From: Marchantia polymorpha subsp. ruderalis
Lineage: Eukaryota; Streptophyta; Marchantiopsida; Marchantiales; Marchantiaceae
DNA: 64,000 nucleotides
Assembly (NCBI GenBank): GCA_037833965.1
Contig: AP031352.1
Coordinates: 18,146,501-18,210,500, forward strand
Direction: 5' to 3'
Positions 1 through 64,000 of this stretch are shown here, one piece after another (the stretch's first letter is position 1; each line of letters starts with the position of its first letter). Below the pieces are notes generated by a model. The model saw nothing but the letters and a program-made list of their open reading frames with translations. It was not told the DNA's origin and did no database searches. A program made the translations under genes and the position numbers.

Positions 1-2333
1 GTTGGACCATTTTCATCCTCGATCAACAAGCTTCTTTATTCCCGCCGCACACAAGGATCTAACGTTGACCAATCCGAGGATAAATAGTACTCATCATCCC
101 CGATCCTCAAACGTTATATTTGGATTATGGATGAAGTAAATAGAAGTAGGTTTATGATTGCCAGAACAAGAGAGCAGAATGCGGAAACTCATGAAGCATT
201 AATAGCCTCATTAAGTACTCAGTGTGTACTTAGTAGTCCTCACTGAGTCTGATCTTATGGGCTGATTAGATCGAGAACAGTTGAACCTCAACATCTATCT
301 GCACACATCCTCCTCCAGATATTTAGCATGTCAACGACGCCGTGCTTATCCAAAAGGCACGTGTATGTGTACTGTGAAGTTTGCACACTGTAGAACTTTC
401 AGTTTAGATCGAAATGAGATTAAGGTAGAAGGGACAGACAGTCAAATGACAATCGGAGAAGTCTTCGTGCTGTTTTAGTACTTCATTCATGAGATGCACA
501 GATGATGTTTCGAGATTGTGGTGAGAAAGCCTGAATTCATGGAGGGAGTGAATGACTTTTGGCCTTTAGTGCTGGACCAGTCCGTGAGACCGTGGCTTGT
601 TGCACACACGTGAAAGTTTAATGTAGTCGTTGTTTGACCGAATTAGGACACAAGTGCAGCTTCATTGATTGCAACCTTTCAGCAAGCAAGATCATCCACA
701 TCACCCAGCAAGATCTGATTTCATACAATTCTGTTGTCAAGTTGAAGTTCTCTCCAAATCTGCAGTCATAATCTTCATGGGACTTCGAACTGCACAGAAA
801 TTACAAATTACAGTACTCCAGGGATCACTCTGCCGAATCTAAATTTTAGATTTAGACTAAATTTTAAATTAAACACAAGACGCTGAACTTAGTTTCAATG
901 GGATGCAAAGAACCTGAATTTATATATGTATCTCACGTTGTGCTCATGTTGCACTAAAAGAGCTTGGCTCTTTGAGAGTTGGTGCTAGTGTGATGTCTTT
1001 GTCTGTTGGTTGTGAACTGGCGTGGGTGCATTCTACAAGTGTTGACAGCTGCCAGCGTGACTAGTGAGGGACGACGTCATTGGTGTGCGTTACAGGATTT
1101 CGAGTGCTTATTGTAATTTGCTCGAGACTGGTGTGGAAATCATGTGTCGGTTTTCATCTCTGAACGCTACACACAACATGCCTTCACATGAGCTTGAAGC
1201 TAATCTTCATGTTATTTTTAGGTGAAGAATAGTGAAGAATAAGAAGATAAGAAGAAGAAGAAGAAGAAGATGGCGAAGAAGATGGCGAAGACCATACGTT
1301 GTGTAAAAGGACGAGATAAATCCAACACTTGGCCTCCACACCTGCCTCGATTTACTTTTCTAAGAAATCTGCTACATTTGTTGCTTAAAATCTATGTACA
1401 TTTTCACAATAAACGCGTGTTACTCGAATGAAACTTGAGCGCTGAAGACTTCTCACTGAATAAACAAGGTGTTTAAATCAGGTGCGACGCGTTTCTACAT
1501 GTAAAAATTGTTGACCTCGATGACCAAACTGACGATTAGGAGTTGAGAGTTTGTCTACTCTTATCCTCAAGACTTAAATAAGTCCAACACTTTCTAAATA
1601 TTTCGCTATCCATTCTTCCACTGTTATTGCAATGTCCCGATTTGTGTGTTAAAAGTGAAACGGTCAGCTACTGAAATAGACCTCTCGTCTATTCTCGACC
1701 CCTCGACATGTTCGACATTATATGGAATCAACGCTTGTACTTAGGTCATGAGATGCAGGTCATTCAAAAGGTCAACCCCTGGCATGCAGACCTCACAGAA
1801 ATCTTTATCAGGTCGTTTTCTTGATGATCAACTCGGATGTGCCTCGCAAGGTGGTCAAGAGACGCATACGTGCACTGCGCTTTGACTCCGATTAGAGGTC
1901 GTACTGATATGAATCATTCCCCAAAACTTCATAGAGGAAATTGTGATGGCCAAATATTGTCTAACGAGACTGGATTCCATTGCATATTTTATTCCTACCT
2001 GCACAGTTAGTCAGACTCTACCCAGAAAGTCACAGATGAAATGTAGGACACTGCAGGTAAACCGTGACCCGTATAATCTGCCAACTACATCATTATGTAC
2101 TTTGAAGGGTTACTATGTCTATCATGTGACAAGCCCACATGTCCAAAACTTATTATAATAATTTTGAATTATATGGAGAAAAATTTTAACGACTAGTATG
2201 ACAGCCTGACAAGCCAGAAGATCACTAAACGTAGAGTCAGACACGCGCGAGCTCAAACTTTCATCTGAGAGCTTGACTGTGAATATTGCATTAGTTAGTG
2301 TTCATCTCGTCCCTGAGGCGTGAAAATTTCTTG
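1..2333. other. Intergenic DNA upstream of the lectin receptor kinase
   Basis: I find no convincing gene here. Open frames are short, without recognisable domains or plant-like codon bias. The composition is ordinary plant intergenic DNA, moderately AT-rich and unlike the GC-rich repeats further right. The last few hundred bases should hold the promoter and 5' UTR of the receptor kinase, but I cannot point to a TATA box with confidence. A purine-rich GAA tract at 1223-1290 is listed separately. Confidence 0.6.
1223..1290. repeat. GAA-rich simple-sequence tract
   Basis: Imperfect GAA/AAG microsatellite that passes into two copies of a GATGGCGAA unit. It is purine-only on the plus strand for about 50 bases. 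No coding role is apparent. Confidence 0.7.
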
Positions 2334-4464
2334 ATGATCAAGCTCAGAATGATCAGACCAGTTCGACTTCGAACTGTGTTATCGATCATTATCTTGTGGG
2401 CTCTTGTCAAGCATGTGGCAGCAAACTTCACACTGGGAACGAACGGGATGTCTTTCCAGTGCACAGATCGGGGAAATCTATGGTGTTTTGGAAACGCAAG
2501 TGCGAGTCCCGCAGGTCTGATGCTCACTCCGATAGCTAGGGCCAACATGACTTATGAATATTACCTTCGGACAGCCGGGATGGCACTTTCTACAACTCAA
2601 ATCCCACTGCAAAAGAGTGAGAGCGATCCGACCCGAACGTCGATCTCCTTCAGCACTTCTTTCCGCTTCACCATCGAACCTTCTAATCCAAATTATCCGG
2701 GCGACGGGATGGCATTTGTGATGCTCAGTGAGGGTCGTCAAGGCAGTTATGGAGGTGCTTTCGGTGTCTTCGATCCACGCGGACAGATCGCCATCGATCT
2801 GGATCGCCAGGACACTGGCAATCGAGTTTGACACGTTTGAAAATTCGGAGTTCGGGGACGAAAACATCAATCATGTGGGAGTGGACTTACAAGATGTCAA
2901 TTCAACCTTAGCAAGAAGCGCCTGGGAGGTCAGTATAGATCTTGCCGGAAATTATAGCATATACTCGTGGATAGATTACAACTCATCGACTCAAAACCTG
3001 GAGGTGAGAATCAGCAGTGACAACGCTAAGCCGTCTCTACCTTTTATCGTCTACCCACTAAATCTGTTCGACGTCTTCCATCCAGACGAGCTAGTGTACG
3101 TCGGGTTTTCAGCAGCCAACGGAATCTGTGTATGTTTCAATTTCTACACAGTCCATGACTGGACTTTTTCATATGTTTCTGACCCTGAAGCCATAGTTCA
3201 AGTATCGCCTCCCATTCTTCCAGCTTTGCCTCCGGAACCAGGCGGCGGCGGCAAAGTACCGGTTGCTTTGATCGCTGGAGTCTCACAGGGTGTCTTCCTG
3301 TTATTCTCAATCGTGGCCATCGTTGCACTGGTCCTTCGACAGAAGCAATCGAATCCTCCTGAGGGTGGGAATATACCAGCTCTCAGTCTGGATGGGGTTG
3401 ACTCGGGACACTCCAACGACAGCCTAGAGTTCAGCTTCGAGCAGCTCTCCATAGCAACCGATCATTTCGGAGAGGAATCAAAGCTCGGTCAAGGAGCATC
3501 CGGTGCTGTTTACCGCGGCCAATTGCGCGATACGGGACAGCTCGTGGCCGTGAAGAGAGTGAATCCGGACTCGAGTCAGGGTCTCAAGGGGTTTATGGCC
3601 GAGGTGTCGATTATTAGCCAGATCCGCCACCGGAACATCGTCAAGCTGCTGGGATGGTACAACGAACGGGGCAACCTCCTGCTGGTGTACGAGCTCATGC
3701 CCAACGGAAGCTTGGACAAGGCTCTTTTCCACCCGGCGAGTCCAGAATTAGTTCTGCCGTGGAAGCTCAGGTTCAAAATCATCTCCGGTTCTGCAGACGC
3801 TCTATATTACCTGCACGAGGGCTTGCGGCAGCAGGTGATTCATCGGGACTTCAAGTCCAGCAATATCATGCTGGATCAGGACTTCAACGCCATGCTGGGG
3901 GACTTTGGATTGGCTCGGATGGCGGATCATTCTCGGTATCCTGCCACCGCTCAGATTGCCGGGACCTTCGGTTACATAGCCCCCGAGGTAGCAGGCTCGG
4001 GGAAATTCACCGACAAGACGGATGTGTACGCCTTCGGGGCCGTGGCTTTGGAGATTGCTTGTGGAAGACCGGCCTACCTTTTCAAGGGGCCGGTCGAGCA
4101 GACTTTCCTTGTGGATTGGGTCTGGGAGAAGCTGGATCGGGAACGCCTGTTTCATGTCGTAGATCCGAGACTGGGCGAGGAGTTCGATGCAAAAGAGATG
4201 AAAGTGCTTCTTCTCTTGGGCCTCTTGTGCTCTCATCCCAACGCTGGCAGTCGGCCGACGATGCGACAGGTGGTCGAGATCTTGGGGGGTAGGGTGGCAC
4301 TGCCTCCTGTTCCTTCGTCGAAACCGCGAGCTCAATACGACGGCAATGGCCCCCACCTTCACTTGGATGCTCTTCAATCCACGCCCTCGTGCTTTCACTC
4401 ATCGCTGACCTTGACCAGCCAGAAAATGTCAAAACTTGCTACGGATCCACACCAGAGTATGTGA
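2334..4464 (+). CDS. L-type lectin-domain receptor-like kinase, reading frame shifted once
   Basis: Membrane receptor kinase with an extracellular legume-type lectin domain and a cytoplasmic Ser/Thr kinase. ATG 2334 or 2349 both precede a signal peptide (hydrophobic core SIIILWALV). Lectin strands follow (SFSTSFRFTI, GDGMAFVML, GGAFGVFD, then LAIEFDTFEN, NHVGVDLQDVNS). A membrane segment lies near 3265-3340 (VALIAGVSQGVFLLFSIVAI). The kinase has GQGASG, VAVKR, HRDFKSSN, DFGLAR and a regular APE region (GYIAPEV), so the visible catalytic residues are present. It appears intronless, as is common for this family. The lectin domain runs in one frame up to about 2770-2815 and continues one frame over, so there is a one-base change there: a true frameshift allele, a young pseudogene or a sequence error. 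The C-terminal tail after the kinase is short and low in complexity. Family members sense extracellular signals in defence or development; the ligand here is unknown. Confidence 0.88.
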
Positions 4465-4491
4465 ACTGGTCGAGCAAGTTGCAATCCTCGT

Positions 4492-4713
4492 GACGGGCAG
4501 AGCACGAGATTTCGCGATGTCTGGATTTTCTTATGATGTATTCACTCGTTTGATGTCCTGATGTACTGAGCACGAGTCCAGGTTCATGACCGAGGCGCTT
4601 CAGGTTTAGGACAACCTGAAGCGCTCGCTCATGATTCTCGTGCTCTGCCGTCATGAGAATTTGCGAATTCTGGATTTCTTCATGATGTATTCACTCGGAT
4701 GATGTCCTGATGT
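4492..4713. repeat. Small fold-back and direct-repeat cluster
   Basis: Just past the kinase stop are outer inverted arms (4492-4510 and 4636-4653, about 18 bp, one-base indel) and an inner perfect 12-bp hairpin (4595-4606 with 4613-4624, 6-base loop). A direct repeat of about 45 bp also occurs (4519-4564 and 4669-4713, a few mismatches). The mix of nested inverted and direct repeats resembles a small fold-back transposon or MITE remnant. I see no clear target duplication, so the type is uncertain. Confidence 0.5.
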
Positions 4714-5494
4714 CCACAGCATGTCCATAGAGTCCACATTCATGGGTAAGCGCTTTAGGAGACCTGAAAACGCAATGCTGAAGCGAAAAGTATGACGAGA
4801 CCACATCAAGTCCCACACTCATGATACCATGAGGGTAAGAATGTGTGCTAGCCCCAATAGCGTCTCGATAGGCTGCACCAAAGATGTACACTTTCTCGAT
4901 CAAAATGTATACCAAATGGGGTCATAGAAAGAAGCACCCTTTACATGCTCCGTATATTCTCTACACAAAGTGTAACGATAACAAATGTGTGTGAACTAGA
5001 AATATTTCAAGCGACAATTCCAGACCGTACAATTATATCCCCTATCATAGCAATGGCATTTTCATTTTGTACATACTTTGCAATTTCTATGTCTAAGTGA
5101 TGATAAACAAAGTACTCAAACCCTACCAACTTTTCAAAAACGCAATTACGAAAGTATTGTTGTTAGGTAGAGTTTAATGGGACTTTACCAAATGAGACAT
5201 TGAGAACTTGGTTGTCTATGCTAGTTAATGAAACAACTTTTCGAGCTTCTTTAGATAACCTCTGATACATAATCCCAGGAGAAGTGAAACACGATGAAAT
5301 GGCAAAACCAAAGCCCAAGTCAGAGGAAACTAATGACACCGCAAATGAGAACATCCCTAAATGTTCCTCTTGTCAAATATTAGCAACACATTGGACATCG
5401 ATAAACGAGTGTGAACAAGGATACACGAACCTCCCCACTATCGTAGTAATAAATTAACAACAATGATCAAAATGATATAAGTCAGCGGGAAAGC
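4714..5494. other. Intergenic DNA between the kinase and the retroelement block
   Basis: Moderately AT-rich, no recognisable gene. A minus-strand frame at 5163-5354 has no domain I know and is probably chance. The left edge of the retroelement block is reached near 5495. Confidence 0.5.
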
Positions 5495-5714
5495 CACCCC
5501 TCCTATGGTGGTCTTAATGTCCCGCAACATGCCCAGCGGCATTCTGCGCGTTTGATCTGCCAGCCTCAACACTCACGTCGTAGGTTCGAAGGTATGGAAC
5601 CCTAAGGAGTGCGCCGGTTTTTCTGTCATGATGTGGAGCCCAGAATAGGAGTCGACTGGTACTTTGAGTAGGGTGCACCCGCTGATTTCCACATCGATCT
5701 CCGGGGGTCCCAAG
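5495..5714 (-). mobile_element. Ty3/gypsy gag-protease fragment
   Basis: On the minus strand this piece resembles the aspartic-protease part of the gag-protease frame of the larger element (around 21705-21905), including the family's conserved IMTE and LRLADQTRRM stretches. It is an old, broken fragment, clearly more diverged than the element at 8821-29741. Its right end is cut by the LTR that begins at 5715. Confidence 0.75.
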
Positions 5715-7464
5715 TGTGGTAACCCACTTTTTGTTTTTTGTCGGAACTAAAACATTTTTGAATAGTAAGTACCGCGGCAGCAGCTGTAAATAGTAATCGG
5801 TACGCGAAACCAGAGTAAAAAGACGATCGAGGACATCAAGGGGTTTTGGGCTTAGACCACAGTGGGACGCTTGGGACCGAACGGGCGGTTCATGCTGCAG
5901 GATCCACTTCGAGCACCTTCGGCGGTAGATCACTCATAACTTTTTCAATTCGTAACGCTTTGAGTTGCTTTGGGTCTTGTTGGAAAGAGCTCGACGCGTT
6001 GGTTCTAACGAGCCCAAGAACTTCTGAGACGGATGAGAGGTCACTGAGTTAAGAGTGTCGGAAGTTACTGATGGCGGGCCTTCGGCGGTAGAGCGACTTT
6101 GGCGGTACGCCTTCGGCGGAAGAACCGCCGGAAGATGCGCCTTCGGCGCTAGACGCCTTCGGGTCAACGCCTTCGGCGATGCGGGAGAGTGCATTCGGCG
6201 GAAGAGTGAATCCCTCATAACTTTCTCAATTCGTAACGTCTTGATTCAGTTAGGGTCTTGTTGGAAAGAGCTCGCAACGCTCGTTCCAATGAAACCAAAA
6301 ACTCTTGAAACGGATAAGGCGTCACTGAGTTATGAGCGTCGAAAGCGGCTGTCATAGATTTAGGGTTAGGGTTAGATTTAGGTTGTTAGTTAGAGGGGAA
6401 GGCAGCCGCTGACTCCTCAAGTGTAGGATCTGTTGCGGCTCGCATCATGACGTGTAGTGTAGTGCAGTGTAGTGTTAGTTAGGACTTAGAATGTATAAAG
6501 TAGTTCAAGGCGTCTTGCCTTGGGATCTTTCCCAACATCAGAAGTGCAGATCAGGAACTCATTTTCTCTGCGTGTTTGTGTCCTTAGTTCTGTCACCACG
6601 CAGGAGGAGCTACACCTTAGCGATCCGCATTGTGTAGCTGAAGGCCTCCGGCCGAATGTTAAGAGCTAGTACATTGGTTAGAGACTTGAGTAGTTCGGAT
6701 CTACACCTGCGGGTGATTGCCGATGCTAAGAGCCAGTGACTAGTTAGATACTTGAATAGTTTCGCCCCTACACCTTCGAGTGTTTGTTCCTGATTGTACT
6801 CCTTCGGGATTTTCCCCTGAATGCCAAAGTGAAGTTTTGCTACTTCGTGTAAGCCTTGGTTGTAAATTCAGGTTACGTTGCAGCAGGTGCCTTTGGGGTA
6901 ACCCCTGTAGTATTTCTGGGAATGACAAGTGCCTAAGAATTAAAACTCTTCAATAGACTTTTATGGTGTGTTACTAGAATGTTTCTTAGTGAGTCCTTCA
7001 GTGCGGACCTGTGTTCTCGGCGCGTTTTGTGAGTTGAGAGTGTTGTTCACCGCGTACGAGTGACTTCGATCCGAAGTAGGCAGTCCAAACCGGGTTTCCT
7101 ACGCTAGCAGCAAGCTAGTGGAAGCGTTGTAAAAGCCGGAGTTGGGAGTCACTACCCGCAGCTTCGCTGAGTGTACCCTTGAGAGACTTTCCCCTTGAAA
7201 TCTTGAGTAGAGGTCCTAACGGATCTCTGGGTTGTGTTTTTGTAGTTTCATGTGTGTGTGTGTGTGTTACGCTGCACTGTGCGACCTCCGAGTGCGCTCT
7301 GAGTGAACACTTGCAGTATTTCTGGGAGTGACAGTCGCCTAAGAATTCAAACTCCTCAATAGTCTGTTAAACGTGACACTTTGTACCCTGTGTGTTCCTC
7401 TGTCCCTGTGGGTTCGACCTTTCTACCACTATATTGCAGTTTTAGCCTTAAGTGGGTTATTACA
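5715..7464 (+). mobile_element. LTR of subfamily B, short form
   Basis: Begins with TGTGGTAACCCAC and ends with GGGTTATTACA, so its ends run TG...CA as in other copies. Order: U3 start, CCTTCGGCG-rich block, repeated modules, a telomere-like TTTAGGGTTAGGG motif near 6359, a TATA-like TATAAAG near 6493, then the R/U5 part shared with subfamily A. It lacks the long ORF of subfamily A and, at 1750 bp, is shorter than the copy at 24827-27661. It interrupts the gag-protease fragment on its left; the right flank is a different LTR fragment and no matching target duplication is seen, so the locus was later rearranged. Confidence 0.75.
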
Positions 7465-8309
7465 CCTTCGACAGAAGGGAATCTAACTTCTTCGCCACCC
7501 GCCGCCGACTCCTACTGTCACCTGACAACAACCCGGCTGCACGAAGCTCCAACTCACGCAGTGTGAGTTTCTCCTGCGCCGCCACTTCCCTGTGGGCGTA
7601 GCCCTTGAGACAGTGGGCGACTCGCCTAGCCATTTCCTCCTTCGTGCGATCTGCCTCTCGCCTACGATCATCTTCAATTACCACCAACTGCGATTCGGCC
7701 TCCGCACGCTGAGCTCTCAATTCGGAGCTGCAGTCAGAGTGCGGGGGCACTCCGACTGCAGCCTGCGGATTAAATCCTCATCCGCCTGTCGTGCGAGCTG
7801 ACACTCCGCCAACAACCGCGTCTGTCGCACGAGCTCTTCTGACAGAATCTGATTCTGAGTCTTCTCAGAAATCAGTTCTTCCGTGGTCTTCACCACATCC
7901 CTGGTGAGCTCTTTCAGTCTCGCCTGCTTCAATGCGTCGTAGTGGGTGTGCGACTTCCGCACGAGATTATAGTGTCCCCACAAACACGCATGCTTCTCCC
8001 GTAAATCCTTAAGTTCCCGATCCACCCTAGCTAGTAGCTTGCTGGTGTGGACTTTAGTGCGAGTCCGCCTGCGCACTAACTCGATGTAGGACCCCGGCTG
8101 GAGTGGATCTGCGTATTTATCAAATTTGCAATCCAAGTACCTCAGTAGAGGTATTACCTGCTCCGAGAGCGCCGCCGCCGGCGCTCCAACAATTTTCTCC
8201 TCCTCCTCCTCGGTGTCTCCCGATCCCGACATTGCTTCTGTGGAGCCTCCTTTGTCATCATCCGAGGGAAGGATTTCGGTCGCCATTGATTGCGTTGGCG
8301 ACTGGCCCG
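7465..8309 (-). mobile_element. Older LTR-A relative, fragment with coiled-coil part of the U3 ORF
   Basis: On the minus strand this encodes the acidic patch (TEEEEEKIVGAPAAALSEQV) and the coiled coil of the U3 ORF, clearly the same protein as at 36166-39318 but diverged. It is a broken relic, bounded left by the subfamily B LTR and right by an inversion junction near 8310. Confidence 0.75.
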
Positions 8310-8820
8310 AGAATCTCATAGAATTCAGGAGTTGGGCGCAACGTTTGGGACAGACGCCGCCCTAAACGACGAGCTCTGAAGGAGTACCCCTTCGGCGCAA
8401 GGCGCCTAAGCCACCTTCGGCGCTACACCTTCGGCCCTAGAGAAATCCCTCAGAATCTAATCAATTCTCAAACGCCTTGACTTGGTTGGGGTTTCGTTGA
8501 AAAGAGCTTGACGAGCTGATTCTAACGAGCCCAAGAACGCTTGGAACGGATGAGGACTCAGGGAGTTGTGACGGTCGAAAGATACAAAGATCTTCGCCTA
8601 CGCATAGGCGAGATAGGGTTTGACGTAGGCGGGGAGTCCGCCGAGAATGCCGCCTACGCATAGGCGGGGAAGACTTGCACCTACGCATAGGCAAACGGGA
8701 CTCGCCTACACAAGGGCGCTTCGGCGTTGGCGGGAAGTCCGCCTTCGGCCCTAGAAATCCGCCTTCGGGGTTGGAACTTGTACAGCGCCTTCGGCGGTAG
8801 ACGCCGGTGGCGAAGAAGTT
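8310..8820 (+). mobile_element. Older LTR-A relative, 5' U3 fragment
   Basis: Matches, in plus orientation, the early U3 of the LTR that starts at 41676 (compare 41815-42180). It holds several CGCCTTCGGCG and GCCTACGCATAGGC inverted repeats and no long frame. It ends in AAGTT, the target duplication of the gypsy element inserted at 8821, and its continuation is at 29747. Confidence 0.75.
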
Positions 8821-9829
8821 TGTAATAACCCACTAAAGGCTAAAACTGCAATATAGTGGTAGAAAGGTCGAACCCACAGGGACAGAGGAACACACAGGGT
8901 ACAAAGTGTCACGTTTAACAGACTATTGATGAGTTTGAATTCTCAGGCGACTGTCACTCCCAGAAATACTGCAAGTGTCCACTCGGAGCGCACTCGGAGG
9001 TCGCACAGTGCAGCGTAACACACACACACACACACACCTGAAACTACAGAAATACAACCCAGAGATCCGTTAGGACCTCTACTTCAAGATTTCAGGGGGA
9101 AAGTCTCTCGCGAGCACACTCGGCAAAGCTGCGGGCAGTGACTTCCAACTCCGGCTTTTACAACACTTCCACTAGCTTGCTGCTAGTGTAGGAAACCCGG
9201 TTTGGACTGCCTACTTCGGATCGAAGTCACTCCTACGCGGTGAACAACACTCTCAACTCACAAAACGCGCAGAGAACACAGGTCCGCATTGAAGGACTCA
9301 CTGTGAAACATTCCAGTAACACAACAACAGTCTATTGAAGAGTTTGAATTCTCAGGCACTTGTCATTCCCAGAAATACTACAGGGGTTACCCTCAAGGCA
9401 CCTGCTGCAGCGTAACCTGAATTTACAACCAAGGCTTTCAAGAAGTAGCAAAACTTCACTTTGGCATTCAGGGGAAAAATCCCAAAGGAGTACAATCAGA
9501 AAGAAACACTCGAAGGGGTAGGGGCGAAACTGTTCAAGTATCTAACTAGTCACTGGCTCTGAGCATCGGCAGTCACCCGCAGGTGTAGATCCAAACTACT
9601 CATGTCTCTAACCAATGTACTAGCTCTGAACATTCGGCCGAAGACCTTCAGCTACAAAATGCGGAACGCTAAGTTGTAACTCCTCGTGCGTGGTGACAGA
9701 ACTCAAGGACACAAACACGCAAAGGAAATGGGTTCCTGATCTGCACTTCTGATGGGAAAGAACCCCAGGCAAAACGCCTGGAACTATTTTATACCTTCTA
9801 AGTCCTAACTAGCACTACACTGCACTACG

Positions 9830-12800
9830 CTACACGCCTGCACGGAACCACGCTACACTACACTCCGCGGAACCTGTACTACGTCTCCTGCGCGGCCGAC
9901 TGCCGCGCACTAACTCCCTACCCTGCCAATCTTCCGCTCGACTGCGCAGTCCCAAACGCTGCAACGCCGCGGACACCTCCACTTCGAGGGCGGACATGGT
10001 ATCCTGTGCCTTCGACAGAAAGGCATCGAGCTTCTTCGCTACCTTCCGCCGACTCCTACTGTCGCCTGACAACAACCCGGCTGCGCGCAATTCAAACTCA
10101 CGCAGTGTGAGTTTCTCCTGCGCCTTCACTTCCCAGTGGGCGTAGCCCTTGAGACAGTGGGCGACACGCCTCGCCGTCTCCACCTTCGTGCGATCCGCCT
10201 CCTTCCTGCGATCCTCTTCAATTATCACTAATTGCGATTCGGCTTCAGCACGTTGCGCTCTCAATTCGCCACACTCTGACTGTAACCTGCGGATTAACTC
10301 TTCATCCGCCTGCCGTGCGAGCTGACATTGTTCCAACAACCGCGTCTGTCGCACGCGCTCCTCTGACAAAATCCGATTCTGGGCCTGCTCAGAAATGAGT
10401 GCTTCCTTGACCTTCACCTGCTCCTTGGTGAGCTCGTCCAGTTTCTCATCCTTCATCTTCTCGGAGTGCTTGTAGAATTTCTGATTAAGTTTATACTGGC
10501 CCCACAAGCATGCATGCTTCTCCTTCAATTCCCTCAACTCCTGGTCCACTCTAGCTAACAGCTTGCTGGTGTGGACTTTAGTGCGAGTCCGCCTGCGCAC
10601 TAACTCGATGTAAGATCCCGGCTGGAGTGGGTCGGCGTATTTATCGACCTTGCGATCCAAGTACCTCAGCAACGGAATCACCTGCTAAGAGAGCGCCGCC
10701 GCCGGCGCTCCAACAATTTCCTCCTCCTCCTCCTCGGTGTCTTCTGCTCCTGACATTTCTTCCGTGGAGCCCCCGTCGTCATCATCCGAGTGGAGAATTT
10801 CAGTCGCCATTGATTGCGTCGGCGACTGCCCCGAGTGGGGCTGCACGTCATCGACGTGTGCTGCCCGCGAACGGACGGCTGCAGCCTCGCTGCTCGTCGC
10901 CAAAATGTCTAAGGCGGAAGGCGAATGTACCCGTGCGGCATCCCCGTCGCTCGCTTGTTGGTTGTCTACCGCGTCCTCTCTGCCGCCGTCGCCCGCCGCC
11001 GAAGGCGATCGAGCGGAAGGTGGCTGCGCGGGGTTTGATTGCGCATCGCGCATCGAAATTTCATCCCGCGGACAGTCACTCCGCTCCTCCGTCTGTTGCT
11101 GCTCCCTTGATCGGTCCGTGGGGGCTGTGCCCGGCCCGTGCGCAGGCGCGATTGCCGGCGCCTTGTCCGCCGCAGGCGTAGCGCCGCGGACATCTATCGC
11201 CGAAGGCGGCATGGCCGGGGGCCGCTCGCCCGATGTCCCTTGGCCTATAGGCCCTACCGCCGAAGGCGCATCTATCGGCGGACTTCCCGCCGATGGTGCG
11301 GCCTCCGCACGCTCCCTGCTCGTATCTCCTCGGCTCGAAGGCCCTGGCGCCGAAGGCGCAAATTGCGGCGCGTGGTGCGCCGGAGGGTCTGGCCCCGAGG
11401 GCCGGTGTCTCGTAGGCGGTTCTTCCGCCGGCTCCTTCCCCTTCCTACGTTGGAACGGGGGTGATTCTTGCCTGTGCACAGGCGGCACGTGTGGAGGTGT
11501 CCTGTGCACAGGCGACCTGTGCACAGGTGAGCGCCTGTGCACAGGCGGACTGCTCCTTCCCACGCGTAAGCGTAGATCCACGTCCACTTGTGATCGCCTG
11601 TCTGCGGAGGCTCGTCCGTCCGCGGAGGCTCGTCTGTGCGCAAACGGAACATCTGTCCGCATCGCACGTGGTAACTCCGGAGGCCCTTGGCCCGTAGGCG
11701 GCCTCTCTCCCGTCGAGGTTGCAGCGTGGTCCGTTGCTCCTGCGGTCGTCCGCGCTTCCTCATGCTTCTCTGGCGACGCACTTCCTTTCTCCGTCGCAAT
11801 CGTCGCCGTGTCCGCACTGTCGGCTGGTAACACCAGTCTGCGTGCCTTCTGCTTCGGCCGGCTGTATGACTCGCACAGCGGCCGCGGTCGAATGGGAGCA
11901 GCGGGTTCTTGATGCTGCTCCTCTTCAGAGTCTTCCCTCCATCGCCGCTTCCGCGGCACTCGTGCTGCAGGAGTGTGTCTCCCTTCGTCCCTCCGCCTTG
12001 ATGGGGTAGAAGTCGGTGACTCATCTGCATCAGTATCGACCTCATTCTCCCGCACATACTTCCCGGGATGGTCGATGGACAATGGCGGAAAATGTTCAAG
12101 CTCCGCCGCTGTCAAACAATTCCGCTGTCGATAAAAATTGATGAGGAAAGGAGAAAGATGGTTTAGAGTTGCCCCCTTCTCCTCAAACGCGTGCTGTCGC
12201 ATCACCCTGTGCAGGATGCTCGCCCAGTGAATTGGAGTTCCCTCGATGACGCACTCCACAAAAGAGACCTGCCACAATGTGATGTAGCAGGCGCGGTGCG
12301 GCTGCAGTAATTGCATCAGCGCCGCGGACAAAGTCCGGCGAAATCGATCCTTGTAATCACGGGTCCTGTACCCATTCTTGGTAGACCTTCCGGTCTTGAA
12401 CAGCTCCACAAATTGCGCCTCTTCCTGCTTGGTCACCTTGATGCTCTCACTGTCGAAAAGGAGATGCCCTGGCATGCCAGCACATCTTCCCAACGCCTGC
12501 GCCCAATCTTGGACTGTCCACCGGTCAACATGCGGACGCAATCCGCGCGAGGGTGGTCCCTGTGGCTCTAGCCACTCGCGCACCATATTCGCACAGATGT
12601 AGTTCCATCCCCATAGCAAGAAATCGAGCTTTCTTGCTATTAAGCGCTCCTCGAAAGCGCGCAGCCCGTTCTGTGGTAGGCGAAGTGGCACCATCCGCAA
12701 TCTGCTCGGTCTCGTCATTGCGTTCCTGGGGTTCGCTCGCCCGCTCATTCAACTTCCGCACCGCCCGAGCTTCTTTCTCTCTCGGCAAACTCTAATCGCC

Positions 12801-12970
12801 CTCAATTCCAAATCACGCGCATTCACTTCTCCCTCAATCAACAAGAAATCTCCTGTGCGGCGACGTCGAGAATGTTCAGCAGCCAGCAGATGGATGCGCG
12901 CAGCGCGCACAAGAGATTGGAATCGCGAATTCAAGAATGAGACGTTCTCCGCCGCCTGGTCGAAGGTCAT
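9830..12970 (-). pseudogene. U3-encoded ORF, copy 1 in the 3' LTR (broken)
   Basis: Copy of the LTR-borne ORF described at 36166-39318: N-terminal helical domain (RMVPLRLPQNGLRAFEERLI), Pro/Ser/Arg-rich middle with VHR repeats, acidic patch and coiled coil ending in a basic tail. It is nearly identical to the intact copy but broken in a few places. It lies upstream of the LTR's TATA box on the same strand, hence in U3. The long plus-strand frames over this region are antisense shadows caused by its high GC content. Confidence 0.75.
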
Positions 12971-13056
12971 GGTCTGCTCTTGCTCGTGAAGAACATCTCA
13001 CTTGATGGCCGCGCCGGCTGTACGCTGGAACGGTCTTCGCTCTCACGCGCGGCTTC

Positions 13057-16000
13057 TGTAATAACCCACTAAAGGCTAAAACTCCAATATAGTGGTAGAA
13101 AGGTCGAACCCACAGGGACAGAGGAACACACAGGGTACAAAGTGTCACGTTTTAACAGACTATTGAGGAGTTTGAATTCTCAGGCAACTGTCACTCCCAG
13201 AAATACTGCAAGTGTCCACTCGCAGCGCACTCGGAGGTCGCACAGTGCAGCGTAACACACACACACACACACCTAAAACTACAGAAACACAACCCAGAGA
13301 TCCGTTAGGACCTCTACTTCAAGATTTCAGGGGGAAAGTCTCTCAAGAGTACACTCGGCAAAGCTGCGGGCAGTGACTTCCAACTCCGGCTTTTACAACA
13401 CTTCCACTAGCTTGCTGCTAGTGTAGGAAACCCGGTTTGGACTGCCTACTTCGGATCGAAGTCACTCAGACGCGGTGAACAACACTCTCAACTCACAAAA
13501 CGCGCAGAGAACACAGGTCCGCACTGAAGGACTCACTGTGAAACATTCCAGTAACACAACAACAGTCTATTGAAGAGTTTTAATTCTCAGGCACTTGTCA
13601 TTCCCAGAAATACTACAGGGGTTACCCTCAAGGCACCTGCTGCAGCGTAACCTGAATTTACAACCAAGGCTTACACGAAGTAGCAAAACTTCACTTTGGC
13701 ATTCAGGGGAAAAATCCCAAGGAGTACAATCAGAAAGAAACACTCGAAGGTGTAGGGGCGAAACTGTTCAAGTATCTAACTAGTCACTGGCTCTGAGCAT
13801 CGGCAGTCACCCGCAGGTGCAGATCCGAACTACTCAAGTCTCTAACCAATGTACTAGCTCTGAACATTCGGCCGCAGGCCTTCAGCTACAAAATGCGGAA
13901 CGCTAAGTTGTAACTCCTCGTGCGTGGTGACAGAACTCAAGGACACAAACACGCAAAGGAAATGGGTTCCTGATCTGCACTTCTGATGGGAAAGAACCCC
14001 AGGCAAAACGCCTGGAACTATTTTATACCTTCTAAGTCCTACCTAACACTACACTGCACTACGCTACACGCCTGCACGGAACCACGCTACACTACACTCC
14101 GCGGAACCTGTACTACGTCTCCTGCGCGGCCGACTGCCGCGCACTAACTCCCTACCTTGCCAATCTTCCGCTCGACTGCGCAGTCCCAACCTCTGCAACG
14201 CCGCGGACACCTCCCCTTCGAGGGCGGACATGGTATCCTGTGCCTTCGACAGAAAGGCATCGAGCTTCTTCGCTACCTTCCGCCGACTCCTACTGTCGCC
14301 TGACAACAACCCGGCTGCGCGCAATTCAAACTCACGCAGTGTGAGTTTCTCCTGCGCCTTCACTTCCCAGTGGGCGTAGCCCTTGAGACAGTGGGCGACT
14401 CGCCTCGCCGTCTCCACCTTCGTGCGATCCGCCTCCTTCCTGCGATCCTCTTCAATTATCACTAATTGCGATTCGGCTTCAGCACGTTGCGCTCTCAATT
14501 CGCCACACAATGACTGTAACCTGCGGATTAACTCTTCATCCGCCTGCCGTGCGAGCTGACATTGTTCCAACAACCGCGTCTGTCGCACGAGCTCCTCTGA
14601 CAAAATCCGATTCTGGGCCTGCTCAGAGTTGAGTGCTTCCTTGACCTTCACCTGCTCCTTGGTGAGCTCGCCCAGTTTCTCATCCTTCATCTTCTCGGAG
14701 TGCTTGTAGAATTTCTGATTAAGCTTGTACTGACCCCACAAGCACGCATGCTTCTCCTTCAATTCCTTCAACTCCTGGTCCACTCTAGCTAATAGCTTGC
14801 TGGTGTGGACTTTAGTGCGAGTCCGCCTGCGCACTAACTCGATGTAAGATCCCGGCTAGAGTGGGTCGGCGTATTTATCGACCTTGCGATCCAAGTACCG
14901 CAGCAACGGAATCACCTGCTCAGAGAGCGCCGCCGCCGGCGCTCCAACAATTTCCTCCTCCTCCTCCTCGGTGTCTTCTGCTCCTGACATTTCTTCCGTG
15001 GAGCCTCCGTCGTCATCATCCGAGTGGAGAATTTCAGTCGCCATTGATTGCGTCGGCGACTGCCCCGAGTGGGGCTGCACGTCATCGACGTGTGCTGCCT
15101 GCGAAGGCACGGCTGCAGCCTCGCTGCTCGTCGCCAAAATGTCTAAGGCGGAAGGCGAATGTACCCGTGCGGCATCCCCGTCTCTCGCTTGTTGATTGTC
15201 TACCGCATCCTCTCTGCCGCCGTCGTCCGTCGCCGGAGGCGATCGAACGGAGGGTGACTGCGCGGGGTTTGATTGCGCATCGCGCATCGAAATTTCATCC
15301 TGCGGACAGTCACTCCGCTCCTCCGTCTGCTGCTCCCTTGATCGGTCCGTGGGGGCTGTGCCCGGCCCGTGCGCAGGCGCATTTGCCGGCGCCTTGTCCG
15401 CCGCATGCGTAGCGCCGCGGACATCTATCGCCGAAGGCGACATGGCCGGGGGCCGCACGCCCGATGTTCCTTGGCCTATAGGCCCTACCGCCGAAGGCGC
15501 ATCTATCGGCGGACTTCCCGCCGATGGTGCGGCCTCCGCACGCTCTCTGCTCGTATCTCCTCGGCTCGAAGGCCCTGGCGCCGAAGGCGCAAATTGCGGC
15601 GCGTGGTGCGCCGGAGGGTCTGGCCCCGAGGGCCGGTGTCTCGTAGGCGGTTCTTCCGCCGGCTCCTTCCCCTTCCTACGTTGGAACGGGGGTGATTCTT
15701 GCTTGTGCACAGGCGGCACGTGTGGAGGCGTCCTGTGCACAGGCGACCTGGGCACAGGCGACCTGTGCACAGGCGACCTGTGCACAGGTGAGCGCCTGTG
15801 CACAGGCGGACTGCTCCTTCCCACGCGTAAGCGTAGATCCACGTCCACTTGTGTTCGCCGGTCCGCGGAGGCTCGTCCGTCCGCGGAGGCTCGTCTGTGC
15901 GCAAACGGAACATCTGTCCGCATCGCACGTGGTAACTCCGAAGGCCCTTGGCCCGTAGGCGGCCTTTCTCCCGTCGAGGTTGCAGCGTGGCCCGTTGCTC

Positions 16001-17317
16001 CTGCGGTCGTCCGCGCTTCCTCCTGCCTCTCTGGCGACGCACTTCCGATCTCCGTCGCAATCGTCGCCGTGTCCGCACTGTCGGCTGGTAACACCAGTCT
16101 GCGTGCCTTCTGCTTCGGCCGGCTGTATGGCTCGCACAGCGGCCGCGGTCGAATGGGAGCAGAGGGTTCTTGATGCTGCTCCTCTTCAGACTCTTCCCTC
16201 CATCGCCGCTTCCGCGGCACTCGTGCTGCAGGAGTGTGTCTCCCTTCGTCCCTCCGTCTTGATAGGGTAGAAGTCGGTGACTCCTCTGCATCAGTGTCGA
16301 CCTCGTTCTCCCGCACATACTTCCCGGGATGGTCGATGGACAATGGCGGAAAATGTTCAAGCTCCGCCGCTGTCAAACAATTCCGCTGTCGATAAAAATT
16401 GATGAGGAAAGGAGAAAGATGGTTTAGAGTTCCCCCCTTCTCCTCAAACGCGTGCTGTCGCATCACCCTGTGCAGGATGCTCGCCCAGTGAATTGGAGTT
16501 CCCTCGATGACGCACTCCACAAAAGAGACCTGCCACAATGTGATGTAGCAAGCGCGGTGCGGCTGCAGTAATTGCATCAGCGCCGCGGACAAAGTCCGGC
16601 GAAATCGATCCTTGTAATCACGGGTCCTGTACCCATTCTTGGTAGACCTTCCGGTCTTGAACAGCTCCACAAATTGCGCCTCTTCTTGTTTGGTCACCTT
16701 GATGCTCTCACTGTCGAAAAGGAGATGCCCTGGCATGCCAGCACATCTTCCCAACGCCTGCGCCCAATCTTGGACTGTCCACCGGTCAACATGCGGACGC
16801 AATCCGCGCGAGGGTGGTCCCTGTGGCTCTAGCCACTCGCGCACCATATTCGCACAGATGTAATTCCATCCCCATAGCAAGAAATCGAGCTTTCTTGCTA
16901 TTAAGCGCTCCTCAAAAGCGCGCAGTCCGTTCTGCGGTAGGCGAAGTGGCACCATCCGCAATCTGCTCGGTCTCGTCATTGCGTTCCTGGGGTTCGCTCG
17001 CCCGCTCATTCTACTTCCGCACCGCCCGGGTTTCTTTCTCTCTCGGCAAACTCTAATCGCCCTCAATTCCAAATCACGCGCACTCACTTCTCCCTCAATC
17101 AACAAGAAATCTCCTGTGCGGCGACGTCGAGAATGTTCAGCAGCCAGCAGATGGATGCGCGCAGCGCGCACAAGAGATTGGAATCGCGAATTCAAGAATG
17201 GGACGTTCTCCGCCGCCCGGTCGAAGGTCATGGTCGGCTCTTGCTCGTGAAGAACGTCTCACTTGATGGCCGCGCCGGCTGTACGCTGAAACGGTCTTCG
17301 CTCTCACGCGCGGCTTC
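13057..17317 (-). repeat. Extra partial LTR-A copy lodged in the 3' LTR
   Basis: Starts at a perfect LTR terminus (TGTAATAACCC on the plus strand) and stops exactly where its neighbour 8821-13056 stopped, after CGCGGCTTC. Two routes fit: insertion of another LTR at this site, followed by homologous recombination that removed the second junction; or unequal exchange between LTRs of two elements. The distinct variants favour involvement of a second element. Confidence 0.7.
14064..17231 (-). pseudogene. U3-encoded ORF, copy 2 in the inner partial LTR (broken)
   Basis: Second copy of the same U3 ORF within the composite 3' LTR. Nearly the whole protein is recognisable, from the MTFDRAAEN start through the helical domain, the VHR-repeat region and the acidic patch to the coiled coil. 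About one break is seen, so it is the second-best preserved copy in the window. It belongs to the 13057-17317 segment, whose variants differ from those of the outer LTR. Confidence 0.75.
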
Positions 17318-18457
17318 ACGCTCCGCCGTCGTCGATTAAACTCTCACGCTCGAATTGGCGGATTTGAACTCCGCGAGCGTATTACCCTGCGGACATGGGG
17401 GCGTAGCGCCGAAGGCGAGTTTTCCGCCTTGCGCGGTACACTTGTTCGTACCGCCCCTTGGTTAATCCCCCTCTGCCTTGACGCGTGTGTCCGCATGTCG
17501 GACAAAAGTTCAACTCCTGCCTGTGCGCAGGCAGGAGCCTCGGCGGATTCTCCGCCGGTGCGGAACTTCATCCTCCTGTGCACAGGCGTTCGCCTGTGCG
17601 CAGGCAAATTCCGCGCGCTACGTCGCGCTGGCGCGGAAGGCGTTGACCGTGGTCAGCCGTCTCCGTCCAGTCTATCCGTTCCTTGTCTCTTCGTCGGCGC
17701 TTCCGCCGCCGCAACTCCGTCCGTCCAAGAGCGCATCCACCCTTCCCGTCCGCATGGTCCGTACCGATTTGATTACTCTGGCGGCTCTTCCGACGTACGC
17801 GGCGCCGCGCTGGCGCGGAAGGCGCCGTACACTTTCTACCTCACAAGGCGCATTTCTAGGGCCCAAGGCGGATTTTCCGCCGACGCCGAAGCGCCTGTGC
17901 GTAGGCGGACTTCGCGCCTCCCCTAACCCTACTTCGCCTGTGCACAGGCAAACGCCTTCGTCCGCGCATAGGACAAAACTTGATTCCCCCTTCCGCGTAG
18001 GCGGAATTCGCGCCGGTGGCGAACTCTTTCCGCCGTAGGCGACCGCCTCCGTTTCTTCCAATAGTGATAACTCCCTAAGTCCTCATCCGTTCCAAGCGTT
18101 CTTGGACTCGTTGGAATCAGTGCGTCGAGCTCTTTCCAACGGGACCCTAACTTGGTCAAGGCGCCCAAGGGTTGACCTAATTATGGAGGGTTTCCCTACA
18201 GCCGCGGACGCAACCTCCGAAGGCGGGTTTTGCGCCTTGCGTCGTAGGGGTCCTAACTGCAGAGCTCGCAGGGAGGGTGGTGCCTGTCCTTACTGCTGCA
18301 CCCCAAATCCCAGATTCTACAAGATCCCTCGAGAATCCCCGCGATCTTCCGGATTCACTCCGTTTTGATGTACCGAAGGCTATTTACAATGCTGCCAGGG
18401 TACAGTTTTCCAAAAATGTTTTAATTTCCTCAAAATTGCCAAAAGTGGGGTACCACA

Positions 18458-18474
18458 TGCTCCCCTCCTCAATT
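18458..18474 (-). other. Polypurine tract of the gypsy element
   Basis: On the minus strand the purine-rich run GAGGAGGGGAGCA directly precedes the LTR start TGTGGTACCCC. This primes plus-strand DNA synthesis in LTR retrotransposons. It lies just after the integrase frame, which fixes the beginning of U3 and shows that the long ORF is inside the LTR. The same tract (GAGGAAGGGAGCA) precedes the LTR at 41676. Confidence 0.9.
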
Positions 18475-18494
18475 GTGAGCGCCCACGCGAACAC

Positions 18495-19628
18495 TCACAT
18501 GTGGTATTTCTTCAACCGCCACCCGTTCACTCGGGTGCCTAACAAATCGCCGGCCAGGTCCGCAAGTTGGATGGATCCATTCGGGAAGACTTCGACAACC
18601 CTGTAAGGTCCCATCCATCTTAGGTGCAGTTTGCCTGGGAATCTGGCATGCCTGCTGTCGTAGAGCAATGCCAAATCACCCACCTGCAGGAGTACCGGTT
18701 TGATCTTTTTATCGTATCTCTCCTTTCGGCGGAGCTGGATTTTCCTGGTGCGATCCTCGGCGTCTCGTCTCCTCTCATCCAGCAGCGTGACCTCCTGTAA
18801 CCTGTAGAGCTGACTCTCCTCTGCGCCCATCCTCTGCAAATCCAACGTTCGTTGGGTGGGTACTTCAAATTCGATCGGGAGGATCGGGTGTTGCCCATAC
18901 ACCAGAAAGTATGGTGTCTGTTTGGTCGTGATCTTCTCAGCTGTCCGGTACGCCCATAGAGCGGCTGCTAGCTTCGTATCCCAGTCGTGAGCGTGATTCA
19001 CCGTGACCTTGAGTAGTATTTTACACAGCAGACCATTGGACTTCTCCGTCAGTCCATTTGCCTTGGGATTGTATGGAGTAGTCTTCCGGTGCTTGATGTG
19101 GAAATACCGTGTCAGATCTTCGATGATCTGATTCAGAAAATGCGTGCCCCGGTCGCTGACTAGCTCTAAGGGACATCCGTAGCGTGTGATGATCGACTCA
19201 AACAAGAAGGCTGCCACTGTGGCAGCATCATCCCTTCTGGTGGCCCTGGCCTCTACCATTTTGGTGGCGTAGTCCGTTGCTACCAGAATGTAGCGCCTTC
19301 GTGTACTTCTAGTCACTGGTTGTATCGGCCCTACAAAGTCAATGCCCCACTTTTCGAAAGGTGCTAGAGGCATGATGGGAGTCAGGGGCCAGCGTGTTGT
19401 AGGCGTCGGTCTCCCCGTCCTCTGGCAACTGTCGCACTTGCGGATGTAATCGAGAACATCCTTAAACATGGTCGGCCACCAATACCCCGCATTTAGAATC
19501 TTTGTGACCGTGTTCCTGGTGGCATAGTGTCCACCCGCCTCCTCTGTATGCATCGCACTCACTATTCTTGGTACCTCTGATTCCTCCAGGCATCTGCATA
19601 AGCGCTCATCTGCCATCTTCTTGAACAA
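18495..19628 (-). CDS. Integrase region of the gypsy element
   Basis: Inserts element cDNA into the genome. Zinc-binding HHCC (about H27, H34, C65, C68), then the catalytic core with D97 (GIDFVG), D159 (SDRGTHF) and E195 (LTEKSNG), spaced as in DD35E integrases. The C-terminal part contains a WMGPYRVVEVFPNGS stretch and ends at WRLKKYH with no chromodomain, which argues against chromoviruses and for the OTA branch. The polypurine tract begins about 20 bases downstream. Confidence 0.9.
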   Translation of the reverse strand: MFKKMADERLCRCLEESEVPRIVSAMHTEEAGGHYATRNTVTKILNAGYWWPTMFKDVLDYIRKCDSCQRTGRPTPTTRWPLTPIMPLAPFEKWGIDFVGPIQPVTRSTRRRYILVATDYATKMVEARATRRDDAATVAAFLFESIITRYGCPLELVSDRGTHFLNQIIEDLTRYFHIKHRKTTPYNPKANGLTEKSNGLLCKILLKVTVNHAHDWDTKLAAALWAYRTAEKITTKQTPYFLVYGQHPILPIEFEVPTQRTLDLQRMGAEESQLYRLQEVTLLDERRRDAEDRTRKIQLRRKERYDKKIKPVLLQVGDLALLYDSRHARFPGKLHLRWMGPYRVVEVFPNGSIQLADLAGDLLGTRVNGWRLKKYHM

Positions 19629-19676
19629 AACCCCCTGCTGGAGTTGGTACGGGCCTGCCTTATGAATAAAGACAGT

Positions 19677-21326
19677 TCACTGTTCCAAATCCATGCCTAC
19701 GGGACACTGGAGGGTTAGCAGATATCGATACAGGTCGGCATAGCGGGACTCATGTCCTGCAGACAACTGAAATAACTCTTCATCTGGAAAATCGTCCACC
19801 AATTCCTCCTCTGTCGGCTGGGTCCATAATCGGGACAAGTAATCCGCATTTTCGTGGTGCACCCCTTTCCTGGTCTGGACTGTGTAGGTGAACTCTTGTA
19901 GTAACAACACCCACCTGGCGATCCGACCGGATAGGTCGGCTTTCTTGACTAGGTGTTGCAATGCGTAGTGGTCCACATGGAACACAAACTCGTAGCAGAT
20001 TAGGTAGTGACGGAACTTTTTACAGGAGTACACCATCCCCAACGCTTCTCTCTCAGTCGTGGTGTACTTCCGCTCTGCTAGAGACAGCTGTCGGCTCGCG
20101 AAGTAGATCGGGTAGTCCTTTTTGTTGTCATCCTTTTGACTCAGTACTACACCGATGGCGAATGCAGATGTGTCAACGTAAACATGGAATGGTCGATTCC
20201 AGTCTGGACTCCTTAGTACGGGAGCAGTCGTGAGTTTCGCTTTAAGAGCCTCAAATGCTGACTGCTGGTTCGCACCCCAAGCATAAGGCTCGTCCTTCTT
20301 CAACAACTTGGTCAGGTCCGCCGCCAGTATTGCATACAGGTGTATGAATCTTCGGTAGTAGCCCACATGACCCAGGAATGCTCGCAGCTCTCTTAGATTC
20401 GTGGGTGGCTCAAGCTCGAGTATAACCTTGACCTTCTCGATGTCCACCGCAATGCCGTCTGCCGAGACCCGATGACCCAACAAGATCCCACTAGTCATAA
20501 AGAAAAAGCACTTCTCGGGATGCAGTGATAAACTGCTCTCTCTACATTTATCGAATGTCTGTTTCAAGTGACTTAGGTGTTCAGACCGCTTTCCAAAGAC
20601 ACAGAAGTCATCTATGAATATTTCCAGGAACTTCCTCAGTTGTTCCTGGAAGATATTGGTCATCATCCGTTGAAAGGTGGCAGGCGCGTTGCACAGGCCG
20701 AAGGGCATCTTGTGGTATGCGTAAGTTCCCCAGTCGGTTGTGAACGTAGTTTTATCCTTGTCCTGTTCCCGGATAGACACCTGATTGTAACCTGAGAACC
20801 CATCCAGGAAGCTATAACATTCATGTCCTGCGACATGGTCTAGAATGGCATCCGTGAATGGTAACGGGTGATGATCCTTGCGTGTTGCTGCATTCAACTT
20901 CCGGAAATCCTGACACACTCGTATCTTACCCGTCAACTTCTTGGGTACGATAACAATCGGCGACACCCACTCACTGCTGAGCACCGGGTAAATAATACCA
21001 GCACTCAAGTACTTATCTATCTCCTCCTTAACTAGCAAGGAGTATTTCGGGTTGAGGCGATACTGGCGCTGTCGTATGGGCACTGAGTCGTTCAGTAAAT
21101 CGATACGGTGTTCCCCATACCGTGCAGGTATCCCCTTCATGTCTTCGATCTTCCAGGCGAAGACGTCGACATAATGGCTAAGGAATGCCTGTACTTTCCT
21201 TAGCTCGTCTCCTCTCACTGCGCTTGATACCTTCAAGCACTTATCGGGACTGAGTTGTACTTCGTGACAGTCACTAGGGTCGACAATGCCCTCGGTGTGA
21301 CTCGTCTCACTCCTTCCCAGTCCCAC
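19677..21326 (-). CDS. Reverse transcriptase-RNase H region of the gypsy element
   Basis: Copies element RNA into DNA and removes the template RNA. RT motifs in order: SEWVSPIVIVPKK, RVCQDFRKLN, FLDGFSGYNQ, MPFGLCNAPATFQ, then the catalytic FIDD near residue 240. RNase H begins around WNRPFHVYVDTSAFAIG and includes ASRQLSLAERKYTTTEREAL, followed by the connection region (HHENADYLSR). It lies directly downstream of the gag-protease frame on the same strand, in the standard Ty3/gypsy order. Confidence 0.9.
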   Translation of the reverse strand: MGLGRSETSHTEGIVDPSDCHEVQLSPDKCLKVSSAVRGDELRKVQAFLSHYVDVFAWKIEDMKGIPARYGEHRIDLLNDSVPIRQRQYRLNPKYSLLVKEEIDKYLSAGIIYPVLSSEWVSPIVIVPKKLTGKIRVCQDFRKLNAATRKDHHPLPFTDAILDHVAGHECYSFLDGFSGYNQVSIREQDKDKTTFTTDWGTYAYHKMPFGLCNAPATFQRMMTNIFQEQLRKFLEIFIDDFCVFGKRSEHLSHLKQTFDKCRESSLSLHPEKCFFFMTSGILLGHRVSADGIAVDIEKVKVILELEPPTNLRELRAFLGHVGYYRRFIHLYAILAADLTKLLKKDEPYAWGANQQSAFEALKAKLTTAPVLRSPDWNRPFHVYVDTSAFAIGVVLSQKDDNKKDYPIYFASRQLSLAERKYTTTEREALGMVYSCKKFRHYLICYEFVFHVDHYALQHLVKKADLSGRIARWVLLLQEFTYTVQTRKGVHHENADYLSRLWTQPTEEELVDDFPDEELFQLSAGHESRYADLYRYLLTLQCPVGMDLEQ

Positions 21327-21335
21327 AGTTAATTG

Positions 21336-24170
21336 CTATTCGTCTTCCGGCTGAATAGCTTCCGGCTCTTCTTCTTCTCCCACCGAACAGCAGGCAACGA
21401 ATCCCACGAAATAATCGGATTCGGTACCACTAGAATCCGATCGCGCGGTCGACTCACTGTCCCCGCCCGATGTGTAACCTGCACTTGTCGATGGGGTCTC
21501 TCCTTCGTGTCTGACCCTATTCCAGGGCACCGTAATGGTTTTGGTCGGTTCTGAAGGATGGGGAAACTTAAGGCGATGCCTTCGCCAATCACATCTGACT
21601 TGTGCGCCATATAGCCATGGTCGCCCGAGCAGAACGTCATAGCCCTGCTTCATCATCGGTTGAAGGATGATATACGTCAACCGAAAGTCCGCACCCCCGA
21701 TGATTGTCTTGACATTGCGCAGCATACCTGCATGCATTCTCCGCGTCTGATCCGCTAATCTCAACACACGCTTCGAGGGTTCGTATTGACTGAACCCCAA
21801 GGCTCTCGCGGTATCCTCCGTCATTATGTTGACTCCTGATCCAGAGTCGATTGGCACCCTGCGTACACAACACCCTGCTATTTCCACATCGATCTCGGGT
21901 GGCCCTTGGTCTTCGCTCTCCACTTGATATACTTGAGAGGATGTGGATGCGCGCGGCTTCCGCGGACGCCGTAGCGAAAGCATCAACATTCTCCGATACG
22001 TCTTATTGTCCTCCAAGAGCTGCTTGAACGTGATGTTCACTTTTCGACTCCCGAGATCTTTGACCAAGTCGTAGTGGGCGCGTTGGGTCCCCGGGGTCGG
22101 CGGCGACGCTCTGCGAGGTTCCACGGTGGCTGCCAACTTCGCCCCAAGGACGGATGTCAAGTCTGGCCGCGGTGGGTCCTTTTGAGTGCGGATCGCTTCC
22201 TTCAACAGGTTGGTTACCTCGTTGCGGATATCCGGAGCATAGTCCCGTTTCAGCAAGCGTACTGGCTCGTCCTCGACTGCTGTCTGGGGGCGCACTGCTG
22301 GTGCCTCTCGCGTAGCCGAAGACTTCCGTGCAAGTCGCAAGTCGGACTTGCTGGATGTCTTCTCCTTCCCTTTTCCCGTCCGGTCGTCGGTTCTCCGTTC
22401 GTGCTTGCGAGCGTCACGCTCTTGCTCCTTCGATTTCTTGGAACTACGAGTTTCGACCCGTGCGCACATAACCTCTTCCGCCGGCCATGCTTCGTCTTCG
22501 TCATCCCCGTCTGAACCTACTTCGACCTGGTTAACTTGGACGTCCTCCTTGGCAGGAGGGTTCACAAATCGAACCGCTGGCCGAGGGACTGGTGGCTGAT
22601 CACACTCTGGCGCAGTATGCCCGGTCTTCTTGCAATTACTACATGTCGGAACATAATCGTTTCGCCTTTTTGGATGGGGACACTGCGGTGAGAAGTGTCC
22701 AACTTCCCCGCAATTATAACAAGCTCGCGGTGGCGGTGGGTCAAACGTCCCTGGAGGTGCTCTCCGCCTCACGGGTACTGTAGTGGCCCGATCCACCGGA
22801 TGATATCGTGGGACTTGCATTGCTGAAACTGCAGTAGGGGTGGGAACCGACTGGACGGCGTAGGCTGTCTCTTCGCTAGCCTCTCCATAGTACTGGGGGT
22901 GCTCTCCATAGTACGGTTGTGCCCACTCTACTGCGTTGACTGGATATGACGGACGGGTGGTAAGGCACTCGGTGTTTGCATGTCCCACCGCCCCGCACGT
23001 AGTACACCATAAGTTCGCTCGCACTCTCCCGGGTGATTTTCGGCGATCATGCCCGCCTACCACTTGAACCTTGAGATCGGCGAAGTCCTTCACAAGGGTC
23101 TCCATCTTCGAGGCTATGTCTCCCGGCGCTCTGTCCGTAGTCACTCGTCGGGTGCCCTTTTTCTTCGCTGCCCCATGCTTCTTCCTCTTCTTCTCCTCCT
23201 CCGACGATGAGGTTTCCTCTTCTTCGGATGAGGAACGGTTCTCGTCCGAAGACGATTCCTCCGATGACGGAGTTGTACCTCTACGTCGTCTTCGCCCTCC
23301 CTTCGGTTTTCGCTCCTTCGACTCCCGTCTCTCTCTCCCTCTTCGGTTGAGAGTGGAAGTTTCGAAGGCTTCTGCCGATGCAATCACATCCTCAATAGTG
23401 TCGCACTTGCTGCGTCGGCAAAAAGTCTCCATCTCCCGAGTTAAACCGGTCACGTACCAATCCACAACTTGTTGTACCGAGAAAGGGAACCCTGGTCCTG
23501 TTTTCGGTATTCTGTCAAGGAGGTCCAGAAATCTCTCAGTGTAGTCACGCAGACTCTCCTTCTTCTCTCGCTGCAAATTACGTAACTTTGTCAAAACCCG
23601 GCTGTCGTAGCCGAGCTCGCGGAAGCGGCGATGGAACTTCTCCTTCAGCTGGGCCCATGTTGTCAACCCAGTCGGATCGATGCTCTCGTGATTGTACCAA
23701 CTCCTCGCTTTCTTCCGCAGAAGGCTTGGAAAGATCCTTAGTCGGTCGTCGTCTGCGATCTCGCGATTGGCAATAGACACCGATTCGAACAACTTGATGT
23801 ATGAATCTGCATCGTCGTCATCCCCACTCCCTTTATACTTTGGGTAGGAATGTTTAGTAATCGGCTGAGGTAGCCGCACATTGGCTTGTCCGTCCGCCAT
23901 CGGTGTGTCTGTCGACGGTTCTCGGGCGGTCGTTTCTAATTCACGAGGCGGGTCCGTGCAAGGAATATCTAGTAGAACTGTAAGCACCAAGTTTGGTTCC
24001 GAGTCGCCGGGGGTAGGTTCCCCAAGGATATCGGCCGAACTAGGCTTAGGTACTCTTTTTGGTGTTTTCTTGTTTTGACGCCGTGTCTCTTCCACGGCCT
24101 TCTCTGAATCTCGTCGGAACCTGCGGACAGCTCTAGCACTTAGGTTGCTCCCGCTAGCCCCAGTCGACAT
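21336..24170 (-). CDS. Gag-protease polyprotein region of the gypsy element
   Basis: Capsid-type gag: a helical core near residues 100-280 (KARSWYNHES, EKFHRRFRELGYD, KESLRDYTERFLDLL), then a Ser/Glu/Lys-rich acidic-basic linker. Three CCHC zinc knuckles follow (CTTCGAVGHANTEC, CYNCGEVGHFSPQC, CSNCKKTGHTAPEC) around residues 388-520. A retropepsin has its active site at DSGSGVNIM, near residue 778. The frame is open for 944 codons. Three knuckles instead of the more usual one is notable. The start codon follows the primer site by about 45 bases on the minus strand. Confidence 0.9.
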   Translation of the reverse strand: MSTGASGSNLSARAVRRFRRDSEKAVEETRRQNKKTPKRVPKPSSADILGEPTPGDSEPNLVLTVLLDIPCTDPPRELETTAREPSTDTPMADGQANVRLPQPITKHSYPKYKGSGDDDDADSYIKLFESVSIANREIADDDRLRIFPSLLRKKARSWYNHESIDPTGLTTWAQLKEKFHRRFRELGYDSRVLTKLRNLQREKKESLRDYTERFLDLLDRIPKTGPGFPFSVQQVVDWYVTGLTREMETFCRRSKCDTIEDVIASAEAFETSTLNRRGRERRESKERKPKGGRRRRRGTTPSSEESSSDENRSSSEEEETSSSEEEKKRKKHGAAKKKGTRRVTTDRAPGDIASKMETLVKDFADLKVQVVGGHDRRKSPGRVRANLWCTTCGAVGHANTECLTTRPSYPVNAVEWAQPYYGEHPQYYGEASEETAYAVQSVPTPTAVSAMQVPRYHPVDRATTVPVRRRAPPGTFDPPPPRACYNCGEVGHFSPQCPHPKRRNDYVPTCSNCKKTGHTAPECDQPPVPRPAVRFVNPPAKEDVQVNQVEVGSDGDDEDEAWPAEEVMCARVETRSSKKSKEQERDARKHERRTDDRTGKGKEKTSSKSDLRLARKSSATREAPAVRPQTAVEDEPVRLLKRDYAPDIRNEVTNLLKEAIRTQKDPPRPDLTSVLGAKLAATVEPRRASPPTPGTQRAHYDLVKDLGSRKVNITFKQLLEDNKTYRRMLMLSLRRPRKPRASTSSQVYQVESEDQGPPEIDVEIAGCCVRRVPIDSGSGVNIMTEDTARALGFSQYEPSKRVLRLADQTRRMHAGMLRNVKTIIGGADFRLTYIILQPMMKQGYDVLLGRPWLYGAQVRCDWRRHRLKFPHPSEPTKTITVPWNRVRHEGETPSTSAGYTSGGDSESTARSDSSGTESDYFVGFVACCSVGEEEEPEAIQPEDE

Positions 24171-24215
24171 TCACCGAGCATGGCTACTCGTAAAAACCCC
24201 GGTGTTGACGCAACT

Positions 24216-24234
24216 GTCCCCGGCAGCGGCGCCA
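24216..24234 (-). other. Primer binding site, tRNA-Asp type
   Basis: On the minus strand TGGCGCCGCTGCCGGGGAC is complementary to the 3' end of plant tRNA-Asp (TGGCGCCGTTGCCGGGGA type) with one mismatch. It lies 22 bases past the 5' LTR end (24257), a longer gap than the usual few bases. tRNA-Asp-type sites are common in Athila-like elements. Confidence 0.85.
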
Positions 24235-24256
24235 AAAAGAAGTTGTCGGCTTCTTA

Positions 24257-27200
24257 TGTAATAACCCACTAAAGGCTAAAACTGCAATATAGTGGTAGAA
24301 AGGTCGAACCCACAGGGACAGAGGAACACACAGGGTACAAAGTGTCACGTTTAATAGACTATTGATGAGTTTGAATTCTCAGGCGACTGTCACTCCCAGA
24401 AATACTGCAAGTGTCCACTCGGAGCGCACTCGGAGGTCGCACAGTGCAGCGTAACACACACACACACACACACCTGAAACTACAGAAATACAACCCAGAG
24501 ATCCGTTAGGACCTCTACTTCAAGATTTCAGGGGAAAAGTCTCTCGCGAGCACACTCGGCAAAGCTGCGGGCAGTGACTTCCAACTCCGGCTTTTACAAC
24601 ACTTCCACTAGCTTGCTGCTAGTGTAGGAAACCCGGTTTGGACTGCCTACTTCGGATCGAAGTCACTCCTACGCGGTGAACAACACTCTCAACTCACAAA
24701 ACGCGCAGAGAACACAGGTCCGCACTGAAGGACTCACTGTGAAACATTCCAGTAACACAACAACAGTCTATTGAAGAGTTTTAATTCTCAGGCACTTGTC
24801 ATTCCCAGAAATACTACAGGGGTTACTATAATAACCCACTAAAGGCTAAAACTGCAATATAGTGGTAGAAAGGTCGAACCCACAGGGACAGAGGAACACA
24901 CAGGGTACAAAGTGTCACGTTTTAACAGACTATTGAAGAGTTTGAATTCTCAGGCAACTGTCACTCCCAGAAATACTGCAAGTGTCCACTCGGAGCGCAC
25001 TCGGAGGTCGCACAGTGCAGCGTAACACACACACACACACCTGAAACTACAGAAAACACAACCCAGAGATCCGTTAGGACCTCTACTTCAAGATTTTAGG
25101 GGGGAAGTCTCTCGCGAGCACACTCGGCAAAGCTGCGGGCAGTGACTTCCAACTCCGGCTTTTACAACACTTCCACTAGCTTGCTGCTAGTGTAGGAAAC
25201 CCGGGTTGGACTGCCTACTTCGGATCGAAGTCACTCCTACGCGGTGAACAACACTCTCAACTCACAAAACGCGTAGAGAACACAGGTCCGCACTGAAGGA
25301 CTCACTGTGAAACATTCCAGTAACACAACAACAGTCTATTGAAGAGTTTTAATTCTCAGGCACTTGTCATTCCCAGAAATACTACAGGGGTTACCCTCAA
25401 GGCACCTGCTGCAGCGTAACCTGAATTTACAACCAAGGCTTACACGAAGTAACAAAACTTCACTTTGGCATTCAGGGGAAAAATCCCAAAGGAGTACAAT
25501 CAGAAAGAAACACTCGAAGGTGTAGGGGCGAAACTGTTCAAGTATCTAACTAGTCACTGGCTCTAAGCATCGGCAGTCACCCGCAGGTGCAGATCCGAAC
25601 TACTCAAGTCTCTAACCAATGTACTAGCTCTGAACATTCGGCCGAAGGCCTTCAGCTACAAAATGCGGAACGCTAAGTTGTAACTCCTCGTGCGTGGTGA
25701 CAGAACTCAAGGACACAAACACGCAAAGGAAATGGGTTCCTGATCTATACTTCTGAGTTTGGGAAAGAACCCCAGGCAAAACGCCTGGAACTATTTTATA
25801 CCTTCTAAGTCCTACCTAGCACTACACTGCACTACCATGGTGCGAGCCGCAACAGAACCTACACCTGAGGAGTCGGCGGCTGCCTTCCCCTCTAACTTAC
25901 AACCTAAATCTAACCCTAACCCTAAATCTGAATCCTAAGCCTACTGTACAGAGCCGCCAGTGCCTTCCCACCCAAGATCTGAGGCGGAAAATTTGCAGGC
26001 AGGCGTGGCCGGCCGAGATCAACGGCCCCACAAAATTTCAGATCCATCCAACCGTCCATCGCAAAGATATGGGCCCCGCAAGATCTCTGAACCTAGGCCA
26101 AAATTCCTTCTCCAAAATCCGAGGACTGTGGGTTCCACGCGTCCTACACGCAAGCCGCCTACTCGCAGGCCGCCACTGCCACATCTGAACATTCTACATT
26201 CATGACCACCCGATCCTCGCCGGAGGAAATCTCCTTCCGCGCACCGCCGAATGCGTCCAACCGCCAAAGACGCACTTCCACACCTTGTCAATCTCTAACA
26301 GTCACCCCGACGCCCATAACTCACGGATCCCTGCTTCGTTTGCAACGTTCTTGCGCTCGTTGGAACGAGCGTCGCGAGCTCTTTCCAACGAGACCCTAAC
26401 CACCGCAAACCATTAAGAATTGAAAACACTATGTCAATTTTACCCTTCCGCCGAAGGCCTGCCTGTGCACAGGCCGCCTACTTGCAACCCGCCTGTGCAC
26501 AGGCCGTCCGCCTGTGCACAGGCGTCCGCGTCCGTCCGCGGCGTAAGCCGCCTCTCTAAGTGTTAACGCCGAAGGCCCCTCTAAATGTTAGCACCGAAGG
26601 CCCTCCATATCAGAAACTTCCGCCGCTTCTAACTCGGTGATGCCTCATCCGTTTCAAGAGATCTTGGTCTCGTTGGAACCAGCTCGTTGAGTTCTTTCCA
26701 ACGAGATCCGAATCAAGTCAAACCGCTAAGAATTGAGAAAGTTATGTCGGTTTTCCTCTTCCGCCGAAGGCGTTCGCCTATCCAAAGTCCGTCCGCGGCG
26801 ATGACCTGGCCGTCCGCTGCGCTGACCTGTCCGTCCGCGGCGCTGAGCTGGCGCAGAAGGCGCCGTACACTTTCTACCTCACAAGGCGCATTTCTAGGGC
26901 CCAAGGCGGATTTCCCGCCGACGCCAAAGCGCCTGTGCTCAGGCGAACGCCTGTGCGCAGGCGAACTTCCTTCGTCCGCGCATAGGACAAAACTTTCTTC
27001 GCCGGTGCGTAGGCGGAAAGCTGAGTATCTTGCGACCTTCATAACTCCCGGAATTCTCCTCCGTTCGTGGCGTTCTTGAGCTCGTTAGAATCAGCGCGTA
27101 GAGGTCTTTCCAACGAGACCCTAACCAAGTCGAGGCGTTGCGCATTGAGAAAGTTATGAGGGTTTCACTCTTCCGCCGAATGCACTCTCCCGTATCGCCG

Positions 27201-29741
27201 AAGGCGTTGACCGAAGGCGTCTACCGCCCAAGGCGCATCTTCCGGCGGTTCTTCCGCCGAAGGCGTACCGCCAAAGTCGCTCTACCGCCGAAGGCCCCCC
27301 CCATCAGTAACTTCCGACACTCATAACTCAGTGAACTCTCATCCGTTTCACAAGTTCTTGGTCTCGTTAGAACGAGCGTCGCGAGCTCTTTGCAACAAGA
27401 CCCGAAACAACTCAAGGCGTTACGAATTGAGAAAGTTATGAGTGATCAACCGCCGAAGGTGCTCGAAGCGGATCCTGCAGCATGAACCGCCCGTTCCGTC
27501 CCAAGCGTCCCACTGTGGCCTAAGCCCAAAACCCCTTGACTGTCCTCGATCCTCTTTTTACTCTGGTTTCGCGTACCGATTACTATTTACAGCTGCTGCC
27601 GCGGTACTTACTATTCAAAAATGTTTTAGTTCCGACAAAAAACAAAAAGTGGGTTACCACAGTTACCCTCAAGGCACCTGCTGCAGCGTAACCTGAATTT
27701 ACAACCAAGGCTTTCAAGAAGTAGCAAAACTTCACTTTGGCATTCAGGGGAAAAATCCCAAAGGAGTACAATCAGAAAGAAACACTCGAAGGGGTAGGGG
27801 CGAAACTGTTCAAGTATCTAACTAGTCACTGGCTCTGAGCATCGGCAGTCACCCGCAGGTGTAGATCCGAACTACTCATGTCTCTAACCAATGTACTAGC
27901 TCTGAACATTCGGCCGAAGACCTTCAGCTACAAAATGCGGAACGCTAAGTTGTAACTCCTCGTGCGTGGTGACAGAACTCAAGGACACAAACACGCAAAG
28001 GAAATGGGTTCCTAATCTGCACTTCTGATGGGAAAGAACCCCAGGCAAAACGCCTGGAACTATTTTATACCTTCTAAGTCCTAACTAGCACTACACTGCA
28101 CTACGCTACACGCCTGCACGGAACCACGCTACACTACACTCCGCGGAACCTGTACTACGTCTCCTGCGCGGCCGACTGCCGCGCACTAACTCCCTACCCT
28201 GCCAATCTTCCGCTCGACTGCGCAGTCCCAAACGCTGCAACGCCGCGGACACCTCCACTTCGAGGGCGGACATGGTATCCTGTGCCTTCGACAGAAAGGC
28301 ATCGAGCTTCTTCGCTACCTTCCGCCGACTCCTACTGTCGCCTGACAACAACCCGGCTGCGCGCAATTCAAACTCACGCAGTGTGAGTTTCTCCTGCGCC
28401 TTCACTTCCCAGTGGGCGTAGCCCTTGAGACAGTGGGCGACACGCCTCCGTCCGACACGACACGTCCAAGAATGGGACGTTCTCCGCCGCCCGGTCGAAG
28501 GTCATGGTCGGCTCTTGCTCGTGAAGAACGTCTCACTTGATGGCCACGCCGGCTGTACGCTGGAACGGTCTTCGCTCTCACGCGCGGCTTCACGCTCCGC
28601 CGTCGTCGATTAAACTCTCACGCTCGAATTGGCGGATTTGAACTCCGCGAGCATATTACCCCGCGGACATGGGGGCGTAGCGCCGAAGGCGAGTTTTCCG
28701 CCTTGCGCGGTACACTTGTTCGTACTGCCTTTCGGCCAATCCCCCTCTGCCTTGACGCGTGTGTCCGCATGTCGGACAAAAGTTCAACTCCTGCCTGTGC
28801 GCAGGCAGGAGCCTCGGCGGATGCTCCGCCGGCACGGAACTTCATCCTCCTGTGCACAGGCGATCGCCTGTGCGCAGGCGAATTCCGTGCGCGGCGTAGC
28901 GCTGGCGCGGAAGGCGTTGACCGTGGTCAGCCGTCTCCGTCCAGTCTGTCCGTTCCTTGTCTCTTCGTCGGCGCTTCCGCCGCCGCAACTCCGTCCGTCC
29001 AAGAGCGCATCCACCCGTCCCGCCCGTACCGATTTGATTTACTCTGGCGGCTCTTCCGCCGTACGCGGCGCTGCGCTGGCGCGGAAGGCGCCGTACACTT
29101 TCTACCTCACAAGGCGCATTTCTAGGGCCCAAGGCGGATTTTCCGCCGACGCCGAAGCGCCTGTGCACAGGCGAGCGCCTGTGCGTAGGCGGACTTCGCG
29201 CCTCCCCTAACCCTACTTCGCCTGTGCACAGGCGAACGCCTTCGTCCGCGCATAGGACAAAACTTGATTCCCCCTTCCGCGTAGGCGGAATTCGCGCCGG
29301 TGGCGAACTCTTTCCGCCGTAGGCGACCGCCTCCGTTTCTTCCAATAGTGATAACTCCCTAAGTCCTCATCCGTTCCAAGCGTTCTTGGACTCGTTGGAA
29401 TCAGTGCGTCGAGCTCTTTCCAACGGGACCCTAACTTGGTCAAGGCGCCCGAGGGTTGACCTAATTATGGAGGGTTTCCCTACAGCCGCGGACGCAACCT
29501 CCGAAGGCGGGTTTTGCGCCTTGCGTCGTAGGGGTCCTAACTGCAGAGCTCGCAGGGAGGGTGGTGCCTGTCCTTACTGCTGCACCCCAAATTCCAGATT
29601 CTACAAGATCCCTCGAGAATCCCCGCGATCTTCCGGATTCACTCCGTTTTGATGTACCGAAGGCTATTTACAATGCTGCCAGGGTACAGTTTTCCAAAAA
29701 TGTTTTAATTTCCTCAAAATTGCCAAAAGTGGGGTACCACA
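24257..29741 (-). repeat. 5' LTR of the gypsy element, interrupted by a solo LTR
   Basis: Minus-strand LTR from TGTGGTACCCC (29741) to TTATTACA (24257). Without the 2.8-kb subfamily B insertion it is about 2.65 kb, half the family length; its copy of the U3 ORF is largely missing and non-functional. Its outer flank carries AAGTT, matching the far end of the element. Its R/U5 part is close to identical to that of 8821, confirming the LTR pair. Confidence 0.85.
24827..27661 (-). mobile_element. Solo LTR of subfamily B inserted in the 5' LTR
   Basis: Complete 2835-bp LTR on the minus strand, from TGTGGTAACCCAC (27661) to TTATTATA (24827), flanked by the perfect 5-bp duplication GTTAC (24822-24826 and 27662-27666). 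No internal region remains, so it is a solo LTR left by LTR-LTR recombination. It has no long ORF. It carries four copies of a roughly 100-bp module (near 26345, 26660, 27070, 27350), several GCCTGTGCACAGGC palindromes near 26463-26525 and a telomere-like motif at 25903-25928. Confidence 0.88.
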
Positions 29742-29746
29742 AAGTT

Positions 29747-31588
29747 ACAGTCGCGGCACGACAGGCGGACGATGGGGATGCGGCACGGCCGCATTCACCC
29801 ACTGCCTTGGACATTTTAGCAGGGAGCAGCGAGGCTGCTGGAGCGCCAACGGCGGCACAACACGCAGGCATCTCGCAGCCCCACTTAGGCCAGTCGCCGA
29901 CGCAATCAATGGCGACCGAAATCCTCAATTCGGAGGATGATGAAGAAGGAGGGTCCACAGAATCAATGTCGGAATCGGGATCCACCGAGGAGGAGGAGGA
30001 GGAATTAATTGAAGCACCGGCGGCGGCGCTCTGTGAGCAGGTGGTACCCCTGCTGAGGTACTTGGATCGCAAGATGGAGAAATACGCGGATCCTTGCTAG
30101 CCTGGGTCCTACGTCGAGTTAGTGCGCAAGCAAACTCGCACTAAAGTCCACATCAGCAAGTTGCTAGCTCGGGTGAACCGGGAACTTAAGGATCTGCGAG
30201 AGAAGCATGAATGCTTGTGGGGTCACTACAACCTCAATCAGAAATATTACAAACACTTCGACAAGTTGAAGGATGGGCGATTGGAAGAGCTCACCAAGGA
30301 GCAGGTGAAGCTCACAGAAGCACTGATTTCTAAGCAGGCTCAGAATCGGATTTTTTCAAAGGACATCGTGCGACAGACGCGGTTGTTGGAGCAGTGTCAG
30401 CTCGCACGACAGGCGGATGAGGAATTAATCCGCAGGCTGCAATCCGAGTGCGGAGAATTGAGAGCACAGCGTGCGGAGGCCAAATCGCAGTTGGTAGTAA
30501 TTGAAGACGATCGCCGGCAAGAGGCAGATCGCACGAAGGAAGAGATGGCGAGGCGAGTCACCCATTGCCTCAGGGGCTACGCCTACTGGGAAGTGGCAGC
30601 GCAAGAGAAACTCACACTGCGTGAGTTAGAGTTTCGTGCAGCCGGGTTGTTGACAGGTAACAGTCGGAGTCGGCGGAGAGTGGCGAAGAAGCTGGATTCT
30701 TTTCTGTCGAAGGCGCGAGACACCATGGCCATCCTTGAGACGGAGGTTTTCGCGGTGTTGCGGCGATTGGGACTGCGCAGTCGAGCTGAAGACTGGCAGG
30801 GTAGAGAGTTAGTGCGCGGCAGTCCGTCGCGCAGGAGGCGAAGCACAGGTTCTACGGAGTGTAGTGTAGCGTGGTTCCGTGCAGGCGCATAGCATAGTGC
30901 AGTGTAGTGCTAGTTCGGACTGAGAAGGTATAAAGTAGTTCAAGGCGTCTTGCCTTGGGATTTTTCCAGTTTTGGTATTGCAGATCAAGAACTCATTTTC
31001 TCTGCGTGTTTGTGTCCTTAGTTCTGTCACCACGCAAGAGGAGCTACACCTTGGCGATCCGCATTGTGTAGCTGAAGGCCTTCGGCCGAATGTTCAGAGC
31101 TAGTACATTGGGTAGAGACTTGAGTAGTTCGGATCTACACCTACGGGTGATTGCCGATGCTCAGAGCCAGTGACGAGTTAGATACTTGAACAGTTTCCCC
31201 CTTACAGCTTCGAGTGATTGTTTCTGATTGTACTCCTTCGGGATTTTTCCCCTGAATGCCAAAGTGAAGTTTTGCTACTTCGTGTAAGCCTTGGTTGTAA
31301 ATTCAGGTTAGGCTGCAGCAGGTACCTTCGGGGTAACCCTTGTAGTATTTCTGGAATGACAAGTGCCTGAGAATTCAAACTCTTCAATAGACTGTTATGG
31401 TGTGTTACTGGAACGTTTCTCAGTGAGTCCTTCCGTGCGGACTTGTGTTCTCTGCGCGTTTTGTGAGTTGAGAGTGTTGTTCACCGCGTGTGAGTGACTT
31501 CGATCCGAAGTAGGAAGTCCAACCCGGGTTCCCTACGCTAGCAGAAAGCTAGTGGAAGGGTTGTAAAAGCCGGAGTTGGGAGTCATTA
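29747..31588 (+). mobile_element. Older LTR-A relative: C-terminal part of the U3 ORF plus R/U5
   Basis: Continuation of the plus-strand LTR interrupted at 8820/29742. It encodes the acidic patch and coiled coil of the U3 ORF up to about 30892, followed by TATAAAG near 30931 and the R/U5 stretch. Broken relic; it ends before the LTR terminus at a junction with a gypsy internal fragment in opposite orientation. Confidence 0.75.
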
Positions 31589-32490
31589 TCGTGACCGTAT
31601 TCCGGGTGGCATAGTGACCACCCGCATCTTCGGTGTGCATCGCGCTTACTACCCTCGGAACCTCTGATTCCTCCAGGCATCTGCCCAAACGTTCGTCTGC
31701 CATCTTCTTGAACAAAACTCCTTGTTGGAGTTGATACGGGCCAGCCTTATGTATAAAGACAGTCCTCTGTTCAACGTTCATGCCCTCGGGACATTGAAGC
31801 GTGAGCAGGTACCGGTACAACTCCCTGGTTAAACCGGTCACGTACCAATCCACGGCTTGCTAGACTGAGAAGGGGGACCCTGGCCCCGTTTTTGGTATTC
31901 TGTCGAGAAGGTCTAGGAACCTCCCTTTGTAGTCACGCAGACTCTCCTTCTTCTCCTGCCGCAAGTTACGCAGCTTCGTCAACACCCGACTGTCGTAGCC
32001 AAGCTCACGGAAATGCCGAAGGAACTTTTCCTTCAGTTGAGCCCATGTTAGCAAACCATTTGGGTCGGTGCTCTCGTGGTTATACCAACTGCGCGCCTTC
32101 TTCCGCAGAAGACTAGGAAAAATCTGCAGTCTGTCCTCATCGGCGATTTTGCGGTTAGTGATAGACACTGATTCGAACAGCTTGATGTAGGAATCTGCAT
32201 CATCGTCATCCCCGCTCCCTTTATACTTCGGATAGGAATGCTTGGTAATCGGCGGAGCGAAGGTCGTCCGCGCGTTGGCTTCTCCGTCCGCCATAGGTGC
32301 GTCTGCCGACGACTCTCGGGCGGTCTGTTCTAAATCACGGAGGGAATCCGCGGAAGGTATATCTAATAGAACTGTAAGCACAAAGTTTGGTTCCAAGTCA
32401 CTGGGGGTATTTCCACCAATGGTGTCGGCCGGACTAGGCTTAGGTACTCTTTTTGGTATTTTCTTATTTTGACGCCGTGTCTCTTCCACG
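31589..32490 (-). mobile_element. Gypsy internal fragment with gag and pol pieces
   Basis: The minus strand carries a gag core piece (KARSWYNHES, FRELGYDSRVLTKLRNL) and a piece of the region before integrase (GPYQLQQGVLFKKMADERL), both clearly related to the element at 18495-24170. It is a shortened, broken relic of an older relative and belongs to the same insertion as the minus-strand LTR to its right. Confidence 0.75.
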
Positions 32491-35400
32491 GCTTCAGAAA
32501 GAAGGACTCACTGAGAAACATTCCAGTAACACTCCATAACAGTCTGTTGAAGAGTTTGAATTCTTAGGCACTTGTCATTCCCAGAAATACTATAGGGGTT
32601 ACCCTGAAGGCACCTGCTGCAGCGTAACCTGAATTTACAACCAAGGCTTACACGAAGTAGCAAAACTTCACTTTGGCATTAAGGGGAAAAATCTCGAAGG
32701 AGTACGATCAGAAACAACCACTCAAAGGTGTAAGGGGGAAAATGTTCAAGTATCTAACTCGTCACTGGCTCTGAGCATCCGCAATCACCCGTAGGTGTAG
32801 ATCCAAACTACTCAAGTCTCTAACCAATGTACTAGCTCTGAACATTCGGCCGAAGGCCTTCAGCTACACGATGCGGATCGCTAAGGTGTAGCTCCTATTG
32901 CGTGGTGACAGAACTAAGGACACAAACACGCAGAGAAAATGAGTTCCTAATCTGCACTTCCGAAATTGGAAAAGATCTCAAGGCAAGACGCCTTGAACTA
33001 CTTTATACCTTCTAAGTCCTAACTAACACTATACTGCACTACGCTACACGCCAGCACGGAACCACGCTACACTACACTCCGCGGAACCTGTGCTTCGCCT
33101 CCTGCGCGACGGACTGCCGCGCTCTAACTTCCTACCCTGCCAGTCCTCGGCTCGACTGCGCAGTCCCAATCGCCGCAACACCGCGGAAACCTCCGTCTCA
33201 AGGGTGGACATGGTGTCCCGCGCCTTCGATAGAAAAGAGTCCAGCTTCTTCGCTACTCGCCGCCGACTCCGACTGTCACCTGCCATCAACCCGGCTGCAC
33301 GAAGCTCTAACTCACGCAGTGTGAGTCTCTCCTGCGCCGCCACTTCCCAGTGGGCGTAGCCCTTGAGACAATGGGCGACTCGCCTCGCCATCTCTTCCTT
33401 CGTGCGATATGCCTCTCTCCTGCGATCGTCTTCAATTACTACTAACTGCGATTCGGCCTCCGCACGCTGTGCTCTCAATTCTCCGCACTCCGACTACAGC
33501 CTGCGAATTAATTCCTCATCCGCCTGTCGTGCGAGCTGACACTGTTCCAACAACCGCGTCTGTCGCACTAGCTCCTCTGACAGCACCTGATTCTGAGTCT
33601 TCTCATAAATCAGTGCTTCCGTGGCCTTCACCAGATCCTTGGTGAGCTCTTCCAGTCTCCCATTCTTCACCTTGTCGTAGTGGGTGTACGTTCTCCGAAT
33701 GAGATTGTACTGACCCCACAAGCATTCATGCTTCTCTTGAAGTTCCTTAAGTTCTCGGTCCACCCGAGCTAGCAGCTTGGTGGTGTGGACTTTAGTGCGA
33801 GTTCGCCTGCGCACTAATTCGACGTAGGATCCAGGCTGGCGAGGATCCGCGTACTTATCCATCTTGCGATCCAAGTACCTCAGCAGAGGTACTACCTGCT
33901 CACAGAGCGCCGCCGCCGGCGCATCAACTATTTCTTCCTCCTCCTCCTCCTCGGTGGATCCCGATCCCGACACTGATTCCGTGGATCCTCCTTCTTCATC
34001 ATCATCCGAAGGGAGGATTTCGGTCGCCATTGATTGCGTTCGCGACTGGCCTGAGTGGGGCTGCGAGTGGTCTGCGTGTTCTGCCGCCGATGGTGCTCCT
34101 GCAGCCTCGCTGCTCCCAAGTAAAATGTCCAAGGCGATGGGTGAATGCGGCCGTGTCGATCGTAACTCCCTTGCCGTCGGCGCCCACCGCCGAAGGTGAT
34201 CGCGCGGAATGTGTCTGCGCGGGGTGCAATTGTGCATCGCGCACGCAAATTTCATCCTACGGACAGACAATCCGCTCCTCCGTTAGGTCCTGCTCCCTCG
34301 ATCGGTCATGCGCGAGGGATGCTTCCGGCCTACGCGTTGGCGCAAATCCCGGCGCGTTATCCGCCGCAGGCGCAACGCCGAAGGCGTCTACCGCCAAAGG
34401 TGATAGAGCCGAAGGCCGCCCGCCCGATGTCCCTTGGCCCAAAGGCCCATCTTCCGGCGGATTCCCCGCCAAAGGTGCGGCCTCTACACGCTCCTTGCTT
34501 GTAACTTGTTGGCTCAAAGGCCCTGGCGCCGAACGCCACCTACATGCGGACGCAATCCGCGCGTAGGTGGTCGCTCCTCGTCCAGCCATTCGCACACCAT
34601 GTCTACGCACACGTAATTCCATCCCCACAGCAAGAACTCGAGTGACCTTGCAATCAGCCGTTCCTCAAAGGCACGCAACCCATTCTGCGAGAGCTTGAGT
34701 GGCACCATCCGCAGCCTCATCAATTTTGGCATTGCGTTCTTGAAATTGGTTCGCGCAACTCTCTCTCTGCTCTGCCCGAGCCTTTTGCTCGCGCTTCTGC
34801 CTCCTCTGCAAACTCTAATTTCTCTCAATTCCAACTGTAGCGCACGCAATTCTCTTTCAGCCACCGAGTAACTCTCCGCGCGGTGATGTCTAGAACGTCT
34901 CTCAGCTAGGAGGTGGACATGTGGTACCCCACTTTTGGCAATTTTGAGGAAATTAAAACATTTTTGGAAAACTGTACCCTGGCAGCATTGTAAATAGCCT
35001 TCGGTACATCAAAACAGAGTGAATCCGGAAGATCGCGGGGATTCTCGAGGGATCTTGTAGAATCTGGGATTTGGGGTGCCGCAGCAAGCACAGGCACCAC
35101 CCTCCCTGCGAGCTCCGCAGTTAGGATCTCTACGGCGCAAGGCGCAAAACCCGCCTTCGGAGGTTGCGGCCGCGGCTGTAGGGAAACCCCCGTAATTAGG
35201 TAAACCCTCGGGCGCCTTGACCAAGTTAGGGTCCGGTTGGAAAGAGCTCGACGCGCTGATTCTAACGAGCCCAAGAGCGCTTGGAACGGACGAGGACTTA
35301 GGGAGTTATCGCTACTGGAAGAAACGGAGGCGGTCGCCTACGGCGGAAGGAGTTCGCCACCGGCGCGAATTCCGCCTACGCGGAAGGGGGATTCAAGTTT

Positions 35401-36165
35401 TGTCCTATGCGCGGACGAAGGCGTTCGCCTGTGCACAGGCGAAGTAGGGTTAGGGAAGGCGCGAAGTCCGCCTACGCACAGGCGTTCGCCTGTGCACAGG
35501 CACTTCGGCGTCGGCGGGAAATCCGCCTTGGGCCCTAGAAATGCGCCTTGTGAGGTAGAAAGTGTACGGCGCCTTCCGCGCCAGCGCAGCGCAGCGTACG
35601 TCGGAAGAGCCGCCAGAGTAATCCAATAGGTACGGACCGTGCGGACGGCACGGGTGGATGCGCTCTTGGACGGACGGAGTTGCGGCGGCGGAAGCGCCGA
35701 CGGAGAGACAAGGAACGGACAGACTGGACGGAGACGGCTGACCACGGTCAACGCCTTCCGCGCCAGCGCAGCGCCGCGGACGGAGTTCGCCTGCGCACAG
35801 GCGAACGCCTGTGCACAGGAGGATGTTCAAGTTCCGCGCCGGCGGAGAATCCGCCGAGGCCCCTGCCTGCACACAGGCAGGAGTTGAATTTTTGTCCGAC
35901 ATGCGGACACACGCGTCAAGGCAGAAGGAGATTGGCCGAGGGGCGGTACGAACAAGTGTACCGCGCAAGGCGGAAAACTCGCCTTCGGCGCTACGCCCCC
36001 ATGTCCGCAGGGTGACACGCTCGCGGAGTTCAAATCCGCCAATTCGAGCGTGAGAGTTTAATCGACGACGGCGGAGCGTGAAGCCGCGCGTGAGAGCGAA
36101 GACCGTTCCAGCGTACAGCCGGCGCGGCCATCAAGTGAGACGTTCTTCACGACCAAGAGACGACC

Positions 36166-39100
36166 ATGACCTTCGACCGGGCGGCGGAGAGCGTCCCATT
36201 CTTGAATTCGCGATTCCAATCTCTTGTGCGCGCCGCGCGCATCCATCTGCTGGCTGCGGACCATTCTCGTCGTCGTCACACAGGAGATTTCTTGTTGATT
36301 GAGGGAGAAGTGAGTGCGCGTGATTTGGAATTGAGAGCGATTAGAGTTTGCCGAGAGAGAAAGAAACGCGGACAGTGTGGAAGTAGAATGAGCGGGCGAG
36401 CGAACCCCAGGAACGCAATGACGAGACCGAGCAGATTGCGGATGGTGCCACTTCGCCTGCCGCAGAACGGGCTGCGCGCTTTCGAGGAGCGCTTAATAGC
36501 AAGAAAGCTCGATTTCTTGCTATGGGGATGGAATTACATCTGCGCGAATATGGTGCGCGAGTGGCTAGAGCCACAGGGACCACCATCGCGCGGATTGCGT
36601 CCGCATGTTGACCGGTGGACAGTCCAAGATTGGGCGCAGGCGTTGGGAAGATGTGCTGGCATGCCAGGGCATCTCCTTTTCGACAGCGAGAGCATCAAGG
36701 TGACCAAGCAAGAAGAGGCGCAATTTGTGGAGCTGTTCAAGACTGGGAGGTCAACCAAGAATGGGTACAGGACCCGTGATTACAAGGATCGATTTCGCCG
36801 GACTTTGTCCGCGGCGCTGATGCAATTACTGCAGCCGCACCGCGCCTGCTACATCACATTGTGGCAGGTCTCTTTTGTGGAGTGCGTCATCGAGGGAACT
36901 CCAATTCACTGGGCGAGCATCCTGCACAGGGTGATGCGACAGCACGCGTTTGAGGAGAAAGGGGGAACTCTAAACCATCTTTCTCCTTTCCTCATCAATT
37001 TTTATCGACAGCGGAATTGTTTGACAGCGGCGGAGCTTGAACATTTTCCGCCATTATCCATCGACCATCCCGGGAAGTATGTGCGGGAGAACGAGGTCGA
37101 CACTGATGCGGAGGAGTCCCCGACTTCTACCCCATCGAGACGGAGAGACGAAGGGAGACACACCCCTACAGCGCGAGTGCCGCGGAAGCGGCGATGGAGG
37201 GAAGAGGCCGAAGAGGAGCAGCATCAAGAACTCTCTGCTCCCATTCGACCGCGGCCGCTGTGCGAGCCATACAACCGGCCGAAGCAGAAGGCACGCAGAC
37301 TGGTGTTGCCAGCTGACAGTGCAGACACGGCGACGATTGCGACGGAGATAGGAAGTGCGTCGCCAGAGAGGCGAGAGGAAGCGCGGACGACCGCAGGAGC
37401 AGCGGGCCACGCTGCAACCTCGTCGGGAGAGAGGCCGCCTACGGGCCAAGGGCCTCCGGAGTTACCACGTGCGATGCGGACAGATGTTCCGTTTGCGCAC
37501 AGGCGAACCTCCGCGGACGGACGAGCCTCCGCGGACCGGCGAACACAAGTGGACGTGGATCTACGCTTACGCGTGGGAAGGAGCAGTCCGCCTGTGCACA
37601 GGCGCTCGCCTGTGCACAGGTCGCCTGTGCACAGGTCACCTGTGCACAGAACACCTCCACACGTGCCGCCTGTGCACAGGCAAGAATCACCCCCGTTCCA
37701 ACGTAGGAAGGGGAAGGAGCCGGCGGAAGAACCGCCTACGAGACACCGGCCCTCGGGGCCAGACCCTCCGGCGCACCACGCGCCGCAATTCGCGCCTTCG
37801 GCGCCAGGGCCTTCGAGCCGAGGAGATACGAGCAGAGAGCGTGCGGAGGCCGCACCATCGGCGGGAAGTCCGCCGATAGATGCGCCTTCGGCGGTAGGGC
37901 CTATAGGCCAAGGAACATCGGGCGTGCGGCCCCCGGCCATGTCGCCTTCGGCGATAGATGTCCGCGGCGCTACGCCTGCGACGGACAAGGCGCCGGCAAA
38001 TGCGCCTGCGCACGGGCCGGGCACAGCCCCCACGGACCGATCGAGGGAGCAGCAGACGGAGGAGCGGAGTGACTGTCCGCGGGATGAAATCTCGATACGC
38101 GATGCGCAATCCAACCCCGCGCAGCCACCCTCCGCTCAATCGCCTTCGGCGACGGACGACAGAGACAGAGAGAATGCGGTAGGCAATCAACCAGCGAGCG
38201 ACGGGGATGCCGCTCGGATACACTCGCCTTCCGCCTTAGACATTTTGGCGACGAGCAGCGAGGCTGCAGCCGTGCCTTCGCAGGCAGCACACGTCGAGGA
38301 TGTGCAGCCCCACTCGGGGCAGTCGCCGACGCAATCAATGGCGACTGAAATTCTCCACTCGGATGATGACGACGGAGGCTCCACGGAAGAAATGTCAGGA
38401 GCAGAAGACACCGAGGAGGAGGAGGAGGAAATTGTTGGAGCGCCGGCGGCGGCGCTCTCTGAGCAGGTGATTCCGTTGCTGCGGTACTTGGATCGCAAGG
38501 TCGATAAATACGCCGACCCACTCCAGCCGGGATCTTACATCGAGTTAGTGCGCAGGCGGACTCGCACTAAAGTCCACACCAGCAAGCTATTAGCTAGAGT
38601 GGACCAGGAGTTGAGGGACTTGAAGGAGAAGCATGAGTGCTTGTGGGGACAGTACAAGCTTAATCAGAAATTCTACAAGCACTCCGAGAAGATGAAGGAT
38701 GAGAAACTGGGCGAGCTCACCAAGGAGCAGGTGAAGGTCAAGGAAGCACTCAACTCTGAGCAGGCCCAGAATCGGATTTTGTCAGAGGAGCTCGTGCGAC
38801 AGACGCGGTTGTTGGAACAGTGTCAGCTCGCACGGCAGGCGGATGAAGAATTAATCCGCAGGTTACAGTCAGAGTGTGGCGAATTGAGGGCGCAACGTGC
38901 TGAAGCCGAATCGCAATTAGTGACCATTGAAGAGGATCGCAGGAAGGAGGCGGATCGCACGCAGGTGGAGACGGCGAGGCGAGTCGCCCACTGTCTCAAG
39001 GGCTACGCCCACTGGGAAGTGAAGGCGCAGGAGAAACTCACACTGCGTGAGTTTGAATTGCGCGCAGCCGGGTTGTTGTCAGGCGACAGTAGGAGTCGGC

Positions 39101-39318
39101 GGAAGGTAGCGAAGAAGCTCGAGGCCTTTCTGTCGAAGGCACAGGATACCATGTCTGCCCTCGAGGGGGAGGTGTCCGCGGCGTTGCAGCGGTTGGGACT
39201 GCGTAGTCGAGCGGAAGAGTGGCAGGGTAGGGAGTTAGTGCGCGGCAGTCGGCCGCGCAGGAGACGTAGTACAGGTTCCGCGGAGTGTAGTGTAGCGTGG
39301 TTCCGTGCAGGCGTGTAG
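36166..39318 (+). CDS. LTR (U3)-encoded 1050-residue protein of unknown function
   Basis: Open for 1050 codons inside the solo LTR. Residues 1-75 are basic. Residues 85-310 form a conserved, helical, Trp-rich domain (RMVPLRLPQNGLRAFEERLI, LLWGWNYICANMVREWL, YKDRFRRTL, NHLSPFLINFYRQ). Its layout faintly recalls the 'putative plant transposon protein' domain of Athila-type extra ORFs; that is inference. Residues 320-740 are Pro/Ser/Arg-rich and probably disordered, with SPVHR repeats near 475-508. An acidic run (TEEEEEEIVG) lies near 750, a long coiled coil at about 790-1000, and a basic C-terminus (RPRRRRS) follows. No protease, polymerase, envelope signal peptide or membrane helix is seen, so an env-like role is unlikely. 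A structural, RNA-binding or silencing-suppressor role is possible but unproven. Confidence 0.8.
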   Translation: MTFDRAAESVPFLNSRFQSLVRAARIHLLAADHSRRRHTGDFLLIEGEVSARDLELRAIRVCRERKKRGQCGSRMSGRANPRNAMTRPSRLRMVPLRLPQNGLRAFEERLIARKLDFLLWGWNYICANMVREWLEPQGPPSRGLRPHVDRWTVQDWAQALGRCAGMPGHLLFDSESIKVTKQEEAQFVELFKTGRSTKNGYRTRDYKDRFRRTLSAALMQLLQPHRACYITLWQVSFVECVIEGTPIHWASILHRVMRQHAFEEKGGTLNHLSPFLINFYRQRNCLTAAELEHFPPLSIDHPGKYVRENEVDTDAEESPTSTPSRRRDEGRHTPTARVPRKRRWREEAEEEQHQELSAPIRPRPLCEPYNRPKQKARRLVLPADSADTATIATEIGSASPERREEARTTAGAAGHAATSSGERPPTGQGPPELPRAMRTDVPFAHRRTSADGRASADRRTQVDVDLRLRVGRSSPPVHRRSPVHRSPVHRSPVHRTPPHVPPVHRQESPPFQRRKGKEPAEEPPTRHRPSGPDPPAHHAPQFAPSAPGPSSRGDTSRERAEAAPSAGSPPIDAPSAVGPIGQGTSGVRPPAMSPSAIDVRGATPATDKAPANAPAHGPGTAPTDRSREQQTEERSDCPRDEISIRDAQSNPAQPPSAQSPSATDDRDRENAVGNQPASDGDAARIHSPSALDILATSSEAAAVPSQAAHVEDVQPHSGQSPTQSMATEILHSDDDDGGSTEEMSGAEDTEEEEEEIVGAPAAALSEQVIPLLRYLDRKVDKYADPLQPGSYIELVRRRTRTKVHTSKLLARVDQELRDLKEKHECLWGQYKLNQKFYKHSEKMKDEKLGELTKEQVKVKEALNSEQAQNRILSEELVRQTRLLEQCQLARQADEELIRRLQSECGELRAQRAEAESQLVTIEEDRRKEADRTQVETARRVAHCLKGYAHWEVKAQEKLTLREFELRAAGLLSGDSRSRRKVAKKLEAFLSKAQDTMSALEGEVSAALQRLGLRSRAEEWQGRELVRGSRPRRRRSTGSAECSVAWFRAGV

Positions 39319-39354
39319 CGTAGTGCAGAGTAGTGCTAGTTAGGATTTAGAAGG

Positions 39355-39383
39355 TATAAAATAGTTCCAGGCGTTTTGCCTGG
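39355..39383 (+). promoter_or_regulatory. LTR TATA box with adjoining hairpin
   Basis: TATAAAATAG at 39355-39364, followed by CCAGGC-GTTTT-GCCTGG (39367-39383), a 6-bp stem. Both are kept in every LTR copy, with TATAAAG in older ones. This is the likely core promoter for the genomic RNA, and it lies downstream of the ORF, which places the ORF in U3. The transcription start, and so the U3/R border, should be about 30 bases further on. Confidence 0.7.
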
Positions 39384-39768
39384 GGTTCTTTCCCATCAGA
39401 AGTGCAGATCAGGAACCCATTTCCTTTGCGTGTTTGTGTCCTTGAGTTCTGTCACCACGCACGAGGAGTTACAACTTAGCGTTCCGCATTTTGTAGCTGA
39501 AGGCCTTCGGCCGAATGTTCAGAGCTAGTACATTGGTTAGAGACTTGAGTAGTTCGGATCTGCACCTGCGGGTGACTGCCGATGCTCAGAGCCAGTGACT
39601 AGTTAGATACTTGAACAGTTTCGCCCCTACACCTTCGAGTGTTCCTTTCTGATTGTACTCCTTTGGGATTTTTCCCCTGAATGCCAGAGTGAAGTTTTGC
39701 TACTTCGTGTAAGCCTTGGTTGTAAATTCAGGTTACGCTGCAGCAGGTGCCTTGAGGGTAACCCCTGT

Positions 39769-40214
39769 AGTATTTCTGGGAATGACAAGTGCCTGAGAAT
39801 TCAAACTCTTCAATAGACTGTTGTTGTGTTACTGGAATGTTTCACAGTGAGTCCTTCAGTGCGGACCTGCGTTCTCTGCGCGTTTTGTGAGTTGAGAGTG
39901 TTGTTCACCGCGTATGAGTGACTTCGATCCGAAGTAGGCAGTCCAAACCGGGTTTCCTACGCTAGCAGCAAGCTAGTGGAAGCGTTGGAAGTCACTACCC
40001 GCAGCTTCGCTTAGTGTACTCTTGAGAGACTTCCCCCCTGAAATCTTGAGTAGAGGTCCTAACGGATCTCTGGGTTGTGTTTCTGTAGTTTCAGGTGTGT
40101 GTGTGTGTGTGTGTACGCTGCACTGTGCGACCTCCGAGTGCGCTCCGAGTGGACACTTGCAGTATTTCTGGGAGTGACAGTCGCCTGAGAATTCAAACTC
40201 CTCAATAGTCTGTT
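39769..40214 (+). repeat. 54-bp direct repeat within R/U5
   Basis: Two copies (39769-39822 and 40161-40214) sharing AGTATTTCTGGGA, CCTGAGAATTCAAACTC and TCAATAG, about 340 bases apart. The same pair is present in all LTR copies of both subfamilies, so it is an old family feature, possibly from an internal duplication of the untranslated leader. Confidence 0.75.
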
Positions 40215-41624
40215 AAAACGTGACACTTTGTACCCTGTGTGTTCCTCTGTCCCTGTGGGTTCGACCTTTCTACCACTATATTGCAGTTTTAGCCTTTAGT
40301 GGGTTATTACAGGACGCGCGCAGCTCGCACTTGAAATCGCAAATTCAAGAATGAGGCGTCCTCTATCTCCTCGTAGGAGGTCATGGTCGGCTCTTGGTCG
40401 TGAAGGTCGAATCACTTGATGGCCGCGTCGGCTCCGCGGTATAACGGCCTTCTCTCTCACGCGCGGCTTCACGCTCCGCCGACTTCACTCACACGCTCGA
40501 ATTGGTAATTTGAACTCCGCCAGTGTACCACGCCGCGGCCATGGGCGCGCAGCGCCGAAGGCAGATTTCTCGCCGGCGCGCTACACTCCTTCGTACTTCA
40601 ATTTGGCTAGTCCCGCTCCGCCGAAGGCGTTTGTACGCGCATAGGACAAAAGTCGAACTCCCTTCTGCGTAGGCGGAATTCCCGGCGGAGTTTCCGCCGG
40701 AGCAGAACTTCATCTGCCTGTGCGTAGGCGCTCGCCTACGCGTAGGAGAATTCCGTCCGCACACAAGACGTTCGTCCGCGCAGGTCCCTCGCTGCAGGCG
40801 CAGCGCCGAAGGCGGCTGTGCCAAAGGCGTTAACCGCGGTCAACGGACTCCGTCCAGTCTGTCCATTTCTCTCGCCTATCCGTCGGCGCTCTTGTCTCCG
40901 TAATCCCGACCGGCCGAAGGTGCACTCGTCCGTTCCGTTCGTACGGTCCGTACGGATTTTACTACTTCGTTGGGTCCTCACCCATCCGTGCTGCGCTGGC
41001 GCCGAAGGCGCCGTACAAGTTCCAACCCCGAAGGCCGATTTCTAGGGCCGAAGGCGGACTTCCCGCCGACGCCGAAGCGCCTATGCGTAGGCGATTCCTG
41101 TTTGCCTATGCGTAGGTGCAAATCCTCCCCGCCTACGCGTAGGCGGCATTCTCGGCGGACACCCCGCCGACGTCAAGCCCTATTTTGCCTATGCGTAGGA
41201 TAATAGGCGAACTTCCTTCGCCTATGCGTAGGCAAAGATCTTTGTATCTTTCGACCGTCACAACTTCCTGAATCCTCATCCGTTCAAGGCGTTCTTGGGC
41301 TCGTTAGAATCAGCGCGTCAAGCTCTTTCTTACGAAACCCTAACCAAGTCAAGGCGTTCGAGAATTGATCAGATTCTGAGGGATTTCTCTAGCGCCGAAG
41401 GCGGCTTAGGCGCCTTGCGCCGAAGGGGTACTCCTTCAGAGCCCGTCGTTTAGGGCAGCGTCTGTCTCTGACGTTGCGCCCAACTCCTGGATTCTTCGAG
41501 ATTCTCCGAGATCATCCAGTTTCACTCTATTTTGATGCACTGATGGCTATTAACACTGCTACCGCGGTACAGTTTTTCGGAAATGTTTTAAATTCCGCAA
41601 AAACACCAAAAGTGGGGTACCACA

Positions 41625-41675
41625 AATACCACGTATGAGTGTTCGCGTGAACGCTCACAATTGAGGAAGGGAGCA
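41625..41675 (+). mobile_element. Remnant of gypsy internal 3' end with polypurine tract
   Basis: 51 bases matching the plus-sense equivalent of 18458-18508: AATACCAC, AGTGTTCGCGTG, CTCACAATTGAGGA, then GGGAGCA directly before an LTR start. It is all that is left of the internal region of a plus-strand relative, squeezed between two head-to-head LTRs. Confidence 0.75.
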
Positions 41676-42190
41676 TGTGGTACCCCACTTTTGGTATTTT
41701 TGCGGAATTTAAAACATTTTTGGAAAACGGTACCGCGGCAGCAGTGTAAATAGCCATCGGTGCATCAAAATAGTGTGAAACTGCATGATCTCGTAGAATC
41801 TCAAAGAATCTCGTAGAATCCAGGAGTTGGGCGCAACGTCTGGGACAGACGCCGCCCTAAACGACGGGCTCTGAAGGAGTACTCCTTCGGCGCAAGGCGC
41901 CTAAGCCGCCTTCGCCGCTAGAAAAATCCCTCAGAATCTAATCAATTCCCAAACGCCTTGACTTGGTTAGGGTTTCGTTGGAAAGAGCTTGACGCGCTGG
42001 TTCTAACGAGCCCAAGAACGCCTCGAACGGATGAGCACTAAGGGAGTTGTGACGGTCGAAAGATACAAAGATCTTCGCCTATGCATAGGCGAAGGAAGTT
42101 CGCCTACGCATAGGCGAAATAGGGTTTGACGTAGGCGGGGAGTCCGCCGAGAATGCCGCCTACGCATAGGCGGGGAAGACTTGCACCTAC
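41676..42190 (+). mobile_element. Older LTR-A relative, 5' U3 part
   Basis: Starts TGTGGTACCCCAC right after the polypurine tract. It is similar over more than 500 bp, in inverse orientation, to the LTR ending at 41624. It ends where another LTR start (42191) has come in. Contains GCCTACGCATAGGC-type inverted repeats. Broken fragment. Confidence 0.72.
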
Positions 42191-42694
42191 GTGTGGTACC
42201 CCACTTTTGGCAATTTTGAGGAAATTAAAACATTTTTGGAAAACTGTACCCTTGCAGCATTGTAAATAGCCTTCGGTACATCAAAACGGAGTGAATCCGG
42301 AAGATCGCGGGGATTCTCGAGGGATCCTGTAGAATCTGGGATTTGGGGTGCAGCAGTAAGGACAGGCACCACCCTCCCTGCGAGCTCTGCAGTTAGGACC
42401 CCTACGACGCAAGGCGCAAAACCCGCCTTCGGAGGTTGCGTCCGCGGCTGTAGGGAAACCCTCCATAATTAGGTTGACCCTCGGGCGCCTTGATCCAGTT
42501 AGGGTCCCGTTGGAAAGAGCTCGACGCACTGATTCCAACGAGTCCAAGAACGCTTGGAACGGATGAGGACTTAGGGAGTTATCACTATTGGAAGAAACGG
42601 AGGCGGTCGCCTACGGCGGAAAGAGTTCGCCACCGGCGCGAATTCCGCCTACGCGGAAGGGGGAAACAAGTTTTGTCCTATGCGCGGACGAAGG
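42191..42694 (+). mobile_element. LTR-A 5' fragment (first ~500 bp)
   Basis: Begins with TGTGGTACCCCACTTTTGGC and is almost identical to the start of the intact LTR (34920-35420). It stops abruptly in the sequence GACGAAGGC and continues as an older LTR type. The close match shows it is a young piece fused to an old one, by insertion plus recombination or by gene conversion. Confidence 0.72.
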
Positions 42695-45600
42695 CTAAAA
42701 TCTGCGCCGGCGGAAACTCCGCCGAAGATTCCGCCTACGCAGAAGGGAGTTCAAACTTTTTCCTATGCGCGGACGAACGCCTTCGGCGGAGCGGGACTAG
42801 CCAAGCTGACGTACGACGGAGTGTAGCGCGTCGGCGAGAAATTTGCCTTCGGCGCTGCGCGAGCATGGCCGCGGCGTGATACGCTAGCGGAGTTCAAATT
42901 ACCAATTCGAGCGTGTGAGTGAAGTCGGCGTCGGCGGAGCGTGAAGCCGCGCGTGAAAGAGAAGGCCGTTATACTGCGGAGCCGGCGCGGCCATCAAGTG
43001 ATTCGACCTTCACGACCGAGAGCCGACCATGACCTCTTGCGAGCGGAGAGAGGACGCCCCATTCTTGAATTTGCGATTTCAATTTCTGGTGCGAGCTGCG
43101 CGCGTCCACCTTCTAGCTGAGAGACGTTCTATACATCACCGCGCGGAGAGTTACTCGGTGGCTGAGAGAGAATTGAGTGCGCGACATTTGGAATTGAGAA
43201 AAATTAGAGTTTGCAGAGGAGGCAGAAGCGCGAGCAAGAGGCTCGGGCAAAGCAGAGAGAGAGAGTTGCGCAAACCAATTTCAGGAACGCAATGTCAAAA
43301 TCGATGAGGCTGCGGATGGTGCCACTCAAGCTCCCGCAGAATGGGTTGCGTGCCTTTGAGGAACGGCTGATTGCAAGGAAACTCGAGTTCTTGCTGTGGG
43401 GATGGAATTACGTGTGCGTAGATATGGTGCGCGAATGGCTGGACGAGGAGCAACCACCTACGCGCGGATTACGTCCGCACGTAGATAGGTGGACTGTCCG
43501 CGATTGGGGACAGGCATTGGGGAGGTGCGCAAGTGACGACGGGTACCTCCTGTTCGAGAGTGAGAGCGTCAAGGTAACCAAGCAGGACGAAGCCTCCTTC
43601 GTGGAATTGTTCAAGCAGGAGAGGTCTTCCAAGAACGGGTACAGGACCCGCGACTACAAAGATCGTTTCCGCAGGACCCTAGCGATGGCGCTGTTGCAAT
43701 TGTTGCAGCCGCACCGCACTACGTACATCACGTTGTGGCAGGTGTCATTCGTGGAGCTCATCTTGGCCGGAGCTCCAATTCACTGGTCGCGTATCCTGCA
43801 TAGGGTGATGCGACAGCATGCGTTTGAGGAACGGGGAGGAACTCTCAATCACCTCTCCCCCTTCTTGATAAATTTTTATCGGAAGATGAATTGTTTAACC
43901 GCGGCGGAGCGTGCTCGATTTCCGCCATTGTCTGTCGACCATTTCCGGAGGTATGTGCGGGATAACGAGGTAGACACCGACGCGGAGAATTCGCCAACTT
44001 CCACTCCACCGATTCAACAGGATGCGGGGAGAGACACACCCACAGCGAGAGTGCCGCGGAAGCGAAGATGGAGAGAGGAACCGAAGAAAGAGCAACGTCG
44101 AGAACCCGCTGCTCTCACACGGAAGCCGCCACTGCACGAAGTTTGCAGCCGGCCGAAGCAGAACGCGCGTAGGCTTTTGTTACCAACCAACAGCGTGGAA
44201 ACGGCGACGATCGCCATAGAGAAGGGAAGTTCGTCCCCGGAGAAAGATGGGACTACACGACGGCCGAAGGGGCGGTAGACCACACTACGCCTTCGGCGGA
44301 AGAGAGACCGCCTTCGGGTCAGGAGTCACCACGTACGGCGCGGACGAGTGTGCCGCCTACGCATAGGCAGAGATTTAGGGTTTAGGTAGGCAGAGAAAGT
44401 TTGCCTACGCATAGGCGGCCGCCTACGCGTAGGCAAGACTCACCCCCGGTACAACGTAGGAAGGGGAAGGAGCCGGCGGAAGATCCGCCTTCGGGTCAAG
44501 GGCCTTCGGGGCAAGATCCTCCGGTGGACAGAGCGCCGGGATTTGCGCCTTCGGCGCCAGGGCCTTCAGGCCAACGAGTTACAAGTAGACAGCGTGCGGA
44601 AGCAGCGCCTTCAGCGGGGAATCCGCCGGAAGATGCGCCTTCGGCGGAAGGGCCTTCGGGCCAAGGTACATCGGGCGGGCGGCCTTCGGCTCTATCACCT
44701 TTGGCGGTAGACGCCTTAGGCGCTGCGCCTGCGGCGGATAATGCGCCGGGAATTGTGCCTACGCGTAGGCCGGACGCATCCCTCGCGCAAGACCGATTGA
44801 GGGAGCAGGACCTAACGGAGGAGCGGATTGTCTGTCCGCAAGATGAAATTCGCGTGCGCGATGCACAATTGCACCCCGCGCAGACACATTCCGCTCGAAA
44901 GCGCGGCGGACGCCTTCGGCGAAGGAGTGACGATCGACACACGACAGGCGGATGATGGGGATGTGGCACGGCCGCATTCACCCACCGCCTTGGACATTTT
45001 AGCAGGGAGCAGCGAAGCTGCAGGAGCGCCATCGGCGACAGAACCCGTAGATCCCACGCAGCCCCACTCGGGCCAGTCGCCAACGCAATCAATGGCGACC
45101 GAAATCCTCCCTTCGGATGATGACGAAGGAGGATCCACGGAATCAGTGTCGGGATCGGGAGACACCGAGGAGGAGGAGGAAGAAATCGTTGGTGCGCCGA
45201 CGGCGGCGCTCTGTGAGCAGGTAGTACCTCTGCTGAGGTACTTGGATCGCAAGATCGATAAGTACGCGGATCCTCGCCAGCCTGGATCCTACGTCGAGTT
45301 AGTGCGCAGGCGAACTCGCACTAAAGTCCACACCAGCAAGCTGCTAGCTCGGGTGGACCGGGAACTTAAGGAGCTGCGGGAGAAGCATGAATGCTTGTGG
45401 GGTCAGTACAATCTCTTTCGGAAGACGTACACCCACTACGACAAGGTGAAGAATGGGAGACTGGAAGAGCTCACCAAGGATCTGGTGAAGGTAACTAAAG
45501 CGCTGATTTCTGAGAAGACTCAGAATCAGGTTTTGTCAGAGGAGCTCGTGCAACAGACGCGGTTGTTGGAGCAGTGTCAGCTCGCACAACAGGCGGATGA

Positions 45601-46641
45601 GGACTTAATCCGCAGGCTGCAGTCGGAGTGCGGAGAATTGAGAGCACAGCGTGCGGAGGCCGAATCGCAGTTGGTAGTAATTGAAGACGATCGCAGGCGA
45701 GAGGCAGATCGCACGAAGGAAGAGATGGCGAGGCGAGTCGCCCACTGTCTCAAGGGCTACGCCCACTAGGAAGTGGCGGCGCAGGAGAAACTCACACTAC
45801 GTGAGTTAGAGCTTCGTGCAGCCGGGTTGTTGGCAGGTGACAGTCGGAGTCGGCGGCGGGTAGCGAAGAAGCTGGATTCTTTTCTATCGAAGGCGCGGGA
45901 CACCATGTCCACCCTTGAGACGGAGGTTTCCGCGGTGCTGCGGCGTTTGGGACTGCGAAGTCGAGCTGAAGACTGGCAGGGTAGGGAGTTAGAGCGCGGC
46001 AGTCCGTCACGCAGGAGGCGAAGCACAGGTTCCGCGGAGTGTAGTGTAGCGTGGTTCCGTGCCGGCGTGTAGTGTTAGTTAGTTAGGACTTAGAAGGTAT
46101 AAAGTAGTTCAAGGCGTCTTGCCTTGAGATTTTTCCAGTTTCGGAAGTGCAGATCAGGAACTCATTTTCTCTGCGTGTTTGTGTCCTTAGTTCTGTCACC
46201 ACGCAAGAGGAGCTACAACTTGGCGTTCCGCATTTTGTAGTTGAAGGCCTTCGGCCGAATGTTCAGAGCTAGTACATTGGTTAGAGACTTGAGTAGTTCG
46301 GATCTACACCTGCGGGTGATTGCCGATGCTCAGAGCCAGTGACGAGTTAGATACTTGAATAGTTTCGCCCTTACACTTTCGAGTGACTGTTCCTGATTGT
46401 ACTCCTTCGGGATTTTTCCCCTGAATGCCAAGTGAAGTTTTGCTACTTCGTGTAAGCCTTGGTTGTAAATTCAGGTTACGCTGCAGCAGGTGCCTTCAGG
46501 GTAACCCCTGTAGTATTTCTGGGAATGACAAGTGCCTAAGAATTCAAACTCTTCAATAGACTGTTACGGTGTGTTACTGGAATGTTTCTCAGTGAGTCCT
46601 TCCGTGCGGACCTGTGTTCTCTGCGCGTTTTGTGAGTTGAG
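42695..46641 (+). mobile_element. Older LTR-A relative with U3 ORF and R/U5
   Basis: Plus-strand LTR with the U3 ORF spread over 43029-46072, TATAAAG near 46099 and R/U5 up to an inversion junction at 46641-46644. The ORF is broken in several places, yet its helical domain (43290-43990) is well conserved at protein level against the intact copy, with many silent differences. This makes it the most useful diverged comparison in the window. Confidence 0.78.
43029..46072 (+). pseudogene. U3-encoded ORF, diverged copy (broken)
   Basis: Same domain order as 36166-39318: start MTSCERREDAPFL, helical domain with RLRMVPLKLPQNGLRAFEER and HLSPFLINFYRKMNCLTAAE, then a Pro/Arg-rich middle in which GCCTACGCGTAGGC palindromes stand where the intact copy has GCCTGTGCACAGGC. 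An acidic patch, a coiled coil and the end GSAECSVAWFRAGV follow. Broken in several places. Confidence 0.75.
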
Positions 46642-48392
46642 AGTACAATCAGGAACAATCACTTGAAAGTGTAAGGGCGAAACTATTCAAGTAGCTACTC
46701 GTCACTAGCTCTAAGCATCGGACATCGCCCGCGGACGTAGATTCGAACTACTCAAGTCTCTAACCAATGTATCAGCTCTGAACATTCGGCCGAAGGCCTT
46801 CAGCTACACAATGCGGACCGCTAAGGTGTAGCTCCTCGTGCGTGTTGACAAAACTAAGGACACAAACACGCAAAGAAAAATGAGTTCCTGATCTGCACTT
46901 CTGATGTTGCGAAAGATCCCAAGGCAAGACGCCTTGAACTACTTTATACCTTCTAAGTCCTAACTAGCACTACACTGCACTACGCCATGGTGCGAGCCGC
47001 AACAGATCCTACACCTGAGGAGTCGGCGGATGCCTTCCCCTCTAACTTACAACCTAAATCTAACCCTAACCCTAAATATGAAACCTAAGCCTACTGTACA
47101 GAGCCGCCAGCGTCTTTACATCCAAGATCTGAGGCTGAAAATTTGCAGGCATGCGTGGCCGGCTGACACCAACGGCCCTACCAAATTTCAGATCCATCCG
47201 ACCGTCCATCGCAAAGATATCGGCCCCGCAAGATCTTTGAACCTAGGCCAAAATTCCTTCTCCAAAATCCGAGGTCCGGGGACCCACATGCCCCTATGCG
47301 CAGGCCTCCTACTTGCAACTCCTTGGGCCGAAGGCCTATCTATCTGTTATCGCCGAAGGCCTCTCTCCTAACCATGACAGCCGCTTTCTACGCTCATAAC
47401 TCAGTGACGCCTTATCCGTTTGAAAAGTTCTTGGTCTCGTTGGAACGAGCGTTGCGAGCTCTTTCCAACAAAACCCTAACTAAGTCAAGGCGTTGCCAAT
47501 TGAGAAAGTTATAAGGGATTCACTCTTCCGCCGAATGCACTCTCCCGCATCGCCGAAGGCATTGACCCGAAGGCATTGACCCGAAGGCGTCTGTCGCCGA
47601 AGGCGTACATCTAGGGCCGAAGGCAGATATTCCGCCGATGGCGAAGTGTCTACGCGCAGGCGAATTCTTTCCGCCGAAGGCAGATTTCCCAGCGGACTTC
47701 CCGCCGACCACGAACTCCTTCCGCCTATCCGTAGGCGCTCTCCTTTGCATCTTTCGACAGTCACAACTCCCTGTGTCCTCATCCGTTCCAGGCGTTCTTG
47801 CGCTCGTTAGAACGAGCGTGTTGAGTTCTTTCCAACAAGACCCTAATCAAGTCAAGGTGTTGCAAATTGAGAAAGTTATGAGGGATTCACTCTTCCGCCG
47901 AATGCACTCTCCCACATCGCCGAAGGCGTTGACCCGAAGGCGTCTACCGCCAAAGGCGCATCTTCCGGCGGTTCTTCCGCCGAAGGCGTACCGCCAAAGT
48001 CGCTCTACCGTCGAAGGCCCCCCATCAGTAACTTCCGACACTCATAACTCAGTGACCTCTTCAGTAACTTCCGACACTCATAAGTTCTTGGGCTCGTTAG
48101 AACCAGCGCGTCGAGCTCTTTTCAACAAGACCCAAAGCAACTCAAAGCGTTACGAATTGAGAAACTTTATGAGTGATCTACCGCCGAAGGTGCTCGAAGC
48201 GGATCCTACAGCATGAACCGCCCGTTCCGTCCCAAGCGTCCCACTGTGGCCTAAGCCCAAAACCCCTTGACTGTCCTCGATCCTCTTTTTTAACTAGTTT
48301 CGCGTACCAATTACTATTTACAGCTCCTACCGCGGTACTTACTATTCAAAAATGTTTTAGTTCCGACGAAAAACAAAAAGTGGGTTATCATA
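46642..48392 (-). mobile_element. LTR of subfamily B, fragment
   Basis: Minus-strand LTR starting near 48392 (TATGATAACCCAC) and running to 46642, where it meets the plus-strand LTR tail-to-tail at a four-base overlap GAGT. It has the subfamily B modules, the telomere-like motif at 47052-47077 and the TATA region, but lacks the last part of U5. Broken relic. Confidence 0.75.
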
Positions 48393-49304
48393 GTCGGCGG
48401 GAAATCCGCCTTCGGCCCTAGAAATGCGCCTTTGGGGTTGGAAATTGTACGGCGCCTTCGGCGTCAGTGCAACAGCGCGGACGGACGAGGACCCAACGGA
48501 GTATTAAAATCCGTACGGACTGTACGGACGGAACGGACGAGTGCGCCTTCGACTGGTCGGGGTTACGGAGACCGGAGCGCCGACGGAGAGGCGAGAGAAA
48601 TGGACAGACTGGACGGAGTCCGTTGATCGCGGTCAACGCCTTCGGCACAGCCGCCTTCGGCGCTGCGCCTACGACAAGGGACCTTCAGCGGACGAACGTC
48701 TGATACGCGGACGGAATTCGCCTACGCGTAGGCGAGCGCCTACGCACAGGCAGATGAAGTTCCGCGCCGGCGGAGATTCCGCCGGGGATTCCGCCTACGC
48801 AGAAGGAAGTTCAATTTTTGTCCGATGCGCGGACGATCGCCTTCGGCGGAGCGGGACTGGCCAAAGATAAGTACGAACGAGTGTAGCGCGCAAGGCGAGA
48901 AATCCGCCTTCGGCGCTGCGCACCCATGTCCGCGGCGTAGTACGCTAGCGGAGTTCAAATTGCCAATTCGAGCGTGTGAGTTAAGTCGGCGTCGGCGGAG
49001 CGTGAAGCCGCGCGTGAGAGAGGAGGCCGTTATAGCGCGGAGCCGGCGCGGCCATCAAGTGATTTGACCTTCATGACCGAGAGCCGACCATGACCTTCGA
49101 CAAGGAGACGGAGAACGCCCCATTCTTGAATTCGCGATTTCACTTTCTAGTGCGAGCTGCGCGCGTCCACCTGCTAGCTGTTAGACACTCTAGACATCGC
49201 CGCGCGGAGAATTACTCGGTGGCTGAGAGAGAAGTGAGTGCGCAAGAGTGGGAATTGAGAGAAATTAGAGTTTGCATAGGAAGCAAGAAGCTCGAGCAGA
49301 GCAG
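48393..49304 (+). mobile_element. Older LTR-A relative with start of the U3 ORF
   Basis: Plus-strand U3 leader with CGCCTTCGGCG repeats and the first roughly 70 codons of the U3 ORF (start near 49090, TFDKETENAPFLNSRF), matching the beginning of the ORF at 36166. It is cut at about 49305 by LINE sequence and does not resume on the other side of the LINE. Confidence 0.75.
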
Positions 49305-52300
49305 AATTTTTACCCACATTGGTGAACGTCTATGAAGATCTTCAATTGCTCAAGGCATGGAGACCTCGCTTGGTTACGAACATGACGTCCACGACCCCAA
49401 GGCGGGAAGTGGGGGCGTCATGACCTTAGTACAGTCCAAATGGACACAAAATATAAACAGTGTTGGTTCTATGATGAAAAACAGAGCTCAATGGATGATC
49501 CTCACTAGCATGACAGGTGTTGACATTGACATAGCCAACATATACGCTCTAAATGATGCTGCATCACGCTGCTTGCTGTGGATCGACCTCGCTCGCGACC
49601 TGTCTCGTGGATGCCGATGTATGCTACTCAGTGACTATAACATGGTTGAACATTGGATAGATAAGTCCCGACGCGACGCATCTATGATTTCACTTCGGGA
49701 GAGAACACTGTTCGAAACCATGAAGATCACATTGAACATTGCGAATAACTCCTAGACTTTCGGGAGTTTAAAATACTCCTCAAACAACAACACGCCGGAT
49801 GGAGCTCAACCGATGACGCAATTAAAAAGATTGTACCTATTTCGATCAACTATCGCGACACTTCAATGCACACTGCTCCATTACAGTATTCGAGGTGACT
49901 TTCCAAGATCGGATCATCATCCAATATTTGCGACAATCCAGCTAGCAACACAGCCAGCGCGTCGAACTCACGGGAAGATGAACCCTTTCTGGTTTGAAGA
50001 AGCCCTACTCAAATTGTTGAGATTTGGACGTCAGCTTCTCCGCCGGTTACCTTCTTTTCCAAATTATAGAAAATCACTCATTTTTTCCAAAAATTCTGTC
50101 GAAAAAAGGCCGTAGCCTTTAGAGTAGACGAGGTGGCATTGGCTGAGGCGCTTGCAGAAGCCACCGATTGGACTCAACAGAACCCGGAGAATGTGATTCT
50201 CATGAATCAAATAGGCGCTCTACGACTCCGTCTTAAGACCCAGCAACGCAAAACTTCAGCTCTAAAAGAGAGGTACAGAATCCGCTGGAAACCGTGTGAT
50301 GACCAAGTGAGCCAATAGTTCTTCCGGACGGTTTGGGAAAGAAATTTCTCTCTGCACTCCATGACGAGCACGGCACCTATGTCACCTTTAGAGATGAAAT
50401 CAAGCAATGTGCCTTGACATACTACAGCGCGTTAAACGCGGCGTCACCGCTATCTGCATAAAAGACTACAGCGGAGACATAACTTCTCTCAAGACTTCCA
50501 GCTTTCTTCTCCTAACAATTCCCCGCGTCTGTGTTGGTGATCTAGCGCGAGTCTAGACGTTGTTGAATTCCATGCAGCTCTTAAAACCATGATAGCTGGC
50601 AAGAGCCCAAGTCCCGATGATGTGATTCTTAAGTTTTACTCAACATTTTGGGATCTCATCGGAGTGACTTTCACAAACATGATCCACCATGCCATTCGGG
50701 TAGACCGACAACCATATAGCACGAACACTGGATTGATCGTCCTTCTTTCGAAAGAAGACGACCTGGAGTTTATTGAACATTGGCGCCCTATCACGCTCTT
50801 GAACCTATCGTACAAGCTTTTTGTGGAAGTGCTACAGATGCGGCTTCAGAAATTTCTGCCTAAAGTAATCACCGACAGTCAAGCAGCGTTTCATCCGGCT
50901 CGTTATATCCTCGACGCAGTCCTCGTACAACACGAAACTATTGCATGGGCCCAAATGTCTGAGCAATCGCTAATTATGCTGAAGTTAGACTTCAGTAAGG
51001 CTTATGGCACGGTGAGTTGGAGTTTTCTTTTTCAAGCCATGTCTCGCATGGAAATTCCACATGCATTTGTTGGAATGGTGGAGATGCTTCTTACGGACGT
51101 TGCTGCAACCGTTCTATAAACGGCCTCTGCACAGATGAGTTTCCTATACGTCGGGGGTGCGGCAAGATTGAGCCCTCGCACCGCTTCTCTGTCTTATTGT
51201 AGCCGAGGTGCTTTCAATGGTAGCCAATCTAGAGGTGACAGAAGTACGGCTAAGGGTTATCATCCTTCCTGACGAATCCACCCAACAAACGCTATCTTAA
51301 TTTGCGGATGATACCTCCCTTTCACTACGAGGCACGAGCGGAATGTACGGGAGGCAGCCACAATACTGCATAACTTTGGCGATGCCACAGTACTCACCTT
51401 CAACAAGGAGAAATGCTCTTTGTACTGGTTTGCGAGTTGGTTGAATGTTTTCGAGTGCATGATTGCACCTCCAAATACCATGTCCAACTTGTAAGGGACG
51501 TCTTTTAGCATTTCCTTAGCAACATCAAATGTGGACAACTTCCTTGCGGCCAAGATCAACCGGAAGTTGAAGTATTGGTTATAGTTTCACGTATCGCTTG
51601 CCGCTCGAGTGGTTATAGTAAATTACATTTTACTTTCCTCTCTGTGGTATTTTATAAGTTTGTGGTACGGTTTGCGTAACATGCTCAATACGTTAAAGAC
51701 GTACCTCATGATCTACCTATGGGCAGGATCAGCAAACTTCGCCTGTACTAGGATTCGATGGACAAATTGTTATGCTGCGAAACTGGTGAGTGGTCTTGCT
51801 CTCATCAATCGCCATAGACAGTTTGATCGCACTCACGAACAAGTGGACGATCAAGGCCTTAACGCCAAGGAATTCACCTCTTCACATTCTCCTTCGTCAA
51901 CGCATCATGACACTTCGGCCGGCGTCATCATGTCACTTAGAACCAAGCTTGCAATAGGCAATGCTTCAACAGTTCTCTGCCCCTCGTGGAGCTCCGGTGT
52001 GGGAGCGCATGTCTAACGCATGGAGGCGGGCTAGTCCTAAGATCTATACACTCAGTCCACCAACGTTGAAGATGTTCGTAACCAACACTTATGGTGAACA
52101 AATTAATACTTAGGAGAGAACTGGGGATTTTTAGAGCCAAGGATGAATTTCCTTAACTCCCAAGGTCTCGCGTGTCTCCGGGATCTATGGCAGGCCGGTT
52201 CTACCAACGCTCGCCCCCTGAAGTACCTTTTAACAGCAGTATCGTCTTCAAGCATATCAGCAACCGCTGGTAGACGACATTTTGGTGCATGTACCCCCAC

Positions 52301-53605
52301 AATGGAAAACGTTGGTCCTCACAACGGGCTCCCAGACCATCCAAGGCAAATGGGTGGATCTTTTCATCGTAGTTGACTCGGAAGATCTAGCCATCATTTT
52401 CACAACAACTGCAGAATTCCTCCCGGCACTTCCCTCCGAAGAAACAGACCTCGATCTCTTTGCTAACATTCCCCAATACACAATTGGGCACCTATCTCAT
52501 CGATTGCTTACAGTACTAGTGGAGCTTCCCCTTCCAAAACCTGGACCTATGCAAAGTGCTGCGCAGTCAGATTATCATGGTCCCGGCCAGACATCAACAG
52601 AAGATTGTCACACGAGCTTACTACATGGCTCCGTTCACCAGGCTAGTTTTTGATCTCGGGCGTTGGCGGTAGAGCTCTAGCGACCTGCTCCATGACTGTT
52701 CTGCCAAGAAAGTTTGGACCTTGCTCAGCCCCCGAGCCAAACTTTCTCTCCCAATCGTGGCAAAGTGGCACGGCCTGCTTCTTGCCACATCTGCCCTGGA
52801 TTGGAAAGCTGTCTGGACAATTGCTCGTCCAAAGAAAAACGTTGCGTTTATGTGAAGCATCTACCACCGTGATGTGATAGATCTGTGGCAACACCGCTCA
52901 ATGCCCACAATTTTAGATGCATGCACATGCTGCGATCTAGATGAACCAGAAACAGTTCTTCACTGTTTCTTCTCTTGTGCCAAGGCCACAGCAGCCTGGT
53001 CTTATATGATCCACATCCTACATGCAATGTTGCAACAACATGGACAGCATTCTCCCATGCGAGAATTATCATGGCAGCAATGCATTTTTGGGGATGATCT
53101 TCATCAATCTTTGCAGGAATATCTCTTGGCTTGATCGCTGATGCAAGGCACTGCCCTCTGTATTATTTGGTTGCAACGGAATCATCGTGTGTTCCATGAT
53201 CACGCATGACCCTCGACACTGCTTGAACAGACCTTGTAGGATGCGTTATTGGATTTGGCTCGCACAACCTAGGCCAAAGTGCTCTGGAGCGAATAACACC
53301 AACCCATATGCATCGACAATGCGCGGTGCCAGTTCTCCATGCATTGGGACCATCAGGGCCTATTCTTCTGGTGGCGGACAGAGGAGTCTTGGTGGAACTT
53401 TCAGCGGCCTGTTATGACTGGCCCCGCTTCCACTTCCTTTGTCTCTCATGACGGTGCATAGATTCTATAGGCATATTATTTGAAAATCATAAATAGGTAG
53501 TTATAGGAGGTATTGCCAGTAGACCTTGTGTTTGCTCGGCTCTGCAATGATGTATTTGATTCATTTTGCAGTGAACTGGACTTACCAATTGCTTCAAAAA
53601 AAAAA
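49305..53605 (+). mobile_element. 5'-truncated, decayed LINE (non-LTR retrotransposon)
   Basis: Plus-strand L1-like LINE without ORF1. An endonuclease piece (49357-49755) carries AQWMILTSMTGVDIDIANIY and LLSDYNMVEHW. The reverse transcriptase is recognisable at 50589-51119 (GKSPSPDDVILKFYSTFWD, TGLIVLLSKEDD, HWRPITLLNLSYKLF, LIMLKLDFSKAYGTVSW), with the catalytic FADD at 51301-51312. A C-terminal zinc knuckle lies at 52922-52978 (CTCC...HCFFSC). Many stops and frameshifts separate these pieces, for instance between the endonuclease and RT frames and between the RT core and FADD, so it is dead. It ends in A10 at 53596-53605. No target duplication is clear, and the two flanks differ in type. 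Confidence 0.85.
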
Positions 53606-55010
53606 GTCTGACATACCACCAAAACAACCGGCAACGTGGAACTAAGTTTCACACAATCACTTGTACACCATCCAAATTATATGGGAAATCCATCCAACCC
53701 TGAAATATTCATGGTTGAATTTGTTGTGAATATTTAACATAAGTTTATAGCTCCTTTGCAATTTTCTGGCCCGATATCCTGGTTGTGTATTGTATCATAA
53801 CATGTTTTTACATAGTGCATATGCTGAATGGATGAGTAGAGTTAATCCACTCTTCAAATGTCATTGGTTAAATTATCAAACATATATATTTAGTGCCAAT
53901 CTTTGCAAAACTCATAGTCATATTGAAAACATTTGGCACTATGCCACTTATGAAGATAAAAATCATTGACTAGAACTTTTATTCTTATGACTTTTACATG
54001 TGTTGAATGATATGGTTTTTTTATGATAATCTACAAATTAATAATAATAAATAAAGGATTGATAAGAAACAAATAGAAAATAAAGTAAGTATTAGAATAT
54101 TTATTTTAAATTATTTAAATAAATAAAAAATAAAAAGTTCTTGATAAAAAAGTAGTCAAAATATCTTTCAAATAAGTAAATTAAAATAGGGAATTCTAAA
54201 TAATTAATTTTTTAATCCAAGACGATTCATTCGGTATAAAAAGCGCGTTGATAGATAGTTGTAATGTTTTTATATATAATTTATATTTGTTATGTTATGT
54301 AGTAATTAACACCATGCTAGAACAATATCATTTCATATAATCATGCAGATAGGTTGATATTTAAAAATACATTACAATTTTTCCTATTCCAAAAGTTATA
54401 AATTGACTTTTTTAACTATAAATGTGCTGAAAAAAATTTGAAATACCATTAATATTGATAAAAACTCACAATGTTATAATTAAGAAATTAAAAGTTCATC
54501 TATAATTATGAGTGTTATTACATTCACTCAAATGATGAGAATAAAAAACTATTTATGGTATACATTTTTGAAAATGAATTATAGAATATTTACTGATGTA
54601 ATCATAAATTTTTCCTATATAAAATTTTTTTTTTGTGAGATGATTACTCGCAGTATAAAATTTCAAGATATTAACTATAAACGTGATATTTATTCAATGT
54701 CAATATGAAAAATTAGGTGATATTTGAACATAGAAAATAAGTTTAAAACATTGTCACGGATGTATAGTTTTCCGTGAAATAATCGTATATGCAAAAAAGT
54801 CATTATTTAAATGAAAGGAAATTAATAGAATTTCCTGTCATTTATAATGTCAATAAAATCTAGAAATGAAATAAACTTTATTTTTACATTAATATATGAT
54901 GTTCAAATAAGTCATTTTGTAGATTAAAAATATTATTGTACAATATAAAATGTAAAAAATTAATTATTTATTAAAGTGAATGATTTAGACGTATAACAAT
55001 GGTGGATGAT
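53606..55010. other. AT-rich intergenic block upstream of CTF18
   Basis: No gene is recognised. Roughly three quarters A+T, with long A/T runs and frequent stops in all frames; the frame at 54508-54708 is Ile/Phe-rich low-complexity and probably chance. The change from the GC-rich retroelement mosaic on the left and from the GC-rich CTF18 start on the right is abrupt. Confidence 0.6.
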
Positions 55011-55177
55011 TAGTGGATTCCAATGTGGTGATTACTTGCTTTGACAACATTCGGGACCGTTTTAAGCGCACAACGTATATTGAAGGAATTGGCGGGTGGT
55101 GGTCGAGGAGGTCGGGACTGAAACCCACCAATAACAGTGCCGGTAGGCAAGCGGTGGGACCCAGTTGTGTGAAAAGC

Positions 55178-55185
55178 GCGGGAAA
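55178..55185 (-). promoter_or_regulatory. E2F-type site upstream of CTF18
   Basis: GCGGGAAA on the plus strand reads TTTCCCGC on the minus strand, a perfect E2F consensus (TTTSSCGC), about 150 bases before the CTF18 start codon. A second similar core, TTGGCGGG, lies near 55090. E2F sites typify S-phase genes, which fits a replication clamp loader. Functional use is inference. Confidence 0.5.
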
Positions 55186-55333
55186 GCCCGAGGCTCAGTC
55201 GGGCGAGATATCGGAAGCGAATATTGCGGGGAGCATTCGAATCAGCGCCGGTGCAATTGCCCGACATTGCAATTCTCTGCGCCGGTGCTCATTGCGATCG
55301 TCGGAGCCGAATCGATCAGCGGCTCCTGCAGTC

Positions 55334-58300
55334 ATGGAGGAACCGGATTTCGACGAGTTGACATGGATGGCGCATCAGGGGATGGAGGACGAGGCAGAGT
55401 TTGGATTCGAGCCCGAGCCAGACGATTTCTTCCAGGACGATCCTCGCGGTACTTATCACAGCGTTGTGAATTGTTGTGAATCGTTGTGAATTGTCGTTCT
55501 TCTTACCCGAACGACAGGAAGAACACTGTCATCATCCAGTAGATGAGCAGGATTCCTCAGCAATGTACATTTTCTAACAATGCGCTCGTCGTAGCTACGT
55601 TTCCACCAAAATGAGGCTCACGCAATTGACAGTGGAATTGTCACAGTCGCATGCTGCACATGATCCCCTTCTGACCCCCCGGAGAAAGAAGTGTTTGGAA
55701 TTTAGAGCATGGAGGTCACCCGAACATAAAACTCAATTGCTGCTATGTGTTTCTGCATTTCAGTATGATCGTGAGTCTAAACGAGGAATTCGAATCCTGA
55801 ATAAAAACATTGCAATTTCAGCGTGGTAAAAAGAAAATAAGAATCAGGCTGAATTTGTCTCATCCAGTCGAATTTTTAAGAACCGATGCATCCTCATCAT
55901 CAGGACCGTCCATCTTTTATTTTTGTGAGGTCTTTTGAAGACTTAGCTACGTACGTCGCACGTCGCCGATAATACCAGCATTGATATAAACTTTTTAACA
56001 TATGTACATATTTCCATCTCGTTTCCAAGAGAATCTGGAAGGAAGATGTTGACAGAGGAATATCAGCGAATGTGAATCAAAAGCCTCTGCCAGAGGCTTT
56101 TGATCAATCGTGATAATTTCGGCTTTAGACAGTGCTATAAAGTATTCAGCTACCGCTGCAACGAGAATCCAATGTAGAATTTGCTTACATTTGTACCACA
56201 CAGTTGAATGTGCCTAATTTTCAGTCTAGACGCACTTCGATGATGCCATACGTACTCAATGAGGAGGGGTGAACTGACATCTGTTTCGATTCATCACAGA
56301 AGAAGCTCGGAACATGTCCGATTCTGAGGTTGTCTGCCGCAAAAGAAGTTCTTCCGAGAATTCTGTGAAGTCTTCAGCAAAGGATATTAGTCCCAAAGGT
56401 ATTTTTCTACTGAAGACGATGTGACAAAGACGACCTTCTTCCTTCTATCATGTGGGTAAGATATGTGATCCCGGCACATTTCTTCTGCGAGAAACTCAAG
56501 CAGTTCATCGAGAAGAAGACAACTCCTTGATTTGAATTCAGCTGAAAGGACTTATGATCCTGGGAGTTAGGGCAGCTCTGCAGCACACTATGGGGAGACT
56601 TTACCTTGGCAATTTCAAGATTAATCACGTGTCCCTCCGGTTCTGAGTGCTGAGTTCTGAGAGCTACCAGGAAATCGCACACAAGCTTTGCACTTTGGAA
56701 ATGCATATTTGGCTCATTTCTGAAGGTTAAACCTCCCAGACATCACTTTGATCCTGCCTACTGTTGGATCTATCCAGAAAAGCGGCATCGAGCTTTATTC
56801 AAAGAAGATGTACCTTCCTCTGAGCCCGTGCATTCATTGCCTCTGCCTGCTTCCGTTTCGGCTGTCAAAGAGAAGGAAAATATTGTCAACAATCGAACCC
56901 CAGAGTATGATTCTACCTGGTCCAAAAAGTGTGGAGTTTTTCGGATGGCAAACTCGATCGATGGAGATTACATAACAATCACTGCACCGTCCGGTATCCG
57001 AGTTTATGCTCAACGTAAGCAAAGTCCAGACGCAAACACCAGATCGAGCTACAAATTACATTCTTCATATGTCTCTGAAACTAAAGGTAAACTCAAAGTC
57101 TTCAAATATTTCCGAGTTTCTTGAATGCTTAAAATCTTTGTCAAGCACTGGAAAGGCTTTTTGACGAAACTTATATCCTGGCCCATGCAGGTCTTCTCCT
57201 GCAGTCTATCGAAGAGATGATCGAAGCAGCTCATCAATGTCGACTACAAAAGGTAGTAGTAGGTCATTGTCTTCAAACCAGGATGTCCATACGACCTCTA
57301 TTCGATGTTTCTTTACCTGGTTCAATGATACGCCCTTTTCGATGTCGTTGTAGATGTTTTCGGAGGATCCCATGCCTGCCGATCGAAAGGAGGGTCCGGA
57401 GGTTCAAGCAGAAAAAGTGCATGAAAAGCTGTGGGTAGAGAAGTATGCACCTAAATCATTCACTGAGTTGCTAAGTGATGAACAAACCAACAGAGAGGTA
57501 TCTACTTAACTCAGTAGATACTACAATATAATTCAGAAAATCAATTTCACCCGGTCAGTTTCGTGGATAATGAGCATTGCTATAAGAACGGAGTTTCTCT
57601 GGTTCTACTTTCTGCTTTCTGAAGTTGCTGATTTTCCTTCGTTATATCAAGGTGCTGAGGTGGTTGAAGCATTGGGACTTCGGTGTTTTCGGCCAGTCAG
57701 ACAATGTTCCGACATCAAAAGATGTTTTGGCTGCTCTTAGGAAAAAGTCTTTCTCTCGGGATGGTAGAAATTTCCAGCGAAACTTCAAGAAGAGCCACTT
57801 CGAGTCCAAGAAAGTGTCAACAGATGACGCAGTCGTAAACTCTACAAACCCAAATTCTGTGAAATCTAGTTTCTCGAAGGTGTACGGACTAAAGTCTGCG
57901 ACTGAAGATACCAACCAGAAGGTGAAAATTCATTTTGACACTGTAGTAGAAGATTTACATCTTTGGCACGTAGATATCGTCGCCTTTCATGTGGTATCAA
58001 TTCGGCCCTCGAAGGAGCTTTGCTGAATGACTCCATCTGGCTTCATTGCTCAATGATTTTGCAGGTACTTTTGCTTTGCGGTCCTCCCGGACTAGGAAAA
58101 ACAACTCTAGCACACGTAGTTGCGAACCATTGCGGATATCGTGTGGTTGAGGTAAGTGTTGAACCTATACTCTTCTGCTTCACGTCTTTTCCATCATGCA
58201 AAAGAGAGTGTCTGGTCGTTAATATTGCAGAACACACGCTGAAGAGTTGACGGGTTAGAAGCTTACGGGCAATAGCGCATGCACAAGAGCTACGTAACGT

Positions 58301-61300
58301 CCACATGTAGATATAACCAACAGACGTAAACTATGTGAACGATTACAAGATTCTACTCACCAGTGACAAAAGCCGAGTGAACTCTCCACCATGTAGATGT
58401 ATTTCTCTGAAATTCATTGTACCCAAGTACAGCTTGTAGATTATTTTCCGACACAACATTGTAATCATTATTGTTAGATACTTATTGGATTCAAAAAGAT
58501 ACTCGTTAATTTCTGATTAAATTCACTGCAAAGGAGGAAATACATCATAGTTAAGACCAAGGTTTTTGACAGTAAAAATCTTTGGATGTACTGACTTGAT
58601 TCTCAAATCATCTGAACCTGCAATAGCAGGTAACCGATCTCATCCATTAGTTCACCATGTTTTCTGCAATCTAACTGCCTGGAGCTGAATGAGTATTATT
58701 AGATGTTGAGGTTTAGATTTCTAACCTTGACTAAGTCCTACATCTGGTACCCCAGTGGCGTTTGGAACTTTGTTAGCAAGCGAATAATGTCCTGTTTTGA
58801 CATTTCTGCAGATAAACGCCAGTGATGACCGAGTTGCTAGTACATTGCAAAGGAAAATACTCGATGCTGTTCAGATGAAGTCCGTCACAGGAGACAACCG
58901 ACCTAATTGTCTGGTACTTTCTGTGGCTTGCCAATCGTCTACTACAGGTTTTTTGTAGACCTAGATCCAACTATGCAAGTATACCTCTCTTTCTTGTAAA
59001 CGGTCTCAAACTACTCGATTACTTGTTTTAGATTTCTACAAGCCAATTGCGAGTTGATAGCAGTCCTTAGCACGTTATTAGTACCTTCAGACAGCAAAGG
59101 ATGGTAATTAGGATCAATTCTTCTGCTATCTGATATGATCATTCCGTGGTAGATCCCTTTTTCCGGTTAGTGCAATCTCTCCAATATGGGGTACTCTTCG
59201 TATACGACACCTCAAGGTCCAACTTTTTCAAGCGAAATTTTTCTCCGTAGTACCTGTAGTGAATGCCGATTGCTTTCTGCTGATTCATTATTAAAATTTG
59301 TTGATTCATCACTTTCTACCGTGGACAGCTGTATCCTGCTGTCTTACCTTAATGCATGTATGATCTTCTCATGAGGATAACATGTGGCATGTCGTAGCGT
59401 TTGTTAAAAGTTCCCGCTGTGGAGAGTGCGAAAGTCCTTGTTCAAGATTGCTGTCAGAAGCAGCTGAAAGTGGATGACTCCCTGATGTGCCCAGATAATA
59501 GATGAAATTGACGGAGCCATCGGAGGAAATGAAGGGCGTAGCGCTTTGAGGCATCTTATTGAAATAGTAAGTCTCACTTTTGAAGAGAGTTCAGTTTTTT
59601 GTTTTTTCTTAATCAAGAGAAGGTTCTGATTAGCTCTAGCATTTCCTACATTTCGCAGGTCTCTCGTAAGAAAAAGGTAACTGGAGAAAAGTCCACTGAG
59701 GATGGCGCTGCGGGGAAACCTGTGAAGAAGATGAAGGCCTCTTCGGAAAGCCTAGCACGACCTGTGAGAGCATCAACCAACTAGCTGTCCATCGGGTCCC
59801 CTTTTTGCAGTTTTCGTTAAATTGCAGAGACTTCGCTTTCTTATGAATCTATCCTCAGTTCACCGGTTTATTCCATATAACTTCTTGTTCATCTAAGAAC
59901 CGTCAGAGAAACCATCAACGGTCATAAAATCTTTAGCGTACTCGTAAGCACTTTGGCAATTTGCTAATGGAAGTTATCATTTCAACAAGGTTCTCGAGTT
60001 TATTTAGGGGATCGCTGACGAGGACTTCTACGTAGTAATGCACCGACAAAACTTGGACCGATGTATATCAACACAGCTTCCAGAAGGGATGGAAGTGGTG
60101 CCAATACGAACTTCTTTATGAGTGTTACTCGAGATATGAACACTTTTAACGTTTTGAAGAGATTTTGTTATGCAGATTATATGCATTTGCAATGATCTTT
60201 ATGCCCCTGCCTTGCGGCCGTTGCGTCAAGTTGCCAGGTCCGTTGGGATTGTTTTCATTTTCGTAATGTACTGCAGCTGTTGATGGTCGATGACTTTAGT
60301 AGGCACTCAGCATGAAGACACGAAAAATAGTTAACATTTACCTTCCAGATGTATGATTTCTTTTCTTTTAAAGTTTTACCCCACTGCTTTCTTTCGTATG
60401 ATGATGAGTGCATATTTGCATTATATTTATTCATCTTTCTCACGGGGTATTGATCTTCTTTATGCAGGGTGCATGCCTTCTCCAAACCGAGTACAAGTAG
60501 GATAGTCACAAGGTAATGATTCCTTACATAGCTTACATTTGTGGTAAACCGAGTCATTTGAGGATCCTCTTCCTTACCTTGATGTAGAAAAATTCGAGTT
60601 GATTTGATTTCGTTCTTCTATGCTAACGATCGATGAAGTATCTCATGCAGTGTACTAACACGTTCTTTTAACATTCTGATTCTCCATACAGACTGAAGTA
60701 TATCTGCGAAGAGGAAGGGTACAGGACGAGCGTTCGTGCCCTGTCAACCCTTGCAGAACATACAGGTGATGATGATGATCGGTGGTGGCGATAATTAAAT
60801 CGTCAGATGATGTTGTGTGCCTCTCTTCCCAAAATTACGATTCGGTATCGGAAAATGTAACATAGTTTACAAATTAAGATCAGATGCTAAATCCGCTCAC
60901 GCTCGAGTGGAGTTTGAGGATACTAAGGTGCCCTAAACTACAGAGAGCATGAATTAGCTACATCCATGTTTACAGTCCATTCGCCTTCTTAGGATCATAA
61001 AATTCCATCTAATATGTCATCCTACCATCCTCTTCGGTTTCGAGTACAGAATGCGATATAAGGGCATGCTTGAACACACTTCAGTTTCTGAAACGCAAAG
61101 GGAAGCACCTGGCATCTGTAAGTACAACAGATTGTACCATTCTTTACTTGTGTGAATAGTCTGTCTTTGTCTACTGAGTATGAATCTAAAGTTCGATGCC
61201 TGTGCAGAAAAGCCGCAAGTTAAAGTCGTTCTAATATCTTTTTGTTATCATGGTTTTACAGCTGGATGACGAATCTCTCCGAATTGGATTCAAGGACATG

Positions 61301-64000
61301 ACAACGAACATCTTAGAAATCTGGTCTGAGGTAGAGTGAACCTTGATACTATCCTTGCGTTTGCTTAACAGCTGCATGCGAACTTTAACCACATGCTCTA
61401 GACGATAGGAACCTGTAATTCTGTACTGTTCGCGGGAGATTTCCCCTTTCGCTATCCAATACTCGAGCTGTTTCAGGTCTTCCATCTCAGAAAAGACGCC
61501 CCCTCTAGGCTCTTGATGCAGCAAGGACGGACGGCAGGTTGTGGTGGTGGTCAAGAACTATTGCACTTCACCCGTCTCTACGACCTGCTCGGCAACCAGT
61601 GAGTTAAAGCAAAAACCTTCTTGATGCTTGTTCTCATGATCTCTTTCAGAGGTATTGTTGCCCTGTCAAAATAAATAACTGAATCTCAATTGAAGCTACG
61701 TTTGTTTGATGTCATTCTGTTGTTCTCAGGCTATGAAACGCAAATACTAATGATTACATTTTGTTTTGATTCAGTGGTGACCACGAACTAGCAGTCGAGG
61801 GCTTGCATGAGAATCTTTTGCACATCCGTTACCAGGATTCCAGTTTTTCAAAAACGGTAAGCCCGCTCAATTAATTCAAGTAGTCTTGAGAGGGTAGTTT
61901 TCGTTGTGAGTCAACGTGAAAATCTGCAGGAAGCTTTCGTTTACTTATTCAAATTCCCAGGGTCACAAAATTATGCTGCTAACGAACAAGAGCATTCAGG
62001 AGTAAGGACGTGAGCATTCATCATTGAAAGCTGTTCTTTACATTATACAGATGAAGTTTCGGACTACAAGGGCGAGATCGCTGAACTCGTGTTGAGTATA
62101 ATACATTACAGTTGTTTTAGTTATAACCGAGGACGTCGCTGTACAATACAAGAATACTTGTGATGTCTCTGTAGAAGCAATTACAAAGTGTATTGTTATT
62201 CGCTCTTCTTGTTTGTCCAGCCTCACAAATTGTCTCCTTCCACGCAGACAGAGTGCTTGCGATCTATCTGCGATTCAGATATCAGGAGCAAGCGAGTTAT
62301 CTCCAAACAGCAGTTTTTTTTGAATGGTAGAGCTTCGAACCGTATATCTTTCTGTCTAGGAAAATTTTGATCGGGACTCAATTTACAGGTTTTCTTAGGT
62401 TTCAACTCACTTGTTCCGTGTATGTGAAAATGGTTTTAAGCTACTGACTGTCCTGCTGTTGGTTGTCGTACTCTGACTCATTCTCGCAGCCTATCAACCG
62501 GCAGCGCCTATCACCATACGCCATTTGGTTGCTGGACCAACGAGACCCCAATTACAATGGCCAAAAGCATTTCAAAGGTTGTCTACCCTTCTCGTCCTTT
62601 CGTTTTCCCACTGGCTTCGGAGGCTGACGTATAAATACAAATTATCCCGGCTTTCCTCGCAATTTTGGATTGTTTTGATCAGTATTAGTATCATATCAAC
62701 AGTTTAGGAGTAGGCCAGACGACGCAGTTCTAGGATCAAGATCTCTACAGTTCTTGTAAAGCTTGACGGTCTGAATGATGTACACTGTTTGTCTTTTTTG
62801 AAAAAAAAATTAGGTACAGGACGGACCTAGCAATGAAGATGGAGATATTGAACTCTTGGATTAACGGAATGGCACCCGCAATTTCTCGAAATATTTCTTC
62901 TTCCCTCCTTAGCATAGAACTCATGACCCCGTTGCTAGCAATTTTGAGTCCTCCGTTGCGACCGGTAAGAAATCCAAAGAAATAAGATGTCATTCCTTAC
63001 GCCTACACTTCCCTCCATACAAAAAATATTTCCGTTCTTTTCAACTATCATAGTTGAGACTTGTCCTTGGGACTGATTTCGTGTGCGGGCATGTTAAAGA
63101 AAGGTTCTATTGTCTCACATGAGAACATGAGAAAACACAACATTCTTAGTTATCTACTACATATTATGATCAAGTTCATTATATACAATACAGTTGATAT
63201 CATGTTCTCATATCCAGCGACTGTTGGTTTTTTAATACTTACCTCAACCTTATCCGTATGGTGTAGGTGGCTGCACAGTTGTACTCAGCGGCCGAGCAAG
63301 AGTCCATGAAGCAGCTGGTAGATACAATGATTCAGTATGGTTTGACTTATAAGGAAGTAGAAGCAAATAACTTGACAGCTCGGGATATGGAAAGCAAGAA
63401 TCAGGGCCAAGTTGATATTCAACTCGATCCACCGATTAATAGGATGATCAACTTTGAGGTAAAATTTTGCAATCATCGACTAACGTGCATGCCTCGTATT
63501 CCTCTCAACTTGCGTTCGCATCAAATAAAGGTTTCCTTGAGGAGGTTGAAGCTCGCTAGGAAGAACACATGTTCTAACAGTCATCATCTATTTTGAGAAA
63601 ATGGACTCGTGCTGTAATTGTTTTCACATGTTAGTACTCTTTTGTAGGTAACAACATTCTGAAAAGTTAAGAACGGTTATCTGCATAACTTCTCGTTCTT
63701 CCATATAAAAAATCTTTCTGCAACCATATGCGGTTATAGAACCAACTCTCGTATTTGGGCTTTCCCATATCAGCGAAGGAATCTACGTTTGTTATTGTAT
63801 CTGAATTATATCTGAATCTCAAATACTTTGAACAGTATCCTTTTGTAGGTAACTAAATTTTGAATAGATCTACAACTAGTTTGAATTATCATTGTCTGGT
63901 ATATCAATAATGTTTTTCTGCTTTTGCTTTGAAAGGGATACAAGGTTCCACACCGCCAGCTTTCAGCCACACTACGACGTTTGCTGGGTCAACAGGTGAG
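55334..64000 (+). CDS. CTF18: CTF18, replication factor C-like clamp loader large subunit (3' partial)
   Basis: AAA+ ATPase of the Ctf18-RFC complex, which loads PCNA and supports sister-chromatid cohesion and the replication checkpoint. The 22 exons I infer are 55334-55448, 56300-56398, 56778-57014, 57191-57252, 57354-57497, 57652-57921, 58065-58151, 58812-58913, 59495-59566, 59659-59763, 60176-60237, 60468-60512, 60692-60765, 61050-61117, 61262-61330, 61477-61598, 61775-61856, 62248-62326, 62490-62577, 62814-62964, 63267-63458, 63936-63995. All have GT/AG borders and phases that match, giving 795 residues. Landmarks: LWVEKYAPKSFTELLSDEQ (about 197), Walker A GPPGLGKT (315-322), Walker B IIDEID (373-378), CICNDLYAPALRPLRQVAR, LKYICEEEGYRTS, ECDIRACLNTLQFL. 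The gene runs off the window with perhaps 150 residues to come. Exons 1-3 and 18 are poorly conserved and rest mainly on phase agreement. Confidence 0.88.
56060..56210 (-). mobile_element. Possible Copia RNase H remnant in CTF18 intron 1
   Basis: The minus strand reads AVAEYFIALSKAE, which resembles the RNase H stretch (EAEYIALSKA type) of Ty1/copia elements. The match is short and the remnant old and broken, so this is a weak call. It overlaps a 29-bp near-perfect palindrome (56076-56104). Confidence 0.3.
56076..56104. repeat. 29-bp near-perfect palindrome in CTF18 intron 1
   Basis: Arms of 14 bases (ATCAAAAGCCTCTG and its complement) around a single C. It would form a strong hairpin in the pre-mRNA, about 200 bases before the acceptor of exon 2. 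No function is known to me. Confidence 0.6.

What the first reader, a model, noticed from the sequence alone, without database searches (positions are those of the whole stretch)
34920..40311. A 5.4-kb plant LTR that carries a 1050-codon ORF inside U3
The unit starts and ends with LTR termini, is flanked by a 5-bp duplication (one mismatch), and interrupts an older ORF that resumes on the other side, so it is one solo LTR. The ORF lies between the LTR start and the TATA box, hence in U3. In the full element at 8821-29741 the polypurine tract directly follows integrase and the same LTR follows, so the ORF is at the 3' end of the genomic RNA and is duplicated in both LTRs. The best-known parallel is sag in the mouse mammary tumour virus LTR; I know of no well-described plant case of this size.
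Basis: partly seen in the sequence, partly recalled or inferred. Interest (0 to 1): 0.92.

Follow-up and report, generated by a model that had tools for sequence, protein, structure and literature searches.

The report
Retrotransposon gene inside its LTR
A very abundant jumping element of the liverwort Marchantia carries an extra, evolutionarily conserved gene of about 1050 codons inside its long terminal repeats, upstream of its own promoter, an arrangement best known from a mouse retrovirus and not found described for plants in our searches.

Summary
34920-40311 is a solo LTR of a Ty3/gypsy element of Marchantia polymorpha: TG...CA ends, GGACA/GGACG duplication, inserted in an older related copy. 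A 1050-codon ORF lies between LTR start and the only TATAWA box, 36 bp past its stop codon. In all seven LTR-internal-LTR units fetched, pol ends 40 bp before the 3' LTR, the polypurine tract abuts it, and the ORF region lies in the LTRs (whole in 12 of 13 LTR loci; open in 7 of 13; open in both LTRs of 3 of 7 units). It is a real gene: dN/dS 0.14-0.32 outside a fast linker and the first 70 codons, like gag-protease; third-position excess inside the ORF only. The order persists in a relative 46-52% identical. No convincing Pfam match; all 38 named homologs are Marchantia. Predicted: N-terminal region, basic stretches, variable linker, long C-terminal helix, no membrane segment. Corrections: the window's own element has lost most of the ORF from its 5' LTR, and a related LTR type lacks it altogether. 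Most likely an accessory protein made from a separate U3 transcript; promoter, expression and function are inferred. A new variant of the extra-ORF kind.

The parts
34920..40311 (+). solo LTR, ORF-bearing (L) type, 5392 bp
   Evidence: TG...CA ends and flanking duplication; 97-99% identical to LTRs of fetched genomic elements
34915..34919 (.). target-site duplication, left copy GGACA
40312..40316 (.). target-site duplication, right copy GGACG (one mismatch)
34920..36165 (+). 1.25-kb U3 leader before the ORF; six ATGs, no TATAWA, possible site of a separate promoter
   Evidence: promoter role inferred
36166..39318 (+). LTR ORF, 1050 codons, ATG to TAG
   Evidence: purifying selection
36412..37197 (+). 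conserved N-terminal region (codons 83-344), no known family; model unusable
37198..38439 (+). fast-evolving Pro/Arg/Ser-rich linker with indels, includes PVHR repeats
38536..39081 (+). long single predicted helix (codons 791-972), coiled-coil-like
   Evidence: mean pLDDT of the 292-residue model 77.8, pTM 0.31
39355..39364 (+). TATA box TATAAAATAG, 36 bp beyond the ORF stop codon; a TATAAARTAG box follows the ORF in all 7 window copies compared and TATAAAGTAG in L067, at roughly 25-45 bp
39367..39383 (+). inverted repeat CCAGGC/GCCTGG just after TATA; reads CAAGGC/GCCTTG in diverged copies
39384..40311 (+). presumed R-U5, about 0.93 kb
   Evidence: position after TATA; boundary inferred, not mapped
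32501..34918 (-). older related copy interrupted by the insertion (ORF codons 26-148, 545-663, 682-1050 matched)
40331..41624 (-). other side of the interrupted older copy (LTR positions 1-1300, with gaps, by DNA similarity)
8821..29741 (-). element with AACTT flanks; 5' LTR 29741-24257 rearranged and ORF-depleted, internal 24256-18458, 3' LTR 18457-13057, extra partial LTR 13056-8821
21336..24170 (-). gag-CCHC-protease ORF of that element, ending in TAG followed by CAATTA
18498..21335 (-). RT-RNaseH-integrase region of that element (one internal stop)
42192..46644 (+). diverged ORF-bearing LTR with the same order (LTR start, leader, ORF, TATA, R-U5)
5715..7464 (+). ORF-less (S-type) LTR resembling the L type at the LTR start and from the ORF stop codon onward
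24829..27661 (-). ORF-less (S-type) LTR, flanks GTAAC

Best explanation
Shown: this is the LTR of an abundant Ty3/gypsy retrotransposon of Marchantia polymorpha (LTR 5.4 kb, internal 5.8 kb, LTR 5.4 kb) with a conserved protein gene inside the LTR, upstream of its TATA box; gag-protease and RT-RNaseH-integrase fill the internal region, separated by a UAG in a type I readthrough context. Inferred from position: the genomic RNA starts after the TATA box that follows the ORF, so each genomic RNA carries the ORF once, at its 3' end between PPT and R, and reverse transcription copies it into both LTRs. Inferred: because a scanning ribosome would first meet gag-pol, the protein is made from a separate mRNA, most likely started in the 1.25-kb U3 leader and ended at the poly(A) site of the same LTR (less likely a spliced genomic RNA), so that even a solo LTR stays a complete gene. 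Inferred with least support: the protein is a nuclear, coiled-coil accessory factor that helps expression of the element, for example against silencing, and acts in trans also for the ORF-less S-type derivatives.
For: Paired LTRs with the ORF and fixed internal order in fetched units; perfect 5-bp duplications in 4 of 5 testable elements; 660 exact PPT|LTR junctions genome-wide, 0 for the reversed pattern; constant 2471-bp RT-to-LTR distance in 31 of 40; LTR-ORF dN/dS 0.14-0.32 among young copies and 0.16-0.32 over seven N- and C-terminal segments of diverged copies, against 0.09-0.32 for gag-protease; third-position excess in the ORF (for example 16/20/62 by codon position, leader 19/19/18); TATA after the ORF also in diverged copies; basic stretches, no membrane segment, long C-terminal helix; S-type element with the same PBS and PPT but without gag-pol and ORF.
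Against: No transcript, cap-site or protein data were available. The leader has no TATAWA and six ATGs. The frame is open in only 7 of 13 fetched LTR loci. The linker (0.6-0.8) and two short segments within codons 1-70 (0.5-0.6) are little constrained. With CpG-type changes left out, the third-position excess nearly vanishes in one of 15 comparisons (L009, 12/7/13). Nuclear role and anti-silencing have no direct evidence; the N-terminal model is unusable and a heptad test on the C-terminal part was not significant against shuffles.
Confidence: 0.72

Rival explanations
1. Same anatomy, but the ORF is translated from a spliced genomic RNA: a donor near the 5' end of the transcript joins an acceptor just before the ORF in the 3' LTR, as for sag and nef. 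Solo LTRs would then be silent for it.
For: Position at the 3' end of the inferred genomic RNA; donor-like GTRAG sites exist in R-U5 at LTR positions 4790, 4928, 4968.
Against: Only one acceptor-like site passed the simple filter in the leader, at LTR position 201, far from the ORF; no cDNA data.
Confidence: 0.25
2. The ORF is a passenger: open by inheritance from a recent burst, without function.
For: The fetched copies are young (LTR pair differences 0.0002-0.0136 in six comparisons); the frame is not open in 6 of 13 LTR loci.
Against: dN/dS well below 1 in young and old comparisons and close to gag-protease; 3-base periodicity in the ORF and not in leader or R-U5; short indels in the ORF 16 of 20 multiples of three against 23 of 72 in R-U5, leaving out w42192 (many are shared between copies); ORF kept at 46-52% identity in the L067 relative.
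Confidence: 0.05
3. The ORF encodes an Env-like or membrane protein of a plant retrovirus-like element.
For: Sense ORFs downstream of pol in plant elements are often called env-like (PMC7264820).
Against: No 19-residue window above 1.6 in hydropathy, maximum 1.14; it lies beyond the PPT, not before it.
Confidence: 0.02
4. The conserved ORF acts mainly as DNA: its repeats serve as U3 enhancer sites and coding is secondary.
For: The palindrome CCTGTGCACAGG occurs 3 times in the leader and 4 times in the ORF linker of this LTR; 23 in the window, 0 in shuffles.
Against: Constraint is strongest in the N- and C-terminal protein parts, where the palindrome is absent in this LTR, and weakest in the linker.
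Confidence: 0.08

Closest known systems
MMTV sag (superantigen gene in the mouse mammary tumour virus LTR; recalled)
   Same: Coding sequence lies in U3, so it is at the 3' end of the genomic RNA and doubled in the provirus.
   Different: Sag is a membrane glycoprotein of about 320 residues (recalled) in a vertebrate virus; this is a 1050-residue protein with no membrane segment, in a plant Ty3/gypsy element, with no sequence relation found.
CRM group A centromeric retrotransposons (PMC3059260, figure legend and two other passages seen)
   Same: A plant element whose coding region enters the 3' LTR (CR motif).
   Different: There the polyprotein coding region runs into the LTR; here a separate, complete gene lies wholly inside the LTR.
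Additional ORFs of plant LTR retrotransposons: Grande gene23, Retand, Ogre, Athila, SIRE (PMC7264820 parts 1-2 of 3 read; PMC6317226 passages)
   Same: Extra conserved ORF besides gag-pol, function unknown, in Grande nuclear.
   Different: Those described there lie in the internal region, mostly between pol and the 3' LTR; this one is in the LTR.
HIV/SIV nef (recalled)
   Same: Accessory gene overlapping the 3' U3.
   Different: Only partly in the LTR, small, spliced, unrelated.

Membership tests
Ty3/gypsy (Metaviridae) LTR retrotransposon | gag - protease - RT - RNaseH - integrase order | tested here: met
   Pfam scan of the two internal ORFs; best solved relative of pol is Ty3 Gag-Pol
Ty3/gypsy (Metaviridae) LTR retrotransposon | Paired LTRs with TG..CA ends, PBS, PPT, 5-bp target duplication | tested here: met
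   duplication perfect in 4 of 5 testable elements, no match in the L012/L014 element, 3' end of the L009/L011 element not found; PBS-like stretch 22 nt after the LTR, tRNA-Asp assignment recalled only
Chromovirus | chromodomain at the end of integrase | tested here: not met
   no chromodomain up to E 0.1 in the Pfam scan of the pol ORF
Tat/Ogre/Retand | second (archaeal-type) RNase H | tested here: inconclusive
   only RT_RNaseH-type matches; no dedicated aRH profile was used and no RT tree was built
sag-like gene in U3 | complete ORF between LTR start and the promoter of the genomic RNA | tested here: met
   ORF ends 36 bp before the only TATAWA match; cap site not mapped
sag-like gene in U3 | membrane-anchored superantigen | tested here: not met
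   no membrane segment, no Pfam match above cut-off
Env-like aORF between pol and 3' LTR | location before the PPT and transmembrane segments | tested here: not met
CRM group A | polyprotein frame continues into the 3' LTR | tested here: not met
   pol ends in TGA 37 bp before the LTR
Transposase_32 / plant mobile domain / Transposase_28 aORF proteins | match to the family profile | tested here: not met
   no such match among 7 and 30 homologs; PF20167 search of the genome empty but its controls were empty too

The most novel reading that the evidence does not exclude
Each LTR is a self-contained gene: promoter in the U3 leader, ORF, and poly(A) site in R. LTR-LTR recombination, which normally leaves a dead solo LTR, here leaves a working copy of a trans-acting element gene, so the family builds up a large dispersed gene set for an accessory (possibly anti-silencing) protein that serves full elements and ORF-less, gag-pol-less derivatives alike.
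Probability: 0.25. Interest if true: 0.87.

Novelty: new variant of a known kind. Interest (0 to 1): 0.68.

Why it matters
The plant review seen (PMC7264820) places extra retrotransposon ORFs in the internal region; a whole constrained gene in U3 of a plant element is a different solution, with a testable consequence: the gene survives conversion to a solo LTR. It sits in a genetic model plant, in a family with 1602 exact LTR starts, so expression and function can be tested directly, and annotations that treat LTRs as non-coding will miss or misname it (named homologs are deposited as hypothetical proteins).

Tried and rejected
Rejected: that the unit is not an LTR (ends, duplications and pairs); that the ORF lies before the PPT in the copies tested; that the ORF is chance or unconstrained; Env-like nature. 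Led nowhere: Pfam and NCBIfam scans of the ORF (the window ORF has one hit below cut-off at E 0.019; single relatives give Extensin_1 at 0.00019 and, in 2 of 7, CENP-K at best 0.0018, which I take for low complexity and coiled coil), solved structures, N-terminal structure model (pLDDT 38, so no fold search was made), Rfam, heptad periodicity test, PF20167 in the genome. The C-terminal model is a long single helix, so a fold search would say little and was not made. L067 gave no clear LTR start, duplication or gag-pol in the 8 kb held, so it shows the order ORF-TATA-R-U5 only. No RT tree was built, so the lineage inside Ty3/gypsy is open. Homolog searches scored only the 7991 and 7993 candidates sharing most words, so 'Marchantia only' is limited to these. 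Papers: PMC7264820 parts 1 and 2 of 3 read; PMC6317226, PMC9985172, PMC5784723, PMC3059260, PMC5382211, PMC7302162 passages; PMC11963269 term counts only (all zero); others as search listings. Searches for an ORF in an LTR: (20 of 28 papers listed; 0; 0; 13 of 13), and on extra ORFs (15 of 108 listed); no listed title or abstract start describes a plant case. The library lacks most subscription papers.
Full report
What was checked. The window is part of a 241-Mb, 9-contig genome; of 47 homologs of the ORF found, 38 are named and all of these are Marchantia polymorpha, 9 are unnamed (only the 7993 candidates sharing most words were scored). The unit 34920-40311 starts TGTGGTACC, ends TTATTACA, and is flanked by GGACA and GGACG. 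The ORF runs 36166-39318. Its length is far beyond chance: 1059 codons stop to stop against at most 436 in 500 dinucleotide shuffles. The insertion splits an older minus-strand relative: ORF codons 26-148, 545-663 and 682-1050 match at 34918-33047, and the LTR start side lies at 41624-40331 by DNA similarity.

Full elements. A search with the first 301 bases gave 41 matches from 40 scored of 1249 candidates, several in pairs about 11.19 kb apart. Seven LTR-internal-LTR units (six loci, one a tandem array of three LTRs) were fetched in pieces. Their internal regions hold a 943-codon frame (gag, CCHC knuckle, aspartic protease) and a 946-codon frame (RT, RNase H, integrase), both full in five of seven; in the two units of the tandem array the second frame is cut to 679 codons. 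Pol's closest solved relative is Ty3. The LTR follows the PPT GAGGAGGGGGGCA directly in all seven, and 37 bp lie between the pol stop codon and the LTR. A PBS-like TGGCGCCGCTGCCGGGGA lies 22 nt after the 5' LTR (its likeness to tRNA-Asp is recalled). Five-base duplications are perfect in 4 of 5 testable elements; one (L012/L014) shows none.

Where the ORF is. Of 13 fetched LTR loci, 12 align over the whole ORF region (three of them with a short deletion) and one (L011) only over LTR positions 1-1653; the frame is open over at least 1043 codons in 7 of 13, and in both LTRs of 3 of 7 units. Genome-wide there are 660 exact PPT|LTR junctions, 1602 exact LTR starts, 743 exact LTR|PBS junctions (the last include S-type elements) and 373 exact ORF-start motifs; the reversed control patterns gave 0 each time. 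On contig C3, 31 of 40 RT hits tested have the PPT|LTR junction at exactly 2471 bp, so nothing as large as the ORF fits before it; the other 9 have no exact junction. With strict or capped marker lists, which give lower bounds, an ORF marker was seen at the expected place in 25 of 66 PPT|LTR junctions on C3 (ORF start about 1.23 kb into the LTR), in 11 of 47 LTR|PBS junctions, and in both LTRs of 5 of 21 elements with both junctions; 9 of 15 ORF hits on the first 7.1 Mb of C3 have an exact LTR start 1449-1481 bp upstream. Of 144 scored protein hits (of 8207 candidates), 108 have an open frame of 1000-1080 codons, a biased set because the best hits are scored first.

Is it U3? The only TATAWA match in the LTR is TATAAAATAG at LTR position 4436, 36 bp beyond the stop codon. 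Such a box follows the ORF within roughly 25-45 bp in all 7 window copies compared and in the diverged locus L067. So the ORF fills U3 between a 1.25-kb leader and the promoter. The cap site itself is not mapped. An inverted repeat after the box changes on both arms between subfamilies (CCAGGC/GCCTGG to CAAGGC/GCCTTG).

Selection. Between the window ORF and two near-full window copies dN/dS is 0.23 and 0.22; against diverged copies it is 0.16-0.32 over seven N- and C-terminal segments, 0.6-0.8 in two linker segments and 0.5-0.6 in two short segments within codons 1-70. With L009 as reference, young copies give 0.14-0.32; gag-protease gives 0.14-0.32 in young pairs and 0.09-0.17 in two old fragments; pol 0.04-0.29. 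Substitutions fall 16/20/62 by codon position inside the ORF but 19/19/18 in the leader of the same LTR pair. In 14 of 15 comparisons third-position changes are at least twice the first- and the second-position ones (the diverged w42192: 183/177/335); with CpG-type changes left out the third position is still the highest in 15 of 15, but in L009 only barely (12/7/13). The comparisons share one reference and related copies, so they are not independent. Short indels inside the ORF are multiples of three in 16 of 20 cases (w42192 left out: it has 5 of 10), in R-U5 in 23 of 72; many are shared between copies. So the protein is selected about as strongly as gag-protease and less than pol.

What the protein is. 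No Pfam match above cut-off, no NCBIfam or solved-structure match; single relatives give weak Extensin_1 and CENP-K hits. It has a conserved region (codons 83-344), basic stretches such as PRKRRW and RPKQKARR, a Pro/Arg/Ser-rich variable linker, an acidic run and a long C-terminal helix (codons 791-972; AlphaFold mean pLDDT 77.8, pTM 0.31, above 90 over about two thirds of the helix). The N-terminal model is unusable (pLDDT 38). There is no membrane segment. A simple heptad test was not significant, so 'coiled coil' rests on the helix prediction and on sequence character.

ORF-less relatives. The window holds LTRs of a second type (S: 5715-7464 and 27661-24829) that resemble the L type at the LTR start and from the ORF's stop codon on, but have no ORF. 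A small S element (L068) has the same PBS leader and PPT, about half a kilobase between the LTRs with only a faint gag remnant, and no gag-pol; its LTRs are 3.7 kb apart start to start, too short for the ORF. The S LTR search scored 40 of 2857 candidates. Such elements need proteins in trans, so the LTR ORF is not needed in cis.

Mechanism. Because U3 of the 3' LTR is the template for both LTRs, the gene is carried once per genomic RNA and appears twice per provirus; this follows from established LTR retrotransposon replication. Translation from the genomic RNA is unlikely with gag-pol in front. A separate transcript from the U3 leader to the poly(A) site in R is favoured, with splicing as the rival; neither is shown. 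A nuclear accessory or anti-silencing role is a guess from charge, coiled coil and the needs of a young high-copy family, by analogy with the nuclear Grande protein mentioned in PMC7264820.

Comparison with what is known. PMC7264820 (parts 1 and 2 of 3 read) and passages of PMC6317226 place extra plant ORFs in the internal region. CRM group A is the nearest plant precedent met, with the polyprotein coding region entering the 3' LTR (figure legend of PMC3059260). Sag and nef are recalled. Searches of the open-access library listed no plant LTR with a whole gene in U3, judged from titles and abstract starts; subscription papers are mostly not covered. PMC9985172 mentions 222 full-length LTR elements in M. 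polymorpha without describing this one in the passages seen.

Verdict. New variant of a known kind, interest 0.68.

Noticed in passing
window 21336-21338 (-) and L010, L013, L016, L018, L021, L024, L027: Gag-protease and pol frames are in phase and separated by UAG followed by CAA UUA, an exact type I (CARYYA) readthrough context as defined in PMC5382211; 8 of 8 copies looked at. Two paper searches (15 of 36 and 15 of 119 papers listed) showed no title on a plant retrotransposon with it.
   Followed up: partly
window 35428-37680 and other LTR copies: Palindrome CCTGTGCACAGG: 7 copies in this LTR, 3 in the U3 leader and 4 inside the ORF linker where it encodes PVHR repeats; 23 in the window, all inside LTR copies (three in an S-type LTR), 0 in shuffles.
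   Followed up: partly
window 5715-7464, 24829-27661; L068: ORF-less S-type LTRs and a small non-autonomous element sharing R-U5, PBS leader and PPT with the ORF-bearing element.
   Followed up: partly
G000 C4:14582743-14638695, C6:1080819-1108595, C3:22624098-22646493: Tandem arrays LTR-internal-LTR-internal-LTR with about 11.19-kb period, up to six LTR ORF hits in a row.
   Followed up: no
window 39367-39383: Inverted repeat next to the TATA box with changes on both arms between subfamilies, possibly a structured 5' end of the transcript.
   Followed up: no
window 54001-55000: A 1-kb stretch of only 19% G+C between neighbours of 41% and 48%.
   Followed up: no
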